A stretch of 64,000 nucleotides of DNA from the NCBI RefSeq assembly GCF_033880585.1, contig NZ_CP137624.1, positions 558,001-622,000 of the forward strand. Reading direction: 5' to 3'. Within the stretch, counting starts at the first letter, position 1. Every line of letters begins with the position of its first letter. Shown in pieces: positions 1 through 64,000 of this stretch. The position numbers were made by a program, and so were the translations under genes. The notes below the pieces were generated by a model that ran no database searches, had not been told where the DNA came from, and saw only the letters and a list, made by a program, of their open reading frames with translations. Origin of the DNA: Lysinibacillus louembei (GTDB lineage Bacteria; Bacillota; Bacilli; Bacillales_A; Planococcaceae).

Positions 1-1521
1 TTAGCGACTTATAAAGCTGAACCATCTCTCCAAAATTCGTTTCTTTATTGTTTGGTACAACAATTAATGCATTTTTATAGAAGGCGCGTGGGAAGTCCAT
101 CAATGTAAATGTAGGACTTGCTAGTTCACTTGGTATTGATAATGTGCTTGCTGAATCAATATATAACCAATAGCGCTCATTCGTTGTCTCACATGGCTCC
201 TCCAATTGGAAGCCTGTTACTTCAAATTGAATGGCTGCCAGCTTGCTTTTGTTTAAGGTATTCGTTGACACAGGGATTGTTACCTCATATATGCCTGTAG
301 ATGCTTCTGTTAGCTTTTGCAAATCTACTGCATGTGGCACATTATTAATTGTAACAATTAACTCGGTTTCCCGTTCCATTTCCTCAGATAATGTAGCGGA
401 CTTTTTTAATAGCAGCTTTAAAGCTGCTTCTTTATCTGGCTGCAATTGTGGCAAAGCTACATAATAAGGAGAGGTCATCGTTACTTGACTTGATAATGTT
501 TGCGTAGTAAAACCAAATTGCTCAAAGGAATTTCAGATGTTTGTAAATGGTCAAACACAGGCAGACTCTTTACTGAAAAGGTGTCTCCGACTAATTGCTT
601 GTATAAATGCTCTGTTGTTAATAGCGAAATTCCTTGCTGTAAGCTAGCTGCCTCTTTTGCAGTGACGAATAGTGCAGGAACACTTTGCCTATTGGCTGTA
701 CTTTCAAATGCAAAAACATTTAGTGTCGCCTCCTCAGCATTGATACCTCTCAGTATTTCTTTCATATAGGGCTCTGTAAATTCATCTTGCGCACCTACTA
801 CAATGACTGCTCCTCTGACTGTTTGCACCGATGATTCTTTGACAATATGCACATCCTGCTCACTGTGCTCTGATAAATAGGCAGCGAGCTGATAAGCATT
901 GTTTAATGTCGCTATAGATGCTTGATTTGGGATAATTAGTGTTGTTTCATTGCCTTCATAGCTAAAAAATGCAGAGGGATAATCAGCGAGTGTCCATGCT
1001 TGCGCCCCTTTATCAAATAAAGAAATAGAGGAAAGCGGGTCAATACGCAGCCAATTACCTGCATTACCTGACGCTACACAAACACCTTCTTTTACAATAC
1101 CATAAAAGCTTGCCGTCACTTTATGTGTTCCTTTTGCTAAAGCTTCCTTCGGTAATTGAACGGTTACAGACTGACTCAATTTATTTTGTGTTAATGGGAT
1201 TGTTTTAATGGCACTATCATCTATTTTTACTGTAAAAGAAGAGGGTGCAATTAATAGCCCAGAATGACGAATATGAAATATAACTTCATATGTTTTATCA
1301 TTCAGCACATCCTCTGTTAGCGTATAATAAAAATCTCTGGATGCTTCCGTTCCTTGCAGTTCAATAGATTTAGTTACTAAGGGCTTTTTCAGTGTTTCAC
1401 TTACATTCATTTGTAGCTTCTCCTCATCTATTTCAATCGTTGCTGCAGCGACCTGCTCGGAATAAAATAACAAGCTGATATATATCGCTATTAAATAAGC
1501 TATATTTTTCACTACCTTCAT
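1..1521 (-). pseudogene. ydaN: YdaN/BcsB-like exopolysaccharide protein, frameshifted and cut by window edge
   Basis: Last gene of the ydaJKLMN-type operon. The first 346 codons start at 1521 with a hydrophobic signal segment and contain a BcsB-like beta domain (VCVASGNAGNWLRI near residue 150) followed by a flavodoxin-like part. That frame stops at 481, but coding clearly continues to position 1 in another frame, where a second BcsB-type module appears (ERYWLYIDSAS, about 115-150). The switch lies near 526-531: one extra T in AAATTT-CCTTT would give SFEQFGFTTQTLSSQVT and restore one long protein. BcsB-family proteins are extracytoplasmic partners of the membrane glycan synthase; the preceding gene encodes such a synthase. 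Either a real disruption or a single-base sequencing error. The C-terminus is outside the window. Confidence 0.75.
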
Positions 1522-1527
1522 GACCTC

Positions 1528-2787
1528 CTATTTCGTCTTTTTAGCGAAACGCTCCGTTTTATACCATTGCACCTCTTGCCCTGTAATAGCTCGCTTTATT
1601 TCTAAAAAGAGCGACCACACCACTAACACAATCCACATTTGTGAATAGGTGAAATACATTAAAATAACGTAAAAGAAGTTTTTTCGATTCATCTCCGTCT
1701 TTTCAATGCTTAACGTAATCATTACCTCTCCTAAAAAAAGCAAAAATGCTAATATCCATAAAATAATTGCGATATTACCTACTGTTAAATGAATATCAAC
1801 AAACAAATTGGTAATAAAAAGGGCATTAGATAAAATGACACCGAAAAAAAATAAAAAATAAGTAAAAAAGAAATAGAACAAATCAAAAATAATGCTTTTG
1901 CGTTTCAATGTCATAAACTGTGTCAAAAACTTCAATACAACATATTGGTTGCCACGCGCCCATCTCGTACGCTGCTTCCACCAAACCTTTAAATTTTCCG
2001 GCTCTTGCTCCCATGTAATTGCTTTTGGGAAAAAGCGAATATGGTAGCCCATATTATAAACACGAATCGTTAGCTCTGTATCTTCCGCAAGCGCTTTCAC
2101 ATCCCAGCCACCTAGCGACTCTAGCACACTGCGTCGAATCGCAAAGTTTGTTCCTGGGATTGTGGCAATTTTAAACCATTTCCAACGTCCTCCTTGTGCC
2201 ATCCACTGAAAGCAAATCGTTTCAATATTAATAAAGCGTGTTAGCCACGTTTCGTCTGCATTAATAACACGAAATTTTCCTACTGTAGCAGCAGCCTTCG
2301 GGTCGTTAACAAGCCCCATCACTAAATACCAAACTGCCATCCGTTCAGGTGTATTATCTGCATCATAGACAACAACGATATCACTGTCTGAAGCCGCCAA
2401 TGCTGAATTTAAGGCAGAGGATTTACCCTTCCCTTTATTCGGCTCGACTGTTTCGATGACGCGAATAAAGGGGTATTTTTCTGTAAAACGCTGTGCAATT
2501 TCTCCTGTATTATCAGAGGAATTGTCATTGATGACGATAACCTCTAGCTTGTCCTTCGGATAATATAAACGTGACATTGCACGTAACGTTTGCTCAATCA
2601 CAACCGCTTCATTATGTGCGGGAATAAAGATACTTACAGTTGGAACATCCACCATCTTTTCGCTCCATTGATCAATAGGCTTTTCAAATGAGCGAAAGTG
2701 CAGGTAGCCACCCTCCATCAAAAACATGTGATAAAGTAACATCATCCAAATCAAGGTGAGCGCACAATAAAATAATATATCAGCCAT
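1528..2787 (-). CDS. ydaM: Membrane family 2 glycosyltransferase (YdaM-like glycan synthase)
   Basis: Processive GT2 enzyme resembling BcsA/PgaC synthases: one N-terminal membrane helix, a cytoplasmic catalytic domain and three to four C-terminal helices. Catalytic signatures are all present: NDNSSD, the metal-binding DAD (YDADNTPE), the acceptor AEDTEL and the QxxRW motif (QRTRWARG). It should polymerise a nucleotide sugar into an extracellular polysaccharide across the membrane. I chose the ATG at 2787 because GAGGAGAGG lies just upstream; the longer frame from a TTG at 2805 would place that ribosome site inside the gene. It overlaps the end of ydaL by 8 bases and is 6 bases from ydaN. No PilZ domain is visible, so c-di-GMP control probably comes through the YdaK-like protein. 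Sugar specificity cannot be told from sequence. Confidence 0.88.
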   Translation of the reverse strand: MADILFYCALTLIWMMLLYHMFLMEGGYLHFRSFEKPIDQWSEKMVDVPTVSIFIPAHNEAVVIEQTLRAMSRLYYPKDKLEVIVINDNSSDNTGEIAQRFTEKYPFIRVIETVEPNKGKGKSSALNSALAASDSDIVVVYDADNTPERMAVWYLVMGLVNDPKAAATVGKFRVINADETWLTRFINIETICFQWMAQGGRWKWFKIATIPGTNFAIRRSVLESLGGWDVKALAEDTELTIRVYNMGYHIRFFPKAITWEQEPENLKVWWKQRTRWARGNQYVVLKFLTQFMTLKRKSIIFDLFYFFFTYFLFFFGVILSNALFITNLFVDIHLTVGNIAIILWILAFLLFLGEVMITLSIEKTEMNRKNFFYVILMYFTYSQMWIVLVVWSLFLEIKRAITGQEVQWYKTERFAKKTK

Positions 2788-4207
2788 TGCTTTTCCTCTC
2801 CTCAAATAATCGTTTGCGCAATGTCATGCGAAGTCTCAATGTATTCATAAAAAACAACAGAACGAACAGAGCAACCGTTATGACTAATATCCACAAGCCA
2901 AATTCAAAAGGACTGTGGTCAAAATACATTCGTAAGCGCTCAAAAATAGAAAAGGATAATTGCACATTTAGCTTGCCTTCAACGGTTTGCTCAATTACTA
3001 CATTCTCTGCCTGTACGATAGAATCCAATGCTTGAAAATCAAGCCATTGCACATTTGGTCGTTGTACAAGCTTAATAAGATTTACTAAATGCGTAGCATC
3101 TGCATAGCTTGGATATTGAAAGCTGATAATAGCTCCTGGCGTTCTTAGTAGTTGGGTGATTGTTTGTTCCATTCGATAAAGTGGATTGTCTCCTGCATCA
3201 ATTGCAGTTTGCACTGTATATGGGAAAATATGCTGACGGGTGTGTATGCTTCGATAAATATGGAGAGGTCTCATTTGTACTAAATGACTAAATATAGGAC
3301 TATTACCATTTAGCAATGTAGGATAAATTCGATTTTGCACTAAATAGTCCAAGCTTTTTTCCACTGCTTCAGCGGGAGGTGGTGCTAATACAAAGCTTGC
3401 CTCATTCCTCTGCAAAATTTGTAAATATTTAATAAGCGGCTTATTATTCTCTAAATGAAGCAGCTCTCCATTCTCTTCATAGAAAGGAGCTATTTCCAAT
3501 ACGATAGGCACTTCATATTGCTTTAAAATCGTTACTAATTTTTCTAAGTGCTCAACATTTGTTTTCATATTAATATCCGATAGCACAATAAACGCCTCAT
3601 GATTGCTTGGCGGATGTAGCTGCAATAATTGGCTAATGAGAGATGGCCATTCATATACAAGCTCCTTTGCAAAAAGGGCTATATATGACCAGTTACTTTT
3701 TGGCATTTCAACAACAAATGGATATTTTTGTGAAAACGAAGCGGATGTTTGCACAATTTCTGCGTCATCTGATGGCTGCACGATTTGCCAGCTAAGTGGA
3801 TTGTTTAGTATCTTATCACCAATCTTCAGTAATGTCGTTTCCTCTCCAATATGCCATTCTGCAAATGGCGCTAGCTGTAACGCGCTATTTCCTATCGCAA
3901 TAGCTACACCTCGGAAGTCATTCAAGGCTTGTACAGCTTTAGCAGGCATTTGAGCAGAGGAGGAATTGAAGACAATTACTCGTTCATACGATAACAACCT
4001 CTCTCTATCCACATCCTGTACAGCTAATAAATCTGTAGTCTCATATATGCTAAGCAATTCATATAAAATTTGCACATCTTCGTTTATTTCTTCATTCGCG
4101 TAAATCAAGGCAATTCCACCTTGGGGTTTCTCTGCACTGACAAGCTGAGGCAGCAGCATAACACTACTTATATAGACGATGAATAAAAGCCTATAGTTAA
4201 AGCTCAT
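2780..4207 (-). CDS. ydaL: Secreted/membrane-anchored YdaL-like protein (DUF2334-type deacetylase fold)
   Basis: 475 residues with an N-terminal signal segment (RLLFIVYISSVMLLPQ), a large extracellular region and a single C-terminal helix (about 440-460, FGLWILVITVALFVLLFF) followed by a basic tail. Region 205-400 has the character of DUF2334/polysaccharide-deacetylase-like barrels (EAFIVLSDIN, PIVLEIAPFYEEN, a run of LLNGNSPIF), which in B. subtilis YdaL sits at the same operon position. Probable role: modification or export of the polymer made by the neighbouring GT2 enzyme. It overlaps ydaK by 11 bases and ydaM by 8, indicating translational coupling. The catalytic residues of a deacetylase are not obvious to me, so activity is uncertain. 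Confidence 0.7.
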   Translation of the reverse strand: MSFNYRLLFIVYISSVMLLPQLVSAEKPQGGIALIYANEEINEDVQILYELLSIYETTDLLAVQDVDRERLLSYERVIVFNSSSAQMPAKAVQALNDFRGVAIAIGNSALQLAPFAEWHIGEETTLLKIGDKILNNPLSWQIVQPSDDAEIVQTSASFSQKYPFVVEMPKSNWSYIALFAKELVYEWPSLISQLLQLHPPSNHEAFIVLSDINMKTNVEHLEKLVTILKQYEVPIVLEIAPFYEENGELLHLENNKPLIKYLQILQRNEASFVLAPPPAEAVEKSLDYLVQNRIYPTLLNGNSPIFSHLVQMRPLHIYRSIHTRQHIFPYTVQTAIDAGDNPLYRMEQTITQLLRTPGAIISFQYPSYADATHLVNLIKLVQRPNVQWLDFQALDSIVQAENVVIEQTVEGKLNVQLSFSIFERLRMYFDHSPFEFGLWILVITVALFVLLFFMNTLRLRMTLRKRLFEERKSNG

Positions 4208-5054
4208 TTGTTCTCAGCTCTCTTTCTAAGCTCAATAATAGCTCTTCAAAGCTTTGTTCTACTTGAGATGTATAAACGAAGTAGCTTGTTTTATAACGCA
4301 ATGTTACCCAATGCCCATTCAATAGCTGATGACTTTTCAAAGCTTGATCTAATTTTTCATACACTACATCAATAAACTGACTTGATGTATCTGTCAAAAG
4401 GAGGGCGATTTGATTGTCTCCGTAACGAAATTTTTTATCCGTTTGGCGAACTGTTTTCTGTATTTTCATCGCTAGCTGCTTCCACAAATGATGCACTTCA
4501 TTCACTCCATATAGCTGCTTAAACTGCTTATAGTTTTCCAACCTTAGAAGAATAAATACAAAATTATGCTTAGAGCGGTCCGTTCTGCTCATTTCTTCTT
4601 CCACTGTTGAATACATACGTGTTTCATTATCAAACCCTGTTTCTATATCAATAGCAACAAAACGACTGACATCCCGCTCAAGATGCTGAATGTGTTGATC
4701 CTGTAATAGAAGCAGCTCCCGCACCTTTCCAGCACATAAAATAAGCAGTAATAGTAGCGCACCATAAATAAAAAATAAATATAGCGGAAAAGTAGCACTA
4801 ATTGTTGAAATTGTACCAGCTATACGCATGTACAATAGAATTGTTCCACTGCAAAAAATAAGTACAAGGCTGCTAATTAAGCCAGCCACCGCACCTTTCC
4901 ATATCGTTAAAATAATAATAACAATCAAAAGAATATATAATAATAATCCTTCTTCGCCTCTGTTCAACAACATAAACACAGGGATTTGCATGAGCAATAG
5001 TAGCAGTATGCCGTATACTACCAAGGATTTAGTTCCTTTTATCGTTATTCGCAT
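4197..5054 (-). CDS. ydaK: Membrane protein with degenerate GGDEF domain, probable c-di-GMP receptor (YdaK-like)
   Basis: About four membrane helices in residues 10-110 are followed by a GGDEF-type domain (about 125-280). The active-site signature is lost: the motif reads RYGDNQI instead of RYGGDEF. The inhibitory I-site is intact: RQTD lies five residues before the degenerate motif, the exact canonical spacing. This combination is known from B. subtilis YdaK, where the protein binds c-di-GMP without making it and activates exopolysaccharide synthesis. The gene overlaps ydaJ by 26 bases and ydaL by 11 bases. Inference: the switch that turns on the YdaM-like synthase at the membrane. Confidence 0.85.
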   Translation of the reverse strand: MRITIKGTKSLVVYGILLLLLMQIPVFMLLNRGEEGLLLYILLIVIIILTIWKGAVAGLISSLVLIFCSGTILLYMRIAGTISTISATFPLYLFFIYGALLLLLILCAGKVRELLLLQDQHIQHLERDVSRFVAIDIETGFDNETRMYSTVEEEMSRTDRSKHNFVFILLRLENYKQFKQLYGVNEVHHLWKQLAMKIQKTVRQTDKKFRYGDNQIALLLTDTSSQFIDVVYEKLDQALKSHQLLNGHWVTLRYKTSYFVYTSQVEQSFEELLLSLERELRTNEL

Positions 5055-6090
5055 CCTCCATCTCCCTCTCTGTCATTAAAGGCAGTAAATTATCAAATAT
5101 ATGTGTTGCCTTCGTTTTTGTATCAATATACCCTAATAGCTCATCATTTCTTAATGCATGCATTCGCTGAAAAAATTGATTCGCCATTTCTTTGTTTCCA
5201 AGTGCGAGCATATAGCTTGTAGCAAGGGCATAAACTGCTGGCGACTCAAAGGGGACGGCAGGTAAATTTGTACTTGCCTCATAACGTCCATATAGCTGAC
5301 CATCTCTTTCATATAGCTTTAGCAGCCATTGTGTAAACATATCTGTCGATTCGCCCAACTGTAGCTTATTCAAAGCTGTATACAATTGATCAATCATATG
5401 CAGCTCTGTATCATACGTATATTCCTTCGCTAAAATATCATAGGATTTGGGGTAAAATCCCTCTTTCGTAGGCTGTGCATTTTGTACAATATATATTTGT
5501 TGAGCCATTTGTTCATTTGTTATAACATCGTACTGCACCATTTTCTGTAATGCATTTGGCAGTATATAACTTAACATAATAGTTGTCGCTTTATCCTTTG
5601 AATAAATATCAACAAAATCAACAAAAATTCCGTCTAGCATCCCGTACTTTGTAAGCTGCTTTCCTAGCTCCTTTGCTAAGCTAATATATTGCGCCGTATT
5701 CCATCGTTCACCAGCCTCTAATAAAACGTGAATGATGCGTAAATCATCAATAAATGCATTCACCGTCGCTTTTTTATCGCCATCCATGCGCCAAACAATC
5801 AAATCATCCGTTATAAAATACTGCTTTAACACATCTACTTGCTCCTGAAATCGCTCTCTATCTTCCTTTTCTAGCAAATAGGTTAGCCACAGTCCGACGG
5901 ATTCAGATAAAAACACCTTCTTTTGCTGTTGCATATCTGTTTGCAATAGCCCATTTTTATTAATCAATTGCTCCAGCACAAATTGTTCTGTAGGTGATAG
6001 TGGAGGCATCTGTTCAACTATTTTCTCCTGTTCACAGCCAATCAATACTAAAATTGAAAAAATCAAAAACCCTTTCATTATCCGCTTCAT
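5029..6090 (-). CDS. ydaJ: Lipoprotein of glycoside hydrolase family 8 type (YdaJ-like)
   Basis: First gene of the exopolysaccharide operon. A lipobox (LVLIGC, Cys about residue 19) follows a short hydrophobic signal. The body resembles (alpha/alpha)6 GH8 enzymes such as BcsZ: DDLIVWRMDGDKKATVNAF with a conserved Asp pair, then IDDLRIIHVLLEAGERW. Expected role is trimming or releasing the glycan made by the downstream synthase, outside the membrane. A strong ribosome site (TAAGGAGGTG) precedes the ATG at 6090. The upstream kbl gene is separated by a hairpin terminator at 6135-6188, so the operon should have its own promoter in the short gap or rely on read-through. Confidence 0.78.
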   Translation of the reverse strand: MKRIMKGFLIFSILVLIGCEQEKIVEQMPPLSPTEQFVLEQLINKNGLLQTDMQQQKKVFLSESVGLWLTYLLEKEDRERFQEQVDVLKQYFITDDLIVWRMDGDKKATVNAFIDDLRIIHVLLEAGERWNTAQYISLAKELGKQLTKYGMLDGIFVDFVDIYSKDKATTIMLSYILPNALQKMVQYDVITNEQMAQQIYIVQNAQPTKEGFYPKSYDILAKEYTYDTELHMIDQLYTALNKLQLGESTDMFTQWLLKLYERDGQLYGRYEASTNLPAVPFESPAVYALATSYMLALGNKEMANQFFQRMHALRNDELLGYIDTKTKATHIFDNLLPLMTEREMEDANNDKRN

Positions 6091-6134
6091 TTAGCCGCAC
6101 CTCCTTACACATAAATATGCTTTAAGCTATATAC

Positions 6135-6188
6135 AAAAGGCTACCAAAAAAGTAGGTAGTTTATTACCTATTTTTCCGGCAGCCTTTT
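6135..6188 (-). terminator. Terminator after kbl
   Basis: Long inverted repeat: AAAAGGCT at 6135-6142 pairs with AGCCTTTT at 6181-6188, with an inner TAGGTA/TACCTA pair. It separates kbl from the exopolysaccharide operon. Confidence 0.75.
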
Positions 6189-6195
6189 GTTGCGC

Positions 6196-7386
6196 TTATT
6201 GAATTACACCTAATTCACGACCTACTTTCGCATAAATCGCTAATGCCTCATCTAGCATTTCCTTTGTATGTGCTGCTGTTGGCATGTTACGCACACGACC
6301 AGTTCCTTTTGGTACTGTTGGGAAAACAATTGATTTTGCGTAAACGCCTTCTTCAAATAGGCGCTTTGAAAATTCTTGTGTTAATTTTTCATCACCGATA
6401 ATACATGGTGTAATCGGTGTTTCAGATGCACCGATATTAAAGCCTAACTCCGATAAACCTTTTTTCAAGTAATCACCATTGTCCCACAGCTTATCATGTA
6501 GCTCTGTTGAATCGATAATCATTTGTACTGCACTTGTAATTGCTGCAACATCCGCTGGTGGCAATGCTGTTGAGAATAAAAATGGACGAGAACGCACTTT
6601 TAACCAGTCGATTAATTGCTTCTTCCCAGCTACATAGCCACCAACAACACCGATTGCCTTTGATAATGTACCGATTTGGAAGTCGATTTCATTTTCCAAG
6701 CCGAAATGCTTCACTGTGCCTTTTCCTTTACCTGTCACACCAGAGCCATGCGCATCATCCACGTAAGTAATCAAATCAAACTCTTTTGCAATTTCAACAA
6801 TTTCTGGTAGCTTCGCGATATCACCATCCATTGAAAAGACACCGTCTGTAATAACCATAATTTTATTGTAAAGACCTGACTCTTTCGCTGCCTTCGCCTT
6901 CGCACGTAAGTCACCCATATCTGAATGGTTGTATGCGATAATTTTTGCCTTTGATAGACGGCAGCCATCAATAATAGAAGCATGGTTTAATTGATCTGAT
7001 AAAATCGCATCATTTTTATCCATCACAGCTGAAATTGCTGCCATATTACAGTTAAAGCCTGATTGATAAGAAATTGCTGCCTCTGTTCCTTTGAACTCTG
7101 CTAGCTTTTCCTCTAACTTCACGTGCAAATCAAGCGTACCATTAATCGTACGTACAGCACCTGCACCTACGCCATATACATCAATTGTTTCCTTTGCAAC
7201 TTTCTTTAATTCATCATTTGTTGCTAAACCTAAATAGTTATTTGATGATAAGTTAACTAAATTTTTGCCACGCACTTTAATAATCGGACCATTTGCGCCT
7301 TCTACAGGGTCGATTTCGTTATATAATCCTTGCTCATGCAACGCTTGTAAATTCTCTTGTAAAAATGCATCTAATATTTTTGACAA
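6196..7386 (-). CDS. kbl: Glycine C-acetyltransferase (2-amino-3-ketobutyrate CoA ligase)
   Basis: 396-residue PLP enzyme of the alpha-oxoamine synthase family. It joins acetyl-CoA and glycine, or cleaves 2-amino-3-ketobutyrate in threonine breakdown. Visible signatures: [11 protein letters not shown] near residue 45, YVDDAHGSG around the PLP Asp, and the PLP lysine in GTLSKAIG near residue 243. Starts at a TTG preceded by GAAGGGATG. Length fits Kbl. BioF is the main alternative since the two are close homologues; the N-terminal region favours Kbl. No threonine dehydrogenase (tdh) partner is next to it in this window. Confidence 0.85.
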
Positions 7387-7415
7387 AGCACTTCATCCCT
7401 TCGTGTAATGTAAAT

Positions 7416-8042
7416 CTATTTTAACATATTTGGCTCACCAATCAATTGCGCTAGCTGTTTTCTAAAGAAAGGCAATGCCCATTGAATAATTTGTCCAGAG
7501 CCTAGTGCAAGTATAACTGTCCCTACACCAACTGGACCACCAAGCAGCCAACCGACAGCCGCTGCAAATACTTCCATAATCGTCCTTGCTAAACGCACAG
7601 AACCGCCAAACTGTTCAACAATAATCATCATAATCGTGTCGCGTGGACCCGCTCCGACATTCGCCGAAATATATAAGGCACAGCCAATGCTCATGACAAA
7701 AAATCCTGCGATAAAATAGCACAGCTCCCATATAAAAATAGATGTTGATGGTAGCAGCCAGTTAAATAAATCAATAAAAGAACCAATTAATAGCATATTT
7801 AACCATGTTGCTATTTTCGGCCATCTTCTTAAAAATAATGAGGTGCTTACAACGATGATAAGCCCTGTCAAAATAGACCATGTACCAATCGTTAAGCCAA
7901 ATTGCTTAAATAAACCAATATGTAATACATCCCACGGGCTTGTTCCTAACGCTTTCCCTTTAATCGTTAAAGAAATCCCTAATGACATGACAGTTAAACC
8001 GACAAAAAAGAATGTCCACTGCCATGCAAATTTTTTCCGCAT
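7416..8042 (-). CDS. YczE-family integral membrane protein
   Basis: 208 residues with about five membrane helices and the YczE/YitT-like signature GISLTIKGKALGTSPWDVL near residue 22 and ISANVGAGPRDTIM near 130. The family is widespread in Bacillales; the B. subtilis member is linked to surfactin production but the molecular role is unknown. It lies 29 bases upstream of kbl on the same strand, so the two may be cotranscribed without obvious functional link. Confidence 0.8.
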   Translation of the reverse strand: MRKKFAWQWTFFFVGLTVMSLGISLTIKGKALGTSPWDVLHIGLFKQFGLTIGTWSILTGLIIVVSTSLFLRRWPKIATWLNMLLIGSFIDLFNWLLPSTSIFIWELCYFIAGFFVMSIGCALYISANVGAGPRDTIMMIIVEQFGGSVRLARTIMEVFAAAVGWLLGGPVGVGTVILALGSGQIIQWALPFFRKQLAQLIGEPNMLK

Positions 8043-8066
8043 ATCATTTGCCTTCTTTCTTATACT

Positions 8067-8552
8067 TTACATCGTCAATTCACCGTATTGTGCTTTGACA
8101 ACTTCCAATAAATGCTGTGGTAGTAGCTTCATCTGCATACCAATTTTCCCTGCACTGACAATCATAAATGGTAGCTGCTGTGCTGATGCATCAATAAATG
8201 TTGGGAAAAGCTTTTTCATGCCAACTGGTGAACAGCCTCCACGAATATAGCCTGTTAAGCCTAGTAGCTCCTTTACTGCAATGAGCTCGACTTTTTTCTC
8301 ACCTGCTATTTTTGCTGCTGCCTTTAAGTTTAATTCCTTTGCTACAGGAATGACAAAAACATAAAATTGCCCTTTGCCATTTGTGGCAATAAGCGTCTTA
8401 AACACCGTTTCTACTCGTTGATTTGTTTTTTGCGCAACTGTCACACCATCGATTGCACCGCCTTCCTCCACCGTATATTCCAACACCTCATACGGAATCT
8501 TTTGTTGTTCAATGATGCGAACGGCATTCGTCTTAGCTGTTTTCTTTGCCAT
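8067..8552 (-). CDS. ybaK: YbaK/EbsC-family Cys-tRNA(Pro)/Cys-tRNA(Cys) deacylase
   Basis: 161-residue trans-editing enzyme that hydrolyses misacylated tRNA. It has the YbaK fold signatures: [18 protein letters not shown], the [14 protein letters not shown] segment and [14 protein letters not shown], where the Gly-Gly-Cys-Ser-Pro loop forms the active site. I start at the ATG at 8552 because AAGGAGGGTG sits at the right distance; the seven extra codons upstream would contain that site. Ends 24 bases before the YczE-like gene. Confidence 0.88.
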
Positions 8553-8628
8553 TTTACACCCTCCTTTTAGCATATATCAATTACTCTGAGGCTTTATCAT
8601 GATTCAATGGGTATTTAAATTATGATAA

Positions 8629-8665
8629 AAAAAGCTGTTCTAGCATACATACTAGAACAACTTTT
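8629..8665 (-). terminator. Terminator after the metalloprotease-like gene
   Basis: Hairpin AAAAGCTGTTCTAG...CTAGAACAACTTTT, T-rich on both sides, placed directly after the gene that ends at 8670. A related stem (AAAAGCTGTTCT) recurs at 25152. Confidence 0.75.
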
Positions 8666-8669
8666 ATGT

Positions 8670-9473
8670 TTACGCAATTTTTGAAAATGTTGGCTCTTCA
8701 ACCGCAAGATAGCCGTTTTTCACCATCTCAATATGGCTTTGGTACTGCATCTTTGCTTTATTAAACGTTCTTTGTGTAATAATATTTTCTAATTCCTTAC
8801 CGAAAATCGTTGGTGCTGTCGCATTACGCTCTACATCATTTGTAAATTGCTCAGGCACATCGAAAGTTAAGTCTTCGTTTACAAATGGGGGCTCTTCATG
8901 TGGTTCCAGTTCTGCAACAAGCCCTGTCTGCACTTGTTGAATCTGTGCTGCTGCGCTCGCAGCTACTCGCAAATCCTGTGGAGATGGCTGTGCAGGTGCC
9001 AATGCCGCTTGACGTACCTGCTCTAATATTTTTATTGTTTCCTCGTCAGAGCTTGTCGTAGGTGTTTGAATAGACACTTCTCCACCACTTACATAAAGCT
9101 GATCATCTGGACCTTGCGTATATGTGTATGAAATTGGCCCTGTGACGCTTGCTCCCGCCGCTTTATGCGCCTGCTCATGTGCCTTTACTTCGCTCTCTGT
9201 CATTTGTAGGTGGCGTAATTGCGCTTGCGCTTCAGGTGTCTCTAGCCTTTGCTGTGTATCATTCGCTTTTGCGTCTGCTGCTAGTAAATCCTTCTCTGTT
9301 TTACCTGACAGCAAATTTTCTAACGCCACAAGAACTGGGTTTTGGCTTGCCTTAGCAAATTGTGCCGTTCTTTTATATGCCTCACCCATCTCTTTGCGTT
9401 GTAATACCTTTTTGCGTCCCTCAAAATCCAACATGCCGCTTTGCATCAAGCTAGCAATTTTCATAAACTTCAC
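8670..9473 (-). CDS. Putative metalloprotease, SprA-related (CatA-like) family
   Basis: 267 residues. The core around residues 90-140 has the family signature: a zincin motif HEQAH (EVKAHEQAHKAAG) followed by SYTYTQGPDDQLYVSGGEVSI. Known families with this core are annotated as SprA-related or putative metalloproteases; no substrate is established. The N-terminal 80 residues are charged and Q/A-rich, and there is no signal peptide, so it acts in the cytoplasm or leaves by another route. Monocistronic, ended by the hairpin at 8629-8665. Family certain, activity not shown. Confidence 0.75.
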   Translation of the reverse strand: MKFMKIASLMQSGMLDFEGRKKVLQRKEMGEAYKRTAQFAKASQNPVLVALENLLSGKTEKDLLAADAKANDTQQRLETPEAQAQLRHLQMTESEVKAHEQAHKAAGASVTGPISYTYTQGPDDQLYVSGGEVSIQTPTTSSDEETIKILEQVRQAALAPAQPSPQDLRVAASAAAQIQQVQTGLVAELEPHEEPPFVNEDLTFDVPEQFTNDVERNATAPTIFGKELENIITQRTFNKAKMQYQSHIEMVKNGYLAVEEPTFSKIA

Positions 9474-9654
9474 CTCTTTCTGTGCATTTTAGTTAAGACA
9501 ATTATATCAGACCATACCCTATTTTTTCATGCACAAAACGTTAAATAGATCTTAAGTCATATAGCCTTAATAAAAATTAATGCTCATATTTTTATTTGGC
9601 TTTTCAAAAACTAGATTTTCATTATACGAAGCCTTTCTCAATCAAATAAAAAAA

Positions 9655-9681
9655 TGAAAGGTTACCAAAAACAACCTTTCA
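9655..9681 (-). terminator. Terminator after the D,D-carboxypeptidase gene
   Basis: TGAAAGGTT at 9655 pairs with AACCTTTCA at 9673, followed on the minus strand by an ATTTTTTT tract. The 9482-9654 gap otherwise shows only AT-rich promoter-like sequence. Confidence 0.75.
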
Positions 9682-9700
9682 CCTTTATTATTTTGAAAGC

Positions 9701-10621
9701 TCACAGCGCACTATATACTGAAAATGCATCCACTATATTAAATTGCTCAGTTCGTGGTCCTCCTTCAGCTCCTGCCGTTACAAGGATGTACTCTTGTCCA
9801 TTTACCACTGCTAAGCTTGCTAAACATAAGCCTGCCTCATCTGTATAGCCCGTTTTGCCACCTACTATTTCGCCCTGAGGTAGCATGCTGGAGCTCATAT
9901 TTTGAAACATTCGACTTGTCAATGTGATGCCTTCTGGATGGAGATTTGTTGATTGTATAGAATAACGCTGTGCTGTATAAACATTTCGAAACTCCTGATT
10001 CATTAACGCATATTGTAAAAATAAGGAAATATCTTTAACCGTCGTATAATGATTAGCATTGTGTAATCCTGTTGTATTTGTAAAATTCGTATTTTCCATT
10101 TCTAGCTGCTGAGCCTTATCGTTCATAAGCTTTACAAATGCTTGCTCTGAGCCAGCAATATATTCAGCTAAACCGATTGTTGCCTCCGCACCTGACGGCA
10201 GCATAGAGCCATACAGTAAATCCTCTAAAGTAAGCTCCTCATTTGGAAGAAAACCTGCCATAGAGGCATTTTCTTGATATAAATCATCAAATATTTCCCT
10301 CGGTAATACAATGCGTTCTTGCAAATCATCAATATGTTCAATAGCTACTAAAATTGTCATCATTTTTGTTAAAGATGCTGGGTAAATAATTTGCTCACTA
10401 TTTTTATCCAATAGCACTTCATTTTTATCCAAATTCACTAAAATTGCATTGGAGCTGTGTAAACTAATATCAAGCGTTCCCTCGCTCTGTACAGGTGCGA
10501 ATAATTTTGAAGAGGCAATGTCCTGACGTAAAGACATTGAAGGCTCCCTTGTTAGCATAAAATAAAGGAATAGCGCCGTTAATATCAACAAGATACTAAA
10601 AATCCCTTTTTTCGTGAACAT
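9701..10621 (-). CDS. D-alanyl-D-alanine carboxypeptidase (peptidase S11, DacA/PBP5-like)
   Basis: Penicillin-binding D,D-carboxypeptidase that removes the terminal D-Ala from peptidoglycan stem peptides. An N-terminal signal anchor (IFSILLILTALFLYF) is followed by SLTKMM (SxxK, active Ser), SGAEA in the SxN position (Asn is replaced) and KTGYT (KTG motif). Only the catalytic domain is present; the C-terminal beta domain of classic DacA is missing. Start chosen at the ATG at 10621 with AAGGAG nine bases upstream; the frame can be opened at a TTG at 10630. It follows the VanRS-like genes and has a TCTTAAG direct repeat upstream, so it is likely a direct target of that regulator. Confidence 0.85.
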   Translation of the reverse strand: MFTKKGIFSILLILTALFLYFMLTREPSMSLRQDIASSKLFAPVQSEGTLDISLHSSNAILVNLDKNEVLLDKNSEQIIYPASLTKMMTILVAIEHIDDLQERIVLPREIFDDLYQENASMAGFLPNEELTLEDLLYGSMLPSGAEATIGLAEYIAGSEQAFVKLMNDKAQQLEMENTNFTNTTGLHNANHYTTVKDISLFLQYALMNQEFRNVYTAQRYSIQSTNLHPEGITLTSRMFQNMSSSMLPQGEIVGGKTGYTDEAGLCLASLAVVNGQEYILVTAGAEGGPRTEQFNIVDAFSVYSAL

Positions 10622-10698
10622 AAATAACAACTCCTTTTCTGTATGCTTCTATTGAAACATAAAAAAAGGAGCATTTTTTTAATTAACCATTAGTAAAT

Positions 10699-10715
10699 TC
10701 TTAAGGTTTCTTAAG
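10699..10715 (-). promoter_or_regulatory. TCTTAAG direct repeat upstream of the carboxypeptidase gene
   Basis: Two identical TCTTAAG heptamers at 10699-10705 and 10709-10715 (10-base period), overlapping the histidine kinase stop codon. The same pair occurs upstream of the response regulator (12616-12633). OmpR/PhoB-type regulators bind such direct repeats, so this is probably the operator of the VanR-like regulator. Confidence 0.55.
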
Positions 10716-11838
10716 AATTCGTTGGAATCATCACAGTAAACACGGTTTTATGATCACTTGAAGTAGCTGTAATCGTCCCACCATGCGCCTGTATAATTTC
10801 ATTGGAAATTGCTAAGCCAAGCCCCGCACCACCTGTTTGCGTCGACCTTGCGCTATCTAAACGATAAAATTTTTGAAATATCATCTCCAGCTTTTCAGCA
10901 GGAATTGTTTTCCCTACATTCGTAAATGAAATAAACGTCTGATTATTTTCGTTTCTAGCGCTAATTTCAATGGTGCTATTTGGATTACTATAGACAACTG
11001 CATTTTTTAAAATATTATTAAATACCCTTGCCAATTTATCACCATCTGCATAAATATTGATTTCATCATCTATTTGGACAACTGCTTTTTGACCTTTCGG
11101 TGCTAGCAATGGATAAAATTCATCAGCTACTTGCAATAGCATATAATTTAAAGGAATTAGATTTTTTTCTAAAATAATAGTTTGCAAATTAAATCTTGTT
11201 ATTTCAAAAAACTCATTAATTAATTGCTCCAATCTATACGATTTTTCTAATGTAATCGTGACATACTTTTCCCTTTGCTCCACCGGCATATCCTTCGCCT
11301 CATCTAAAAGGCTTAAATAACCAATAATTGATGTTAGCGGTGTTTTAATATCGTGTGCTAAATAAACAACTAAATCATTCTTTCTCTGCTCTGCTTCCTG
11401 CGCATCTTTGGCACGCTTCTCTAATTTAGCTTTTACATTGTTTAATTGCTTTTCTAAAAAATCTAGCTCAGCAGGAAGGTGAATTTCCTTCTCTGAATCC
11501 TCTGAAAGCATCATAATACCATCGCTAATTTGATTAAAATAACGAGTAAAACGAGAAAGCGCAATGTAAAAAATAATAAGTAATAATATAATAAATCCTA
11601 TAGCCAACCAAAAGGATTTATTTTGTTGAAACAATACGGAGTAAGCGTCTCTTGCTACATACCAATCTAATTGCAGCACATTTTCACAGAAGGCTATAAA
11701 TAAATCCGCAAACGGCGCTTGTAATATTCCATCAAGCAAAACGAAGCTAATGAGATAGCCACTAATGATGGCTATTACTAAAATAAAAATAATTTGCCCA
11801 ATCATTTTCCTCTTCAGTCGGCCAAATTCACTTTTCAA
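10711..11838 (-). CDS. VanS-like sensor histidine kinase
   Basis: 375 residues: two membrane helices (about 13-35 and 75-95) flank a short extracellular loop; a HAMP-like linker and coiled coil follow. The phosphoacceptor is in YLAHDIKTPLTSIIGYL (H-box). The ATPase domain shows NILKNAVVYS (N-box), QKFYRLDSAR and GGAGLGLAI (G-box). Overlaps the response regulator by 11 bases. The loop is short, as in VanS kinases that sense cell-wall antibiotics or lipid II state. No vanHAX ligase genes are nearby, so this is not a resistance operon but probably a cell-wall stress circuit. Confidence 0.85.
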   Translation of the reverse strand: MKSEFGRLKRKMIGQIIFILVIAIISGYLISFVLLDGILQAPFADLFIAFCENVLQLDWYVARDAYSVLFQQNKSFWLAIGFIILLLIIFYIALSRFTRYFNQISDGIMMLSEDSEKEIHLPAELDFLEKQLNNVKAKLEKRAKDAQEAEQRKNDLVVYLAHDIKTPLTSIIGYLSLLDEAKDMPVEQREKYVTITLEKSYRLEQLINEFFEITRFNLQTIILEKNLIPLNYMLLQVADEFYPLLAPKGQKAVVQIDDEINIYADGDKLARVFNNILKNAVVYSNPNSTIEISARNENNQTFISFTNVGKTIPAEKLEMIFQKFYRLDSARSTQTGGAGLGLAISNEIIQAHGGTITATSSDHKTVFTVMIPTNS

Positions 11839-12520
11839 TTGTATATCCCACTCCCCAAACCGTTTTAATAAACTTTGGATTTTCCGCAGAATCCTTCATT
11901 TTATCTCGCAAATTTCTAATATGGACCATAATAGTATTATTGCTGTTAAAATACTTTTCTCCCCAAACCTCCTGAAATAGCTGCTCTGAGCTAATCACCT
12001 TTCCTCTATTTAAAGATAAGTACCATAAAATAGAGAACTCAGTTGGTGTAAGAGCTAATTGCTTTTCGTTCAGAAAAACTTGACGTGTGCTTTTATTTAA
12101 AACTAAGCCAGAGAAGTCTATCGTATCTTCACTATGCTTAGCGTCCTGATTATACATTGTAAACCTTCTTATTTGAGCCTTGACACGAGCGACGAGCTCC
12201 AACGGGCGAAAAGGCTTCGTAATATAATCATCTGCTCCTAGCGAAAAGCCGTTTATTTTGTCTATCTCCTCTTCTTTTGCAGTCAGCATAATAACAGGAA
12301 AAGTGTGAGCTTCTCTAATTTTCCTTAACAGCGTAAAGCCATCTATTTCGGGCATCATCACATCTAAAATGGCTAAATCAATCGTTGTGCTTTCTATAAA
12401 TGCTAAAGCCTCTTTCGCATCGTAATATTTAAACACATTGTATTTTTCATTTATTAAATAAACTTCGATTAAATCGGCAATTTCCTTTTCATCATCTAAT
12501 ACTAAAATATTCAAATTCAA
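11828..12520 (-). CDS. VanR-like response regulator (OmpR family)
   Basis: Receiver domain plus winged-helix DNA-binding domain. Phosphoacceptor Asp in AILDVMMP; conserved Lys in DDYITKPFRPLELVARVK, a stretch strongly reminiscent of VanR (also FKYYDAKEAL). The C-terminal domain ends with the wing NPKFIKTVWGVGYTIE. I prefer the TTG start at 12520 because AAGGAGAG lies nine bases upstream and the protein then begins just before the first receiver strand, as in VanR. The frame is open from an ATG at 12568, which has no good ribosome site. Probably autoregulated through the repeat at 12616-12633. Confidence 0.85.
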   Translation of the reverse strand: MNLNILVLDDEKEIADLIEVYLINEKYNVFKYYDAKEALAFIESTTIDLAILDVMMPEIDGFTLLRKIREAHTFPVIMLTAKEEEIDKINGFSLGADDYITKPFRPLELVARVKAQIRRFTMYNQDAKHSEDTIDFSGLVLNKSTRQVFLNEKQLALTPTEFSILWYLSLNRGKVISSEQLFQEVWGEKYFNSNNTIMVHIRNLRDKMKDSAENPKFIKTVWGVGYTIEK

Positions 12521-12615
12521 GGCTTCATCTCTCCTTACTATATTCCCTACACCGTTCCCCTTGTCCATTATTATTATACATTCTCATAAATAGTACCGTA
12601 TATTTCTTGTGAATA

Positions 12616-12633
12616 TCTTAAGTTCTTCTTAAG
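12616..12633 (-). promoter_or_regulatory. TCTTAAG direct repeat upstream of the response regulator
   Basis: TCTTAAG at 12616-12622 and 12627-12633 (11-base period), about 95 bases before the start. Matches the pair near 10699 and suggests autoregulation. Confidence 0.5.
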
Positions 12634-12726
12634 AAAATATTTAGCACGGTGGGGCAATGATAGAAAGTTTTCTACAGCATTCCACACACTTTATGTTATA
12701 TTTTCATCATAAAAATGGATATTTAT

Positions 12727-12896
12727 ATGTCTAAAATAGCTGTACTTGTAGAAAAGCCTTCTGTCACATAGGAATTAAACTGTAATAAAAAGAAATGGCT
12801 TTCTTGAAGGCGATAAATATCGTCACATGGACTTTAGGTCATTTAGTAACTTCGGCAAATTCTAAAAGCTACGAAATCGAGTATAAAGTGCATTAA
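12727..12896 (+). pseudogene. Fossil 5' fragment of a topB (DNA topoisomerase III) gene
   Basis: On the plus strand, opposite to the intact topB next door. It starts with an ATG and reads MSKIAVLVEKPSVT before a stop; after frame changes it continues NGFLEGDKY, then IVTWTLGHLVTSANSKSYEIEYKVH. These match residues 1-60 of the intact protein in order (MAKSVVLAEKPSVA, GNGFLEGDKY, IVTWALGHLVTLADPESYD). At least one stop and two frameshifts make it non-functional. The rest of the 12521-13019 gap contains the operator at 12616 and the terminator at 12968; I see nothing else. Confidence 0.85.
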
Positions 12897-12967
12897 CCTA
12901 AATCATGATGGTTTTAATAAAATACAAAAGAAGCCGCATCCATTTTAGTATTTATTCAAAATAAATA

Positions 12968-13001
12968 ACCCAATTGTTTAGTGACTCCTAAACAATTGGG
13001 T
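12968..13001 (-). terminator. Terminator after topB
   Basis: Perfect 14-base stem: ACCCAATTGTTTAG at 12968-12981 and CTAAACAATTGGGT at 12988-13001 with a six-base loop. Confidence 0.85.
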
Positions 13002-13019
13002 GCATTTCATATCTACAAG

Positions 13020-15212
13020 CTATTCATCTAATTTAAGACCCTTTAATAATTCAGCAAATGCATTATTGATTGGCTCTGCTTCCTTATCCTGCTGCTTCAT
13101 ATATTTTTGCACAGAGCGTTTATCGACCTTACCTGAGCCTTCTTTCTTACGACGTGCTTCAAAGGCAGACAGTTTTTCACGGTAACCACATTTACATACG
13201 AAAATTTGCCCTTCACCTTCGCCACGTAGTTCAAGCTTTTTCTTACATTGTGGACAACGTGCATTCGTCGTGCGTGAAACATTTTTACGATGACCACATT
13301 CACGATCCTGGCAAACAAGCATTTTGCCCTTTTTACCATTGACCTCAAGCATCGGCTTGCCACAATCTGGGCAAGTTTTTGTTGAGATATTATCATGCTT
13401 GTATTTTTTATCGTTATTTTTAATATCTGTTACGATTGCTTTCGTATGCTCTTTCATTTCATTAATGAACGTGTCCTTTTGTAGCTTGCCTTTTGCAATC
13501 AATTCTAGCTTTTGCTCCCACTCGGCTGTCGTCGCTGGCGAGCGCAATTCTTCAGGTGCTAAATCAAGCAATTGGCGCCCTTTCGATGTAATGAAAATAT
13601 CTTTACCGCCACGCTTTTCAATCATAAAGGAATTGAACAGTTTATCAATAATATCCGCACGTGTCGCAACAGTGCCAAGCCCACCTGTTGATTTCAATGT
13701 GTCTGCTAAACGTTTGTCATCCGTCTCTAAATATTTTGTCGGATTTTCCATCGCCGATAATAATGTCGCCTCTGTGAAGCGCGCTGGTGGCTTTGTTTGA
13801 CCGGATGTTCCTGCGATTAAGCGCGTTTTCAGCACATCACCTTTATTAAGTCGAGGTAACAGCTGCTCCTTCACATCTTCGTTTGTTTCTTCATCATCAA
13901 AGCGATTTTGGTAAACCTCTTTCCAGCCTGCGTTCAGCACCGTTTTACCTTTCGCAATAAATTTCTCCGCTGCAATTTCAGCCTGCACTGTTAATTGCTC
14001 GTACTCATGTGCTGGTAATAATACTGCAAGGAAACGCTTGACAACTAAATCATAAATTTTACGTTCCTTATCGGAAAATGCCGATAAATTGACATATGCC
14101 TCTGTTGGAATAATGGCATGGTGATCGCTGACCTTGCTATCATCGACAAACGCTTTCGTTGCTTTAATTGGCTTTGTCGCTATCTTATTGGCAATTGTGC
14201 GATAATCGCCTACTGCGCATGCCTTTAAACGCTCTGGCAATGTACCCACAATATCCGATGAAATATAACGTGAATCTGTACGTGGATATGTCAGCACTTT
14301 ATGCGATTCATAAAGCTTTTGCATAATATTTAATGTTTCTTTAGCTGAATAACCGAACAGCTTGTTCGCATCACGCTGAAGCTCTGTTAAATCATACAGC
14401 GCTGGTGCAAAGGATTTCTTTGGCTTTCGTTCCACATTGATAACCTTCGCATCTTGGCGACCTAGCGTTTTAATAATGCTGTCGATTTTTTCCTTATTAA
14501 AGCTACGGCTATTACCATTTGCATCTTGCCATGTTAGTTTAATTGAGTCTGTTTGGGCTTCAATGCCGTAATATGTCTGTGCCTTAAAGTTTTTAATTTC
14601 ATCTTCGCGTGCTGCAATCATGGCCAATGTCGGTGTTTGCACACGCCCACAATTCAACTGTGCATTATGCTTCGCTGTTAATGCGCGCGTTGCATTTAAG
14701 CCGATATACCAATCTGCCTCAGAGCGTGCAATCGCTGCATGGTATAGGTTTTCATACTGTTTACCAGGCTTTAAATTAGCAAAGCCTTCTTTAATCGCTT
14801 TATCTGTAACAGAAGAAATCCATAGACGCTTGACAGGCTTATTAATTTTCGCCTTCGCTAAAATCCAACGCGCCACAAGCTCCCCCTCACGTCCTGCATC
14901 TGTCGCAATAATTACTTCATTGACATCACTACGGCTTAGCTGTGACTTTACCGCATTAAATTGTTTGCCTGATTGCTTAATCACTGTCAGCTTTAAACGC
15001 TCTGGCAGCATCGGTAAATCCTCTAAATTCCATGTTTTATATTTGACATCATAGCTTTCAGGGTCAGCAAGTGTTACTAAATGCCCTAAAGCCCATGTCA
15101 CAATGTATTTGTCACCTTCTAAAAACCCGTTACCCTTTTTATGACACTTCAGCACATTCGCAATATCGCGTGCTACTGAAGGTTTTTCTGCTAATACTAC
15201 GCTTTTTGCCAT
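13020..15212 (-). CDS. topB: DNA topoisomerase III (type IA)
   Basis: 730 residues. N-terminal Toprim domain (MAKSVVLAEKPSVARDIA; acidic triad region TDAGREGEL near residue 105). The catalytic Tyr lies in YPRTDSRYI near residue 310. The C-terminus carries two four-Cys zinc ribbons (CPDCGKPM... and CPQCKKKLEL...CKCG) ending about residue 680. It relaxes and decatenates single-stranded DNA substrates. Monocistronic, with its own terminator at 12968-13001. Length and layout match B. subtilis TopB. Confidence 0.93.
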   Translation of the reverse strand: MAKSVVLAEKPSVARDIANVLKCHKKGNGFLEGDKYIVTWALGHLVTLADPESYDVKYKTWNLEDLPMLPERLKLTVIKQSGKQFNAVKSQLSRSDVNEVIIATDAGREGELVARWILAKAKINKPVKRLWISSVTDKAIKEGFANLKPGKQYENLYHAAIARSEADWYIGLNATRALTAKHNAQLNCGRVQTPTLAMIAAREDEIKNFKAQTYYGIEAQTDSIKLTWQDANGNSRSFNKEKIDSIIKTLGRQDAKVINVERKPKKSFAPALYDLTELQRDANKLFGYSAKETLNIMQKLYESHKVLTYPRTDSRYISSDIVGTLPERLKACAVGDYRTIANKIATKPIKATKAFVDDSKVSDHHAIIPTEAYVNLSAFSDKERKIYDLVVKRFLAVLLPAHEYEQLTVQAEIAAEKFIAKGKTVLNAGWKEVYQNRFDDEETNEDVKEQLLPRLNKGDVLKTRLIAGTSGQTKPPARFTEATLLSAMENPTKYLETDDKRLADTLKSTGGLGTVATRADIIDKLFNSFMIEKRGGKDIFITSKGRQLLDLAPEELRSPATTAEWEQKLELIAKGKLQKDTFINEMKEHTKAIVTDIKNNDKKYKHDNISTKTCPDCGKPMLEVNGKKGKMLVCQDRECGHRKNVSRTTNARCPQCKKKLELRGEGEGQIFVCKCGYREKLSAFEARRKKEGSGKVDKRSVQKYMKQQDKEAEPINNAFAELLKGLKLDE

Positions 15213-15406
15213 TTCTTTACGCTCCTTTTACTTATGTATAGCTACTATAACATAGATTTTGCCTTGATTATGGCGAATGTGTTCACCTCTTTTGTCTTGA
15301 AAACGATTTCTTTTCGCCTCCCGAAATAAAGTTAGCGACTTTCGATAAAGAATATGATACGATACTTGTTGCTTTGATTTGATATCGGATAGAAAAGAGG
15401 TTTTTT

Positions 15407-16756
15407 ATGGCGAAGAAAACGAAAGAACTTGGCCTATTTCAATTGACTTGGCCACTCTTTTTAGAATTATTTTTATTTATGTTAATGGGGCTAGCAGATA
15501 CGCTGATGCTAAGTGCCGTTTCAGATGAAGCGGTAGCTGGAGTTGGTGCAGCAAATCAATATATCCAAATTGCTATTTTAATATTAGGTGTTATCGGCTC
15601 AGGTGCTGCCATCGTTGTTTCTCAATATTTAGGCTCGAAGCGCTTTAAAGAGGCTTCCAAAATTTCAGCGTTGTCAGTGTCGCTCAACCTTTGTGTCGGT
15701 ATTATAATGAGTGCGCTGTTTATTTTATTCTCAAATAACATTATGACGATGATGAATTTACAAGGAAATGTCCTGCTATTTGCACAAAGCTATCTTGGCA
15801 TTGTCGGTGGATTTATTTTCCTGCAAGCATTAATTAATTCATTATCTGCCGTTATTCGTGTAAACGGTTGGACAAAGCAAACAATGTATGTGTCACTTGG
15901 CATGAACGTCATCCATTTAATTTTAAATTATATTTTGATTTTCGGAAAATTCGGCGCACCTGCAATGGGTGTTGAAGGTGCAGCTATTTCTTCTGTTATT
16001 AGCCGTGCGCTCGCTGCTGTCGTGTTTTTCTGGCTGCTCTATCAGGCGCTGGAGGTACGCGTAAAATTACAATACTATTATACTTTTTCAAAAGACTATA
16101 TTAAGAAAATTTTGCAAATTGGAATCCCTTCTGCTTTAGAGCAGGTGCTTTATCAAACTGCGCAAATTGTTTTCTTATATTACGTTACGTATATAGGTGC
16201 AGCCTCTCTTGCAGCACGTCAATATGTCGTCAATATTTCCATGTTTACTTATTTATTCGCAATGGCAATCGGGATGGGAACCGCTATTTTAATCGGTCGC
16301 CATGTTGGAGCAGGTGAACAGGAAATCGCCTATAAGCGTGGATGGTTTAGTGTGAAAACTGCTTTAATTTTCACACTCGTTATGGTAGCAGTCGTCATGC
16401 TTTTCCGTGAGCAATTCGTTCAGCTATTTACAAAGGACCCTGAAATTATAGCCATTGCCTCAGCTGTCCTACTATTAAGTATTTTACTTGAAACAGGACG
16501 GACAATTAATATTACGATTATTAACGCATTGCGTGCCTCTGGTGACGCACGCTTCCCCGTGAAAATCGGCTTCATTTCAATGATTTGTATGAGCTTACCA
16601 CTAGGTTATTTATTCGTCTTCGTCCTTGATATGGGATTGGTTGGTGTATGGTTAGCTATTGCAGCAGATGAGTGGCTACGCGCAATTCTTGTATTACTAC
16701 GATGGAAAAGCCGAAAATGGGAGCGCTACGCTATCGTTACGGCAAAAGCAGAATAA
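15407..16756 (+). CDS. MATE-family multidrug/cation antiporter
   Basis: 449 residues with about twelve membrane helices in two homologous halves; a NorM/DinF-like start (FQLTWPLFLELFLFMLMGLADTLMLS) and the family element ADTLMLSAVSDEAVAGVGAANQ. Expected to export cationic or amphiphilic compounds with Na+ or H+ influx. RBS AAAAGAGG before the ATG. Transcribed divergently from topB across a 194-base gap that shows only AT-rich promoter-like sequence. Confidence 0.9.
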   Translation: MAKKTKELGLFQLTWPLFLELFLFMLMGLADTLMLSAVSDEAVAGVGAANQYIQIAILILGVIGSGAAIVVSQYLGSKRFKEASKISALSVSLNLCVGIIMSALFILFSNNIMTMMNLQGNVLLFAQSYLGIVGGFIFLQALINSLSAVIRVNGWTKQTMYVSLGMNVIHLILNYILIFGKFGAPAMGVEGAAISSVISRALAAVVFFWLLYQALEVRVKLQYYYTFSKDYIKKILQIGIPSALEQVLYQTAQIVFLYYVTYIGAASLAARQYVVNISMFTYLFAMAIGMGTAILIGRHVGAGEQEIAYKRGWFSVKTALIFTLVMVAVVMLFREQFVQLFTKDPEIIAIASAVLLLSILLETGRTINITIINALRASGDARFPVKIGFISMICMSLPLGYLFVFVLDMGLVGVWLAIAADEWLRAILVLLRWKSRKWERYAIVTAKAE

Positions 16757-16761
16757 AAACA

Positions 16762-16793
16762 AAGGCTGTGCGGCGCTCTTGCCACACAGCCTT
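16762..16793. terminator. Bidirectional terminator between MATE pump and chemotaxis receptor
   Basis: AAGGCTGTG...CACAGCCTT with T-runs on both sides; serves the two convergent genes. Confidence 0.8.
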
Positions 16794-16797
16794 ATTT

Positions 16798-18309
16798 TTA
16801 TGAAAATTGCTGCTGCAACGACTGACTTAATGAGCCAAGCTCTTCGATTTCCTCATCTACTTGCTTCGCTGATTCTATTTGCTGGTCGCCGATTGCTCTT
16901 AACCTCTCTACAGAATCAAAGCCTCTTTCCGTAACAGCTAAAACTTGCTGCATATTTTCTGTTACATCTGTCGTATCACGATGAATCGCTGTCATCATAT
17001 TGTTCATTTCAATAATATATTGCAGCATTTGCTGAATCATTTGATGTATTTTTCCAAAATCAGTAGCGAATGACTCTACATTTGTTGTTGATTGTTGGAT
17101 AGCCTGTTGACCAACATTAACATGCCCAACATTCGCTTCACTTTCCTCACCAATCGTTGTAATAATTGCTTGTATTTCCTCCGCCGCACTTCGACTTTGA
17201 TCAGATAATTTACGAATCTCATCTGCTACGACCGCAAATCCTTTACCGTGCTCTCCAGCCCTTGCTGCTTCAATTGATGCATTTAATGCTAATAAATTTG
17301 TTTGATCTGCAATTGCTTGAATCATGCTTGTCATACTTTGTGCCGCAAGCGCTGATTGCTGTAACGATTTCATCGATGAAACGATAACGGAAGTTGTGTG
17401 TAATACATTTTTATTTTGCTCCTGTATTATCTCAAGTCTGCCATAGCTTTCAGTTACTGCTTTTTCTGTTGTTGTTGCTTCTCCTTGAATTTCCTCAAAG
17501 GAATCGAATGTTTTTTGAATTGAATGATGAATGCGCCCAAGATTGTCATTAACATACTGAATTGAATCAATTTGCATGGATAATCCCTCTGTCACCTCAT
17601 CAAAGGAATGCCCCATCGCCTCATTCGATTTCAAATTTTGCTCAGATTTACTCGAAACGTTCATTGAAGCTGATTGGATGCGCTCAGATAGCTTTTCAAC
17701 CTGCTGTACTAAATGGATTAAGCTTTCTTCCTTGCTACGCTTCTCTTCCTCAAGTTGCTTCGTTATCGCATTTTTCGACAAAATTTGCTTAATTGTTGCA
17801 TAGCTAGTTAATAATAAAAAGATTGCATGGATAACTAACATAAGGAAGGTATATTGGTCTGTTCCAAAAACAATTTGTGGAATAAAGAAGTAACCTGCAA
17901 CATGCTGTACTGCAAACAGTACTGTCATTAAAATCATTAATCGTACTTGCTCATAATAAGCAATGATCGCTAACACCATAAAAATCGAAAAGTGAAACTC
18001 CACTCCTCCACCAGCACTACTAATAATAGCCATACTACCGAATGTTTGCGTTAATGTATTAATCCATGGCAGTAAATGGTGCTCTGAGTTTTTAATATAA
18101 AGCACAATTCCCCATGCTAAAAATAAGAAAGGAATAATGAAAAATATATATCTCCCTACTATAGTACCTGTTGAAACTTCTGTAACTGCCCCATGTGAAT
18201 TATGCTTGCTTAATAAATGAAAATACTTCTCCAGTACAAAAACAATTATATTAATCCCAACCGTTAAAGCCGCTAATCTGAGCATTAAATAATTCTTTTT
18301 ATATTGCAT
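16798..18309 (-). CDS. Methyl-accepting chemotaxis protein with multi-helix membrane input domain
   Basis: 503 residues. The first 190 residues form about six membrane helices with no extracellular sensor domain and no evident HAMP. A coiled coil and the cytoplasmic signalling domain follow, with the conserved hairpin tip ([20 protein letters not shown]) and [15 protein letters not shown]. This type senses a membrane or intracellular signal rather than a periplasm-facing ligand and hands it to CheA/CheW. No chemotaxis genes adjoin it. Confidence 0.9.
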
Positions 18310-18467
18310 AACACTCCCTACCCTTCCTTTATTCCTAGTCTATCATATGAATTGTTTGCAAAAAAGATAGATAGATACCATATTACTATATAGACCTAAA
18401 CAAATTCTGAGCAAGGTTATAACAGCTAGTATCATATTACTATTCGTTACTGTAAAATAAAAAGAAA

Positions 18468-18504
18468 CTGTCGGAAAAGCATGTACCATTTGCTTTTCCA
18501 ACAG
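18468..18504 (-). terminator. Terminator after the PHP phosphatase gene
   Basis: CTGTCGGAAAAGC pairs with GCTTTTCCAACAG across an 11-base loop, just beyond the operon end at 18507. Confidence 0.75.
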
Positions 18505-18506
18505 CT

Positions 18507-19517
18507 CTACTCAATCTCTATATATTGTTTTTCTCGCTGATTAAATGTTACTAGTGAAGAAACTCCCGCATTTTTTAACTGCTGTGCATTTTCAAATGTA
18601 AATTTCCCTAAATCATCTGGGAAATGTGCATCAGATGAAACTGTAAACTCGACGCCATACGCTAATAATGTTTGCAAAAAGCGTGGGCTTGGACACATTT
18701 CCTTAACTGGATAACGATAATATAAGCCTGCATTAATTTCTGTAGCAGTATTTGTGGCAATCAACGCCTTTGCAATACGCTTATACGCTGTGTCCAAAAA
18801 AACTTTATCCTGCACTTTATAATTAAACACTTTAAAATTATCTAAATGCGCTACAAAATCGAATAAATTAGATGCAATCATGCCTTCAACTGTTTCAAAA
18901 AAACGTTGATAATGCTGCTTTAATGCCGCTTCATCCATGCGCTTAAAAATATACTCTGTTTGCGGATTATCGAAGCCCCAGCCATCCACAAAATGAACAG
19001 AGCCAATTACGAAATCCCAAGGATACCCATCTAGCAATGTCGCTAACTCTTCTTCCCCGCCGATAAAGTAATCAGCTTCGACACCAAGCTTCAGCGTCAC
19101 ACCTTGCTCACGCCATTTTTCCTTCGCTTGCTGAATCGTTTCTATAAATTCATCTATATTCTCGGTCATTACACGCTCTAGCCAATAGCGCTGTAAACTG
19201 CCGTATTCATGCTGCTTATCTAACTCCATATAACGTTCAAAGTATGCGCGTGTTTCTTTAAAGCGATATAAATGATCGACAATGCCTACTTCCCGCAAAC
19301 CTAACCGTTTTGCTTGCTGTAAATATAAATCAAGCCATTCCTCACTAAAGCAGCCTTTTTGTAATCGCTCGGATAATAATTGCACTTGTCGCTCTACATT
19401 TTGACGATAGCCCTTATCTGTAGCATCTTCTTCATAAGCTTGTAATGCTTGCGCAGTACGCTCTAGCCAACGAAATGAATATGGTCCCTCTTCTAAATGT
19501 ACATGATAATCAATCAT
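18507..19517 (-). CDS. PHP-domain phosphoesterase (histidinol-phosphatase-like)
   Basis: Last gene of a seven-gene transport operon. PHP metal motifs are visible: MIDYHVHLEE at the N-terminus (HxH), GIVDHLYRF (DH), VIGSVHFVDGW and SSDAHFPDD near residue 300. The family hydrolyses phosphate mono- or diesters with a trinuclear metal site. I start at the ATG at 19517 (GGAGGG upstream), four bases inside the DeoR stop. Far from any his gene, so histidinol phosphate is unlikely as substrate; more likely it processes the ester imported by the operon's transporter. Confidence 0.78.
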   Translation of the reverse strand: MIDYHVHLEEGPYSFRWLERTAQALQAYEEDATDKGYRQNVERQVQLLSERLQKGCFSEEWLDLYLQQAKRLGLREVGIVDHLYRFKETRAYFERYMELDKQHEYGSLQRYWLERVMTENIDEFIETIQQAKEKWREQGVTLKLGVEADYFIGGEEELATLLDGYPWDFVIGSVHFVDGWGFDNPQTEYIFKRMDEAALKQHYQRFFETVEGMIASNLFDFVAHLDNFKVFNYKVQDKVFLDTAYKRIAKALIATNTATEINAGLYYRYPVKEMCPSPRFLQTLLAYGVEFTVSSDAHFPDDLGKFTFENAQQLKNAGVSSLVTFNQREKQYIEIE

Positions 19518-20299
19518 CCAAATTTCCCTCCATGACATAGCGTCCAAATTTCCTCATATGCTTGCCATGTTATCGGACAAACCTGATCACACAATACTTC
19601 TACACATGCATCCAACTGGCAAATTTGATAAAAGGATTTACTATTTAATTTCGTAGCATCAGCTAATAAATAGCTTTTTTTGCTTTGCTCTAGCATTTTT
19701 TTTGAAACTAAAGATTCATCTAAATCATAATCATAAACGATGCCTTCACTAATTCCACCACATGATAAAAATGCTTTATCAAAATTCATTTTACTAAGCA
19801 TTTCAATTGTCATTGCGCCTACTAATGAGGATTGTGCTGGGTTTGTCATACCCCCAAGTACAATTACTTTTCCTGTCATACGGCGTTCTTCAATTGCTAA
19901 ATTAAATTGAACAGCTGCTGCAATTGAATTTGTTACAACCGTTACATCATCCACTGCAAGCAGAAAATCTGCAATGTGCACAGTCGTTGTGCCTGTATCC
20001 ACAGCAATTGTATCTCCGTTCTGAATACGGTGAGCTGCTGCACGTGCAATTTGGCGCTTTGCCTCCATCTGCATTTGAAGCTTACGTAAAAAGGCTGGCT
20101 CATTTCTTACATTCATGTATTTTACAGCCCCACCATGGACCCTTGTTAATAGCTTTTGCTGCTCCAATTCATCAAAATCTCGACGAATTGTCTCAGGAGC
20201 TACTTGCAACGCTTCGGCAATATTAGCAACGATAATTTTCCCTTCAAGCTCTAGCTGCTTTACAATGTATTCAAAGCGCTCGATTTTTGCGTACGTCAT
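19514..20299 (-). CDS. DeoR-family transcriptional regulator
   Basis: N-terminal DeoR winged helix (VANIAEALQVAPETIRRDFDELE...KLLTRVHGGAV) and a C-terminal sugar-phosphate isomerase-like sensor domain with DTGTTTVHIADFL and SCGGISEG. Such regulators respond to phosphorylated sugars or polyols. The ATG at 20299 overlaps the transporter ATPase stop (ATGA), and the PHP gene overlaps its end. It probably controls the operon it sits in, with the effector derived from the imported phosphoester. Confidence 0.88.
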   Translation of the reverse strand: MTYAKIERFEYIVKQLELEGKIIVANIAEALQVAPETIRRDFDELEQQKLLTRVHGGAVKYMNVRNEPAFLRKLQMQMEAKRQIARAAAHRIQNGDTIAVDTGTTTVHIADFLLAVDDVTVVTNSIAAAVQFNLAIEERRMTGKVIVLGGMTNPAQSSLVGAMTIEMLSKMNFDKAFLSCGGISEGIVYDYDLDESLVSKKMLEQSKKSYLLADATKLNSKSFYQICQLDACVEVLCDQVCPITWQAYEEIWTLCHGGKFG

Positions 20300-21297
20300 A
20301 ATAATGCGACCACATCTTCCTGCGCAACATAGCAAGTATATTTTTGACCAAGTATCACCTTTTGTTCACGTTGATGTAGCTGCTCCATTACAAACATACT
20401 TTCACCTTCAAATGTCGTACGAATAACATTCCCACTCATTAAAGAATGCTGCGCTATACCCGCTATAGCAATATCACCTTGTTTCTGGTCAAGATGAATG
20501 ACCTCTGGGCGGATTGCAAATTTTTCTCCTTTAATAGATAAAGGTGCACCAACCATTTTTTCTAGCATTTGACGTGTAAATACATTGTAATGTCCAATAA
20601 AATTCGCTACAAATTCGCTTTTAGGGCTTGTATAAATTTCAGTTGGTGTCCCACTTTGCGCAATCATTCCGTTATTCATTACGAAAATGCGGTCTGAAAT
20701 TGCCATCGCCTCCTCCTGGTCATGTGTCACTAAAATCATTGTCATCTCAAGCTGCTGTTGAATATTACGCAAGTCCACCTGTAGCTTTTTGCGAATCTGT
20801 GCATCTAGTGCACTTAACGGCTCATCTAGCAGAAGCACTTTAGGTCGAACAATAATTGCACGTGCTAAAGCAACACGTTGCTGCTGCCCACCTGATAATT
20901 CTTTAGGATAAAAATGGGCCTTTTCCGTCAAGCGAACAATTGTAAGTATTTCCTGTACACGCTTATCAATTTCTGCTTTGGCCACCTTTTGCATACGCAA
21001 GCCGAATGCTACATTTTCATACACCGTCATATTCGGAAATAACGCATAGGATTGGAACACCATGCCCACCTGTCTCTCCTTTGGCTGCACCCCCATCATA
21101 TTTTTACCATCAATTTGAATAACGCCTGCTGAGGATTCTGTTAGCCCCGCCAATATGCGTAAAATTGTACTTTTTCCACAGCCACTTGGGCCTAATAGTG
21201 TAATAAATTCGCCTTTATTAATTTGCATATCAATTTCTGTTAGTACCGTCGTATCTCCAAATTTTTTATGAAGTCCTTCAATCGTTATATAACTCAT
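20296..21297 (-). CDS. ABC transporter ATP-binding subunit (PotA/FbpC-like)
   Basis: 333 residues. Walker A GPSGCGKST, Q-loop VFQSYALFPNMTVYENVAFGL, signature LSGGQQQRVALARA, Walker B VLLLDEPLSALD and H-loop VTHDQEEA are all present; the last 90 residues form a TOBE regulatory domain. Energises the two permeases upstream. Coupled by ATGA overlaps on both sides (permease stop at 21294, DeoR start at 20299). Confidence 0.92.
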   Translation of the reverse strand: MSYITIEGLHKKFGDTTVLTEIDMQINKGEFITLLGPSGCGKSTILRILAGLTESSAGVIQIDGKNMMGVQPKERQVGMVFQSYALFPNMTVYENVAFGLRMQKVAKAEIDKRVQEILTIVRLTEKAHFYPKELSGGQQQRVALARAIIVRPKVLLLDEPLSALDAQIRKKLQVDLRNIQQQLEMTMILVTHDQEEAMAISDRIFVMNNGMIAQSGTPTEIYTSPKSEFVANFIGHYNVFTRQMLEKMVGAPLSIKGEKFAIRPEVIHLDQKQGDIAIAGIAQHSLMSGNVIRTTFEGESMFVMEQLHQREQKVILGQKYTCYVAQEDVVALL

Positions 21298-22079
21298 ACG
21301 TTTGTAGCACCTTTCGTCTTTTTCGTCACTTTTGCTGCAATAAATGTTAAAATGCCCATTAACACAATATATACAAAGACAACTGCACTCGCAATGTGCC
21401 CGCTTGTGCTTAGCTTTTTCATTAAATAAATTTGCACTGTTTCAAAGCGTGAGCCAACAACAAGATTGATTAACACAAATTCACCGAACAGCACAGAAAA
21501 AGAAAGCAACGCCCCTGCAAATAGTCCAGGATAAACAGTCGGCAGCAAAATCCTTGTAAATGCCTGCATTTTAGAAGCGCCAAGTAATTGGGCTGCATCT
21601 AAAAGCTGGCGCGCATCGACATTGCGTAAACTATTGCGTGTACCTTGATAAATATAAGGTAATATACCAATAACATAAGCGCCAAGCACAACTAAAATCA
21701 TTGATATACCAAATTTGCTATAAACGCGAATTAGCCCTACTGCTAAAATAATACCTGGGAAGGAATAAACCATCACAACAGTCGCTTGAATCCACTTTTC
21801 ATACTTCGGAAAATATAACACAATAACAAAAATTGCTGGGACAATGACAAATAATGCAACGATGACCGCCCCACCAGCTAGCAACACAGAACGCCCGAAT
21901 GCTTGAATAAAGGCGGGGTCCTGAAATAAGGTCATTACCCATTTCAAAGTTAATCCTTCTGGCAATATTGTCTTATTCCATTTATCTGCAAAGGCATAAA
22001 GCATCGTCGCAGCAACTGGTAGCACAATATAAACGACAAATAGAAGGAAAAATAAATCGGTAAAGCTTCGTTTTTTCAT
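21294..22079 (-). CDS. ABC transporter permease, second subunit
   Basis: About 261 residues with six membrane helices and the EAA loop (DAAQLLGASKMQAFTRILLP) that docks on the ATPase. Start at the ATG at 22079, overlapping the previous permease stop as TAATG with AGGAGG upstream. PotC/PhnV-like. Confidence 0.9.
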   Translation of the reverse strand: MKKRSFTDLFFLLFVVYIVLPVAATMLYAFADKWNKTILPEGLTLKWVMTLFQDPAFIQAFGRSVLLAGGAVIVALFVIVPAIFVIVLYFPKYEKWIQATVVMVYSFPGIILAVGLIRVYSKFGISMILVVLGAYVIGILPYIYQGTRNSLRNVDARQLLDAAQLLGASKMQAFTRILLPTVYPGLFAGALLSFSVLFGEFVLINLVVGSRFETVQIYLMKKLSTSGHIASAVVFVYIVLMGILTFIAAKVTKKTKGATNV

Positions 22080-22912
22080 TATAATTTCCTCCTCGTTTTT
22101 GCAATACTCCACTCACTTAACAGCATCGCAAGTACCATTGTTACCGCAAGCAATACTGCTATTGCACTTGCCAGCTCAGGCTGTGCGAAAATATCGCCTT
22201 TAATTAACGAGCCAATACGAATCGCTACTAAATTGTAATTACTGCTCGTTAACGCATAGGCAGAAGCGTATGCCCCCATCGCATTAGCAAACAATACGCT
22301 AAATGTTCCAACAACACCTGGTAGGATAATTGGAATACCTATCTTCATCCAAAACTGCCATGTCGAAGCACCTAAAAGAGCCGATGCCTCCTTCCATTGC
22401 TGCTGTATCCCATCATAAATCGGATATAAAAGCATTAGCGCTAACGGCATTTGGAAATACACATAAATAAGCAATAATCCTGCCCAGCTATAGAGCGAAA
22501 ATGATGACAGTACACCGATTTCCCATTTATCAAATAGCAATGTAAATAAGCCGCTATTGCCAAGTAAAACAATAAAAGCAAAGGCTAATGGAATACCAGA
22601 AAAATTCGATGTTAAGTTTGTTAAAATCAAAATTCGCTCACGCATAGGCTCCGAAAAATTCATGATGGCATACACAGCAAATAATGTCACGATTAATGCG
22701 ATGATAGCAGATACAACCGACAGTGTAATACTATTTTTAAAGCCTTGTAAAATATAGCTATTCGTTAAAACCGTTTGATACTGCTGCAACGTAAATGCAC
22801 CATTACTTTGAAAGCTCGTAATGAGCATATAAAGTAGCGGCACAAGGAAAAATAGCAGCACGAGCACTATAAAAGGAGATAGCCAGATAAATGCTTGGCG
22901 TTTGGAAATCAC
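22079..22912 (-). CDS. ABC transporter permease, first subunit
   Basis: 277 residues with six membrane helices; EAA loop EASALLGASTWQFWMKIGIP. PotB/PhnU-like partner of the following permease. The 176-base gap between it and the upstream phosphoesterase gene contains the 21-bp tandem array at 23004-23102, an unusual thing to find inside an operon. Confidence 0.9.
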   Translation of the reverse strand: MISKRQAFIWLSPFIVLVLLFFLVPLLYMLITSFQSNGAFTLQQYQTVLTNSYILQGFKNSITLSVVSAIIALIVTLFAVYAIMNFSEPMRERILILTNLTSNFSGIPLAFAFIVLLGNSGLFTLLFDKWEIGVLSSFSLYSWAGLLLIYVYFQMPLALMLLYPIYDGIQQQWKEASALLGASTWQFWMKIGIPIILPGVVGTFSVLFANAMGAYASAYALTSSNYNLVAIRIGSLIKGDIFAQPELASAIAVLLAVTMVLAMLLSEWSIAKTRRKL

Positions 22913-23003
22913 AGCAATTCCTTCTTTCTTTTTTATATGTAAAGTAGAGTGCGCCCGCTATTCAGCTAGGCGCAAATTTGTGGAATTCCGCTTCGGTGCA
23001 TGG

Positions 23004-23102
23004 TTTATTCCACATTTTTTGAGATTTATTCCACGTTTCTGCAGGTTTATTCCACGTTTTTTGAGTTTTATTCCACGTTTTCAGGACTTTATTCCACGTT
23101 CG
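23004..23102 (-). repeat. Five-copy 21-bp tandem array starting at a stop codon
   Basis: Cores begin at 23004, 23025, 23046, 23067 and 23088: an exact 21-base period. On the gene strand each unit reads AACGTGGAATAAA plus eight variable bases (copy at 23004 has T for C). The unit nearest the phosphoesterase gene supplies its last codons and stop (AAC GTG GAA TAA). Since 21 is seven codons, every unit repeats an in-frame TAA. Confidence 0.95.
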
Positions 23103-23922
23103 CCCTCACACCATCCAATAACAACGGAACCATACTTTCTGCGGGCTCAATACCGAGCAAGCAACAGCAAAGTGGTGCCACTTGTAATTGCGATACGACA
23201 CCATCACGAATCCCTGGCTTCACTGCACTGGAAATCACAAACATCGGTACGTGACGGTCCTCCGCTGTCGTTCCACCATGATTGCCATCGCTCGTCATTC
23301 CATGATCCGCCGTCACAATCACCTCATAGCCATGTGCTAAGCATTTCGGAATAAATAAAGATAATAAATTATCCGTTGCCAACACGCGATTACGATAGCC
23401 TGCTGAATCAGCTGTAAACTTATGCCCATCATCATCGACATTCATCGGATGCACATAAAGAAAATCTGGCTGTTTATTATCAATTAGCCATGTTGCCTCT
23501 GCAAATAAATGACTATCTGGATAATGATCTTCAAAATAGAACAAGCCGTTATTAATCGGCAGCTCTTTATCTAGTTGAATTCGGTCCTCCATATGCACGA
23601 ACGGCGCGCGATTGTACAGCTCGCTTACCCAATAGTAAGCTGCTGCGGCTGTTGACAAACCATTTTGCTGTGCGACATGGAAAAGGCTCGTCTGCGTCGA
23701 TAAACGCACAAGCATATTGCTCACGACCCCATGCACAAGCGGCGGTGTCCCTGTTAAGATCGTTTCATATAGCGGTCTAGATAAAGCGGGAACCTCCGAA
23801 CAAACTTTATAACGTGCTGCCATATTTTGCTCCACTAAATGCTGCATAAAGCCCATATGTGTACAAGCTGTATCAAAACGTAGCGCGTCAACAACAATTA
23901 ACACCACTTTTTTATTTTGCAT
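23089..23922 (-). CDS. Type I phosphodiesterase/nucleotide pyrophosphatase-like (alkaline phosphatase superfamily)
   Basis: 277 residues with the alkaline-phosphatase-superfamily metal motifs: LIVVDALRFD at the N-terminus, a probable nucleophile in PALSRPLYETILTGTPP, MNVDDDGHKF, VTADHGMTS and a late His in RHVPMFVIS. No signal peptide, so it acts inside the cell, presumably on a phosphodiester or phosphonate taken up by the surrounding transporter. Overlaps the binding-protein gene by 11 bases. Its final three codons and stop belong to the tandem array described at 23004-23102. Confidence 0.82.
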   Translation of the reverse strand: MQNKKVVLIVVDALRFDTACTHMGFMQHLVEQNMAARYKVCSEVPALSRPLYETILTGTPPLVHGVVSNMLVRLSTQTSLFHVAQQNGLSTAAAAYYWVSELYNRAPFVHMEDRIQLDKELPINNGLFYFEDHYPDSHLFAEATWLIDNKQPDFLYVHPMNVDDDGHKFTADSAGYRNRVLATDNLLSLFIPKCLAHGYEVIVTADHGMTSDGNHGGTTAEDRHVPMFVISSAVKPGIRDGVVSQLQVAPLCCCLLGIEPAESMVPLLLDGVRANVE

Positions 23923-25003
23923 GGATTAACACCTGCTCTTGATATAGCTGCGGTATTTGCTTTGTTGTTTCTTCCCATTTCTTTTGATCCTTCACAGGCT
24001 GCGCATTTGTATACATATCGCTTGGTAATAATAATGCCTTCACCTCTGCTGATAATTCTACATTTTCACGAATTGGACGAGCGTAGCCTTTTGCTAAATT
24101 TTCTTGTCCAGCATCAGATAAAATATATTCACGTGCTAGCATTGCTGCATACGGATTTTTTGCATACTTATTAATAACTGTTGCATATCCAGATGTCACT
24201 GAGCCCTCTGCTGGAATCACTACATCAAAACGGCTTTCATCAATTTGGCTACGATAACCAAGTGAATTGAAATCCCAAAGAATGGCTACATCAATTTCGC
24301 CTTTCTCTAAGTTCGCCACACTTGGATCACCTTGCAAGCGCCCTTGCTTCGCTAGCTCTGCAAAGAAATCGATACCTGGCTGAATATTCGACTCGTCCCC
24401 TCCAAAAGCCATCGCTGCCGCTAAAATAGCAAACTGCGCTTGGTTCGCTGTTAATGCATCCCCAATACTCACCTGATAATCACCATTTTTTAAATCTTCC
24501 CATGATTTTGGTGGATTTTTCACATTGTTTGTATCTGCAATAAATGAAATTGTTCCTGTATAACCTACAATCCAATGCCCTTCATCATCTTTTGCCCACT
24601 CAGGAATGTCATCCCAGTAAGATGTATTATACGGTAATGTTAAACCCTTCTCTTTTGCGATTGGTCCAAAGGCAATCCCTACATCACCGATATCTGCTGT
24701 CGCATCATCTTTCTCTGCTTCAAACTTCGCTAACTCCTCAGCACTCGACATATCTGTATCCGCATGCTTCAGACTATACTCTGTTCCAAGCTCCTCCCAG
24801 GTTTCCACCCAGTTCGCCCAAGTATCAGGCATCCCAACAGAATTAACTACGCCCTCCTCCTTTGCCTTTGTAACAAGCTCCTCCAGCGATACATTGCTAT
24901 CTATCTCTTTCCCATTAGAAGACGAACTATCAGAACACGCCGCCAACATCGAAATTGCTGCTACCCCAATCAAGCCTTTTTTCCACCATTTTTGAATCAT
25001 CAT
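23912..25003 (-). CDS. ABC transporter substrate-binding lipoprotein
   Basis: About 363 residues; lipobox AISMLAACSDSSSSN places it on the outer face of the membrane. The remainder is a family 1-type binding protein (PotD/PhnS/iron-binding group) with DTNNVKNPPKSWEDL typical of that group. First gene of the operon. GGAGGG lies nine bases before the ATG at 25003; a TTG at 25006 is also possible. The ligand cannot be told; neighbours (two phosphoesterases and DeoR) suggest a phosphorylated organic compound. Confidence 0.85.
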   Translation of the reverse strand: MMIQKWWKKGLIGVAAISMLAACSDSSSSNGKEIDSNVSLEELVTKAKEEGVVNSVGMPDTWANWVETWEELGTEYSLKHADTDMSSAEELAKFEAEKDDATADIGDVGIAFGPIAKEKGLTLPYNTSYWDDIPEWAKDDEGHWIVGYTGTISFIADTNNVKNPPKSWEDLKNGDYQVSIGDALTANQAQFAILAAAMAFGGDESNIQPGIDFFAELAKQGRLQGDPSVANLEKGEIDVAILWDFNSLGYRSQIDESRFDVVIPAEGSVTSGYATVINKYAKNPYAAMLAREYILSDAGQENLAKGYARPIRENVELSAEVKALLLPSDMYTNAQPVKDQKKWEETTKQIPQLYQEQVLIHAK

Positions 25004-25151
25004 CAAATTGGACCCTCCGTTTGTTTTGCTTTATTTTTATTTGCTTACAAGATTTATAGTACGAAACAAACATTAAGTAAGTGTGGATGGTTTGAGAAGG
25101 TTGTGTAAAAAGTGTTAAGAGGGGGTAAAGGGGCGATAATTAAGATGTAGA

Positions 25152-25190
25152 AAAAGCTGTTCTAGAATATAGATTTCCAGAACAGCTTTC
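25152..25190 (-). terminator. Terminator after the cytosine methyltransferase gene
   Basis: AAAAGCTGTTCT pairs with AGAACAGCTTT, eight bases beyond the methylase stop. Confidence 0.75.
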
Positions 25191-25197
25191 TTTTAGA

Positions 25198-26445
25198 TTA
25201 AAAGTTAATAATTATTTGTTCAGATAATAGCTTTTCATTCTTATCTAAATTTAATATTGTGTTCCCCATTTTCTCAACCATATCCACCACTAATGCATTT
25301 CCCATGCAAAAATAACGCATACGGTCTGACATCATAGCTGTCCAATTATCAGGAAAACCGTTCAAACGTTCACATTCTACAGGTGTTAAAAATCTCTTCC
25401 TTCCATTTACTTGTACTATATGTGTACTCCGGTTAATAGAGCCTTCGCTCGTCAACATTGTTCGTCCTGGCCCTTCTAAATCATCTGTTGGTGACATACC
25501 ACCTTCTGAGAAAATATATTTGTGACCATCTGCTGACGTACGCTCTATTTTTTTCGGTCCACGCAAATAAGCAAATTTTTCAGCTTGCACTTCTGTTAAA
25601 TAAAAGCGCTCATCCACAATTGCTTCATCAACTAAAATATCTTTCAATGGTGTAGAAGTTGGATTTTTAGCCTCTGTTTGTGCGGTGAATACTTCACCAC
25701 CTCTCATTATACCTGCCGTATGAAAAATAAATGCAAAGTTATCTGAAATATCCAAAACATCATTTGGTAACATACAAGTTGTTATTCTATTTTTATATGG
25801 CTGACTCTCTACAGGAAATGTTTTTGCAAAAAAACCATCTTTAAAAATAATATCATTCCCTGAAATTGAATTTTGCTCTTTAGCAAAATTTAATTTGTTT
25901 TTATAAGCAAAAATAAATACTCGTCGTCGCTTTTGAGCAGCGCCATACTCAGCAGCATTTACTACACGCCATTCAACATTGTATTGTAAATCGCGAAATG
26001 TCGCTAACATTACCGCAAAATCACGACCTCTTTGTTTAGAAGGTGATTTTAATAGGCGATCTACATTTTCTAATAATACATATTTAGGATGCGAATGTTC
26101 AATGACTCGCTTAATCTCCCAAAAGAGAACACCTTTTTTCCCCTCTAGTCCCTTTTCACCCGATAAGGAGCGAGCTACAGAGTAGTCTTGACATGGGAAA
26201 CCTCCTACTAATAAATCTATATTTAATTCACTGAACAATTCGTTTGGAACTGTTGTAATATCGTCATTACTCGGTTCTCCACCAAAATTTTCTTTATAAC
26301 AATTAAAAGCATCCTGTGCTTTGCGCGATGGCTCCCATTGATTTGCCCAAACGGTTTTAAAAATATTTGCATCCGCTTTTTCTAAACCTAAACGAAAGCC
26401 CCCTACGCCTGCGAATAACTCGACAACATTCAGAGCTTCTTTCAT
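25198..26445 (-). CDS. DNA (cytosine-5)-methyltransferase of a Sau3AI-like system
   Basis: About 415 residues. m5C methylase motifs in order: VVELFAGVGGFRLGL (SAM binding), the catalytic PCQDYSVA, LLENVDRLL (ENV), EYGAAQKRRRVFIFA and, near the end, MGNALVVDMVEKM (motif X). Start at the ATG at 26445 with AAAGGATG upstream. With the Sau3AI-like endonuclease at 27623 it should methylate GATC at C5 to protect host DNA; this specificity is inferred from the endonuclease family. A decayed gene sits between the two. Confidence 0.9.
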   Translation of the reverse strand: MKEALNVVELFAGVGGFRLGLEKADANIFKTVWANQWEPSRKAQDAFNCYKENFGGEPSNDDITTVPNELFSELNIDLLVGGFPCQDYSVARSLSGEKGLEGKKGVLFWEIKRVIEHSHPKYVLLENVDRLLKSPSKQRGRDFAVMLATFRDLQYNVEWRVVNAAEYGAAQKRRRVFIFAYKNKLNFAKEQNSISGNDIIFKDGFFAKTFPVESQPYKNRITTCMLPNDVLDISDNFAFIFHTAGIMRGGEVFTAQTEAKNPTSTPLKDILVDEAIVDERFYLTEVQAEKFAYLRGPKKIERTSADGHKYIFSEGGMSPTDDLEGPGRTMLTSEGSINRSTHIVQVNGRKRFLTPVECERLNGFPDNWTAMMSDRMRYFCMGNALVVDMVEKMGNTILNLDKNEKLLSEQIIINF

Positions 26446-26520
26446 AAGCGAACATCCTTTCTGCAAAAACTAATTATATCTTATTATAAAACATTTCTGC
26501 AAAGGGATCAACTTTTTTAA

Positions 26521-27613
26521 TTACACTAATATTTCCTCAAATACAATACTTTTTGAATTTGGTTCATATGTGTATTTTATTAACCTTAAATTGCTCCATT
26601 CAACAGTTATAGCTTGCCTTCTTCCCTTAGTATATACCCTTTTAGCTATTTTACTTTTTAGCTCTATTACTTCATTCGAAAACTCTTTTGCAACAATAAA
26701 TGCTTCAATCATATCATAGCTATTGCTATATTCTTGATTTACCCAGTCTACATACTTCATTATTTGATGAATCACATCTTCTGTTGCTTTGTCCTTCTTT
26801 ATTTCAATTGTTAAATATTTTGATATAGTGTATTAGGTATATATAACCAAAAACATCCATTTTATCCATGTAATCCACAGGTTTAAACGGAGAAGCTACA
26901 ACCTGATGTGAAATATAATCCCATTTTCCAAATATACCATCCTCACAATTACTTATATAATCAATTACAGCAGCCTCAATAGCCATTTCATGTCGAAGAG
27001 AATCCCCATTTCCCACTAAAGAAATGATATTTTGAGAAGTAGCCTTATATTCACTAGTATAGATATTCTTAATCCTAGCATGCAGAACATTGTCAGAACA
27101 AAATATATTTTGCATTTGTATCAACTCTTGCTCATTCGCTTTTAGAATATAATCAAATAAAGCTTTATTTTCCACATCATCTATTTTAATAAAAGATAAT
27201 TTCCATAAAACACGTAGCATTTTAAATGCTTTGAAATCAGATGCTAATACATCGTCCATATCAACACCGTTTAAAAAGAAATGTGGACTTTGTTTAAAAG
27301 TACATATAAAACGATTTCTCAAATTAAAAGCTGATTTATTTAAAATCATCTTATCTTTTAAGCTAGAAAAACTCTCACTTTGTGGAAAATCCGCCTTTGG
27401 GAAATTAAGTAGCTTACAATCATCTACAACGTTTACTAGTTCGCCAACTCCATATATTTTTCTATCAATAAAAAATATACATTATCGCCTGCCTTCATGA
27501 GCAGGTAACCAAACATCTTTTGTCAGTACATTTATATATGTACTATATACACCATTTTTAATAATCTCTTTTAATGAATCATAGCTATCTATAGTAAAAA
27601 TGTATCCTGCCAT
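26521..27613 (-). pseudogene. Broken gene between restriction endonuclease and methylase (nuclease-like C-terminal domain)
   Basis: One ancestral gene in at least four pieces. It starts at the ATG at 27613 (MAGYIFTIDSYDSLKEII) and stops near 27485. Coding resumes in another frame (KAGDNVY) and shifts at a T-run near 27475 (FFIDRKIYGVGELVNVV). It then runs through SHQVVASPFKPVDYMDKMD to a stop at 26804. It resumes as KYLTIEIKKDKATEDVIHQI to 26521. The last part resembles the PD-(D/E)xK-like C-terminal domain of NucS/DUF91-type nucleases. Some missing sequence at the breaks suggests real deletions, not only base-call errors. I do not recognise the family; it may be an accessory of the restriction system. 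Confidence 0.7.
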
Positions 27614-27622
27614 ATCCTAATC

Positions 27623-28972
27623 TCACTTCTTTAAAATTTCCGCCACATATTCTGCATTCAACCAATAACTTTGCTTCGTAATCCATTGTCCACTTGGCAA
27701 CTCTGTTTTGTCAGATGCATTTCTTCCTTTTGGTCGTACATGCAGCACTCCGTTAAATTTTGTATCTGGCAGATTATTTTTTATACCTCGCTTTGTTTGC
27801 GTGAATTGAACGCCATCATTTACAACTTGACGAATTTCCATCCAGTATCTCCATACTTCATGCTCAATTGTCTCCATCGGCATATGCCAAAGCTTTATTC
27901 CTTTAAACACAAGTTCATTATTTTTATTAAATTTAAATATAACAAATAGGAGCTGTGTTTCTAAAAAGTAGTTCCTAATATAACTCTCTTCCCATCTTTC
28001 CTTAACGATTTCTTTGAAATTAATATTTACAAACGACATGTGCTCCTTTGGTATATCATTTTTCTTTAAGCGTACTGTTTTGAATTGAATATTTGCCTTT
28101 GCAAATTCTGCAATTTGATTAAGCTTCGTCCCCTTGACACCTAATAAAGCGCTTATCAATTTTGGAATAAATGCTTTGTTTTTAGAATCAAAAGGCATGT
28201 TTAAACGAGCTGCCATCTCCTCTTGAGTTAAATGAATATAAGGTGCAAAGCGTTTATGCAAAAGCTCCTCTATCGTTTTCTCACTTAATTCTTGTTTTGT
28301 TGCAAAATAAGTGAGTTTCTCTTTAGTAAGATATTCTCTCATAATTGAAGACATATACGATTGTTTCAAAGAATATGCTCTTTGTGGTGCTAAAACATTC
28401 GAATAGGGTTGTTGACGCACAGTTGATTTATTTGCACCTTTTGTACAAGCACCTAAGTATTGTGTATCTCCTTCTGATAATAAATGGGCTTCTCCAGCTC
28501 GAATTTTGCTGACTATATGTTCCCAATCTTTCTTAATAATAATTAAATCTTCCTCTGGATATTCATATAAAACTGTCTCAATTATTTGAAAGTCACCTCT
28601 TGCTAACTCTGTTTGCCATTCATAAAACATTAACAAAAGTTTTTGATTTTTCTTCCAGAAGCTAGATGTTTCAAAATTCTCATGAACTTCTTCCATATAA
28701 TTAATAATATTCAATACGAGCCTTTCTTTAGCAGATAGTGTTCCGTTTTTATTTCTCTTAAATGCGGTTACTTTTAATTCAATACCTAGTTCTTTAAAGT
28801 CTGGTTCTGCGTTGCTATTTATTTCGTATCCAAAATGACTCTCTTCTATAATGTGACCAAATCCACCTTTTTGCCCTTTCCCTAATCGGTTATGTTGATC
28901 AATTTCATTAAATGTTTTCCCAATTGCTTCTCGTGCCTTTTTCATTAATTCTGCCTCTGTTGTGTACAACAT
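27623..28972 (-). CDS. Sau3AI/MutH-family type II restriction endonuclease
   Basis: 449 residues. N-terminal MutH-like catalytic domain: KTFNEIDQHN, GQKGGFGHIIEESHFGY, then EPDFKELGIELKVTAFK, the D...ExK catalytic core of the Sau3AI/MutH fold. Sau3AI enzymes have a second, catalytically dead copy of the fold at the C-terminus that acts as allosteric domain; residues 270-445 fit that place and length. Family members cut GATC. Paired with the methylase at 25198. Confidence 0.88.
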   Translation of the reverse strand: MLYTTEAELMKKAREAIGKTFNEIDQHNRLGKGQKGGFGHIIEESHFGYEINSNAEPDFKELGIELKVTAFKRNKNGTLSAKERLVLNIINYMEEVHENFETSSFWKKNQKLLLMFYEWQTELARGDFQIIETVLYEYPEEDLIIIKKDWEHIVSKIRAGEAHLLSEGDTQYLGACTKGANKSTVRQQPYSNVLAPQRAYSLKQSYMSSIMREYLTKEKLTYFATKQELSEKTIEELLHKRFAPYIHLTQEEMAARLNMPFDSKNKAFIPKLISALLGVKGTKLNQIAEFAKANIQFKTVRLKKNDIPKEHMSFVNINFKEIVKERWEESYIRNYFLETQLLFVIFKFNKNNELVFKGIKLWHMPMETIEHEVWRYWMEIRQVVNDGVQFTQTKRGIKNNLPDTKFNGVLHVRPKGRNASDKTELPSGQWITKQSYWLNAEYVAEILKK

Positions 28973-29153
28973 AAAATCACCTCATTAGGAAATATTCAAG
29001 CATATACTACTACTTATGGTCCTTTAGAACAGCTGATTTTTCAATTTTGACTCGTTAAAATATAGCATACAACTTATACTAGAGGATGTATAGTAACGAC
29101 TAAAAATGATAATATACCTATAGTGACGACAGTAATCCAACAGTCTCGACAAA

Positions 29154-29285
29154 CAATATAAACAAATTGGTAATGCTGTACCTGTGCTACTTGCAAAAGC
29201 TGTAGCAACACCAATCGCTCAATGGGCTGTTCAATATTTAGAACAAAGAACAATCGAGCAAACACAACAACTAAAACTTTTCTAA
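29154..29285 (+). pseudogene. C-terminal relic of a second cytosine-5 DNA methyltransferase
   Basis: Plus strand, reads QYKQIGNAVPVLLAKAVATP, then IAQWAVQYLEQ and a stop at 29283. IGNAVP is motif X of m5C methylases and this is how such proteins end. Upstream (28973-29153) the frame is broken and I recognise nothing. It lies next to, and opposite in strand to, the intact Sau3AI-like system, so an older modification system once stood here. Confidence 0.8.
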
Positions 29286-29362
29286 AAGTTCTGGTATAAT
29301 AATTCCAACTATTAAAATAGTAAGGAGCGCTCCCCATAACCTACCAAGCAAAAACCTCAAGA

Positions 29363-29764
29363 TTGCTTTTTCTTATGCTGTGCCTTTTAACGCTGCCTAC
29401 TTTGCTTGTGGCAGAGTTTTGGCTTCAGTTGATAAGTGGTGTAACATTACTTTTATTGCTAATGCTTATATTTTTGAAATATACCTTTACAATAAAAAAT
29501 AATACAATCACTTACACAACAACACTTTTCGGTCAAATATTGTATACAAAGGAAGTTCAAGCAGCGGATATTGTAAGAGTGACGTTTAAACGGTTTAATT
29601 GGGCAACGCGCTTAGCTGTTATTAAAACGTCGAAGGGCTTGCCAATTCGGGTGGCGTTGTTTAAGCCCGAAACGGTTTTTGAAGATTTGACTATATTTTG
29701 TAAGGATTATAATGTGCCTTATACAAAGACAAAAGATTATCAAATTCTGGAGAAATTGGGCTAA
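29363..29764 (+). CDS. Small membrane protein with bacterial PH-like domain
   Basis: Two N-terminal membrane helices and a bPH-type domain (IVRVTFKRFNWATRLAVI... then a conserved tail). The TTG at 29363 is the first usual start, but the frame is open upstream and a TAAGGAG box sits before an ATA at 29336 (ATA ACC TAC CAA GCA), where an ATG would be expected. So the native start may have been lost by an ATG-to-ATA change, or a base is wrong. Function unknown; YyaB-like proteins of Bacillales are similar in layout. Confidence 0.6.
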   Translation: MLFLMLCLLTLPTLLVAEFWLQLISGVTLLLLLMLIFLKYTFTIKNNTITYTTTLFGQILYTKEVQAADIVRVTFKRFNWATRLAVIKTSKGLPIRVALFKPETVFEDLTIFCKDYNVPYTKTKDYQILEKLG

Positions 29765-29780
29765 ACTTCGACTACACAAT

Positions 29781-29819
29781 AAAGGCACCTGAAATCAAAA
29801 TTTGATTTTGGGTGCCTTT
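29781..29819. terminator. Bidirectional terminator
   Basis: AAAGGCACC at 29781 pairs with GGTGCCTTT at 29811, with an inner AATCAAA/TTTGATT stem. Lies between two convergent genes. Confidence 0.85.
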
Positions 29820-29823
29820 GCTT

Positions 29824-32685
29824 TTATATATCACTTGGATACATTTGTTTGTATAAAACCTCTAGTTTTTTCGATAGCTTACTGTAGGCTGACTTCCACG
29901 CTTTTCGCTTCTTGTCGTCACCATCTGCTGGGACATATTGTGCGTGTATATCCGCTATTTTCTTCAAATCCGCTTCCGCTTCTGTTAGCTTTTTATAGTT
30001 TTTCACAGCGTTTTTATCACTTGTGCTTAAGCTATCATAAGCCGCTCGAAGCTCCTTCACTTTGTTGTCCAAGTTGGCGATGTATTCACCTTTCACAACG
30101 AGTCCATTAATGGATTCAATTAATGTTAATACACCATTAGCTGATTGAAGTTCCTTTTCCTTGTTACTGATTGCTTGGCGAACTGTTGAGCTTACTAGGC
30201 TTGCTTGCTTTGTTGTCAGCTTAGCAAATGCTTTAATGACCGTGCTCGGATCCTTTGTAAAGGACTTGTCGTATTGTGCCATGAAAGTCGATACTTTTTT
30301 TGCATCTGATACAGCTGTCTTTAATATGTCACCGTTCGTTATAGCTTTTTTATCTGTAGCGTTCAGTTTATTATATTGTGCTGATAGCTCATTAATTTTT
30401 TCGACAGATACTGTATATATACCGTTAACTTGTATCGCTGCAATTTCATTATTTAAGCGTGTTAAATTTGGTGCATTGTTGTCCACTAAACGGTTCGCTA
30501 GCAGGTTTTCATATTGCTGCTTGGCTAAATATTGTTGCTTTGCAGGTAGCTTATCATATGCTTTTTGAACTGATTCGATTTTTTTCGTTTGCTTTTTTAC
30601 ATCTGTTTCTTCACGTGCGACCTGTACTTTTTTATGAAACGAATTGACTGCCGAAAGATCCTTGCTCGCGGCTGTTAAAATATGATAGTTCGTCACATAT
30701 TTACGCGCGCCAGAAGATAGGCTTTTATAGACCATTGTTGCCGAATTCACCGCATTTTCAAACGTGGCAAATGTGTAATTCTCAACTTTTGCTAACTTTT
30801 CAATATCTGTTATTAGCTTTTCTGCCACCGCTTTATCTGAAGGCTCCTGCTTGCCTGGGTCAACAGATGTTTTGGGTGCATTTTTCAAAAATGTCTCGGC
30901 ATTATAAACTAGTGATTGCTGAAGGCTCGTTAATTTATTATACGCTTTTAATGTACTTGTATAAGTTGATTGCAATTTATTGCTTGCTACACCCTTCGTT
31001 GTAGACAGCTTTTGATACGCATCAATGCTTTGAATTACTTTTAATGCTGTCTTGAAATCCTTCTGTAGTGTAAGAAGCTTATCATAGCCAACAATTTGTG
31101 TTGCTGACGCTTTTGTTAAACCTTTATATTCACTTACAAGGCGATTGACATCATTAACATAGCTGTTCCACGAAGTGCTAGAAGGATTTATCGGGTAATG
31201 AGTGCCAAGATTGCCAACATAGCCTGCAATTTCATTGTTCAAGCGTTCAATTTGCTGCTTCTCTGCGCTTTCTGCTTGTAGTAATAGCGTAATCCATTCA
31301 CTCGTCACTAATTGTGATTGTTTATATGTCAGTTTGTCATAAGCATTGCGAATTGATTTTGCTGTTGTCACCTGCTTATTTGGCGTATCATTCAATGATA
31401 ATTTATCAAATGCTTTAATGAATTGCTGCACTTTTTTAATGTCCTGCTTGGCATCCTGTAAAACGGATTGATTTTGAATAGCAGCCTTTGCATCCTGTGA
31501 CAATGTAGCGATATTTTTATCGATTTCCTCAACCTTTGCTTGTAAGCTAGCTGCGTCTGCTGCATTATATTTTGTAAAAGACGCTTCATAAACTAATAAC
31601 GCTTGAATTGCTTCATTAATTTTTCTGACATCCTTGAACTCCTCATCTGCATGCGGGTCAAGTAAATTACGAATATCTTTGTATAAAGCTTCTTGTGGGT
31701 CAAGGCTACGTTGCAATAAGTCTAGCTTATTGTACGCTTCCTCAATTTCCTTTAAATATTTCGCCTTATCCTTTTCCGCCACTTCATCTACTTTACTTAC
31801 TTTTTCTTGTAGCTTTTCAATTGCTTCAACATCAGCTAATGCACGCTTTAGCGACGTATAATTTGTTACACCTTCTTTCGCCGCTGCTGATAAATTTTGA
31901 TACTTGCTATCTAAATCTGTTAATTGCGCTTTAAAAGATGGAATAGATGTAAATTTGTATTGATAATCATTCACGAAAATTTCTTTAATCTCATCAATCA
32001 TTGAAGTAACTACTTCATTTGAAATCGTCAGCACATTAGAAACATCTGATTCTACCGATGCTTTTCCTGCTTTCGCTGTTACCCTCACAATAATTTGCTT
32101 TACATCTTTATCTAATGCGTCTTTAGCAATTGTATATGTGCTGCTTGTTGCACCATCAATAATCGTAAAGGATTCCCCTACTTTATAAAACCATTGATAG
32201 CTATATGTAACCTGCCCATTTTGTAGTTTGGCACCCGCATTATCTGTAGCAATAGCACCTTGTACTTTCACCGTCTCTCCTGGTACTGCAAAATCATTTA
32301 GCTTCGGCACTGTAATCGCTAATTGCAATGCCTTGATTTCTACTGACTCACTTTTATATTTAATGCCCTCTGTCGTAGTTGCCTCTACAAAAATAGAGCG
32401 TCCTGCTGCATCTACTGGCACTTTTAATGTCGCTTGCGTTGCACCAGTAATTGGCTTATATGTTGCGCCATTTGAGCCTTCACCTGCTACATTTTCCGCA
32501 TAATACCATTGATAGCTTTTAACGAGTGAATTCGCTGGTAATTTTTCAATCGTTGCTTTCAATGTTTCATTCACTGTTTTTTCACCTGTAATTGATACAG
32601 TGTGTGTCTCTTCTCCATGTACAACAGCAGGCGCAATCATTACAATAGGAACCGCCCCTAAAGTAAAAAATAATTTTTTATTCAT
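29824..32685 (-). CDS. Large secreted protein with Ig-like N-terminus and helical repeats
   Basis: 953 residues. Signal peptide (LFFTLGAVPIVMIAPAVVHG, cleavage near residue 24). Residues 25-225 hold two Ig-like modules, each with a SYQWYY/SYQWFY strand followed by GAT-type turns. Residues 230-945 are helical and repeat a roughly 150-170-residue module marked by AYNKL/AYDKLP, SLSSGARKYVTNY or similar, and LNNEIA. There is no LPXTG, SLH or other anchor, so the protein is either released or held by the repeats. AGGAGG precedes the ATG. Role unknown; an adhesin or cell-envelope structural protein is a reasonable guess. Confidence 0.75.
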   Translation of the reverse strand: MNKKLFFTLGAVPIVMIAPAVVHGEETHTVSITGEKTVNETLKATIEKLPANSLVKSYQWYYAENVAGEGSNGATYKPITGATQATLKVPVDAAGRSIFVEATTTEGIKYKSESVEIKALQLAITVPKLNDFAVPGETVKVQGAIATDNAGAKLQNGQVTYSYQWFYKVGESFTIIDGATSSTYTIAKDALDKDVKQIIVRVTAKAGKASVESDVSNVLTISNEVVTSMIDEIKEIFVNDYQYKFTSIPSFKAQLTDLDSKYQNLSAAAKEGVTNYTSLKRALADVEAIEKLQEKVSKVDEVAEKDKAKYLKEIEEAYNKLDLLQRSLDPQEALYKDIRNLLDPHADEEFKDVRKINEAIQALLVYEASFTKYNAADAASLQAKVEEIDKNIATLSQDAKAAIQNQSVLQDAKQDIKKVQQFIKAFDKLSLNDTPNKQVTTAKSIRNAYDKLTYKQSQLVTSEWITLLLQAESAEKQQIERLNNEIAGYVGNLGTHYPINPSSTSWNSYVNDVNRLVSEYKGLTKASATQIVGYDKLLTLQKDFKTALKVIQSIDAYQKLSTTKGVASNKLQSTYTSTLKAYNKLTSLQQSLVYNAETFLKNAPKTSVDPGKQEPSDKAVAEKLITDIEKLAKVENYTFATFENAVNSATMVYKSLSSGARKYVTNYHILTAASKDLSAVNSFHKKVQVAREETDVKKQTKKIESVQKAYDKLPAKQQYLAKQQYENLLANRLVDNNAPNLTRLNNEIAAIQVNGIYTVSVEKINELSAQYNKLNATDKKAITNGDILKTAVSDAKKVSTFMAQYDKSFTKDPSTVIKAFAKLTTKQASLVSSTVRQAISNKEKELQSANGVLTLIESINGLVVKGEYIANLDNKVKELRAAYDSLSTSDKNAVKNYKKLTEAEADLKKIADIHAQYVPADGDDKKRKAWKSAYSKLSKKLEVLYKQMYPSDI

Positions 32686-32767
32686 TTTCCGACCTCCTCT
32701 GTTTCATAGTCTATATCGGGCTTATTTTCTAGCACTTTAGTATTTTTTCAAAAAACAGGGATTCTTC

Positions 32768-33460
32768 CTAGCTCAATATATTTTTTATTTGTGATAATGC
32801 CTGCACATCAATAGCTTGAGCAAAGCTGCCTTCTTTGCGAATCCCTGAGCCGAAATGGTAAAACTGCGCCTGTAGTACCTCATGTACAGATGCAATATTG
32901 TGCACATTTAGCCCAGCTCCTGGCATAATCATCGGAGGATTTAATTGCTTTGAGGCATGCTGTATTAGAGCGTGTAATGTCGTTAAACCTTCTGGCACTG
33001 TACTTTGCCCTCCAGATGTTAGTATTTGGTGCACGTGATAGGATGATTGGCATAGCGCTTTGTATAAATCAAGCGTATTTGCTTCATCAATTGCACGATG
33101 AAATGTAATTGCTAAACCATCCGCTTCTTCTATCACCTTTGACAAAAGTTCAAAATCAATCATATTCTTTGTAGTCAATGCGCCAAATACAATGCCAGCA
33201 GCACCAAGCTCCTTTATTATGCGAATATCCTCCAGCAGCGTTGCCCATTCACTTTGTTGATAGTTGTAATGATAGCTATGTGGACGTACCATCACCATTA
33301 CAGGAATTTGCACGCTCTTGACTACTTGCTTGATTGTGCCATAGCTAGGTGTTAAGCCACCTTCAGCAATAGCTGAAACTAACTCTAAACGATCTGCTCC
33401 ATATGCTTCTGCGGTCTTTGCATCCTCTTCATTTAATACAATTGCTTCTATTTTACTCAT
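32768..33460 (-). CDS. cutC: CutC-family protein
   Basis: 230-residue TIM-barrel. Typical elements: ADRLELVSAIAEGGLTPSYG near residue 25, VMVRPHSYHYNY (the RP motif), GIVFGAL, FHRAIDE and ILTSGGQSTVPEG. Historically linked to copper homeostasis, but the enzymatic role is unproven. Single gene, divergent from the methyltransferase at 33542. Confidence 0.92.
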   Translation of the reverse strand: MSKIEAIVLNEEDAKTAEAYGADRLELVSAIAEGGLTPSYGTIKQVVKSVQIPVMVMVRPHSYHYNYQQSEWATLLEDIRIIKELGAAGIVFGALTTKNMIDFELLSKVIEEADGLAITFHRAIDEANTLDLYKALCQSSYHVHQILTSGGQSTVPEGLTTLHALIQHASKQLNPPMIMPGAGLNVHNIASVHEVLQAQFYHFGSGIRKEGSFAQAIDVQALSQIKNILS

Positions 33461-33541
33461 TCTTTAGCGCCTCTTTTCCTAATTATGTATTCTTCTTATG
33501 TTATAATGAATGCCAACTTATATAAAACAAAAGGAGTAACT

Positions 33542-34297
33542 ATGACCTTACATAATGCAGAAGAATACAACAATCCCATTCTATATGATAAAGAAAACGA
33601 AAATCATTTGGCAGATGTTCCATTTCTATTGAAATGGGCAGCACAGCAGCAAGGAATAATTATTGATTTAGCCTGTGGTACAGGGCGAGCGACCATCCCG
33701 CTTGCTCAATACGGTCACCAGTTAATTGGTGTTGATATTCACAGTGCTATGTTAGAAGAGGCCAAAAAGAAAGCAATCAAGGCAAACCTTGCAGTTGAAT
33801 GGATTGAGCAAGATTGCAGTAAGCTACAGTTAGGTTTGAAAAGTCAATTAATCTACACTGTCGGCAACTCTTTTCAGCATTTCCTCACAAATGAAGCACA
33901 AGATAATTTATTGACAGCAGTTAATCGCCATTTAGAATTAGGTGGCATTTTCATTTTCGATACAAGATTCCCTAGTGCGGAGGAATTATTGCAGCCACCT
34001 ACCGAGGAATATTGGAGAAGCTATATCGATCACGATACACAAAACAAAGTAGATGTTTATACAATTAGCCATTATGATACTTTGAACCAGCTTCAGCACT
34101 ATACGACAATCCGAAGATCTCACAATAGCGCTGAACAACGAACAAATATTACTTTGCGCTATGTTTACCCAAAAGAAATGGAGCGATTATTAAAGGTAAA
34201 TGGTTTTGTCATCCAGCATGTTTATCAAGATTGGAGCGAAACGCCAATTACCAATGATGCTTACTCTATGATTTATGTATGTAAGAAGATACGATAA
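33542..34297 (+). CDS. Class I SAM-dependent methyltransferase
   Basis: 251 residues. Motif I IIDLACGTGRATIPLA, acidic loop GVDIHSAML and motif IV region YTVGNSFQHF. Start at the ATG at 33542 because AAAAGGAG precedes it closely; the frame is open for 19 more codons. Substrate unknown; small-molecule methylase by fold. Confidence 0.85.
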   Translation: MTLHNAEEYNNPILYDKENENHLADVPFLLKWAAQQQGIIIDLACGTGRATIPLAQYGHQLIGVDIHSAMLEEAKKKAIKANLAVEWIEQDCSKLQLGLKSQLIYTVGNSFQHFLTNEAQDNLLTAVNRHLELGGIFIFDTRFPSAEELLQPPTEEYWRSYIDHDTQNKVDVYTISHYDTLNQLQHYTTIRRSHNSAEQRTNITLRYVYPKEMERLLKVNGFVIQHVYQDWSETPITNDAYSMIYVCKKIR

Positions 34298-34300
34298 ACG

Positions 34301-34337
34301 AAAGGACGATTTACACTGAAGATGTAAATCGTCCTTT
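34301..34337. terminator. Bidirectional terminator
   Basis: Perfect 15-base stem AAAGGACGATTTACA/TGTAAATCGTCCTTT with T-tail, between convergent genes. Confidence 0.9.
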
Positions 34338-34342
34338 TTATT

Positions 34343-34897
34343 TTACGGTGTATCGACTGGTTCTTTACATAGATTTTTGCTCATTTCGCAATATTGTACG
34401 AAAACGCGTGCTAGTTCACGTAGGCGATTGTGTACATCATTATCGATAATATTGTTATCTGCGTCGAAGTGATCTGAATGTGTGTAAACATAGTTTGGTG
34501 TTACTAAGCAGCGGAAGTAATCTAAAATTGGCTTTAATTGATTTTCGATTACTAAATGATGCTGATATGTGCCACCGTTTGCAATCATTGCTACCGGCTT
34601 GTAACGCATCGTCTTTGGGCTAATCATATCAAAGGCATTTTTCAATACACCTGGAATCGATGCTTGGAAAATCGGCGATGCAATAACATAGCCATCTGCC
34701 TCTTCGAATTTTTGTACCATCAATTTCATATCATCATTTAGAGGGCTGCCGTCCAAAATTTGATGCTTTAAATCCGAGAAATATAGAAGCTCTAGCTGTA
34801 AATCTTTGTTGTATTCTTGAATATATTTTTCAACTTGTTGAAGAACGGCGCCTGTTTTACGTCCAAAAACTGTACCGTCAACGAGTAAAATTTTCAT
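34343..34897 (-). CDS. NADPH-dependent FMN reductase
   Basis: 184-residue flavodoxin-like enzyme: N-terminal phosphate-binding segment KILLVDGTVFGRKTGAVLQQ, ADGYVIASPIFQASIPGVLKN around the active site, and FDMISP. Reduces FMN or quinone-like acceptors using NAD(P)H. Single gene with strong terminator. Confidence 0.85.
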   Translation of the reverse strand: MKILLVDGTVFGRKTGAVLQQVEKYIQEYNKDLQLELLYFSDLKHQILDGSPLNDDMKLMVQKFEEADGYVIASPIFQASIPGVLKNAFDMISPKTMRYKPVAMIANGGTYQHHLVIENQLKPILDYFRCLVTPNYVYTHSDHFDADNNIIDNDVHNRLRELARVFVQYCEMSKNLCKEPVDTP

Positions 34898-34998
34898 TTT
34901 TTAAACCTCCACTATTACTGAATTAGTGTTTACTTCGTCACCTATTGTAGCAGATGCAAACGTTGTCGAACAGGGTACGGCGCGAGAAAAGCTGAATT

Positions 34999-35808
34999 TC
35001 AGTCTTTTGGCGTATCTCGCTCAACCTTGTATTGCTTTATCTTAGATTTATCAAACGTCACTTCTTCATCTAATACATTTCCCGATTGAAGTTTATTCCA
35101 ATTGAATAAATCCTCACGCTTCATTTCTGGCTCTTCCTCTAGCTCAGGCGGTGTCATTTGTGCAAGCTCGTTCGATGGATAAATCGCTAATTTAGTGTTT
35201 TTATGATAAAGTGCGATGACAATCATCGCTAAAGCTACTTGCTCTGCTTTAATTGAGCGATAGCGCTTCAACGGACCAATTAATAATGGATTGAATACCG
35301 CCAAGACAGCCGCACCTATTTTTTCTCCTATTCGCAACTCAGAGCGATTTCCTACTAATAATGATGGGCGAACAATAGATAGCTGAGGTAAATCGATATC
35401 GATAAGCTCCTTTTCCATTTTGCCCTTCACTCGATTATAATATGCGAATGATTTCTCGTTTGCTCCCATTGCTGAAATAACAATCATATGCTGAATGCCA
35501 CGGTTTTTTGCCATTGCAGCAATTTGTACGGGGTATTCCACATCAATTTTTTCAAATACTTCACGTGAGCCCGCTTTTTTAATAGTTGTGCCAAGACAGC
35601 AAAAGATTTCATGCGCAAATTCCATATCGCTTTCTGCTAATGCGTCAAATTCTTTTATTCGTACAACTAATTTAGGATGTGAGTAATCTAATGCTCTACG
35701 CGCAATAACAGTTACCGCTACGTATTCATCACTTTCACATAATTGCTTTACAAGCGTTGATCCTACTAATCCAGTCGCACCAACAACGATAGCTGAGCGC
35801 ATCTCCAT
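34999..35808 (-). CDS. NAD(P)-binding Rossmann oxidoreductase (HTATIP2/NmrA-like)
   Basis: 269 residues. Dinucleotide-binding loop AIVVGATGLVGSTLV at the N-terminus, CCLGTT and ISAMGANEKSFAYYNRVKGKME, where the Tyr and Lys are spaced as in atypical short-chain dehydrogenases. Start at the ATG at 35808 (GGAGGA six bases upstream). Substrate unknown. Confidence 0.82.
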   Translation of the reverse strand: MEMRSAIVVGATGLVGSTLVKQLCESDEYVAVTVIARRALDYSHPKLVVRIKEFDALAESDMEFAHEIFCCLGTTIKKAGSREVFEKIDVEYPVQIAAMAKNRGIQHMIVISAMGANEKSFAYYNRVKGKMEKELIDIDLPQLSIVRPSLLVGNRSELRIGEKIGAAVLAVFNPLLIGPLKRYRSIKAEQVALAMIVIALYHKNTKLAIYPSNELAQMTPPELEEEPEMKREDLFNWNKLQSGNVLDEEVTFDKSKIKQYKVERDTPKD

Positions 35809-35908
35809 GAGCACTCCTCCTCTTTTTCTCCTATTCTTTTAATTTTCACACATACTTCAGGAAATTTCACCATATTTTATGTAGAAACGAGAAAGGATGG
35901 GATAAGCT

Positions 35909-36913
35909 ATGGCAAAAAACATTGCCTTCATTTTAGAATATAGTGAATGGAAAGGCTATTATCCATTTGAGCGTGCAGCAATTATGCAGGAATTATTAGC
36001 GACAGAGCATATTTCGATTTTTTTAAAAGGAAATGATACACAAATTTTGGAGCAGCTGAATGGCTCACCTGTCATTTTCAAAAGCTACAGCGAGCTACCT
36101 AACATATTGAAAGAGCAGCATTTTGATTTAATGATTTATGATGGCAATGACTCTACTGTGGAGCAGGCTCAATTATTGAAAGCACATTGCCATACGCTTG
36201 TACATTTTGATGATCGTGGCGAAGGTGCTACTTTTGCTGATGGACATATTGTTGCATTGCGAGAGGAATCACAGGAAATGATTCCCCCTAATATGCTTAT
36301 TGGTAATTTCGTCTTCGCTACGCCAAATGAGCTGCTGCAAATCGCCTTTGAGGACAAGCTGGAAAATGACCTACCACATATCGTTATCGCCTTTGAGGAT
36401 GGTGATGAAAATAATTTAACGTATCGTACTTTGCGCCATTTAACACAGCTCCATATCCCACTAAAAATTTCTGTTGCGATTGATGAAAACTATCGTCATT
36501 CTGTAGAAGATCTACAAATGATGGTATTAAGCCGTCGCCATACATCCATTCACCAGCAACCAAATGCACTTTTATCATTACTCCCTAATGCCGATATCGT
36601 CGTTTGTAACGCCAATTATACACCTTACAAAATTGCTACGGTTGGCATTCCTTGTATTACAGCAGCACAAAATGAACGCGAACTAACAAATAATTTAAAT
36701 CGTGAGCATAATGGCTTCGTGCATCTAGGCTTAGGTCGCAAAATGAAGCAATCGACCATTCAAAACGCGGTCATGGAGTTTGTATTGCATGAAGCAAGAC
36801 GTGAACGTGCTATTTATAAGCAGCGTGCACTCGATTTACGTACAAGCAACGAAGCTTTACAGCAGCTTTTACTTGATTTAGCTTATGCTCGTCATGAAAT
36901 AATCCATATTTGA
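35909..36913 (+). CDS. SpsG/PseG-like nucleotide-sugar hydrolase or glycosyltransferase-like protein
   Basis: 334 residues. The C-terminal half (NADIVVCNANYTPYKIATVG followed by IPCITAAQNERELTNNL) matches the glycosyltransferase-B domain of PseG/SpsG, and HFDDRGEG stands where these proteins have the nucleotide-sugar loop. SpsG makes part of the spore coat polysaccharide in Bacillus. The protein stands alone here, without other sps genes, so its role is inferred only from the fold. Confidence 0.65.
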   Translation: MAKNIAFILEYSEWKGYYPFERAAIMQELLATEHISIFLKGNDTQILEQLNGSPVIFKSYSELPNILKEQHFDLMIYDGNDSTVEQAQLLKAHCHTLVHFDDRGEGATFADGHIVALREESQEMIPPNMLIGNFVFATPNELLQIAFEDKLENDLPHIVIAFEDGDENNLTYRTLRHLTQLHIPLKISVAIDENYRHSVEDLQMMVLSRRHTSIHQQPNALLSLLPNADIVVCNANYTPYKIATVGIPCITAAQNERELTNNLNREHNGFVHLGLGRKMKQSTIQNAVMEFVLHEARRERAIYKQRALDLRTSNEALQQLLLDLAYARHEIIHI

Positions 36914-36973
36914 GTATACGGCATTGCATATGCTATAATTTACAGCAGAAAATAGGAAAAGAGGTCGTTGTTC

Positions 36974-37159
36974 ATGCTAACAAAGTCTCAATTACAGCAA
37001 GAAATTGCCGAACTGAAAATGGATTATGTTAATTTACAAGGTGATATGGAAAAGCTTGAATCATTAGGTCATGCAGACTCTGTGAAGCAAGCATTGACAC
37101 GCCTTGAAAATATGGAAGCACGACTTGCAGAACTGAATAAACAGCTCGCGGCGTTGTAA
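36974..37159 (+). CDS. SE1832-family small coiled-coil protein
   Basis: 61 residues, nearly all one amphipathic helix with heptad spacing (LQQEIAELKMDYVNLQGDME...). Belongs to a conserved, uncharacterised Bacillales/Staphylococcus family. ATG at 36974 with GAGGTCG upstream. A hairpin over its stop separates it from the ABC-F gene. Confidence 0.8.
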   Translation: MLTKSQLQQEIAELKMDYVNLQGDMEKLESLGHADSVKQALTRLENMEARLAELNKQLAAL

Positions 37160-37168
37160 GCCCGCGAG
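37145..37168 (+). terminator. Terminator overlapping the small coiled-coil gene's end
   Basis: CTCGCGG at 37145 pairs with CCGCGAG at 37162, followed by TTTTTTC. Confidence 0.85.
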
Positions 37169-37204
37169 TTTTTTCTTTGTATACTAATTATCGGAGGAAT
37201 CGAT

Positions 37205-38779
37205 ATGGCAATATTAACAGTTGAAAATTTAGGTCATTCATTTGGTGACCGCACGCTTTTTAAAGATGTATCTTTCCGCATTGTAGAAGGCGATCACATC
37301 GGTCTTGTCGGTGCAAATGGTGTTGGGAAATCAACGCTGATGGGCATTATTACAGGCCAGCAAATCCATGATGCTGGGAAAGTTGAATGGCTGCCGAACA
37401 CACATTATGGCTATTTAGACCAGCACGCTGTATTAACAGCAGGTCGCACAATGCGCGATGTATTGCGCGATGCCTTTTTACCACTTTATAAAAAAGAGGA
37501 AGAGCTAAACGAAATCGCAGGTAAAATGGCGGAGGCAACGCCAGAAGAGCTTGAAAAATTACTTGAGGATATGGCAGAAGTGCAGGATGCGCTTGATGCT
37601 GGTGATTTTTACACATTAGATATGAAAATCGAGGAGGTTGCACGCGGTCTTGGCTTAGATGCAATTGGATTAGAGCGTGATGTTGCAGCACTTTCTGGTG
37701 GTCAGCGTACAAAAGTATTATTAGCAAAGCTTCTTTTAGAAAAGCCAAAAGTATTATTACTCGATGAGCCAACAAACTATTTAGATGAAGAGCATGTCAC
37801 TTGGTTGAAAAACTATTTAAAAGGCTATCCGCATGCCTTCCTGCTTATTTCACATGATACGGAATTTATGAATGACGTAGTTGATGTTATTTTCCATTTA
37901 GAGTTTTCAAAAATGAACCGTTACACAGCTACATATGAGAAGTTTTTAGAGCTAGCTGAAATTAATAAGCGTCAGCATATTGAGGCATATGAAAAACAAC
38001 AGGAATTCATTAAAAAGCAAGAGGACTTTATCGCCAAAAATAAAGCGCGTTATTCAACAACTGGTCGCGCTAAATCACGTGCCAAGCAGCTTGACCGTCT
38101 TGAACGTATCGATCGCCCTGAAACAGCGATGAAGCCTGAGTTTGGCTTTAAGGAGGCACGCTCCTCTAGCCGCTATGTCGTAGAGGCAGAGAATTTACTT
38201 ATCGGATACGACAACCCATTGCTACCACCGTTAACATTCCAAATTGAGCGCGGCGAAAAAATCGCACTTGTTGGTATGAATGGTGTCGGGAAGTCTACTT
38301 TATTAAAAACAATGCTAGGCAAAATTAATCCATTAGGTGGCAAAGTCATTCGTGGTGATTATTTATATCCTTCTTACTTCGAACAAGAAGTAAAAGCAGA
38401 AAAAATTACGCCAATTGATGATGTATGGAATGCCTTCCCATCAATGGAGCAGGCACAAGTACGTGCAGCACTTGCTCGTGCAGGCTTAAAAACAGAGCAT
38501 ATTACACGTCCATTAAGCTCACTATCAGGGGGCGAGCAGGCAAAGGTTCGCCTATGTAAACTAATGATGAATGAGGCAAACTGGCTCATCTTTGATGAAC
38601 CGACAAACCATTTAGATGTTGATGCAAAAGAAGAATTGAAACGTGCAATGAAAGAATTCAAGGGCACAATCGTTCTCGTATCACATGAGCCTGACTTTTA
38701 TGAAGGACTTGTGACAAAAACTTGGAACGTGCAAGATTGGTTTACAACAGGTCGCACAATTGAATTAGAAGAACAATAA
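37205..38779 (+). CDS. ABC-F family ATPase (ribosome-associated)
   Basis: 524 residues with two ATP-binding domains and no membrane helices. Walker A GANGVGKST and GMNGVGKST; signatures LSGGQRTKV and LSGGEQAKV; Walker B VLLLDEPTNYLD and WLIFDEPTNHLD. A linker rich in Lys/Glu (residues 240-310) is the P-site tRNA interaction motif region of ABC-F proteins. Acts on translating ribosomes, either resolving stalls or protecting against antibiotics; looks most like the YfmM-type housekeeping group rather than a resistance factor, but I cannot settle the subfamily. Confidence 0.9.
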   Translation: MAILTVENLGHSFGDRTLFKDVSFRIVEGDHIGLVGANGVGKSTLMGIITGQQIHDAGKVEWLPNTHYGYLDQHAVLTAGRTMRDVLRDAFLPLYKKEEELNEIAGKMAEATPEELEKLLEDMAEVQDALDAGDFYTLDMKIEEVARGLGLDAIGLERDVAALSGGQRTKVLLAKLLLEKPKVLLLDEPTNYLDEEHVTWLKNYLKGYPHAFLLISHDTEFMNDVVDVIFHLEFSKMNRYTATYEKFLELAEINKRQHIEAYEKQQEFIKKQEDFIAKNKARYSTTGRAKSRAKQLDRLERIDRPETAMKPEFGFKEARSSSRYVVEAENLLIGYDNPLLPPLTFQIERGEKIALVGMNGVGKSTLLKTMLGKINPLGGKVIRGDYLYPSYFEQEVKAEKITPIDDVWNAFPSMEQAQVRAALARAGLKTEHITRPLSSLSGGEQAKVRLCKLMMNEANWLIFDEPTNHLDVDAKEELKRAMKEFKGTIVLVSHEPDFYEGLVTKTWNVQDWFTTGRTIELEEQ

Positions 38780-38780
38780 T

Positions 38781-38815
38781 AGAAAAAACTGTAGTAAATT
38801 ACTACAGTTTTTTCT
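38781..38815 (+). terminator. Terminator after the ABC-F gene
   Basis: Perfect 15-base stem AGAAAAAACTGTAGT/ACTACAGTTTTTTCT. Confidence 0.9.
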
Positions 38816-38964
38816 ATTGCAATCTTTTATTTTTTTCATTTTCTATGAAACTTTTTTCTATTTTTTGCGTATATATTATTAAGAAAGTGGGTATACATTA
38901 ATTAGGGTATTAATTACCGCTTTAACAATAAAAAAAATTTGAAAAAACAATTGCATTACAATTA

Positions 38965-39010
38965 ACTTAGTTGTAAGATATAAATATAAGTAATTACCTT
39001 ACAAGTAAGT
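38965..39010 (+). promoter_or_regulatory. Long inverted repeat upstream of spx-like/marR genes
   Basis: ACTTAGTTGTAAG at 38965-38977 and CTTACAAGTAAGT at 38998-39010 are inverted copies matching 12 of 13 bases. Each arm is itself a partial dyad (CTTAC-AA-GTAAG), the look of a tandem MarR-type operator. It lies 31-76 bases before the Spx-like start and probably binds the MarR protein encoded downstream. Confidence 0.55.
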
Positions 39011-39040
39011 TACTAATGTAAAGGAAGAGAGGAATTTATT

Positions 39041-39442
39041 ATGTCAGTAACAATTTATACACAATCAAGCTGTTCCTCATCACGAAAAGCATTAAAATGG
39101 TTAAACGAAAATAACATTTCATACAATGAGAAACGTATTACATCTCAGCCGCTAACATTAGCTGAGTTTAAAAATATTTTAAGCATGACAGAAGATGGAA
39201 CAGATGAAATTATTGCAACAAACTCAAACGACTTTAAAAATCTTGATGTCGATATCGAACAGCTTTCCATCCAAGAGCTATATGCATTAATTCAAAAATA
39301 CCCACGCATGTTGCGTAGTCCGATTTTACTCGATGAAAAACGCATCCAAGTCGGTTATAATGAAATGGACATTCGACGCTTTATTCCACGTAAAGTACGT
39401 GCGTTTGAGCTGAATGCTTTGCAAAAATTGGCGGTTGAATAA
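39041..39442 (+). CDS. Spx/ArsC-family regulator with CxxS in place of CxxC
   Basis: 133 residues, thioredoxin-like Spx fold. The N-terminal redox switch reads SCSSSRKALKWL: Cys10 or so is kept but the partner Cys is Ser. RSPILLDEKRIQVGYNEMDIRRFIP matches the Spx/MgsR core that contacts RNA polymerase alpha. Spx redirects transcription under thiol stress; loss of the second Cys means no intramolecular disulfide, so activity may be controlled by abundance (through the MarR repressor) or by mixed disulfides. Confidence 0.85.
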   Translation: MSVTIYTQSSCSSSRKALKWLNENNISYNEKRITSQPLTLAEFKNILSMTEDGTDEIIATNSNDFKNLDVDIEQLSIQELYALIQKYPRMLRSPILLDEKRIQVGYNEMDIRRFIPRKVRAFELNALQKLAVE

Positions 39443-39483
39443 GTCGCCTTTTTTGCATGAAAGAAAGTTTGGAGATGACAAAC

Positions 39484-39912
39484 ATGGGTGATTATAAACA
39501 TGAGCATTTAACACCACTTTTCGAAGCAGTAGCTGCCTTAGAACGTAGAATTGCCAATGAATGGAATAGCTTAAATGAGCTTGGCTTCTCAAAATCACAT
39601 ATTTTAATTTTAGACTTTCTAGCAAATGAAGGTCCAAAGCGCCCCTCCGCTATTGCGGAGTATTTAAAAGTGACAACAGGTGGCGTAACTGTATTAACAA
39701 CAAAGCTTTTAAAATCAGGCTTTATCGAAAAAGCACAAAACGAAAATGACCGACGCGCATCACAAATTACGATTACCGAGTCGGGTAGAGCTATTTTAAA
39801 CGAATCGCGCGAGCAAGTGAACACATTGATTCATCAGCTTTTTGGCATGCTTACAGAGGAAGAAATCGAAAGCTTGCGCCAAATTTTTATCAAATGTGCA
39901 AACTTTAAATAA
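39484..39912 (+). CDS. MarR-family transcriptional regulator
   Basis: About 142 residues. Winged-helix core GPKRPSAIAEYLKVTTGGVTV followed by the wing with ENDRRASQITITESG (the conserved DxR). Start at the ATG at 39484, nine bases after GGAG. Forty-one bases behind the Spx-like gene and likely cotranscribed; probably a self-regulating pair through the repeat at 38965-39010. One Cys near the C-terminus only, so an OhrR-type N-terminal redox switch is unlikely. Confidence 0.88.
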   Translation: MGDYKHEHLTPLFEAVAALERRIANEWNSLNELGFSKSHILILDFLANEGPKRPSAIAEYLKVTTGGVTVLTTKLLKSGFIEKAQNENDRRASQITITESGRAILNESREQVNTLIHQLFGMLTEEEIESLRQIFIKCANFK

Positions 39913-39915
39913 TAG

Positions 39916-39944
39916 AAGGCGAAGGAGACAACCTCCCTCGCCTT
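39916..39944. terminator. Bidirectional terminator
   Basis: AAGGCGAAGGAG...CTCCCTCGCCTT, one mismatch, between convergent marR and the phosphodiesterase gene. Confidence 0.7.
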
Positions 39945-39946
39945 AT

Positions 39947-40927
39947 TTAATGCCCTTTTATAACTGGGGCAATCACATCAATTCGATTCGTCCAAATACC
40001 TCCCGTATATTGCCCTGGCAAGCGCTTTAAGTCTTGCTCTGTATCAAACCCTTCTGACCACGTTCCATTTCCTGCAACCATCATTACACGCGTATCAACC
40101 GAATCCATACGATTCAGCATTTTATTTGGCCATCCCCATAACCAAGGTGCTATATTTTCTGGAATATGAATCTGCGTATTTTTACACGCTTTAGGAATAT
40201 ACCCCGTCCATCCAATCCCAATATACGGTAATAAGCAGCTTTTTAATGTTGCTTTTGACATGACAGGAATTTCTGGCATCTTTGTTTTCAATGCTTGTAT
40301 TGGTGCATCTCCACCATAAACAGTTAGCTGTTGCTGCTGCGATTTAGGTAATGCTGCTATATAGTCAGCTAGCTGTATTCCTTCACCTGCTTCATTGCTT
40401 TTTATATGAATCAAAAATTCTTTGTCTGGGAAATGCTTCAATACTTCATCAAGTGATGGCATAAGACCTATCCCCTTTCCTCGGAACGGAAATGTTTTTC
40501 CTTCATCTGCTGTATATCCATAGCCAATATCTATTTGCTTTAATTCAGCCATCGTATATAGCTTTGGTTCGCCTTTTACATCTGTTCTGCAATCTAAAGT
40601 CCAGTCATGGAATACAGCAAATTGTCCATCTTTAGTTGGTCTAATATCCAATTCCACTACATCAGCCCCTGCTTCAAAAGCTGCCTCCATCGATGGAATT
40701 GTATTTTCTAAATATGGATGCTCTGGCTCATAAATACGCTGTGCTGTACAAGTGTTGCCTTCTATTCCTTCCATGCTAAAGGTTTGTGCCATACCTCTAT
40801 GCGCCAATAATATGGGATCATTAGCTCGCTCCTTTGTTATATAGGAACTATTATTCAAGTACACAAATATAATGAGCAACACAAATACAGTGATTATCCT
40901 CTTCCAAAACTTTCTCTTCACCGTCAT
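39947..40927 (-). CDS. Membrane-anchored glycerophosphodiester phosphodiesterase
   Basis: About 326 residues. N-terminal membrane helix (RIITVFVLLIIFVYL), then the GDPD barrel: LLAHRGMAQ (catalytic His), YLENTIPSMEAAFEAGADVVELDI (metal Glu residues) and VFHDWTLDCRT (second catalytic His). Hydrolyses glycerophosphodiesters or teichoic-acid-like polymers outside the membrane. ATG at 40927; the frame also opens at a TTG six bases upstream. Confidence 0.88.
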   Translation of the reverse strand: MTVKRKFWKRIITVFVLLIIFVYLNNSSYITKERANDPILLAHRGMAQTFSMEGIEGNTCTAQRIYEPEHPYLENTIPSMEAAFEAGADVVELDIRPTKDGQFAVFHDWTLDCRTDVKGEPKLYTMAELKQIDIGYGYTADEGKTFPFRGKGIGLMPSLDEVLKHFPDKEFLIHIKSNEAGEGIQLADYIAALPKSQQQQLTVYGGDAPIQALKTKMPEIPVMSKATLKSCLLPYIGIGWTGYIPKACKNTQIHIPENIAPWLWGWPNKMLNRMDSVDTRVMMVAGNGTWSEGFDTEQDLKRLPGQYTGGIWTNRIDVIAPVIKGH

Positions 40928-40942
40928 TCTCAATCCTTTCCT

Positions 40943-40976
40943 AAAAAAATCGCCCTACCTCTTATGCTGGTAGGAC
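40943..40976 (-). terminator. Terminator overlapping the sigma factor stop
   Basis: GTCCTACC...GGTAGGGC with a T7 tail on the minus strand; the stop codon of the sigma gene is in the loop. It uncouples the sigma gene from the phosphodiesterase gene behind it. Confidence 0.65.
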
Positions 40977-41510
40977 GACATCTGCTAGTTTATGATCAGC
41001 TAATAGCATTTCTTTTAAGCGTGCTTTAGCACGGAATAAACGCGATTTCACAGTACCAATCGATACTTTCATTAACGTTGAAATTTCAGCTAATGAGTAT
41101 TGATCTACATAGAAATACCATAATGTTTTTTGGTAAATCGCATCAAGCTCATGCATTTTTTCTTGCACAATTTTCGTAATTTCTACTTTCTCTACTTGTT
41201 CCTCTGTTGAAACATCATTATTGGGAACCAAATCTAAAATCGGAACGTCTAATTGTTCAGGTTGGTTCATCATGTACTTACTACGTCTTACATTTTTGCG
41301 ATAGCGGTCGCGGAATGTGTTCATTGTAATTGTTGTTAGCCAAGCTTTTACATGGTCAACTTGTTCAATCGTTGCTTCATAGCGTACAACTTTTACCCAT
41401 ACCTCTTGCATTAAGTCTTCCGCCTCTAGCGTGTTGCGTGTAAGCTTTAAGCAAAGGTGGTATATGTAGCGATTATATTCATCATAAACTTTCGTTAACA
41501 TTTCATTCAT
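40962..41510 (-). CDS. ECF-type RNA polymerase sigma factor
   Basis: About 182 residues with sigma region 2 (YIYHLCLKLTRNTLEAEDLMQEVWVKV, KAWLTTITMNTFRDRYRK) and region 4 (YQKTLWYFYVDQYSLAEISTLM then SIGTVKSRLFRAKARLKEML). Start at the ATG at 41510 with CGGAGG eight bases upstream; the frame is open to a TTG at 41591. An anti-sigma gene usually follows such factors; here the next gene is a phosphodiesterase behind a terminator, so control must be different or distant. Confidence 0.88.
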   Translation of the reverse strand: MNEMLTKVYDEYNRYIYHLCLKLTRNTLEAEDLMQEVWVKVVRYEATIEQVDHVKAWLTTITMNTFRDRYRKNVRRSKYMMNQPEQLDVPILDLVPNNDVSTEEQVEKVEITKIVQEKMHELDAIYQKTLWYFYVDQYSLAEISTLMKVSIGTVKSRLFRAKARLKEMLLADHKLADVVLPA

Positions 41511-41779
41511 TGTTACTGCCTCCGTTCGGTCTGCTTCATTAACCTCATTTTCGCAAATTCCTTCCTTACGCTCTATCGCATTTACTTTCAATTTCCTTAC
41601 AATTGTGTAAGCTTCGATGTCATCTACAAATTATGTATGCCCTCTTCGCCAAGTTATACCTCTTTTTCAAAACCCTTATACCCCTTTTGAAAAATTTTTA
41701 CACTCTTAAAGAAGGAATTTACGTTTATTTTGTTGAATATAATTTCAATGAAAACAAATTCAATAAAGAGGGTATTTAT

Positions 41780-42355
41780 ATGAACAGTAGACAACAGCAA
41801 AAAGAGCAAAGACGACAGCTTATTTTACAAGCCGCCTTAGATTTATTTATTCGCAAAGGCTATGGGGAAACGAAAATTGCCGATATTGCCAAAGCAGCCA
41901 ATATGAGTATGGGGCTACTCTTTCATTATTTTGAATCGAAGGAAAAGTTATATGAAACTCTTATTCGTATCGGCAGCGAAAAATTAAAGATGGAACTAAA
42001 TTTTGCGGAGGCATCGCCATTGATGATTTTTCAATATGTGACTGAGGACATTTTTCAAACAATTAATGCCAACCCATTTGCAGCGAAAATGTTCGTCTTA
42101 ATGGAAAATGCACAGCATTTAGATACTTTGCCCTCAGATATAAAAGAAATGCTTGCTGAGGCAAATACACTTATTGCAAAAAGCATCCCACTCATTGAAG
42201 AAGGTCAGCGCTTAAATGAAATAAGAGAAGGAAATCCGCAGGCACTAGCGATTGCCTTTTGGAATTCCTTGCAAGGCATCGCGCAGCACATCGCCTTACA
42301 GCCTAATGCACCTTGTCCTAAGGCAGAGTGGATTATTGCTATATTAAAAAAATAG
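41780..42355 (+). CDS. TetR-family transcriptional regulator
   Basis: 191 residues. N-terminal helix-turn-helix LFIRKGYGETKIADIAKAANMS then GLLFHYFESKEKLYE; ligand domain after residue 60. Start at the ATG at 41780 (AAAGAGGG upstream). Fourteen bases before the CPBP protease gene, so it probably controls it. The upstream gap 41511-41779 is the divergent promoter region with the sigma gene. Confidence 0.88.
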   Translation: MNSRQQQKEQRRQLILQAALDLFIRKGYGETKIADIAKAANMSMGLLFHYFESKEKLYETLIRIGSEKLKMELNFAEASPLMIFQYVTEDIFQTINANPFAAKMFVLMENAQHLDTLPSDIKEMLAEANTLIAKSIPLIEEGQRLNEIREGNPQALAIAFWNSLQGIAQHIALQPNAPCPKAEWIIAILKK

Positions 42356-42369
42356 GGAGGGAATAAGAA

Positions 42370-43200
42370 ATGAAGACAAAAAGAAATATTATGATTTTTA
42401 TTGTAGTTGCATTGCTATGTGGCTGGCTTGGTGTTGCAGTCGATTATTTTATACCTGAACAGCCTGAAGGTAATACACTTGGAATGGGGCTTTGGCTAGT
42501 TATTCCACTACTTGCAACGATTATTTTACGCGCTTTTGCAGGAGATGGCTGGCGCGATATGGGGCTTGCCTTGAATTTTAAAGGCAATGTGAAATGGTAT
42601 TTGATAGCATTGGCAATTTATCCTGCTACAACATTTCTTTTGTTGCTATTTGGTTATGTAACAGGTTGGATTAATTTTTCTAATTTTAATATACAAGCTG
42701 TTATCACTGCTTTTACTAGCGTATTTATTATCCAATTTATCAAAAATATTTTCGAGGAATCTGTTTGGCGTGGCTATTTAACAAGCAAGCTTCTCCAGCT
42801 AAAAGCAAATGATTTTTGGCTTTATCTAACAGTCGGAGGTGTTTGGGGTGCATGGCATCTCCCCTACTTCCTCGTATTTTTACCAGCAAGCGATATTGCT
42901 AGCGTGCTACCAGTTAACCGTTTAGCCTTTGCGATTATTGGTATTTTAACAATGATTGTATGGACGATTATGTATACAGAAATTTATTTAATGACAAGAA
43001 GCATTTGGCCACTTGTTTTGATGCATGCAACAGAGGATGCGCTTATTAACCCTTTAATGCTAGACGGTTATATTCAGATTGCGCAAGGTAAGGAGTTTTT
43101 CGTTTCACCAACAGCAGGAATTGTAACAACCGTAATGTATTTAATGATTGGGTTAGCTTTGCGAGCTAAAAGAAGGGCTGCCCGTTTAGACACACCCTAG
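42370..43200 (+). CDS. CPBP-family intramembrane glutamic protease
   Basis: 276 residues with about eight membrane helices. CPBP (Abi/CaaX) motifs: FEESVWRGYL (EExxxR), WGAWHLPYF (second motif with His) and VLMHATEDAL (third). Members process prenylated or membrane proteins or confer bacteriocin self-immunity; no substrate evident here. RBS GGGAGG. Its end overlaps the convergent MBL gene by 15 bases. Confidence 0.88.
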   Translation: MKTKRNIMIFIVVALLCGWLGVAVDYFIPEQPEGNTLGMGLWLVIPLLATIILRAFAGDGWRDMGLALNFKGNVKWYLIALAIYPATTFLLLLFGYVTGWINFSNFNIQAVITAFTSVFIIQFIKNIFEESVWRGYLTSKLLQLKANDFWLYLTVGGVWGAWHLPYFLVFLPASDIASVLPVNRLAFAIIGILTMIVWTIMYTEIYLMTRSIWPLVLMHATEDALINPLMLDGYIQIAQGKEFFVSPTAGIVTTVMYLMIGLALRAKRRAARLDTP

Positions 43201-44187
43201 CTGCACTGGAAATGCACTATGAAAATAAATCACTTGCTTTGCACGTATTTGCTGTGAGAGCTGCACAATATCCTCATAATCTGGATGTGTTTTATAGAAG
43301 AAATGATGATAAGCACCTTTTTTATGCAAATACCCTGTATAAATTGCAATCGCCTGTGGATAATGCTTCGCCTCTTGCTCAGCTACAAAATAAAGACCTG
43401 TCTCTATATTGTCCATAGGCGACCAAAATACTTCCCGTATAGCGTTTTCAATTTGTATATTGCTCTTAGACTCTATATATTGCTGAAACAAAGCTTGTAA
43501 TGATTGTTCTACATATATAGGTCTTGCTGTATGCTGATAAAGATATGTAGCAATATCTAATGTTTTCCCAGAAAAAGAGGAGGGGAAAATAATTGACTGC
43601 TGTGGATAAGCTTGTACAAATTGCACAATTTGCTGCAAAACTACTTGATTATCCACATGCTTCTCCACATGCCCACTGTCAATGAAAGCAATATCATATA
43701 GTAGATCATCCTGTGGCAATGTCGTCTGCAATACATAAGTGTCTGCAACATAATCACCAGAATAAAAAATCATTTTACTTCTAAAGCGAATTTGATACCA
43801 AACACTACCGATTACATGCCCGCTATAGCCCCATTTAAACGCTAACTGGTCGCTAATTGACACCCACTGTCCTAAAGAAGCATCGGAAAATATAGATGTA
43901 TTGCGATAGCATTGCTTAAGCTGGCACTGTGTTAGCTCACTCATCACAATCGGTCCTGTGTAGCCTAGCTGCTCAGCAATTGGCAGCGCCCCAACATGAT
44001 CAATGTGGGAATGTGAAATAAAAATCGCTGTTAGCTTTTCAATATGCGCTGCTGTTAAGCTTGGTGGCGTTTTTTGTGCATTTTTCATAATGCCGCAATC
44101 CAATAAAATCGCTTGACCATCTACTTCAATGTAAAAGCAATTGCGCCCATACTCGCCCACGCCACCTAAAATTTCAACATTAAGCAT
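43186..44187 (-). CDS. MBL-fold metallohydrolase with RNase J/beta-CASP-like N-terminus
   Basis: 333 residues. Metal motif ISHSHIDHVGALP, then IGSVWYQIRFRSKMIFYSGDY and DIAFIDSGH; the later half lacks clear beta-CASP motifs. Last gene of an ABC transporter operon, overlapping the permease by eight bases with GGAGGG inside the permease end. As with PhnP in phosphonate operons, it may hydrolyse a phosphodiester or cyclic phosphate from the transported substrate; this is inference from context. Confidence 0.75.
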   Translation of the reverse strand: MLNVEILGGVGEYGRNCFYIEVDGQAILLDCGIMKNAQKTPPSLTAAHIEKLTAIFISHSHIDHVGALPIAEQLGYTGPIVMSELTQCQLKQCYRNTSIFSDASLGQWVSISDQLAFKWGYSGHVIGSVWYQIRFRSKMIFYSGDYVADTYVLQTTLPQDDLLYDIAFIDSGHVEKHVDNQVVLQQIVQFVQAYPQQSIIFPSSFSGKTLDIATYLYQHTARPIYVEQSLQALFQQYIESKSNIQIENAIREVFWSPMDNIETGLYFVAEQEAKHYPQAIAIYTGYLHKKGAYHHFFYKTHPDYEDIVQLSQQIRAKQVIYFHSAFPVQLGCV

Positions 44188-45841
44188 TTGTTTGCTTCCC
44201 TCCCCTTTGCATCCACTCCAGCAAAAACATAAAGAGCACTGTAATAATAACTGTCATAACAGCGACAGCCATTCCCACACTGACATTACCTTGCTCAAAC
44301 TGGCTATAAATAAAGGTAGCCCCTGTTTCAACAGAAGGAGGTAAAATTAACAAACCTGCTACGAGCTCACGCATCGAAATAATAAAGGTCATCATCATGC
44401 CAGCAACAATGCCCTGCATCAAGAGCGGAATAATAATTTGCACATAGACAGCCCATTTATTACGCCCAAAAATGGCTGCCGATTGAAAAATGGAAGCATC
44501 CAATTGTGTAAATGCAGATTTTGTATATTGCACAGAATACGGCAAAAATAATACGCAATATGTGACAACCACCATCGCCTTCGTATTATAAATCGTAAAA
44601 GGTAATAGCGGTGAATTCCAAAACATAATCAAGCCAACAACAAAGACAATACCAGGAATAATATTTGGCGTTAAGCTAAAGAAATCTAATAGCTGCTGCT
44701 TTTTCGTTTGCCCCTTTTTCACATATAAAGCAATACATAGTCCAAGCACTGCGGTAATGATTGCCGTTAAAATGGAGAAAACAAAGCTATTCATAAATGC
44801 TGTAAAGCCTGCGCTACCAGCTGTAAATATTTCTCCGTATGCAGCCAATGTAAAATTGCCCGCCTGCAAGCCATCTCCACGCACCTTTTGCAAGGACGTA
44901 ACGATAATAGAGAAGTAAGGCACAGCTATCGATAATAATAAAATAATCGTCACAAAAAGCCATGCCCCAAGCTTTATAAACCAAGGCTCTCGTATTTCAC
45001 GCAGAGCTGGTGTTTTGCCTGAAAGCACACCATATGTATATTTGCGACCAATCCAATTTTGGAAATACCAAATTATTAAGCAAATTGAAAGTAAAAACAA
45101 TGATAAAGATGTTGCCATACGAATATCAACAGGCCATCTTGAAAGATAGGAATGTATTTCTGTTGTAAATACTTGAAAGCCAATTCGACTACCAAATGTA
45201 GCGGGTGTTCCAAATTCAGCTAATGTTTTAATAAAGATCAACAGGCTTCCTAACACATAACTCGATACTGTTAATGGCAAAACAATTTTGAACCAATTGC
45301 GCCAAGCCCCTTTACCGAAAATTAAAGCCGCATCTAAAAACGAGCCATTAATTCGAAGCAGCGTATTTTTTAGCATTAAATAGAGAAACGGAAATAAATG
45401 CAAACTCATAATTAATACCATGCCAAAAAGTTTGAAAAACAGCTCAGAAAGCCATGCCGTACTTGGTAGTAATTGCTGTAAAAATCCGTTGTGCTGCATA
45501 AATAAAATCCAGCCCATTGAGCCTATATAAGGTGGTGTCATAAAAGGAATTGTTAGCACAATATCTAACCAATTATATTTTGCTAAACTTGTTTTCGTGC
45601 GAATAAGCGCCATCGGAAAAGCAATAATTGTTGTGCCAATAATGACAAATAAGCCGAGCAATAACGAATTCGATAACGTTTGCCATAAGCGATTTTGCGA
45701 AAATAATCGCTGTAACTGCTCCATATTCAATTGTCCATCTTGCACGAATGTATAAAATACAATAGCTATTATTGGTGCAATGGCAAACGTGCTAACGATT
45801 GCTATTAATAAAATAAAACTACGTTTGCTTTCCATCACCAT
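44180..45841 (-). CDS. ABC transporter permease, two fused permease modules (FbpB-like)
   Basis: 553 residues with about twelve membrane helices: two six-helix permease units in tandem. EAA loops are visible in both (DAALIFGKGAWRNWFKIVLP near residue 180 and QSAAIFGRNKWAVYVQIIIP near 475). Such fused permeases occur in iron and 2-aminoethylphosphonate type transporters. Fifty bases after the binding protein gene. Confidence 0.9.
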   Translation of the reverse strand: MVMESKRSFILLIAIVSTFAIAPIIAIVFYTFVQDGQLNMEQLQRLFSQNRLWQTLSNSLLLGLFVIIGTTIIAFPMALIRTKTSLAKYNWLDIVLTIPFMTPPYIGSMGWILFMQHNGFLQQLLPSTAWLSELFFKLFGMVLIMSLHLFPFLYLMLKNTLLRINGSFLDAALIFGKGAWRNWFKIVLPLTVSSYVLGSLLIFIKTLAEFGTPATFGSRIGFQVFTTEIHSYLSRWPVDIRMATSLSLFLLSICLIIWYFQNWIGRKYTYGVLSGKTPALREIREPWFIKLGAWLFVTIILLLSIAVPYFSIIVTSLQKVRGDGLQAGNFTLAAYGEIFTAGSAGFTAFMNSFVFSILTAIITAVLGLCIALYVKKGQTKKQQLLDFFSLTPNIIPGIVFVVGLIMFWNSPLLPFTIYNTKAMVVVTYCVLFLPYSVQYTKSAFTQLDASIFQSAAIFGRNKWAVYVQIIIPLLMQGIVAGMMMTFIISMRELVAGLLILPPSVETGATFIYSQFEQGNVSVGMAVAVMTVIITVLFMFLLEWMQRGGKQTNA

Positions 45842-45891
45842 ATATTTCAGTCCCTTCTAAAAAGGGCTTCTCGGCATAAGCCGAGGAAGCC

Positions 45892-46905
45892 TTAACGGAA
45901 TAATTCGATAAACTTCGTTAATACATCTACTTGCTTTTGCTCTGCCCCTTGCCATTTCACTTCTAATTGAGGAATCTCATCAAGTGTCGCACGATCTTTT
46001 ACAGCAATCGCTTCATTGCCTGGTAGTAAATAGGCTTCTGCTACAAGTGCCTGTCCTTCATCAGATAAGAGAAAATCAACATATGCCTGTGCCGCATCCA
46101 CATGCTTCGATTCTTTCATAATAGCAACAGCACGTGGGCTTACTACTGTTCCGCTTGCTGGATAAACGATATCTACAGGCTCACCGCTTGCTTTTGCTTT
46201 ATATGCCATATAGTCAACGCCTGCAATCGTAATATCTTTTTCTCCTGTAATAACAGCATCTAAAGCCTCTTTATTTGCCCCATTCACTTGTAAACCGTTG
46301 CTTTTCCATTGTTCCATCGTATTCCATGCTGTCCCATCTGCCTCTGTATAACCAAATAGGAAGTCAACAGCTGAACCAGATAAGCTTGGGTCAGGAATAT
46401 TGATTTTATTTTGCCATTGTGGCTGTGCTAAATCCGCCCATTCCTTTGGTGCTTCTGCTGCATTTTTCGTATTGTAAACGATGCCTAATGCCGAAGCGCT
46501 ATAGCCATAGTAATAGCCCTCTGCATCTGACCATTCGGCATTGATTTTATCCGCATTTTTCGCTTCCTTATAGCTTTGTAGCTGGTCTGCTGCTTTTAAG
46601 CCATCCATTGAAGCGACAGAAGCTAATACAACGACATCTGCTACTGGATTATTTTTCTCTGCTTCTAAGCGCGATAAAATTTTCCCTGTTGTTCCTTGGA
46701 ACATTTCAACTTTGATGCCTGTTTGCTGTTCAAATGCTTCTTGAATATTTGCTGCTAAGCCATCTGGACCCGCTGAATAAACCGTCACGGTTGTTGATGG
46801 CTCTGCCGCTTCTGCTGACTTTTCCTCTTTTTCTTTACTACTACACCCTGCCAATGCTAGTGTTAATACAAGTGCCGCTGTCGTTAAAACTTTGCTCTTT
46901 TTCAT
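45892..46905 (-). CDS. ABC transporter substrate-binding lipoprotein (iron/phosphonate type)
   Basis: About 338 residues. Lipobox LALAGC near residue 20; body typical of the FbpA/PhnS/AfuA group (VTVYSAGPDGLAANIQEAFE, GIVYNTKN, IPDPSLSGSAVDFLFG). The adjacent Tyr pair that binds iron in FbpA is not seen, which favours an organic anion, for example a phosphonate. ATG at 46905 with GGAGGA six bases upstream. Confidence 0.85.
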   Translation of the reverse strand: MKKSKVLTTAALVLTLALAGCSSKEKEEKSAEAAEPSTTVTVYSAGPDGLAANIQEAFEQQTGIKVEMFQGTTGKILSRLEAEKNNPVADVVVLASVASMDGLKAADQLQSYKEAKNADKINAEWSDAEGYYYGYSASALGIVYNTKNAAEAPKEWADLAQPQWQNKINIPDPSLSGSAVDFLFGYTEADGTAWNTMEQWKSNGLQVNGANKEALDAVITGEKDITIAGVDYMAYKAKASGEPVDIVYPASGTVVSPRAVAIMKESKHVDAAQAYVDFLLSDEGQALVAEAYLLPGNEAIAVKDRATLDEIPQLEVKWQGAEQKQVDVLTKFIELFR

Positions 46906-46994
46906 GTTCATTCCTCCAATTGATAAATTTGCTGTTGATCGATAAATATGTCGAGCGTTTGCCCTTGTGTAACAGGCTCTGTATCATAAAAGCC

Positions 46995-47867
46995 TCACTC
47001 TCTTTCTCCTACTTGTGCCTGTATAAAGTAGCGATCCCCAAGAAAAATACTTTTCATGACCTTTGCTGGCATAGCAATTGTGCCTTCACGCGGTTGTCTT
47101 GAAATTCCTTCTGGACGCACAATACACCTATCCTGCTTTAGCCAATTGACTTTACCAATAAAATCAGCAACGTAAGGCGTTGCAGGTGTTTTATAAATTT
47201 CCTGTGGTGTACCAACCTGTGCAATATGCCCTGCCTCCATCACAATAATTTGATCAGACATCGTCATCGCCTCTGCTTGGTCATGTGTCACAAAAATCGC
47301 TTGGCAATCAAAGCTTTGAATAATATTCATAATTTCATACTGCATTTTCTCTCGTAGTACAGCATCTAGTGCCGACAAAGGTTCATCAAATAAAATCAAC
47401 TTAGGATTTATCGCAAGTGCTCGTGCTAAAGCAACACGCTGCTGCTGCCCGCCTGATAATTCTCCAGGCTTTCTTTGCTCAAAGCCTTCCATGCTAACAA
47501 GCTGCATCACATGCTGCACACGCTGCGGTATTTCAGCTTTAGCAATAATACCTTTTAAACCAAAGGCGATATTTTGAAAGATGGTCATATGTGGCCATAA
47601 GGCAAAATCCTGAAACACCATGGCAATATTTCGTTTACTAGGCTGTATATTAATTTTTTGCTCCGTTGAATAAATCACTGTATCATCAAAGCGAATCTCA
47701 CCTTGCGTTGGCTGCTCCAAGCCTGCCAACATTTTCAACAATGTCGTTTTGCCACAGCCCGATTGACCTAAAATCGTCGTAAATTTGCTATTTAGCTCTA
47801 AATTAATCGGCCACAACACTTGTGTGTCTCCATACTTCTTTTCAATATTCGTTAATGAAATTTTCAT
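46995..47867 (-). CDS. ABC transporter ATPase, cut short by an in-frame stop in the TOBE region
   Basis: 290 residues. Walker A GQSGCGKTT, Q-loop VFQDFALWPHMT, signature LSGGQQQRVALARA, Walker B LILFDEPLSALD and H-loop VTHDQAEA. The TGA at 46995-46997 looks premature: the same frame stays open for 28 more codons (GFYDTEPVTQGQTLDIFID and on) to a TGA at 46908, directly before the binding-protein start, which is where the TOBE domain should end. The nucleotide-binding domain is intact, so transport may still work; regulation through TOBE may be changed. Confidence 0.85.
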   Translation of the reverse strand: MKISLTNIEKKYGDTQVLWPINLELNSKFTTILGQSGCGKTTLLKMLAGLEQPTQGEIRFDDTVIYSTEQKINIQPSKRNIAMVFQDFALWPHMTIFQNIAFGLKGIIAKAEIPQRVQHVMQLVSMEGFEQRKPGELSGGQQQRVALARALAINPKLILFDEPLSALDAVLREKMQYEIMNIIQSFDCQAIFVTHDQAEAMTMSDQIIVMEAGHIAQVGTPQEIYKTPATPYVADFIGKVNWLKQDRCIVRPEGISRQPREGTIAMPAKVMKSIFLGDRYFIQAQVGERE

Positions 47868-47917
47868 TATATCCTCCCTGTCTATTACTACTATAGGGTG
47901 CAGATATTTAGAAAATA

Positions 47918-47943
47918 TTAACGTACTATTAATAAAACGTTAA
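47918..47943. promoter_or_regulatory. Putative LysR operator
   Basis: TTAACGT at 47918-47924 and ACGTTAA at 47937-47943, an inverted repeat in the divergent promoter region between the ABC operon and lysR. Confidence 0.45.
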
Positions 47944-48004
47944 AAAAATTCTAATAAAATAAAACAAATGTAAGATTTTATCTAATTTACTTTAGGGGGA
48001 TAAA

Positions 48005-48886
48005 ATGAATAATATAAAATTGCAGGCATTTTGCTTATTAGTGGAGCACAGAAAGCTTGCTCCTGTCGCACAGCAGCTTAATATTACAAAGCCAACTGTT
48101 TCCTTTCATATTCGTTCCATTGAAGAGGAGTATGGCATCCAGCTATTTCGGACAAATGCTGGTGGCTATCGCCTAACCGCTGCTGGTGAAGGGCTCTATC
48201 ATTACGCAAAGCAAATTGTACAGCTACATAAAGAGATGACAAATTTTATCGAGGATTTATTGGCAGGCGATGTCGGCTCCATCCGACTCGGTGCGAGTGG
48301 CTTACCTGCGCATATTTTTATGCCAGAGCTTATCCACAAAATTTCAACAACCTATCCAGCTATACAAATTTCATTTATCGTGAAAACAGCACCTGAAATT
48401 GAGGAGCTTGTCGCACAGCATGAGCTTGATTTCGGCTTTATTATGGAAACAAAGCAGGAAAATCCATTACTCGTTTACGAAACAATCGGTGAAGACACCT
48501 TTGTTTTAGCATTCAGTCCAAAGCACGAGCTCGCCTCAAAGCACAACATGACAAAGGCGGATATTTTACAATATAAAATTTTGCTGCACACCTCCTCCAG
48601 CTCAACAAACTATTTTATTGAGCAATGGCTAGGCTCGCAATCCGCCATGAACAAAATGGAATTAGACTCAATCAGCACCATCAAAAAAATGCTAACATTC
48701 GGCACAACTGTCGCCTTCCTGTCAGCAGCTTTAATTGAGGAGGAACTACGCGCTGGCTCCTTAGTCAAAAAGGATTTAGCTGACCGCTCCTTAACACGCA
48801 AAATCCAATTTATCTATTCTAGCTCTCGACTAGACAGCCCAATTGATGTTTTTGTCAAAAAGGCAATTGGGGAGTTGCAGATTTAA
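48005..48886 (+). CDS. LysR-family transcriptional regulator
   Basis: 293 residues. N-terminal helix-turn-helix (KLQAFCLLVEHRKLAPVAQQ then LNITKPTVSFHIRSIEEEYG) and a periplasmic-binding-like effector domain. Divergent from the ABC/MBL operon, which it most likely activates when its substrate is present. Confidence 0.9.
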   Translation: MNNIKLQAFCLLVEHRKLAPVAQQLNITKPTVSFHIRSIEEEYGIQLFRTNAGGYRLTAAGEGLYHYAKQIVQLHKEMTNFIEDLLAGDVGSIRLGASGLPAHIFMPELIHKISTTYPAIQISFIVKTAPEIEELVAQHELDFGFIMETKQENPLLVYETIGEDTFVLAFSPKHELASKHNMTKADILQYKILLHTSSSSTNYFIEQWLGSQSAMNKMELDSISTIKKMLTFGTTVAFLSAALIEEELRAGSLVKKDLADRSLTRKIQFIYSSSRLDSPIDVFVKKAIGELQI

Positions 48887-48893
48887 TAAAAAA

Positions 48894-48928
48894 AGAAAGC
48901 TCTCATTACAAAGTGAAGAGGGCTTTCT
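48894..48928. terminator. Terminator between lysR and the convergent membrane protein gene
   Basis: AGAAAGCTCTC...GAGGGCTTTCT with T/A-rich flanks. Confidence 0.7.
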
Positions 48929-49358
48929 ATACTACTCTAGCAATCATTAAGTCTACAAACCAGAAATTCACACCTGGATATAAGCATATAAACATTAATT
49001 TAATGAAATAAAACTCATTCGTTAAATACTCATAAGTTAGTAGATCAGCATCCAATAGCTGAAGAATAATAACGGCTACGATACAGCCTGTTGCCATATG
49101 CAAAATAAGCGATAGCAGCTTTTTATTTTTGCTCGCTCTATCAATGATGATTGATGCAGGAATACCTATGCCGATTATGAATGGAGCAACACATACTAAA
49201 GAAAACGTTAAAATTAATATGAGGCTACTAATCAATGAAAATAGTATATTATCATGCGTTCCCTGTGTGACATTTGTATCCATTACATTTATTAAAAACC
49301 CAATATTAAATATAACAATAAAACTTGTTAGAAATTTTCTTTTTAAAATAGAATTCAT
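48927..49358 (-). CDS. Hypothetical four-helix membrane protein
   Basis: 143 residues with four predicted membrane helices (about 8-26, 40-66, 80-102, 112-140) and few charged residues. I do not recognise a family. It sits at the left edge of the AT-rich peptide island and could belong to it or to the chromosome. Confidence 0.5.
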   Translation of the reverse strand: MNSILKRKFLTSFIVIFNIGFLINVMDTNVTQGTHDNILFSLISSLILILTFSLVCVAPFIIGIGIPASIIIDRASKNKKLLSLILHMATGCIVAVIILQLLDADLLTYEYLTNEFYFIKLMFICLYPGVNFWFVDLMIARVV

Positions 49359-49766
49359 CGTAACATCTCCTTATAATAGAGAAGCATTCCACATAACCAT
49401 ATTGAATATAATGGATTCACTTACACTTAAATCAATTCAAATTATACACATCTAAACCTATAAAACCATCTCAAAACTATTTTTGCAAGAAACGTGTTAG
49501 AAACTATCAGTATAACAGGATTCTCCATCCATAAAAAAGCTGAATTTTAAAAGGATTTACGCTAGTTTATTGGAAATACCCATTTTGATCTACACAAAAC
49601 GTCAGAATCCTAGAGAAACAAGAGGACGTTTCAATATTGATGCATTGATTGTGAAGTGTTCAAGAAAAAAATCATTTAAATATAATATAAGACATTGAAC
49701 GAAAAACATACTGGTACATTAGTTATCATCCCAGATTTTGTAGAAAAATCTCATATGAATAATAAA
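49359..49766. other. Intergenic stretch with a short coding-like stub
   Basis: No intact gene. On the plus strand 49570-49688 reads without stops (EIPILIYTKRQNPRETRGRF, NIDALIVKC, then a stop) and has coding character, but has no start context and no family I recognise. It may be the left scar of the island at 49.4-59.2 kb. Confidence 0.3.
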
Positions 49767-49810
49767 AAACACCACCAATTGTTCGATTAACTCTAACATT
49801 GGCAGTGTTT
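49767..49810 (-). terminator. Terminator after the pheromone-like peptide gene
   Basis: AAACACCACCAAT and ATTGGCAGTGTTT pair in 11 of 13 positions with an 18-base loop; follows the small gene at 49816 on the minus strand. Confidence 0.6.
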
Positions 49811-49815
49811 CTTTA

Positions 49816-49941
49816 TTAAATAACCTTATAATAGTTAACGGTTTTTAAAGTGGGCTCATTTTCTGTTGCCCCCACCTCATAATTAATGTTTGTCCCTATC
49901 AGTATAAATGAAAATAATAATACAAAAATAAGTTTTCTCAC
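49816..49941 (-). CDS. Small secreted pheromone-like peptide (Phr/PapR/NprX type)
   Basis: 41 residues, GTG start at 49941 overlapping the regulator stop (TAGTG); GGGAG lies eight bases upstream inside the regulator gene. The N-terminus is a clean export signal (MRKLIFVLLFSFILIG); the rest is short and hydrophilic (YEVGATENEPTLKTVNYYKVI, split here: mature part likely within the last 8-10 residues, ending NYYKVI). Position, size and overlap match the cognate signal peptides of RRNPP regulators (papR after plcR, nprX after nprR). Not similar in sequence to those I know; assigned by layout. Confidence 0.75.
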   Translation of the reverse strand: MRKLIFVLLFSFILIGTNINYEVGATENEPTLKTVNYYKVI

Positions 49942-51233
49942 TATAATTGCTCCCAACTATGGATATTTTTATTTAAATAACTATACTTTGTTGCTTCTTG
50001 AAAATAAAAAGTTGCTAACTTATATTTTTTATTTTGTAAATAATACTCTGCTAATGCAATAGAATATTTATAGGCGTGTCGGTAATCTTGAATTTTTGAG
50101 AAATAATGAATCATTTTTAATGCTTTCTTTTGTGATGTTTCATTATTTTCATATAGTGCTTTATAAAACTCAAAATGTTGACGATAAGCATATAAACTTT
50201 CATCTTGCATTTCCTCATATAGCACTATTCCTTTATTGCACCATTTCAAAACAAGTGTTACTTGATTACTTCTAGAGTATTCAATAATTAGACAAAAGAT
50301 CGAAATAAAGTGACTCTTCTTGTCTGTTTTAGTTTCTATACTTTTATGAAAATAACAAATTCCTTCCTTTTGTTGTCCCATAACAATTTTCACAGACCCC
50401 ATATTATGGTATACAATTCCTAAATACCCTTGTAAGTTAAATTCGTTGCATATTTGCTTTGCTTTTACAAAGGTATCTAATGCCTCCGAATATTGTCTGT
50501 TTTTTTGATAGATGATACCCATTGATATGTAACCATCCAACACACGTTTCATCAATAATTGCTCTTTAAAATAACTTAAAGCTTTATCAATATACAATTT
50601 TGCTTCTATTAAACGATTATCTACTGCATAAATTGTCCCAATTATAAAATCTAATTCAGCTATTTCCCAATTGTCCATATCCACTTTAGAAATAATAGAT
50701 TGCAAATACTCTAAACATAATATCGATTTTTTAATCTCTTTAACATAATAATAGTATAGTGCCTTGTTCAACTCATGAAGGTACAGTTGCTGTGTATTAA
50801 AATGACTACTTGCATCTTCTAATATGACTAAATCCTTTTTTATTTCCTCAAAATTTCTTCCCACAACAATACGGAATCGCAACATAATCAATAAATATGT
50901 ATAATGGATTTGGATATTTCCTAAAAAGGGGGTTTCTTTTTCTAACTCCATTAACTTCTGCTCTATGATTTCTTTGACCCCTATACTAATTGCCTTTCTA
51001 TATACATCATATACGTATTTTTCAAATTCTTCGTTTTTAGAATCACCTCTTTCTATTTCTCGCAAGTTAATCCCTAGCTTTGATAATAATAAAGTTGCTA
51101 TTTCTTCACTTGGAATGATTTTGCCTTGCTCGATTCGTGATAAATAAGAAGTTGTACAAATTCCTTTAGATAAAACAAGCTGCTTCATGCCTTGTTTCAT
51201 TCTTTCCGCTTTGATAATATGCCCTACTTCCAT
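49941..51233 (-). CDS. RRNPP-type quorum-sensing regulator (PlcR/NprR/Rgg-like, HTH plus TPR)
   Basis: 430 residues. N-terminal XRE helix-turn-helix (residues 5-60; IKAERMKQGMKQLVLSKGIC then TTSYLSRIEQGKIIPS). Residues 90-425 are TPR-like helical repeats (for example YISMGIIYQKNRQYSEALDT and GIVYHNMGSVKIVMGQQKEG) that in this family bind a re-imported peptide. The signal gene follows it, and a nested palindrome separates it from the divergent peptide-enzyme operon, so it should control that operon in response to cell density. Very AT-rich like the rest of the island. Confidence 0.88.
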   Translation of the reverse strand: MEVGHIIKAERMKQGMKQLVLSKGICTTSYLSRIEQGKIIPSEEIATLLLSKLGINLREIERGDSKNEEFEKYVYDVYRKAISIGVKEIIEQKLMELEKETPFLGNIQIHYTYLLIMLRFRIVVGRNFEEIKKDLVILEDASSHFNTQQLYLHELNKALYYYYVKEIKKSILCLEYLQSIISKVDMDNWEIAELDFIIGTIYAVDNRLIEAKLYIDKALSYFKEQLLMKRVLDGYISMGIIYQKNRQYSEALDTFVKAKQICNEFNLQGYLGIVYHNMGSVKIVMGQQKEGICYFHKSIETKTDKKSHFISIFCLIIEYSRSNQVTLVLKWCNKGIVLYEEMQDESLYAYRQHFEFYKALYENNETSQKKALKMIHYFSKIQDYRHAYKYSIALAEYYLQNKKYKLATFYFQEATKYSYLNKNIHSWEQL

Positions 51234-51291
51234 TACATATACTTATCTCCTTATTTTAGTAATAAACTCTAACATATTATAGCATTTTTTA

Positions 51292-51350
51292 TTGTGTAAT
51301 TCTGCCTAAAAACATACATAAATATGTTTTTTAAGATAAAAATTACACAA
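51292..51350. promoter_or_regulatory. Nested palindromic operator between quorum regulator and peptide operon
   Basis: Outer arms TTGTGTAATT at 51292-51301 and AATTACACAA at 51341-51350 are perfect inverted copies. Inside, AAAAACATA at 51308-51316 mirrors TATGTTTTT at 51323-51331. The right outer arm contains TTACAC, a possible -35 box 17 bases before TATAGC at 51366, which would put the operator on the promoter of the peptide gene. A further half site (ACAATTACA) lies at 51372. Confidence 0.65.
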
Positions 51351-51429
51351 CAAGGGTATATTTAATATAGCACAATTACATGTTACATTTACTATGCAAG
51401 ACATTCTTATTCAGAAAGGAGAGCTTGAT

Positions 51430-51543
51430 ATGACAAAAAAAGCAAATAACACAAAACCATCATCAACTAAAAGTCCTGTGCCTCAAATCGCATTAGATTT
51501 AAGTGTCTTAGGCGGAAGTAGAATCGATAAAGATCGTTTATAA
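51430..51543 (+). CDS. 37-residue putative precursor peptide
   Basis: Strong ribosome site (GAAAGGAGAG) before the ATG. The protein starts MTKKANNTKPSSTKSP, continues with a hydrophobic stretch (QIALDLSVL) and ends GGSRIDKDRL. The N-terminal half looks like a soluble leader; a Gly-Gly at 28-29 precedes an eight-residue tail holding both arginines (R31, R36). No Cys. It heads the operon and is set off from the enzymes by a hairpin (51566-51598), the usual way RiPP precursors are made in excess. An arginase-family enzyme in the same operon makes the arginines the likely modification sites. Not similar to any precursor I know. Confidence 0.7.
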   Translation: MTKKANNTKPSSTKSPVPQIALDLSVLGGSRIDKDRL

Positions 51544-51565
51544 AAATCATATACGTGACTACTTA

Positions 51566-51598
51566 ATATAGCGAGTTTGTTATGCTCGCTATATTTTT
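51566..51598 (+). terminator. Hairpin after the precursor peptide gene (partial terminator)
   Basis: Perfect 10-base stem ATATAGCGAG/CTCGCTATAT with a nine-base loop and a T5 tail. Since no other promoter is evident before the next gene, it probably lets some transcription pass. Confidence 0.85.
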
Positions 51599-51618
51599 AA
51601 ATTAAAGGAGAAAAAAAC

Positions 51619-52785
51619 TTGAGCCAAATATTGTTTAATCATCCTAGTGAAAAATTATATGAATTGTTTAAAACTACCCCAACACCTGCTATTGTTTTTG
51701 ATTTAGATTCTGTTGAAAAAACTACACATCAAATGAAAAGTGACATAAAAAATTTTATAAATACCAAAATAAATTTTGCGGTAAAAGCTACTTATAATGA
51801 GTCTGTTTTAAAAACGATTTCAAATATTATACAAGGATGTGATGTAGCATCTGTTGGAGAACATAAATTAGCTAAACAATGCGGGTTTGAAAATTTCACC
51901 AGTACCAGCCCTTATTACTCAATAGATGATATGAAGTATTTTTGTGCTAACGATGTCGTATTAGATTTAGATAGCATTGAACAAATTATTCAGTTTGGGG
52001 AACAGAACTTTGAATCTAAAAAAATTGGGTTAAGAGTTGCCGTTCCAATACCAGCAATACTTGAAAATAACGCTTCGATTGGGTTGGATAGTAGGTTTGG
52101 TTTGGAATTAAATGAAGATACATTAGATATGCTAACAGCAGTTACACAAAAATATAATCTAGAAATTGTTCGCTTTCATGTCCACACAGGACAAACTACT
52201 CCAGATTTACTCATCTATAAACTAAAGTATCTATTGGAAAAGTCAGAAAATTTCCATAATCTAAAGATGATTAACTTTGGTGGTGGCTTTTTGTATCTAT
52301 ATGCACATTATGAAAAATTAAATAAAACCATTGAAGAATATAACTATATATACCGAAATTGGTCTAAAAAAAACGGAAGGAAAATGGAATTTTTAGTTGA
52401 ACCAGGTTCTGCCTTTGTCACAGGAAATGGATATCTTTTATCTAAAGTCGTAGCTCTAAAATCACATACTGGAGAAACACCATTTGTTCAGTGTGATTGT
52501 TCATTTTGGAATTTAAATCCTTGGATTATATCCAATCCTTTGAATATTTCTAATTATGGAGATACTATCAACGAATACACTCTTTGCGGCGCTACTCTAT
52601 TTGAGCAAGATAAAATGCCTAATAAAAAAATTTCTAAAGTTAGAATTAATGATTTACTTATTTTCCCGGCATATGGGGGCTACGTAGGCAATATGAAGAA
52701 TTTTAATTTATTACATAAAATTCACTTCTGGGGTTTTTATAAAGGAGAATATTATGAAATTGACAAGCCCAGCTTTTTACCTTAG
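51619..52785 (+). CDS. Fold-type III PLP enzyme, ornithine/diaminopimelate decarboxylase-like (first copy)
   Basis: 388 residues, TTG start after AAAGGAG. N-terminal PLP barrel: PLP lysine K56 in NFAVKATYNE, VASVGEHKLA, RFHVHTGQ, the phosphate loop INFGGGF and EPGSAF. The C-terminal beta domain follows. In decarboxylases of this family the site contributed by the partner subunit has Cys in G-x-x-C; here the equivalent reads GATLFEQD, so Cys is Leu. That points to changed chemistry or a non-catalytic partner of the second copy at 55287. Relatives such as BtrK act on carrier-bound amino acids, so a peptide-bound substrate is conceivable. Confidence 0.85.
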   Translation: MSQILFNHPSEKLYELFKTTPTPAIVFDLDSVEKTTHQMKSDIKNFINTKINFAVKATYNESVLKTISNIIQGCDVASVGEHKLAKQCGFENFTSTSPYYSIDDMKYFCANDVVLDLDSIEQIIQFGEQNFESKKIGLRVAVPIPAILENNASIGLDSRFGLELNEDTLDMLTAVTQKYNLEIVRFHVHTGQTTPDLLIYKLKYLLEKSENFHNLKMINFGGGFLYLYAHYEKLNKTIEEYNYIYRNWSKKNGRKMEFLVEPGSAFVTGNGYLLSKVVALKSHTGETPFVQCDCSFWNLNPWIISNPLNISNYGDTINEYTLCGATLFEQDKMPNKKISKVRINDLLIFPAYGGYVGNMKNFNLLHKIHFWGFYKGEYYEIDKPSFLP

Positions 52786-53842
52786 TGACAATGTAAGTGT
52801 TACACATGATCATAATCAAATAACATTTATTGATTTTTCTCGGGGTATTTCAGATGAATATACGGTAGCTGACAATTTTGATTTTTCAATTTTTGAAACA
52901 GGAATATCTGAATATCAAATAAACAATTCACCGGAAATGTTATCAATGCTAAAGAAAGGATACTTTGTCTCTTTACTAGACTTATATCAAAAATATAGAG
53001 AAAAGTTGAATAATAGATCATTTTTTGGTTTTCCTTTTCTTTCAATAGGAGAAGTAATTAATCGTGATAACATCACAGTATCAATATTGGGAGTTTGTTA
53101 TGATTTAGGTGCTTCATACAAGAAAAATCAACAATTTACTCCTTATATTTTACGTGAAACAAGTCAGTCAAATATTTCAAAACAATTTGGAAATAACATG
53201 ATTGCTGATTGTGGTGATATTACATCAGATACCGTCATGAAACAAAATGGTGAAAAAATCCAGCAATTGCAAACAATTTGTTCACTGCTATCAAAGTATA
53301 AAAAAAAACCATTAATCATTGGTGGTGATCACTCTATTTCATTTTACTCTATATCAGGATTATTGGATTCGTATAATAAAATTACTATTTTACATATTGA
53401 TGCTCACTTTGATGGCGTAGGTTATTTTGAGAATGATATAGAAAATCTAGATCATTCAAACTTCATTAATTATTTGTTATTTGATGAACGGGTTGAAGAA
53501 ATAATTCATATTGGTAATAGACAAATGGGTTATACCCCTCAAGAATCAAAAAAAAGAAGGTTTGTCTCTTTGGAACAATTTTTAACAGAAGCCCCAAAGA
53601 AAGATGCGATTTATTATCTAACTTTTGATGTGGATTGGATTGATCCTACGATTATCAGTAGTGTTGGTACTCCAGTTGCATTTGGTGCAACTTTAAAAGA
53701 TGTTGCATCATTAATTAGTCATTTAAAAGAATACAATTTAATCGGTGCAGATATAGTTGAATTTATAGGCTCTTTTGAAAAAAATTCAGAAAACATTACA
53801 ATTAATTCAATTATTCAACAAATATTAAATTTATTAAGGTGA
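52754..53842 (+). CDS. Arginase/ureohydrolase-family enzyme, candidate peptide arginase
   Basis: 362 residues. All dimanganese ligand motifs are intact: GGDHSISF near residue 195, HIDAHFD near 217 and TFDVDWIDP near 297, with a late Glu (VEFIGSFE). The arginase fold begins only at about residue 97 (SILGVCYDLGASYKK); the first 95 residues are an extra domain not found in free-arginine enzymes and could bind a leader peptide. Overlaps the previous gene by 32 bases; AAAGGAG precedes the ATG. Peptide arginases that turn Arg into ornithine in RiPPs are known (OspR in landornamide). Free agmatine or arginine hydrolysis is the alternative. Confidence 0.85.
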   Translation: MKLTSPAFYLSDNVSVTHDHNQITFIDFSRGISDEYTVADNFDFSIFETGISEYQINNSPEMLSMLKKGYFVSLLDLYQKYREKLNNRSFFGFPFLSIGEVINRDNITVSILGVCYDLGASYKKNQQFTPYILRETSQSNISKQFGNNMIADCGDITSDTVMKQNGEKIQQLQTICSLLSKYKKKPLIIGGDHSISFYSISGLLDSYNKITILHIDAHFDGVGYFENDIENLDHSNFINYLLFDERVEEIIHIGNRQMGYTPQESKKRRFVSLEQFLTEAPKKDAIYYLTFDVDWIDPTIISSVGTPVAFGATLKDVASLISHLKEYNLIGADIVEFIGSFEKNSENITINSIIQQILNLLR

Positions 53843-53847
53843 TAACA

Positions 53848-55218
53848 ATGAATTACCATTTAGTTAATAGTATATTAAAGCAGGATTATTCTAATTTATT
53901 TTTAGAACAAATTAAGGAACTAGACTATTTAAAAGAAATTTCAAATATCTCATTAAACAAACATACAATAACAATTGATAGAAAAGATCCGTTTTTAGTT
54001 GAGAAAGAAATAGAACTATATGGTAATAAAATTAGAATGGCAATCATTGAACAAGTTCAAAGTAAGATAAGTAAATATTACAAGTCTCCAATTATTGACA
54101 AAGAGGCATTCGAAGCAAAAATATTATTTAACTATGAAAGAAGTTATTCAAATGATAATCTTGCAAAAATGGCTTGGGCTGACATATTGGAATCTTCAGA
54201 AGTGCTTCTATTTAGTTCTGGGATGGCTACAATTAGTACTATATTAACTTCAATCACCTCAATATTTAATAATAAATGTAATTGTGTGATTTTAGGAAAA
54301 TATTTTGAAACTCTAACAATATCCAATTTACTTCAAAAAATAGGGGTGAATATTTCTCAAAAAATAGAGGAAAATCATGTATATAATATTCTTTTTTTAG
54401 AGCCTACAAAATATTCATGGAAATTAGAAAATCAAGATATTGAACAAATTAAGAATCAATTACTTTCTAAAGATATTCAGTTTGTAATTATTGATTCTAC
54501 CTTATCGCAGGATAGCCGATTTGCTAATGAAATAGTGACATTCATTAATGATGGAAAACTGCAAAACAAATATGTGATTGAAATAAAATCTCGATTAAAG
54601 CTATATCAATTGGGATTTGAATTCTGTAATTTGGGAAGTGCAGAGATTTACGCTACAGCCCACAATGATATTAAAAGTATCTCGGAATATATATCAAAAA
54701 TTAGAACCGTATTGGGTACAACTCCAGATTTTTTTTCACTAAGTATGCTTGAACATCCCATATTAAATTCACAAGGATTGACAGAAAAATATATAAACAC
54801 AATTTTTTCAAACAATAAAATTTTAAGAAACTATGGAAAATCTTCTATAAACACTAACTTTATCACTAAAATATCAAACAAGATAACTGGTAAACCCTTT
54901 ACTATAATTGAAATAGGCGATAAAAAAATTAATAATTATGCACCTATTATTGATCATCTTAGACTTATACAAAAAGAATATCTCCCTTGTTTATTTTTAG
55001 GTTCAAGTTTTGGTTTTAGACACCATAGATATGAAATGATTATTCCTGATAACCGAATTGACGAAGCATATCTGAAATTTTGCCCAGGGTATCGTAAAGG
55101 ACCTTCTTTTGATTTATTTTGTAACTATTTTAGTTGGTTATCACAAATAAGTTCTATTGAGGAATTTTCTAATAATACGGGAATACAATCTAAGTTCGAT
55201 ACAAAACAATTTGATTAA
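53848..55218 (+). CDS. Divergent Cys/Met-metabolism-type PLP enzyme
   Basis: About 456 residues. The fold-type I layout of cystathionine gamma-synthase/methionine gamma-lyase enzymes is recognisable: LLFSSGMATISTILTS (PLP phosphate loop, SSGMAxI), FVIIDSTLSQDSRFANE (Asp pairing PLP nitrogen) and VIEIKSRLKLYQLG with a candidate PLP Lys where the family has SxTKYxxGH. The match is weak elsewhere. Start at the ATG at 53848 behind AAGGTGAT. No Cys or Met donor pathway is nearby; it could move an amino-acid side chain onto the peptide or perform beta/gamma elimination. Reaction unknown. Confidence 0.65.
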   Translation: MNYHLVNSILKQDYSNLFLEQIKELDYLKEISNISLNKHTITIDRKDPFLVEKEIELYGNKIRMAIIEQVQSKISKYYKSPIIDKEAFEAKILFNYERSYSNDNLAKMAWADILESSEVLLFSSGMATISTILTSITSIFNNKCNCVILGKYFETLTISNLLQKIGVNISQKIEENHVYNILFLEPTKYSWKLENQDIEQIKNQLLSKDIQFVIIDSTLSQDSRFANEIVTFINDGKLQNKYVIEIKSRLKLYQLGFEFCNLGSAEIYATAHNDIKSISEYISKIRTVLGTTPDFFSLSMLEHPILNSQGLTEKYINTIFSNNKILRNYGKSSINTNFITKISNKITGKPFTIIEIGDKKINNYAPIIDHLRLIQKEYLPCLFLGSSFGFRHHRYEMIIPDNRIDEAYLKFCPGYRKGPSFDLFCNYFSWLSQISSIEEFSNNTGIQSKFDTKQFD

Positions 55219-55286
55219 ATTAAGAAAATATATAAGTAATTTTAAAATTCCCTACTTGAAATTATGAGCTAAACTAACCGGAGGTA

Positions 55287-56462
55287 ATGAAATTGGATAA
55301 TAGAAATAAAAAAATGGATTTAGAATATTTAAGGAAATCTAGTTTTATACAATTAGAAGATGAAATATTAGATAGCATCCCTACTCCATATATTATCTAT
55401 AATTTATCTCATTTATTAGGTAATTTAAATCAAATAATCTCAATTATCGAACCAGATTTCTTCTATATTCCAATAAAGGCTAATTATAGTCAAAAAATTC
55501 ATGATTTTTTAGCAAAACATACTGATGGTGCAGATGTAGCGTCATTGGGCGAAATTGATTTAGCTACTAGCGCTAAATATAAATCATTACATCTTTCAAC
55601 GCCATTTTTGACTATTGATATACTCAAAAAAGCAAATCTTAGAGAGTGTGATTCAATAGATTTATATAGCCTTCATCAAGCTAATATTTTAATAAGTTAT
55701 TTTGCAACAAATAAAAAAATAAATAATCCTAGTATAAGTCTTCGTTTAAAAGTCCCGTATACAAGTAATAACTCAGAAACTTACTTGAATAACAGTAGAT
55801 TTGGAATTTTATACAAATCAAAAGAATTTGATGATGTAATACTATTATTAAAGAAAAATAATATCAAAATAGAATGTATACATATACACATCGGTGAATA
55901 TAACAATTTTTCAGTCATTTCTCAAATTCAAAAGTTTTTAGAAAAAATCACTTTAGATATACCTTATTTAAAAAGGATAAATTTAGGTGGAGGGTTCACA
56001 TCATTATTTGGAAAATATACTGATAATGAAATAAGGGATACATTTCATAGTTTTAAAAATAATATTTTGAAAGTTAATTCTGCAATAAAATTTATAATAG
56101 AACCGGGTATGTTAACATTAATGAGTAGTGGAACATTAGCCGTAAGTTGTATTGATTCAATTAATAGTAAAGATATTATAGTAGACATATCAGCATTTAA
56201 TTTTTTCTCTTGGGTGAAACCTAGATTATTACCATCAATATCTGCAATAAATGAAAATACTGAAATCACAATTTATGGTACAACATGCTATGAGGAAGAT
56301 ATAGTCTCTGAAAAAGTATATGTATCTAAAATCCCCAAAATCGGAGAAAAAATTTTCCTTGCTCCTGCTGGTGCATATATTAATAGTATAAATAGAAATT
56401 TACATATGTTCCATATTACAAATGAACTCTATATTTTCGAAGGAGTAATTTATGAATCTTAA
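55287..56462 (+). CDS. Fold-type III PLP enzyme, ornithine/diaminopimelate decarboxylase-like (second copy)
   Basis: 391 residues and a paralogue of the enzyme at 51619. PLP lysine K64 in YIPIKANYSQ, VASLGEIDLA, HIHIGEY, INLGGGFTSLFG, IIEPGM. Here the partner-subunit site reads YGTTCYEED: the Cys is kept, so this copy is the likely active decarboxylase. The ATG at 55287 is only two bases from CGGAGG; a TTG at 55293 is better spaced and may be the real start. Ends inside the exporter gene's start (11-base overlap). Confidence 0.85.
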   Translation: MKLDNRNKKMDLEYLRKSSFIQLEDEILDSIPTPYIIYNLSHLLGNLNQIISIIEPDFFYIPIKANYSQKIHDFLAKHTDGADVASLGEIDLATSAKYKSLHLSTPFLTIDILKKANLRECDSIDLYSLHQANILISYFATNKKINNPSISLRLKVPYTSNNSETYLNNSRFGILYKSKEFDDVILLLKKNNIKIECIHIHIGEYNNFSVISQIQKFLEKITLDIPYLKRINLGGGFTSLFGKYTDNEIRDTFHSFKNNILKVNSAIKFIIEPGMLTLMSSGTLAVSCIDSINSKDIIVDISAFNFFSWVKPRLLPSISAINENTEITIYGTTCYEEDIVSEKVYVSKIPKIGEKIFLAPAGAYINSINRNLHMFHITNELYIFEGVIYES

Positions 56463-58068
56463 TAAAAATAGCAATATTTTATTTGTAATAAAACAAAGTA
56501 AAATTTCAACTATATATAAAATTTCAGTATTTGTAATTGCTATTGTTTTTGCACTACTTTCGATAATATATCCACTGTTACTAAATGAAATCATTCAAAA
56601 ATTAGTTTTGGGGATTGTAGAAAGTAAAAATATTTTATTGCTAATTCTAATACTTATCATTCAAGGAATATTAAATGGGTTCTCTATTTATTTTTTTAGT
56701 GTTTATTGTGAAAAATCTATATTAGATACTCGAATAATGTTTTGGAATAAATTATTTTCAATATCAAGGGAATCTTCTGAAACCTATAGTCCAGAAATAT
56801 TGAATAATTATTTAATTACTAATATTGATGAACTAGGTTCATTTGTAACTGAAAATATTCCAAGTCTAATAACCAACAGTTTGGTAATCATTTCCTACAG
56901 CATATCTATTTGGATCATCAACAAATACTTATTAATTATTTTGATAATTTTTCTTATTATATATTTTTTAATTACAATTCCATTCTCAAAAGTGATGCAA
57001 AAAATAACGATGGAGCTAATAGTAACAACTAATACATTATCAGTGCATTTTATAAATGCACTGAGAAATATGGATGTTATAAACACACATAAAATTTCAA
57101 TTACAATGCAAGATAAAGTTACTAATTTATTCTCTAAAATTATGAAATTATCTTTAAAAGAAGCAAAGATATATTCTTGGTTAGAGCCTATTAATCAAGT
57201 ACTAACATCAATTTTGTTATTGAGCACTTTCGGCATAGGTGCTTTGTTGATATCTACAAATCATTTAACAATAGCATCTTTATCTGTTTTCATTATTATA
57301 TTGATGCAAGCAATTCCTTCAGCTAAGGCAATTATGCAATTCAGATTATCGTGGAAAAGAACGGAGTCTATTGCAGCACCGATTAGAGATATACTAGAAA
57401 TTGAAGAACTTGAAGAAAACAAGCACACTTTGTTTGATATAAATAAAATTGTAGAACTAACAAATTTAAATTTTCATTATGAAGATATAGCTTGTTTAGA
57501 AAATATAAATTTAGAAATAAACAAAGGGGAAATAATTGCTATTGTTGGACCATCTGGCAGTGGAAAAACCACACTTTCTAAATTAATAGGAGGTATATAT
57601 ACAAAATACTCTGGACAAATAAAGAAACCTTTAGATTTAAAAATCTCTTACGCGCCTCAGCACAGTAATTTATTTAGTGAGAAAGTTAGTGATAATTACC
57701 TTACAGATGGTACCATATTTATGAATGAGGTAAATAAAAAAATTGAAGAACTATCTGGTGGTGAAAAACAGCGAGTTAACTTGGATAGGGCTTTCTCAAA
57801 TGAGTATGACCTAATTATCTTAGATGAACCAACTAACAATTTAGACAAATCCTCTATAGATAAATTAATTTATAAAATAAAAGAGGAGAAGACTAAGAAT
57901 AAGTCTATTATTTTGGTTACTCACAATATTGAAATTACAAAAATAGCTGATATAATAGTGTTCTTAGATGATGGAAAAATTACAGGTATTGGCAATTACA
58001 ATTTTCTTTTAGAGTCCCACAAAAAATTCCGAGCATATAAAACACTCGAAAATATGGATAGTATATAA
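56452..58068 (+). CDS. ABC exporter, fused membrane and ATPase domains
   Basis: 538 residues: six membrane helices (about 20-305) then an ATPase with Walker A GPSGSGKTT, Q-loop APQHSNLF, signature LSGGEKQRV and Walker B LIILDEPTNN. No N-terminal C39 peptidase, so it does not cut a Gly-Gly leader itself; any leader removal needs another protease. Most likely exports the finished product and so also protects the producer. AAGGAG before the ATG. Confidence 0.88.
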   Translation: MNLNKNSNILFVIKQSKISTIYKISVFVIAIVFALLSIIYPLLLNEIIQKLVLGIVESKNILLLILILIIQGILNGFSIYFFSVYCEKSILDTRIMFWNKLFSISRESSETYSPEILNNYLITNIDELGSFVTENIPSLITNSLVIISYSISIWIINKYLLIILIIFLIIYFLITIPFSKVMQKITMELIVTTNTLSVHFINALRNMDVINTHKISITMQDKVTNLFSKIMKLSLKEAKIYSWLEPINQVLTSILLLSTFGIGALLISTNHLTIASLSVFIIILMQAIPSAKAIMQFRLSWKRTESIAAPIRDILEIEELEENKHTLFDINKIVELTNLNFHYEDIACLENINLEINKGEIIAIVGPSGSGKTTLSKLIGGIYTKYSGQIKKPLDLKISYAPQHSNLFSEKVSDNYLTDGTIFMNEVNKKIEELSGGEKQRVNLDRAFSNEYDLIILDEPTNNLDKSSIDKLIYKIKEEKTKNKSIILVTHNIEITKIADIIVFLDDGKITGIGNYNFLLESHKKFRAYKTLENMDSI

Positions 58069-58093
58069 TTAACTTTAAAAAGGAGAGATAAAT

Positions 58094-58522
58094 ATGTACA
58101 ACTGTAGAAAAGCTTCAAATGAAGAAATTAGGTTTGTTTTCGATGAATTAGACAAATTCAATATGCAAAAAAAACCGTTACATCAATCTGAAGAATCTGT
58201 TTCTTTTAAACATATTGTTGAGGATGACGGAAAAATAATAGGAGGAATATTCGGTTACTCATCTTACTATAAAATCGGATATATTGATACATTATGGGTT
58301 GATGAGAATTATCGTCATAAAGGTATTGGAACGGAACTTTTAAAAGCAATTGAAAATGACTTGCACGAATTTGGGTGTGAAGTTATCCATCTTGAAACGT
58401 TCGATTTCCAAGGTCCTGAATTCTATAAAAAAAATGGATATGAACAATTCGGGTCTTTATTTTATCCAAATGCAAATCTTTATGAGTTTTTTTTAAAAAA
58501 AGAGAAGTTCAATCAACAATAA
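58094..58522 (+). CDS. GNAT-family N-acetyltransferase, possible self-immunity enzyme
   Basis: 142 residues. Acetyl-CoA motif YRHKGIGTELLKAIE after the strand IGYIDTLWVDE, and EFYKKNGYEQFG near the end. Last gene of the peptide operon, 25 bases after the exporter with its own AAGGAG site. A GNAT protein beside a PLP decarboxylase recalls microcin C MccE, whose acetyltransferase domain detoxifies the product; here too acetylation of a new amine (ornithine or decarboxylated residue) would be a natural self-protection or tailoring step. Confidence 0.82.
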   Translation: MYNCRKASNEEIRFVFDELDKFNMQKKPLHQSEESVSFKHIVEDDGKIIGGIFGYSSYYKIGYIDTLWVDENYRHKGIGTELLKAIENDLHEFGCEVIHLETFDFQGPEFYKKNGYEQFGSLFYPNANLYEFFLKKEKFNQQ

Positions 58523-58608
58523 TTAAATCATGTATCTTTTGCAAGTAATCATCATTCACTATCTAATTTTCCCTAAAATTTAAATCTTTTATTAAAATCA
58601 CATAAAAG

Positions 58609-58650
58609 CTGTTAGAAAAGCCTTATATCATACGTTTTTCTAACAGTTTT
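58609..58650 (+). terminator. Terminator after the peptide operon
   Basis: CTGTTAGAAAA and TTTTCTAACAG with a T-tail, 87 bases after the last gene. Confidence 0.8.
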
Positions 58651-58736
58651 CCTTATTCATAATGTCCTTAACTATTCTCTGCTTTATGAATTACATAAGT
58701 AATCTTTTTATTAATCATCTCCATTTTTTGGATTAT

Positions 58737-58898
58737 TTAAAACTTTAAAATTTCTCCCCTAGTTTGGCAGATGTAAGATAATGTATTTAATACCTCATCT
58801 ATAATATTCATTTCGCATTGTTCACAATAATAAACCGTTTGATGCCCTACTCCACAAAATAAAACTGGATCCCAGACAACTTCTTTAGTAACATTCAT
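58737..58898 (-). CDS. Possible small Cys-containing protein, may be a relic
   Basis: 53 codons starting MNVTKEVVWDPVLFCGVGHQ, then CEQC, and ending REILKF-like (RGEILKF). Four Cys in CG..CEQC..C spacing could be a zinc knuckle, but there is no good ribosome site and an overlapping upstream frame (MSDKDDLSDIIIFNE) suggests a frameshifted older gene. Weak. Confidence 0.3.
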   Translation of the reverse strand: MNVTKEVVWDPVLFCGVGHQTVYYCEQCEMNIIDEVLNTLSYICQTRGEILKF

Positions 58899-59016
58899 TA
58901 AAAATGATTATGTCACTTAGATCATCTTTATCACTCATGTTCTATAAAGATTTGCTACACTTCCTTTATCATTAAATGTTTTATATTAGTACATCTTTAA
59001 ATTTACCTTTTAATAA

Positions 59017-59169
59017 ATGAAAAGTGTGAGAATAATAGCTGAACAACTTGGAAATACGCTGAAAATGGTCATGAACACATACGGTCATGTAATGAAGGAA
59101 TTAGAGCAGGAATCTGTGACTGTCTTTAGCGCAAGCTTGGCAACTGGGGCTAAAAGTGGGGCTAATTAA
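59017..59169 (+). pseudogene. C-terminal relic of a tyrosine recombinase (phage/ICE integrase)
   Basis: About 50 codons reading VRIIAEQLGNTLKMVMNTYG then HVMKELEQESV and a stop at 59167. This is the end of an integrase: the QLG..xMxMNTYGH segment carries the region of the catalytic Tyr (NTYGH). The rest of the gene is missing. It marks the right edge of the AT-rich island and suggests entry by a mobile element. The remaining part of 58651-59016 shows nothing more that I can support. Confidence 0.75.
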
Positions 59170-59264
59170 TTTTTACCCCTCTCCCACCGTTGATATATCA
59201 ATACTTCTTGGGCTTGATATGCTATACTATTTCCATATTCGAAATAAAAGGAGGCTTTCTTTTT

Positions 59265-60647
59265 ATGAGTCATTTAGAAAAATTGGATGCTTATTTTATA
59301 GAGCATCGTGCACGCCATTTGTCGGAGTTAAACGAGTTTTTGCGCATTCCTAGTATTTCAGCATTGTCTGAGCATAAAGGAGATATGCGTGATGCGGCAA
59401 ATTGGCTAGCAGAGCATTTAAAATCTTTAAAAATTGAAAATGTAGCGGTCGAGGAAACAGCTGGGCATCCTGTTGTTTATGGAGAATGGTTACATGCTGA
59501 AGGCAAGCCAACGATTTTATTCTACGGGCACTATGATGTACAGCCTGTAGATCCGCTAAATTTATGGGAAACGCCACCTTTTGAACCGACGATTCGTGAT
59601 AATAAATTGTTTGCGCGTGGTTCTTCTGATGATAAAGGACAAGTGTTTATGCACTTAAAAATGATTGAAGCATTGTTTGCGACAGAGGGTACACTGCCAG
59701 TAAACGTGAAGTTTATTTATGAAGGTGAAGAGGAAATTGGTAGCCCATCTCTTCCAAAATATACAGAAGATAATAAAGAAAAATTAGCAGCGGATCTAAT
59801 TGTTATTTCTGATACAGGTCTTTATGCAAAAGGCAAGCCTGCTGTATGCTACGGTCTACGTGGCTTAACTGGCGTGCAAATTGATGTGCGCGGAGCGAAA
59901 GGCGATTTACACTCTGGTCTTTATGGCGGTGGTGTCCAAAATGCGATTCACGCATTAACTGAAATTTTGGCTTCCTTCCGCGATGAGCACGGGACAATTC
60001 AAGTCGATGGCTTCTACGATAAAGTGTTGCCATTATCTGATGAAGAGCGCCAAGCATATCGTGATTTGGGCTTTGATGAGGAAGCATTGAAGGACGAGCT
60101 AAAAGTACCTGCATTATTCGGTGAAGCTGGCTACTCTTATTTAGAGCAAACATGGGCACGCCCGACATTAGAAATTAATGGCGTCTTCGGTGGCTTCTCT
60201 GGTGAAGGCATTAAAACGGTATTACCTGCTGAGGCTGGTGCGAAAATTACATGCCGTTTAGTACCAAACCAAGACCCTGAGGAAATTGTAGCATTATTAA
60301 AGGCACATATTGAAAAACACAAACCGACTGGTGTGGAAGTTATCGTTTCTGAATTCGATAAAGGAAAACCATACTTAACACCATTCGATCACCCATTAAT
60401 TCAAGCAGCTGGTCGCTCTTATGAAAAAGTATACAAAGTACCAACTGCTTACACACGTGGTGGTGGCTCGATTCCAATCGTAGCAGCATTCGATGAAATT
60501 TTAAACTTACCTGTTGTGTTAATGGGCTTCGGCTTATCTGAAGAAAATTTCCATGCACCAAATGAGCATTTCCATTTGGAAAACTTCGACCAAGGCTTAC
60601 GTGTATTAGGCGATTACTTACATGAAGTTGCAGAGTTAAAGCTATAA
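59265..60647 (+). CDS. M20-family dipeptidase
   Basis: 460 residues. Metal motifs FYGHYDVQPV (His, Asp), RGSSDDKGQV (bridging Asp) and KFIYEGEEEIGSPS (Glu pair, catalytic base and ligand), VISDTGL and a late His (SEENFHAPNE). Cytosolic carnosinase-like dipeptidase. ATG at 59265 preceded by AAAAGGAGG; an upstream in-frame extension has no ribosome site. Confidence 0.92.
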   Translation: MSHLEKLDAYFIEHRARHLSELNEFLRIPSISALSEHKGDMRDAANWLAEHLKSLKIENVAVEETAGHPVVYGEWLHAEGKPTILFYGHYDVQPVDPLNLWETPPFEPTIRDNKLFARGSSDDKGQVFMHLKMIEALFATEGTLPVNVKFIYEGEEEIGSPSLPKYTEDNKEKLAADLIVISDTGLYAKGKPAVCYGLRGLTGVQIDVRGAKGDLHSGLYGGGVQNAIHALTEILASFRDEHGTIQVDGFYDKVLPLSDEERQAYRDLGFDEEALKDELKVPALFGEAGYSYLEQTWARPTLEINGVFGGFSGEGIKTVLPAEAGAKITCRLVPNQDPEEIVALLKAHIEKHKPTGVEVIVSEFDKGKPYLTPFDHPLIQAAGRSYEKVYKVPTAYTRGGGSIPIVAAFDEILNLPVVLMGFGLSEENFHAPNEHFHLENFDQGLRVLGDYLHEVAELKL

Positions 60648-60650
60648 CAA

Positions 60651-60680
60651 AAAAGGTCTGTCCAGATGGGCAGACCTTTT
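60651..60680. terminator. Bidirectional terminator
   Basis: AAAAGGTCTGTCC...GGGCAGACCTTTT between the dipeptidase gene and the convergent ctaB. Confidence 0.85.
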
Positions 60681-60681
60681 C

Positions 60682-61578
60682 TTATAGAGCTTGCATAATT
60701 AATCCGACAGATGCGTAAATAATAACTGTTGCAAACAAAACCATCATGTGAATAAGAGAAAAAGCAAACATTTTATTCGCCCATGTTTTCCCTTCCATTT
60801 TATGATAGCCGACAAAGCTTAACCATAGCCAAATACCGCCAAGCACTAATGATACAAGTGTTAATCCTAAGCTTAATGGTAAAAATAAAAAGCTTGTTAG
60901 CATTAGTAGCACTAAATACACATTTGTTTGAATATATGTTCGGCGCTGCCCTTTCGCTACAGGAAGCATTGGAATATTCGCAGCAGCATAATCATCATGC
61001 TTGCGAATAGCAATCGCGTAAAAATGCGGCATTTGCCAAATCACCATAATAATAAACAATGCCCAGCATGCCGGATGCCAAATATTTGGTGCAACTGCTG
61101 CCCAGCCAATTAATGGTGGCACTGCTCCAGAAATACTACCAACCTCTGTGTTCCAAATCGTTCGGCGCTTCGTCCACATCGTATATGGCACAACATAAAA
61201 AAATACACCTAAAAAGCCTAAAAACATTGCAAGTGGTGTCGTAAATGCCAGTGCAATTAAACCGAGAATTAAGAAGACAACCCCAGCTATTAACACTGTT
61301 CGTGTATTCAGTTCCCCAGTTACAGTAGGACGTGTCTTTGTACGAGGCATCACCTTATCGATATCGCGATCATACAAATTATTAAAGATACCAGCCGCTG
61401 CAATCACAAGGGCTGAGCCTACTGTTGCCAAAATAATATTTGGGATGTTTTCAATAAAACTTAGTTCATACGTATAAAGCGCAAGCATAAGCCCAGCAAC
61501 CATCGGAATCAAATTTGATTTAATGATGCCAGTCTTCACAGCCTGTGCCCATAAATTTATAGTAGATTGCTTCTGCAT
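60682..61578 (-). CDS. ctaB: Protoheme IX farnesyltransferase (heme O synthase)
   Basis: 298 residues with about eight membrane helices of the UbiA fold. Asp-rich prenyl-diphosphate sites: NNLYDRDIDKVMPRTKTRPT near residue 68 and KHDDYAAANIPMLP near 193. Adds farnesyl to heme b, giving heme O for cytochrome oxidase. No cta or cyd gene is adjacent in this window. Confidence 0.93.
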   Translation of the reverse strand: MQKQSTINLWAQAVKTGIIKSNLIPMVAGLMLALYTYELSFIENIPNIILATVGSALVIAAAGIFNNLYDRDIDKVMPRTKTRPTVTGELNTRTVLIAGVVFLILGLIALAFTTPLAMFLGFLGVFFYVVPYTMWTKRRTIWNTEVGSISGAVPPLIGWAAVAPNIWHPACWALFIIMVIWQMPHFYAIAIRKHDDYAAANIPMLPVAKGQRRTYIQTNVYLVLLMLTSFLFLPLSLGLTLVSLVLGGIWLWLSFVGYHKMEGKTWANKMFAFSLIHMMVLFATVIIYASVGLIMQAL

Positions 61579-61688
61579 AATCGTTACCCCTCATTATAGT
61601 CACTATTATTAAGTATACATTATATATGAGACTATGTGCTATGGAACTAGATGTTTTGTCATAAATTTGTGCGAGGGGGCTTGGGACG

Positions 61689-61766
61689 CTATCGGTAACT
61701 TCAGTTATTCTATCGGCAACTTTTTAAATTCTATCAGCAACTTTGACTATTCTATCGGCAACTTAT
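61689..61766 (-). repeat. Four-copy 21-bp tandem array starting at a stop codon
   Basis: Cores begin at 61689, 61710, 61731 and 61752: exact 21-base period. On the gene strand each unit reads AGTTGCCGATAGAA plus seven variable bases. The first unit supplies the last codons and stop of the NERD gene (AGT TGC CGA TAG). Sequence differs from the array at 23004 but period, strand and placement on the stop codon are the same. Confidence 0.95.
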
Positions 61767-62651
61767 CCGATATCGCCTCCATCTTCTTTCACCTTCATAT
61801 TGAAAGCCTAATTTTTTCAGCAAATATTTCGCACTATCACTCGACTCAACTCCCACAAATCTTCGAAACTCTTCATTCGTAATCCATTCATCTACTAATA
61901 AACAATAATCCCGCATGGCTTGTTTTAATAATATGCCATCGTCTTTATAATTACATTTTAGACACTTAAAATGCCCATAATGATACTGCATTTTGCTTTG
62001 GCACTGCACACAGAGCACCCCTTGGCGAACTCTAGCTTTATCAATATTTAATTGTGGCTTATGAATTGTATGCATTTGAAGTAATTGCCTAGCTAAACTT
62101 TGAAGTCCTTGCGAAGATAACCGTGTAGCATATTGTTTGAGGTGCTCTCGAACATGGAATTCAAGTCCACTGCGATGAAATACCGGCTCACCCTGTGGGA
62201 TATGACCAATAATTGTTTTGGGTAATGCAAAGACAACCGCATATAACACTGGCAAATCACTAACAACCCTACGTAACATTCTTTGATGGCGACGCACTTG
62301 GTCTAGAGGATTGCGAAAACCTTGAATAGTGCCATCCTCTAATGTTCTTGTAAACTGGTGCCGTTCCTCATCAAAATCAATACGACCAACGATATTTTTA
62401 ATTTCTATAATCAGTAGAAACTTTTGACAAAGAAAAATCGTATCTATTTGATGTGCATTTGTTTGAAAATCATGTAGCAAATAATAAGGCTCATCCAGCT
62501 GCATGTCGTGCCAATTTTGGTCAACATAGCGCTCACCTAGCAAGCCTTGCTGCAAGCGAATTAGCTCATCCTTGTATTCAGGAAATCCTCGCCGAATTGC
62601 CGCTTGAAGCAATTGTTCTTTAACAGTCTGCTCACGCTGCAAAACAATCAT
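61752..62651 (-). CDS. NERD-domain (nuclease-related) protein with zinc knuckle
   Basis: 299 residues. NERD domain: QIDTIFLCQKFLLIIEIKNI (the D...ExK-like core) followed by NPLDQVRRHQRML. A CxxC...CxxC pair (LCVQCQSKM and KCLKCNYKD) lies near residue 225. Probably a DNA-handling protein of unknown role. ATG at 62651 with GGGGGGA upstream; the frame opens further up to 62723 without ribosome site. Its last residues are encoded by the tandem array. Confidence 0.82.
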   Translation of the reverse strand: MIVLQREQTVKEQLLQAAIRRGFPEYKDELIRLQQGLLGERYVDQNWHDMQLDEPYYLLHDFQTNAHQIDTIFLCQKFLLIIEIKNIVGRIDFDEERHQFTRTLEDGTIQGFRNPLDQVRRHQRMLRRVVSDLPVLYAVVFALPKTIIGHIPQGEPVFHRSGLEFHVREHLKQYATRLSSQGLQSLARQLLQMHTIHKPQLNIDKARVRQGVLCVQCQSKMQYHYGHFKCLKCNYKDDGILLKQAMRDYCLLVDEWITNEEFRRFVGVESSDSAKYLLKKLGFQYEGERRWRRYRISCR

Positions 62652-62825
62652 ATTCTCCCCCCTTTTAAAGGGATCATATGCATTTTCTAAAATTTTAGCA
62701 AACTTCCAAATGTCATATTTCACTATGTTCTAGCTATTCAAATTTATATTTCAGACACCCTTATTTTAAGAAAAGTCTGCTACTAAACGAGTTCTTAACT
62801 AACCAAATATTAAATTTCAAATATA

Positions 62826-62857
62826 AAAAGTAGCTGCCAACTTCGACAGCTACTTTT
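62826..62857 (-). terminator. Terminator after the Gfo/Idh/MocA gene
   Basis: Perfect stem AAAAGTAGCTG/CAGCTACTTTT with a ten-base loop. Confidence 0.88.
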
Positions 62858-62860
62858 GCT

Positions 62861-63799
62861 TTATTTCAACAACTCATCAATCCATTTTTGCACTTTTAAG
62901 CCTTCTTCAAATGAAACGATAAGGGCGTCTTCATCTTGAAGATGTGCGCAGCATGCGTCTAACAGTGATGCAGGCTCGATGCTTGGTGCGATATGTTGCG
63001 CTTCCTCATATGCAGCGCTTAGCCATAGCTCAGACCAGTTGCGTAGCGTCATGACTTTCTCTGTGCCAAACACTTTAAATTCCAAGCGCTCCTCTTGCCC
63101 GATACTAGATAAACCATTTAATACAACAGGCACACCATTCTCCGTTTTTGCTAATGCGGATACACCTGTTTCACATAGTGTGACATCCTCTGGATATGTT
63201 GTTTCATGCGATAAAATCGTTATATCCCCAAAGAAATGATGCATTAATTGTAAGTAGTGTGGGAACACCTCGCGAATAAAGCCGCCTTGTTCACGCGATG
63301 CAATCCATGGGTTTTGCTGCCATTTTCTTGGCCATTCTGGGAAATATGTATGCAATTCAATACGCACAATTTCTCCCAATTCTTGATTTGTTAAACGTTG
63401 CTTCATTTCGTGTACTGCAGGGCTATACATCAATGGGAAATGCATCGCTGTTTTGACGCCTGCCTCTTCAGCCACCTGTACCATCTCAATACCATCCTGT
63501 GCATCATGTGCCAATGGCTTTTCAGAAAGAATGTGTAAGCCATGTGCTGCAATTTCCTTCGCAAGCGGTGCATGGCTTACTGGCGGTGTACCGATATATA
63601 CCCAGTCTGGTTTCGTTGCTAATAATTCTTCCAATGTCGCAACAGCAGGAATATTATATTTATCAGCAATCTCCTGTAAACGTGTTTGATTGCCATCAAA
63701 AATAGCGACAATCTCGGCATGTGGATGCGCTAAAATTTGATTAATAATGCGCTCTCCTACAATACCTGTACCAATTAATGCAAATGTTGTTTTTGTCAT
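62861..63799 (-). CDS. Gfo/Idh/MocA-family NAD(P)-dependent oxidoreductase
   Basis: 312 residues. Rossmann loop FALIGTGIVGERIINQI, then DWVYIGTPPVSHAPLAKEIA and the catalytic ILSEKPLAHDAQDG (EKP). Oxidises a sugar or inositol-type substrate. ATG at 63799 with TTGGAGAT upstream. Follows the partial gene at 63817 by 17 bases, so the two are probably one operon. Confidence 0.88.
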   Translation of the reverse strand: MTKTTFALIGTGIVGERIINQILAHPHAEIVAIFDGNQTRLQEIADKYNIPAVATLEELLATKPDWVYIGTPPVSHAPLAKEIAAHGLHILSEKPLAHDAQDGIEMVQVAEEAGVKTAMHFPLMYSPAVHEMKQRLTNQELGEIVRIELHTYFPEWPRKWQQNPWIASREQGGFIREVFPHYLQLMHHFFGDITILSHETTYPEDVTLCETGVSALAKTENGVPVVLNGLSSIGQEERLEFKVFGTEKVMTLRNWSELWLSAAYEEAQHIAPSIEPASLLDACCAHLQDEDALIVSFEEGLKVQKWIDELLK

Positions 63800-63816
63800 A
63801 AAAATAATCTCCAAAC

Positions 63817-64000
63817 TTAGTTATGAATATAACGCTCAAATACGTCGCCATAGTCTTTTTTTACATATTGTTTCTTTTGCTGTAACAGCCATTCATGTGA
63901 AAACTTTGTAATGTCTTCAAAGGAGCTAGCAGGTGCTACCTCATTATTGCCGACACGACCTAATGCGCTAGCTGCAAGCGACAAGCTCTGTTTTGCTGAA
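63817..64000 (-). CDS. C-terminal part of an unidentified protein, cut by window edge
   Basis: About 60 codons reading QSLSLAASALGRVGNNEVAP, then ASSFEDITKFSHEWLLQQKKQ and ending DVFERYIHN. Too little to assign. Likely a sugar-metabolism partner of the following oxidoreductase. Confidence 0.55.
   Translation of the reverse strand, partial: SAKQSLSLAASALGRVGNNEVAPASSFEDITKFSHEWLLQQKKQYVKKDYGDVFERYIHN

What the first reader, a model, noticed from the sequence alone, without database searches (positions are those of the whole stretch)
51430..58522. Candidate new peptide natural-product cluster: small peptide, arginase, two PLP decarboxylase-fold enzymes, Cys/Met-type PLP enzyme, exporter, acetyltransferase
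Seen: seven same-strand genes, mostly overlapping or tightly spaced, headed by a 37-residue peptide with a strong RBS and followed by a hairpin; all very AT-rich compared with flanks. Known: peptide arginases convert Arg to ornithine in landornamides; BtrK-type decarboxylases act on carrier-bound amino acids; MccE couples a PLP decarboxylase to an immunity acetyltransferase. Inference: a RiPP-like pathway in which Arg31/Arg36 of the precursor are turned to ornithine and then altered by PLP enzymes, exported and kept harmless by acetylation. There is no lanthipeptide, rSAM, YcaO or ThiF gene, so it fits no class I know.
Basis: partly seen in the sequence, partly recalled or inferred. Interest (0 to 1): 0.93.

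Follow-up and report, generated by a model that had tools for sequence, protein, structure and literature searches.

The report
New arginine-modifying ribosomal peptide family
A small AT-rich gene island makes a short ribosomal peptide with one invariant arginine, together with enzymes that probably turn that arginine into ornithine and then extend it into a polyamine-like side chain; related clusters occur in Bacillota and Actinomycetota, and I found no description of them in the papers I could search.

Summary
51430-58522 is a seven-gene, 27% GC operon on a ~9.7 kb island missing from a same-species genome. A profile built without the window picks the window ORF out of 2445 segments (E 4e-4, next 1.8). 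The Arg is invariant in 17 of 17 cores; only R31, not R36, is conserved. The arginase is PF00491 with an extra N-terminal domain, not the OspR family (PF12640).
Best mechanism (inferred): peptide arginase makes Orn; the cystathionine-gamma-synthase-like enzyme alkylates the Orn amine with a 3-amino-3-carboxypropyl group; LysA-fold enzymes decarboxylate it to aminopropyl-ornithine. Support: the enzyme pair recurs with a ThiF enzyme, a flavoprotein or an FAD oxidoreductase; in the last two a nearby short ORF ends DK-x-[C/Y]. MccD/MccE and Mur24 are chemical precedents. Against: LysA1 has Leu at the catalytic Cys position; no chemistry was tested. No listed paper describes it. A new RiPP (modified ribosomal peptide) family; function untested.

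The parts
49528..59217 (.). AT-rich island absent from a same-species genome
   Evidence: G066 (same species) aligns window 46000-49527 (97%) and 59218-62000 (95%) with 7 bp between; G067 joins 49525 and 59218 with 9 bp between; G068 joins 48888 and 59211 with 9 bp between; G065 matched only on the right flank. Only 40 of 134-163 first-look candidates per genome were scored. GC 27.8%.
49816..49956 (-). PapR-like secreted peptide ORF (46 aa), candidate signal for the regulator
   Evidence: ORF with hydrophobic N-terminus overlapping the 3' end of the regulator; no family hit; inference.
49941..51233 (-). XRE HTH plus TPR regulator, RRNPP-like, divergent from the operon
   Evidence: HTH_3 E 3.8e-9, TPR_12 E 7e-6 below its cut-off.
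51430..51543 (+). Precursor peptide, 37 aa, core ...LDLSVLGG-S-R31-IDKDRL
   Evidence: Leave-one-out profile hit E 3.9e-4, next best segment of the window 1.8; alignment of 13 precursors with S30, R31 invariant (a later one, L064, has Thr for Ser).
51565..51595 (+). Hairpin between precursor and enzyme genes (attenuator or partial terminator)
51619..52785 (+). LysA-like 1, fold-type III PLP enzyme; catalytic Cys position is Leu
   Evidence: PF02784 E 9e-19; the L009 relative hits DAP decarboxylase, BtrK, ODC, CANSDC; Leu in 15 of 15 LysA1 rows.
52754..53842 (+). Peptide arginase candidate (PF00491) with an extra ~90-residue N-terminal domain of RRE-like predicted topology
   Evidence: E 2.5e-39; GGDHS, DAHxD and DVD motifs kept; model pLDDT 82, best PDB fold match agmatinase 7lox E 4e-17.
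53848..55218 (+). Cystathionine-gamma-synthase-like PLP enzyme, candidate aminocarboxypropyl transferase
   Evidence: Model pLDDT 76 (first ~110 residues mostly below 65); Foldseek: methionine gamma-lyase 9hee E 5e-12 (TM 0.48 by query, 0.67 by target), cystathionine gamma-lyases, CndF; YER, SSGM and LKxxQ motifs.
55287..56462 (+). LysA-like 2, fold-type III PLP decarboxylase with catalytic Cys kept
   Evidence: PF02784 E 1.8e-11; the L009 relative hits DAP decarboxylase 2qgh E 2e-21; Cys in 11 of 11 LysA2 rows.
56452..58068 (+). ABC exporter (membrane plus ATPase), no peptidase domain found
   Evidence: PF00664, PF00005.
58094..58522 (+). GNAT acetyltransferase; immunity role uncertain
   Evidence: PF00583 E 2e-16; DNA 58071-58501 is 76-78% identical to stretches elsewhere in three congeners.

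Best explanation
A mobile RiPP (ribosomally made, enzyme-modified peptide) gene cluster of a family I did not find described. The 37-aa precursor has a short leader with an LDL motif and a core starting after Gly-Gly: Ser-Arg-... Step 1 (inferred): the arginase, which carries an extra N-terminal domain that may bind the leader, hydrolyses the side chain of Arg31 to ornithine, exposing an amine. Step 2 (inferred): the cystathionine-gamma-synthase-like enzyme makes an electrophilic vinylglycine-PLP species from a homoserine ester or SAM and transfers a 3-amino-3-carboxypropyl group to that amine. Step 3 (inferred): a LysA-fold enzyme decarboxylates it, giving N-(3-aminopropyl)ornithine, a spermidine-like side chain; the second LysA-fold enzyme, not found in 4 of 16 clusters, handles a second round or works as a partner subunit. 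The leader is probably removed after GG and the short cationic peptide exported by the ABC transporter. Shown here: the conserved precursor, the invariant Arg, enzyme families and motifs, gene linkage, the empty site. Not shown: any reaction or product.
For: Precursor in 16 of 17 distinct arginase-type loci (window included), from Bacillota and Actinomycetota; [ST]R in 17 of 17 cores. Each of the 16 precursors is the best six-frame hit of its own locus when the profile is built without it (and without its twin in three near-identical pairs). GGDHS, DAHxD and DVD residues, recalled as the arginase metal ligands, are invariant in 14 of 14 aligned arginases. The Cys/Met-type enzyme has a gamma-lyase/synthase fold and keeps family motifs. 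The CGS+LysA pair recurs outside the arginase system: in a locus with a ThiF enzyme (L030), with a PF02441 flavoprotein (L026, L066), and with an FAD oxidoreductase (L038, L067). Short ORFs picked by eye in the last four loci end DKPC, DKVC, DKVY, DKVY, so an amine next to the C-terminus is kept. Precedents: MccD+MccE aminopropylation in microcin C and Mur24 PLP N-alkylation (PMC10491745, passages; PMC12250964, passages); a PF00491 arginase acting on a peptide, KgrD (PMC12703449, introduction).
Against: LysA1, the one present in 16 of 16 precursor-bearing clusters, has Leu where decarboxylases have the catalytic Cys (15 of 15 aligned). The arginase N-terminal domain matches no PqqD/RRE profile (two single members weakly hit winged-helix families), so leader binding rests on model topology. 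The window is among the most divergent members (long LysA branches) and lacks the Pro-Arg after Ser-Arg. The nucleophile and donor are guesses; nothing excludes other PLP chemistry on ornithine. Most precursors were first found by a motif search, so motif conservation is partly conditioned; three (L014, L020, L064) were read by eye. The CGS-like relatives in six of seven alphaproteobacterial loci have no arginase near them and in four of seven no LysA-like gene was found beside them, so the enzyme family is not tied to peptides everywhere.
Confidence: 0.5

Rival explanations
1. RiPP with Arg-to-Orn conversion as stated, but the PLP enzymes do other chemistry on the ornithine or the chain ends, for example LysA1 as a decarboxylation-dependent transaminase or oxidase giving an aldehyde that cyclises, or an epimerase role.
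For: LysA1 has Leu at the catalytic Cys in 15 of 15 rows; fold-type III includes racemases (recalled); in four clusters only LysA1 was found (L015, L019, L020, L064).
Against: The CGS-like partner is present in every precursor-bearing cluster and the CGS+LysA pair recurs with other enzymes, which an Orn-specific redox role does not explain. A Schiff base on a peptide-bound residue needs a free amine, and decarboxylation also needs a carboxylate on the same carbon.
Confidence: 0.3
2. The peptide is a scaffold or carrier: the enzymes build a small amine molecule at the Ser-Arg end which is later cut off as the product.
For: Core is very short (5-14 residues if cut after GG) and variable beyond S/T-R-P; BtrK, a LysA-fold relative, acts on a carrier-bound amino acid (family hit, where the PDB name says so).
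Against: No aminoacyl-tRNA-dependent ligase or carboxylate-activating enzyme among the operon products.
Confidence: 0.1
3. An ordinary polyamine or arginine catabolic operon: free Arg to Orn, free amino acids decarboxylated; the short ORF is a leader or chance.
For: Arginase and decarboxylases fall in families that usually act on free amino acids.
Against: The short ORF is conserved in 16 of 17 loci across two phyla with an invariant [ST]R; no NCBIfam cut-off is reached by the four enzymes; exporter and accessory GNAT or kinase genes; sits on an island absent from a same-species genome.
Confidence: 0.06

Closest known systems
Enteropeptin pathway (KgrD, PF00491 peptide arginase)
   Same: PF00491 arginase in a RiPP cluster with ornithine later modified on its amine (PMC12703449 introduction).
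   Different: No thiomorpholine-forming enzyme or Fe-S methyltransferase hit among the operon products; here PLP enzymes, and the precursor has no Cys.
Landornamide and other PF12640 peptide arginases (OspR, FlmR, OhkR)
   Same: Arg-to-Orn on a ribosomal precursor.
   Different: Different Pfam family and different precursor types; none of PLP, pyridoxal, GGS, decarboxylase, cystathionine or GNAT begins a word in the main text of PMC12703449.
Microcin C (MccD plus MccE)
   Same: Two-step aminopropylation of a ribosomal peptide product using a PLP decarboxylase domain, with a GNAT domain for immunity (passages).
   Different: No ThiF/MccB and no SAM aminocarboxypropyl transferase hit here; the proposed acceptor is an ornithine side chain, not a nucleotide phosphate.
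Mur24-type PLP N-alkylation (muraymycins)
   Same: PLP enzyme proposed to add an aminocarboxypropyl group to an amine (passages).
   Different: Mur24 resembles ACC synthase; here a cystathionine-gamma-synthase-like fold and a peptide acceptor.
ThiF-type cluster on E. faecalis plasmid LR962333
   Same: CGS-like + LysA-like + GNAT together with an adenylyltransferase whose PDB relatives include PaaA and MccB besides ubiquitin E1 enzymes.
   Different: ThiF instead of arginase, MFS exporter; precursor not found.

Membership tests
RiPP (ribosomally synthesised, post-translationally modified peptide) | Short precursor gene conserved next to tailoring enzymes | tested here: met
   16 of 17 distinct arginase-type loci, window included
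RiPP (ribosomally synthesised, post-translationally modified peptide) | Enzymatic modification of the precursor and release of a product | not testable with these tools
   Needs expression and mass spectrometry
RiPP (ribosomally synthesised, post-translationally modified peptide) | Leader-binding RRE domain (common, not universal) | tested here: inconclusive
   Extra N-terminal domain with strands then helices in the model; no PqqD/RRE profile hit
PF12640 peptide arginases (OspR family) | Match to PF12640 | tested here: not met
   Only PF00491 is hit (window; L009, L010, L017)
PF00491 peptide arginase (KgrD-like) | PF00491 fold with dimetal ligands | tested here: met
   ligand residues named from recall
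PF00491 peptide arginase (KgrD-like) | Acts on a peptide-bound Arg | not testable with these tools
   Inferred from linkage and the invariant Arg
Cystathionine gamma-synthase / gamma-lyase family | Fold and PLP motifs | tested here: met
   Foldseek best hits 9hee, 6ovg, 6ldo; weak HMM hit 1n8p E 5e-4; invariant K251, taken as the PLP lysine by its motif
Cystathionine gamma-synthase / gamma-lyase family | Pfam PF01053 above its cut-off | tested here: not met
   1 of 13 members hits PF01053, best E 0.0065
Microcin C | ThiF-like MccB adenylyltransferase | tested here: not met
   None among the operon products
Lanthipeptides, rSAM and YcaO RiPPs | Class enzyme in the operon | tested here: not met
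   Pfam and NCBIfam scans of all seven operon products

The most novel reading that the evidence does not exclude
A pair of PLP enzymes (gamma-synthase-like plus LysA-fold) is a widespread, previously unrecognised module that puts aminopropyl, polyamine-like side chains on ribosomal peptides, coupled in different clusters to arginase (ornithine), ThiF, a flavoprotein or an FAD oxidoreductase; the arginase type makes very short cationic peptides, [S/T]-(modified Orn)-Pro-..., in Bacillota and Actinomycetota.
Probability: 0.4. Interest if true: 0.88.

Novelty: new variant of a known kind. Interest (0 to 1): 0.8.

Why it matters
It would add a RiPP family whose enzyme set I found used to define no known one, and a predicted peptide modification (aminopropyl-ornithine) for which my searches found no report. 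The minimal set (precursor, arginase, CGS-like, one LysA-like) is small and easy to test in a laboratory host. The precursors are short and, in the Mammaliicoccus plasmid gene table, not listed, so such clusters are easily missed; the GGSR motif gives a simple search handle. Short polyamine-bearing peptides with linked acetyl- and phosphotransferases would be worth testing for antibacterial activity.

Tried and rejected
Free polyamine catabolism: rejected because the short ORF is conserved. Arg36 as a target: not conserved. RRE by sequence: no hit. Viral contigs: 95 stretches matched a pattern, none confirmed. PF00491 hits on plasmids: 330 records, 30 listed, of which I opened two; the Mammaliicoccus one is a relative (L006), the Pantoea one (L007) has cupins and no PLP pair beside the arginase. 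An M3 peptidase that I first read by eye next to the E. faecalis cluster is not confirmed by Pfam and was dropped. An outgroup DAP decarboxylase for the LysA tree was picked wrongly (longest ORF of L060), so the tree was used only for the grouping of LysA1 against LysA2, where the fork support is weak (81/67). Literature: 10 searches; no title or abstract start in the listings describes this cluster, but the lists (15 of 45; 12 of 31; 10 of 19) were cut. GGSRPR: 0 papers; aminocarboxypropyl + precursor peptide + RiPP: 0; aminopropyl + RiPP + ornithine + PLP-dependent: 0. The library holds only part of the literature.
Full report
What is there. Gaps run from -32 to 75 bp; GC is 27.4%, against 38.0% for the window outside the island. 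The block lies on an island: a same-species genome (G066) aligns window 46000-49527 and 59218-62000 with 7 bp between; of three other congeners, G067 joins 49525 to 59218 and G068 joins 48888 to 59211, each with 9 bp between, and G065 matched only on the right flank. The host is probably of the same family as Lysinibacillus (inference): G049 is 'same family', and its contig of 271,824 bases has the length of the Lysinibacillus sphaericus record behind L012.

The peptide is a real precursor. I searched with the arginase and then with alignments of the Cys/Met-type enzyme. Arginase hits at E<=1e-20: 3 of 261 genomes of the order, own genome included. Cys/Met-type enzyme: 2 of 398 genomes of the class at E<=1e-30, own included; 4 of 298 in the family of the Nonomuraea locus at 1e-30; 3 of 343 in the genus of the Streptomyces locus at 1e-60; 4 of 32 in the genus of G049 at 1e-30, of which two are the arginase type. 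A scan of genome contigs gave 20 loci, of which 12 of 20 carry arginase and the Cys/Met-type enzyme. After removing duplicates (L012 is L008; L018 is L009) there are 17 distinct arginase-type loci: the window, L006 (Mammaliicoccus sciuri plasmid), L008, L009, L010, L011, L013, L014, L015, L016, L017, L019, L020, L024, L039, L040, L064. A short ORF with the same core precedes the enzyme genes in 16 of 17. In L024 the contig begins inside LysA1, so its precursor cannot be seen. L065, a broken cluster without arginase in the 19 kb fetched, was left out.

How strong is that. For each of the 16 precursors I built a profile from the others (the twin of three near-identical pairs also removed) and searched the six-frame translation of its own locus: the precursor was the best hit in 16 of 16. 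The 17 cores (L016 has two in one precursor; a further identical partial copy at the end of the L008 contig is not counted) all have Arg at position 2; Ser precedes it in 16 and Thr in 1; Pro follows in 15; Pro-Arg in 13. Gly-Gly precedes 14 of 17; L014 and L064 have Met-Gly and L020 Ala-Ala. So Arg31 is invariant and Arg36 of the window is not. A caveat: most precursors were found by a motif search, and three (L014, L020, L064) by reading the upstream frames.

What the enzymes are. The arginase is PF00491, not PF12640. It has about 90 extra N-terminal residues; the model (pLDDT 82) shows strands followed by helices there, compatible with an RRE-like winged helix, but no profile confirms it. 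Residues recalled as the metal ligands are invariant in 14 aligned arginases. The Cys/Met-type enzyme escapes Pfam (1 of 13 members weakly hits PF01053), yet its model matches methionine gamma-lyase, cystathionine gamma-lyase and CndF with E about 1e-11 and TM about 0.5 by query length. LysA1 and LysA2 of L009 are relatives of DAP decarboxylase, BtrK, ornithine decarboxylase and carboxynorspermidine decarboxylase. All aligned LysA1 (15 of 15) have Leu at the position of the catalytic Cys and all aligned LysA2 (11 of 11) keep Cys (L040 was not included). LysA2 was not found in 4 of the 16 precursor-bearing clusters (L015, L019, L020, L064). The role of that Cys is recalled, not from a call.

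Why aminopropylation. The pair CGS-like + LysA-like also occurs without arginase. In an E. faecalis plasmid (L030) it sits with a ThiF enzyme whose solved relatives include MccB and PaaA besides E1 enzymes, an MFS exporter and a GNAT. In Terrihalobacillus (L026) and a genome of the genus of G049 (L066) it sits with a PF02441 flavoprotein and a short ORF ending DKPC or DKVC; in L038 and another genome of that genus (L067) with an FAD oxidoreductase and a short ORF ending DKVY. These four short ORFs were picked by eye and not tested further. In microcin C, MccD transfers a 3-amino-3-carboxypropyl group and the PLP domain of MccE decarboxylates it (passages of PMC10491745, and PMC12250964); PMC10491745 notes that the reverse order is not fully excluded. 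Mur24 is a PLP enzyme proposed to N-alkylate through a vinylglycine intermediate. A gamma-synthase-type PLP enzyme plus a LysA-fold decarboxylase can do both steps if an amine is offered. The arginase offers one by turning Arg into Orn; the DK-x-[C/Y] ORFs carry a Lys. That reading covers the anatomy with known chemistry, but every catalytic step is inferred. Against a peptide-only role of the enzyme family, seven alphaproteobacterial loci carry a CGS-like gene without a RiPP context that I could see; three of seven have a LysA-like gene beside it. Loline biosynthesis (LolC, LolD) as a further precedent is recalled; the search gave no paper that I read.

Other features. Nine of the 16 other arginase-type loci carry a ~300-aa GNAT (L006, L008/L012, L010, L011, L015, L016, L017) and/or an APH-like kinase (L009, L014, L015) by Pfam or BLAST; the remaining seven were not all checked. 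The window GNAT is different: short, and its DNA is 76-78% identical to stretches elsewhere in three congeners. I therefore do not claim it as immunity. A hairpin lies between precursor and enzymes. A divergent HTH/TPR regulator with a PapR-like ORF suggests peptide-controlled expression (inference).

Known or new. Ten searches of the paper library listed no paper whose title or abstract start describes this cluster (details and cut lists in Tried and rejected). Of PMC12703449, on peptide arginases, I read the abstract, outline and introduction and ran one term search: none of six terms including PLP, GGS and decarboxylase occurs in its main text. NCBIfam of June 2026 gives none of the four window enzymes a name above its cut-off. 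I file it as a new variant of a known kind, a RiPP family with its own enzyme set.

Noticed in passing
window 49816-51233 (-): PapR-like peptide ORF overlapping an HTH/TPR regulator, a possible peptide-sensing pair for the island; ORFs that look like HTH regulators also lie near the clusters in L009, L066 and L067.
   Followed up: partly
window 59017-59169 (+): Short ORF near the right island border with a TYGHVM stretch like the C-terminus of a tyrosine recombinase (recalled motif; no Pfam hit).
   Followed up: partly
L006 6647-6730: Precursor on Mammaliicoccus sciuri plasmid pWHA07 is not in the PLSDB gene table (which is incomplete), though the seven genes after it are.
   Followed up: yes
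L026 7988-12599 and L066 7329-12203: Sibling clusters with PF02441 flavoprotein, LysA2-type and CGS-like enzymes, and short ORFs ending DKPC (L026 8612-8716) or DKVC (L066 11257-11406, -); the CGS-like gene of L066 is interrupted.
   Followed up: partly
L038 6033-10820 and L067 532-5413: Sibling clusters with FAD oxidoreductase, LysA-like, CGS-like and MFS genes, and short ORFs ending VDKVY.
   Followed up: partly
L030 4558-12544: ThiF-type cluster on an E. faecalis plasmid with CGS-like, LysA-like, MFS and GNAT genes and a 538-aa protein without Pfam hit; precursor not found.
   Followed up: partly
L023, L028, L029 (and L021, L022, L025): Alphaproteobacterial CGS-like genes: in L023 near glnD and mutS by Pfam, in L028 and L029 a similar setting by eye; in L021, L022 and L025 a LysA-like gene lies beside on the other strand; role unknown.
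   Followed up: partly
L065 7349-13203: Degraded Streptomyces-genus cluster: interrupted CGS-like gene, no arginase or precursor found in 19 kb.
   Followed up: no
L008 11748-11825 (-): Second, partial precursor copy with the same core at the contig end, so that cluster may have two precursors.
   Followed up: partly
L014 6513-7223, L017 11813-12358: Proteins that look like 2OG-Fe(II) oxygenases near two actinobacterial clusters (weak PF13640 hit, E 0.004, for L017 only; none for L014), a possible extra hydroxylation.
   Followed up: partly
L068 7011-8138 (own genome, about 2.336 Mb): A further LysA-like gene elsewhere in the window's genome.
   Followed up: no
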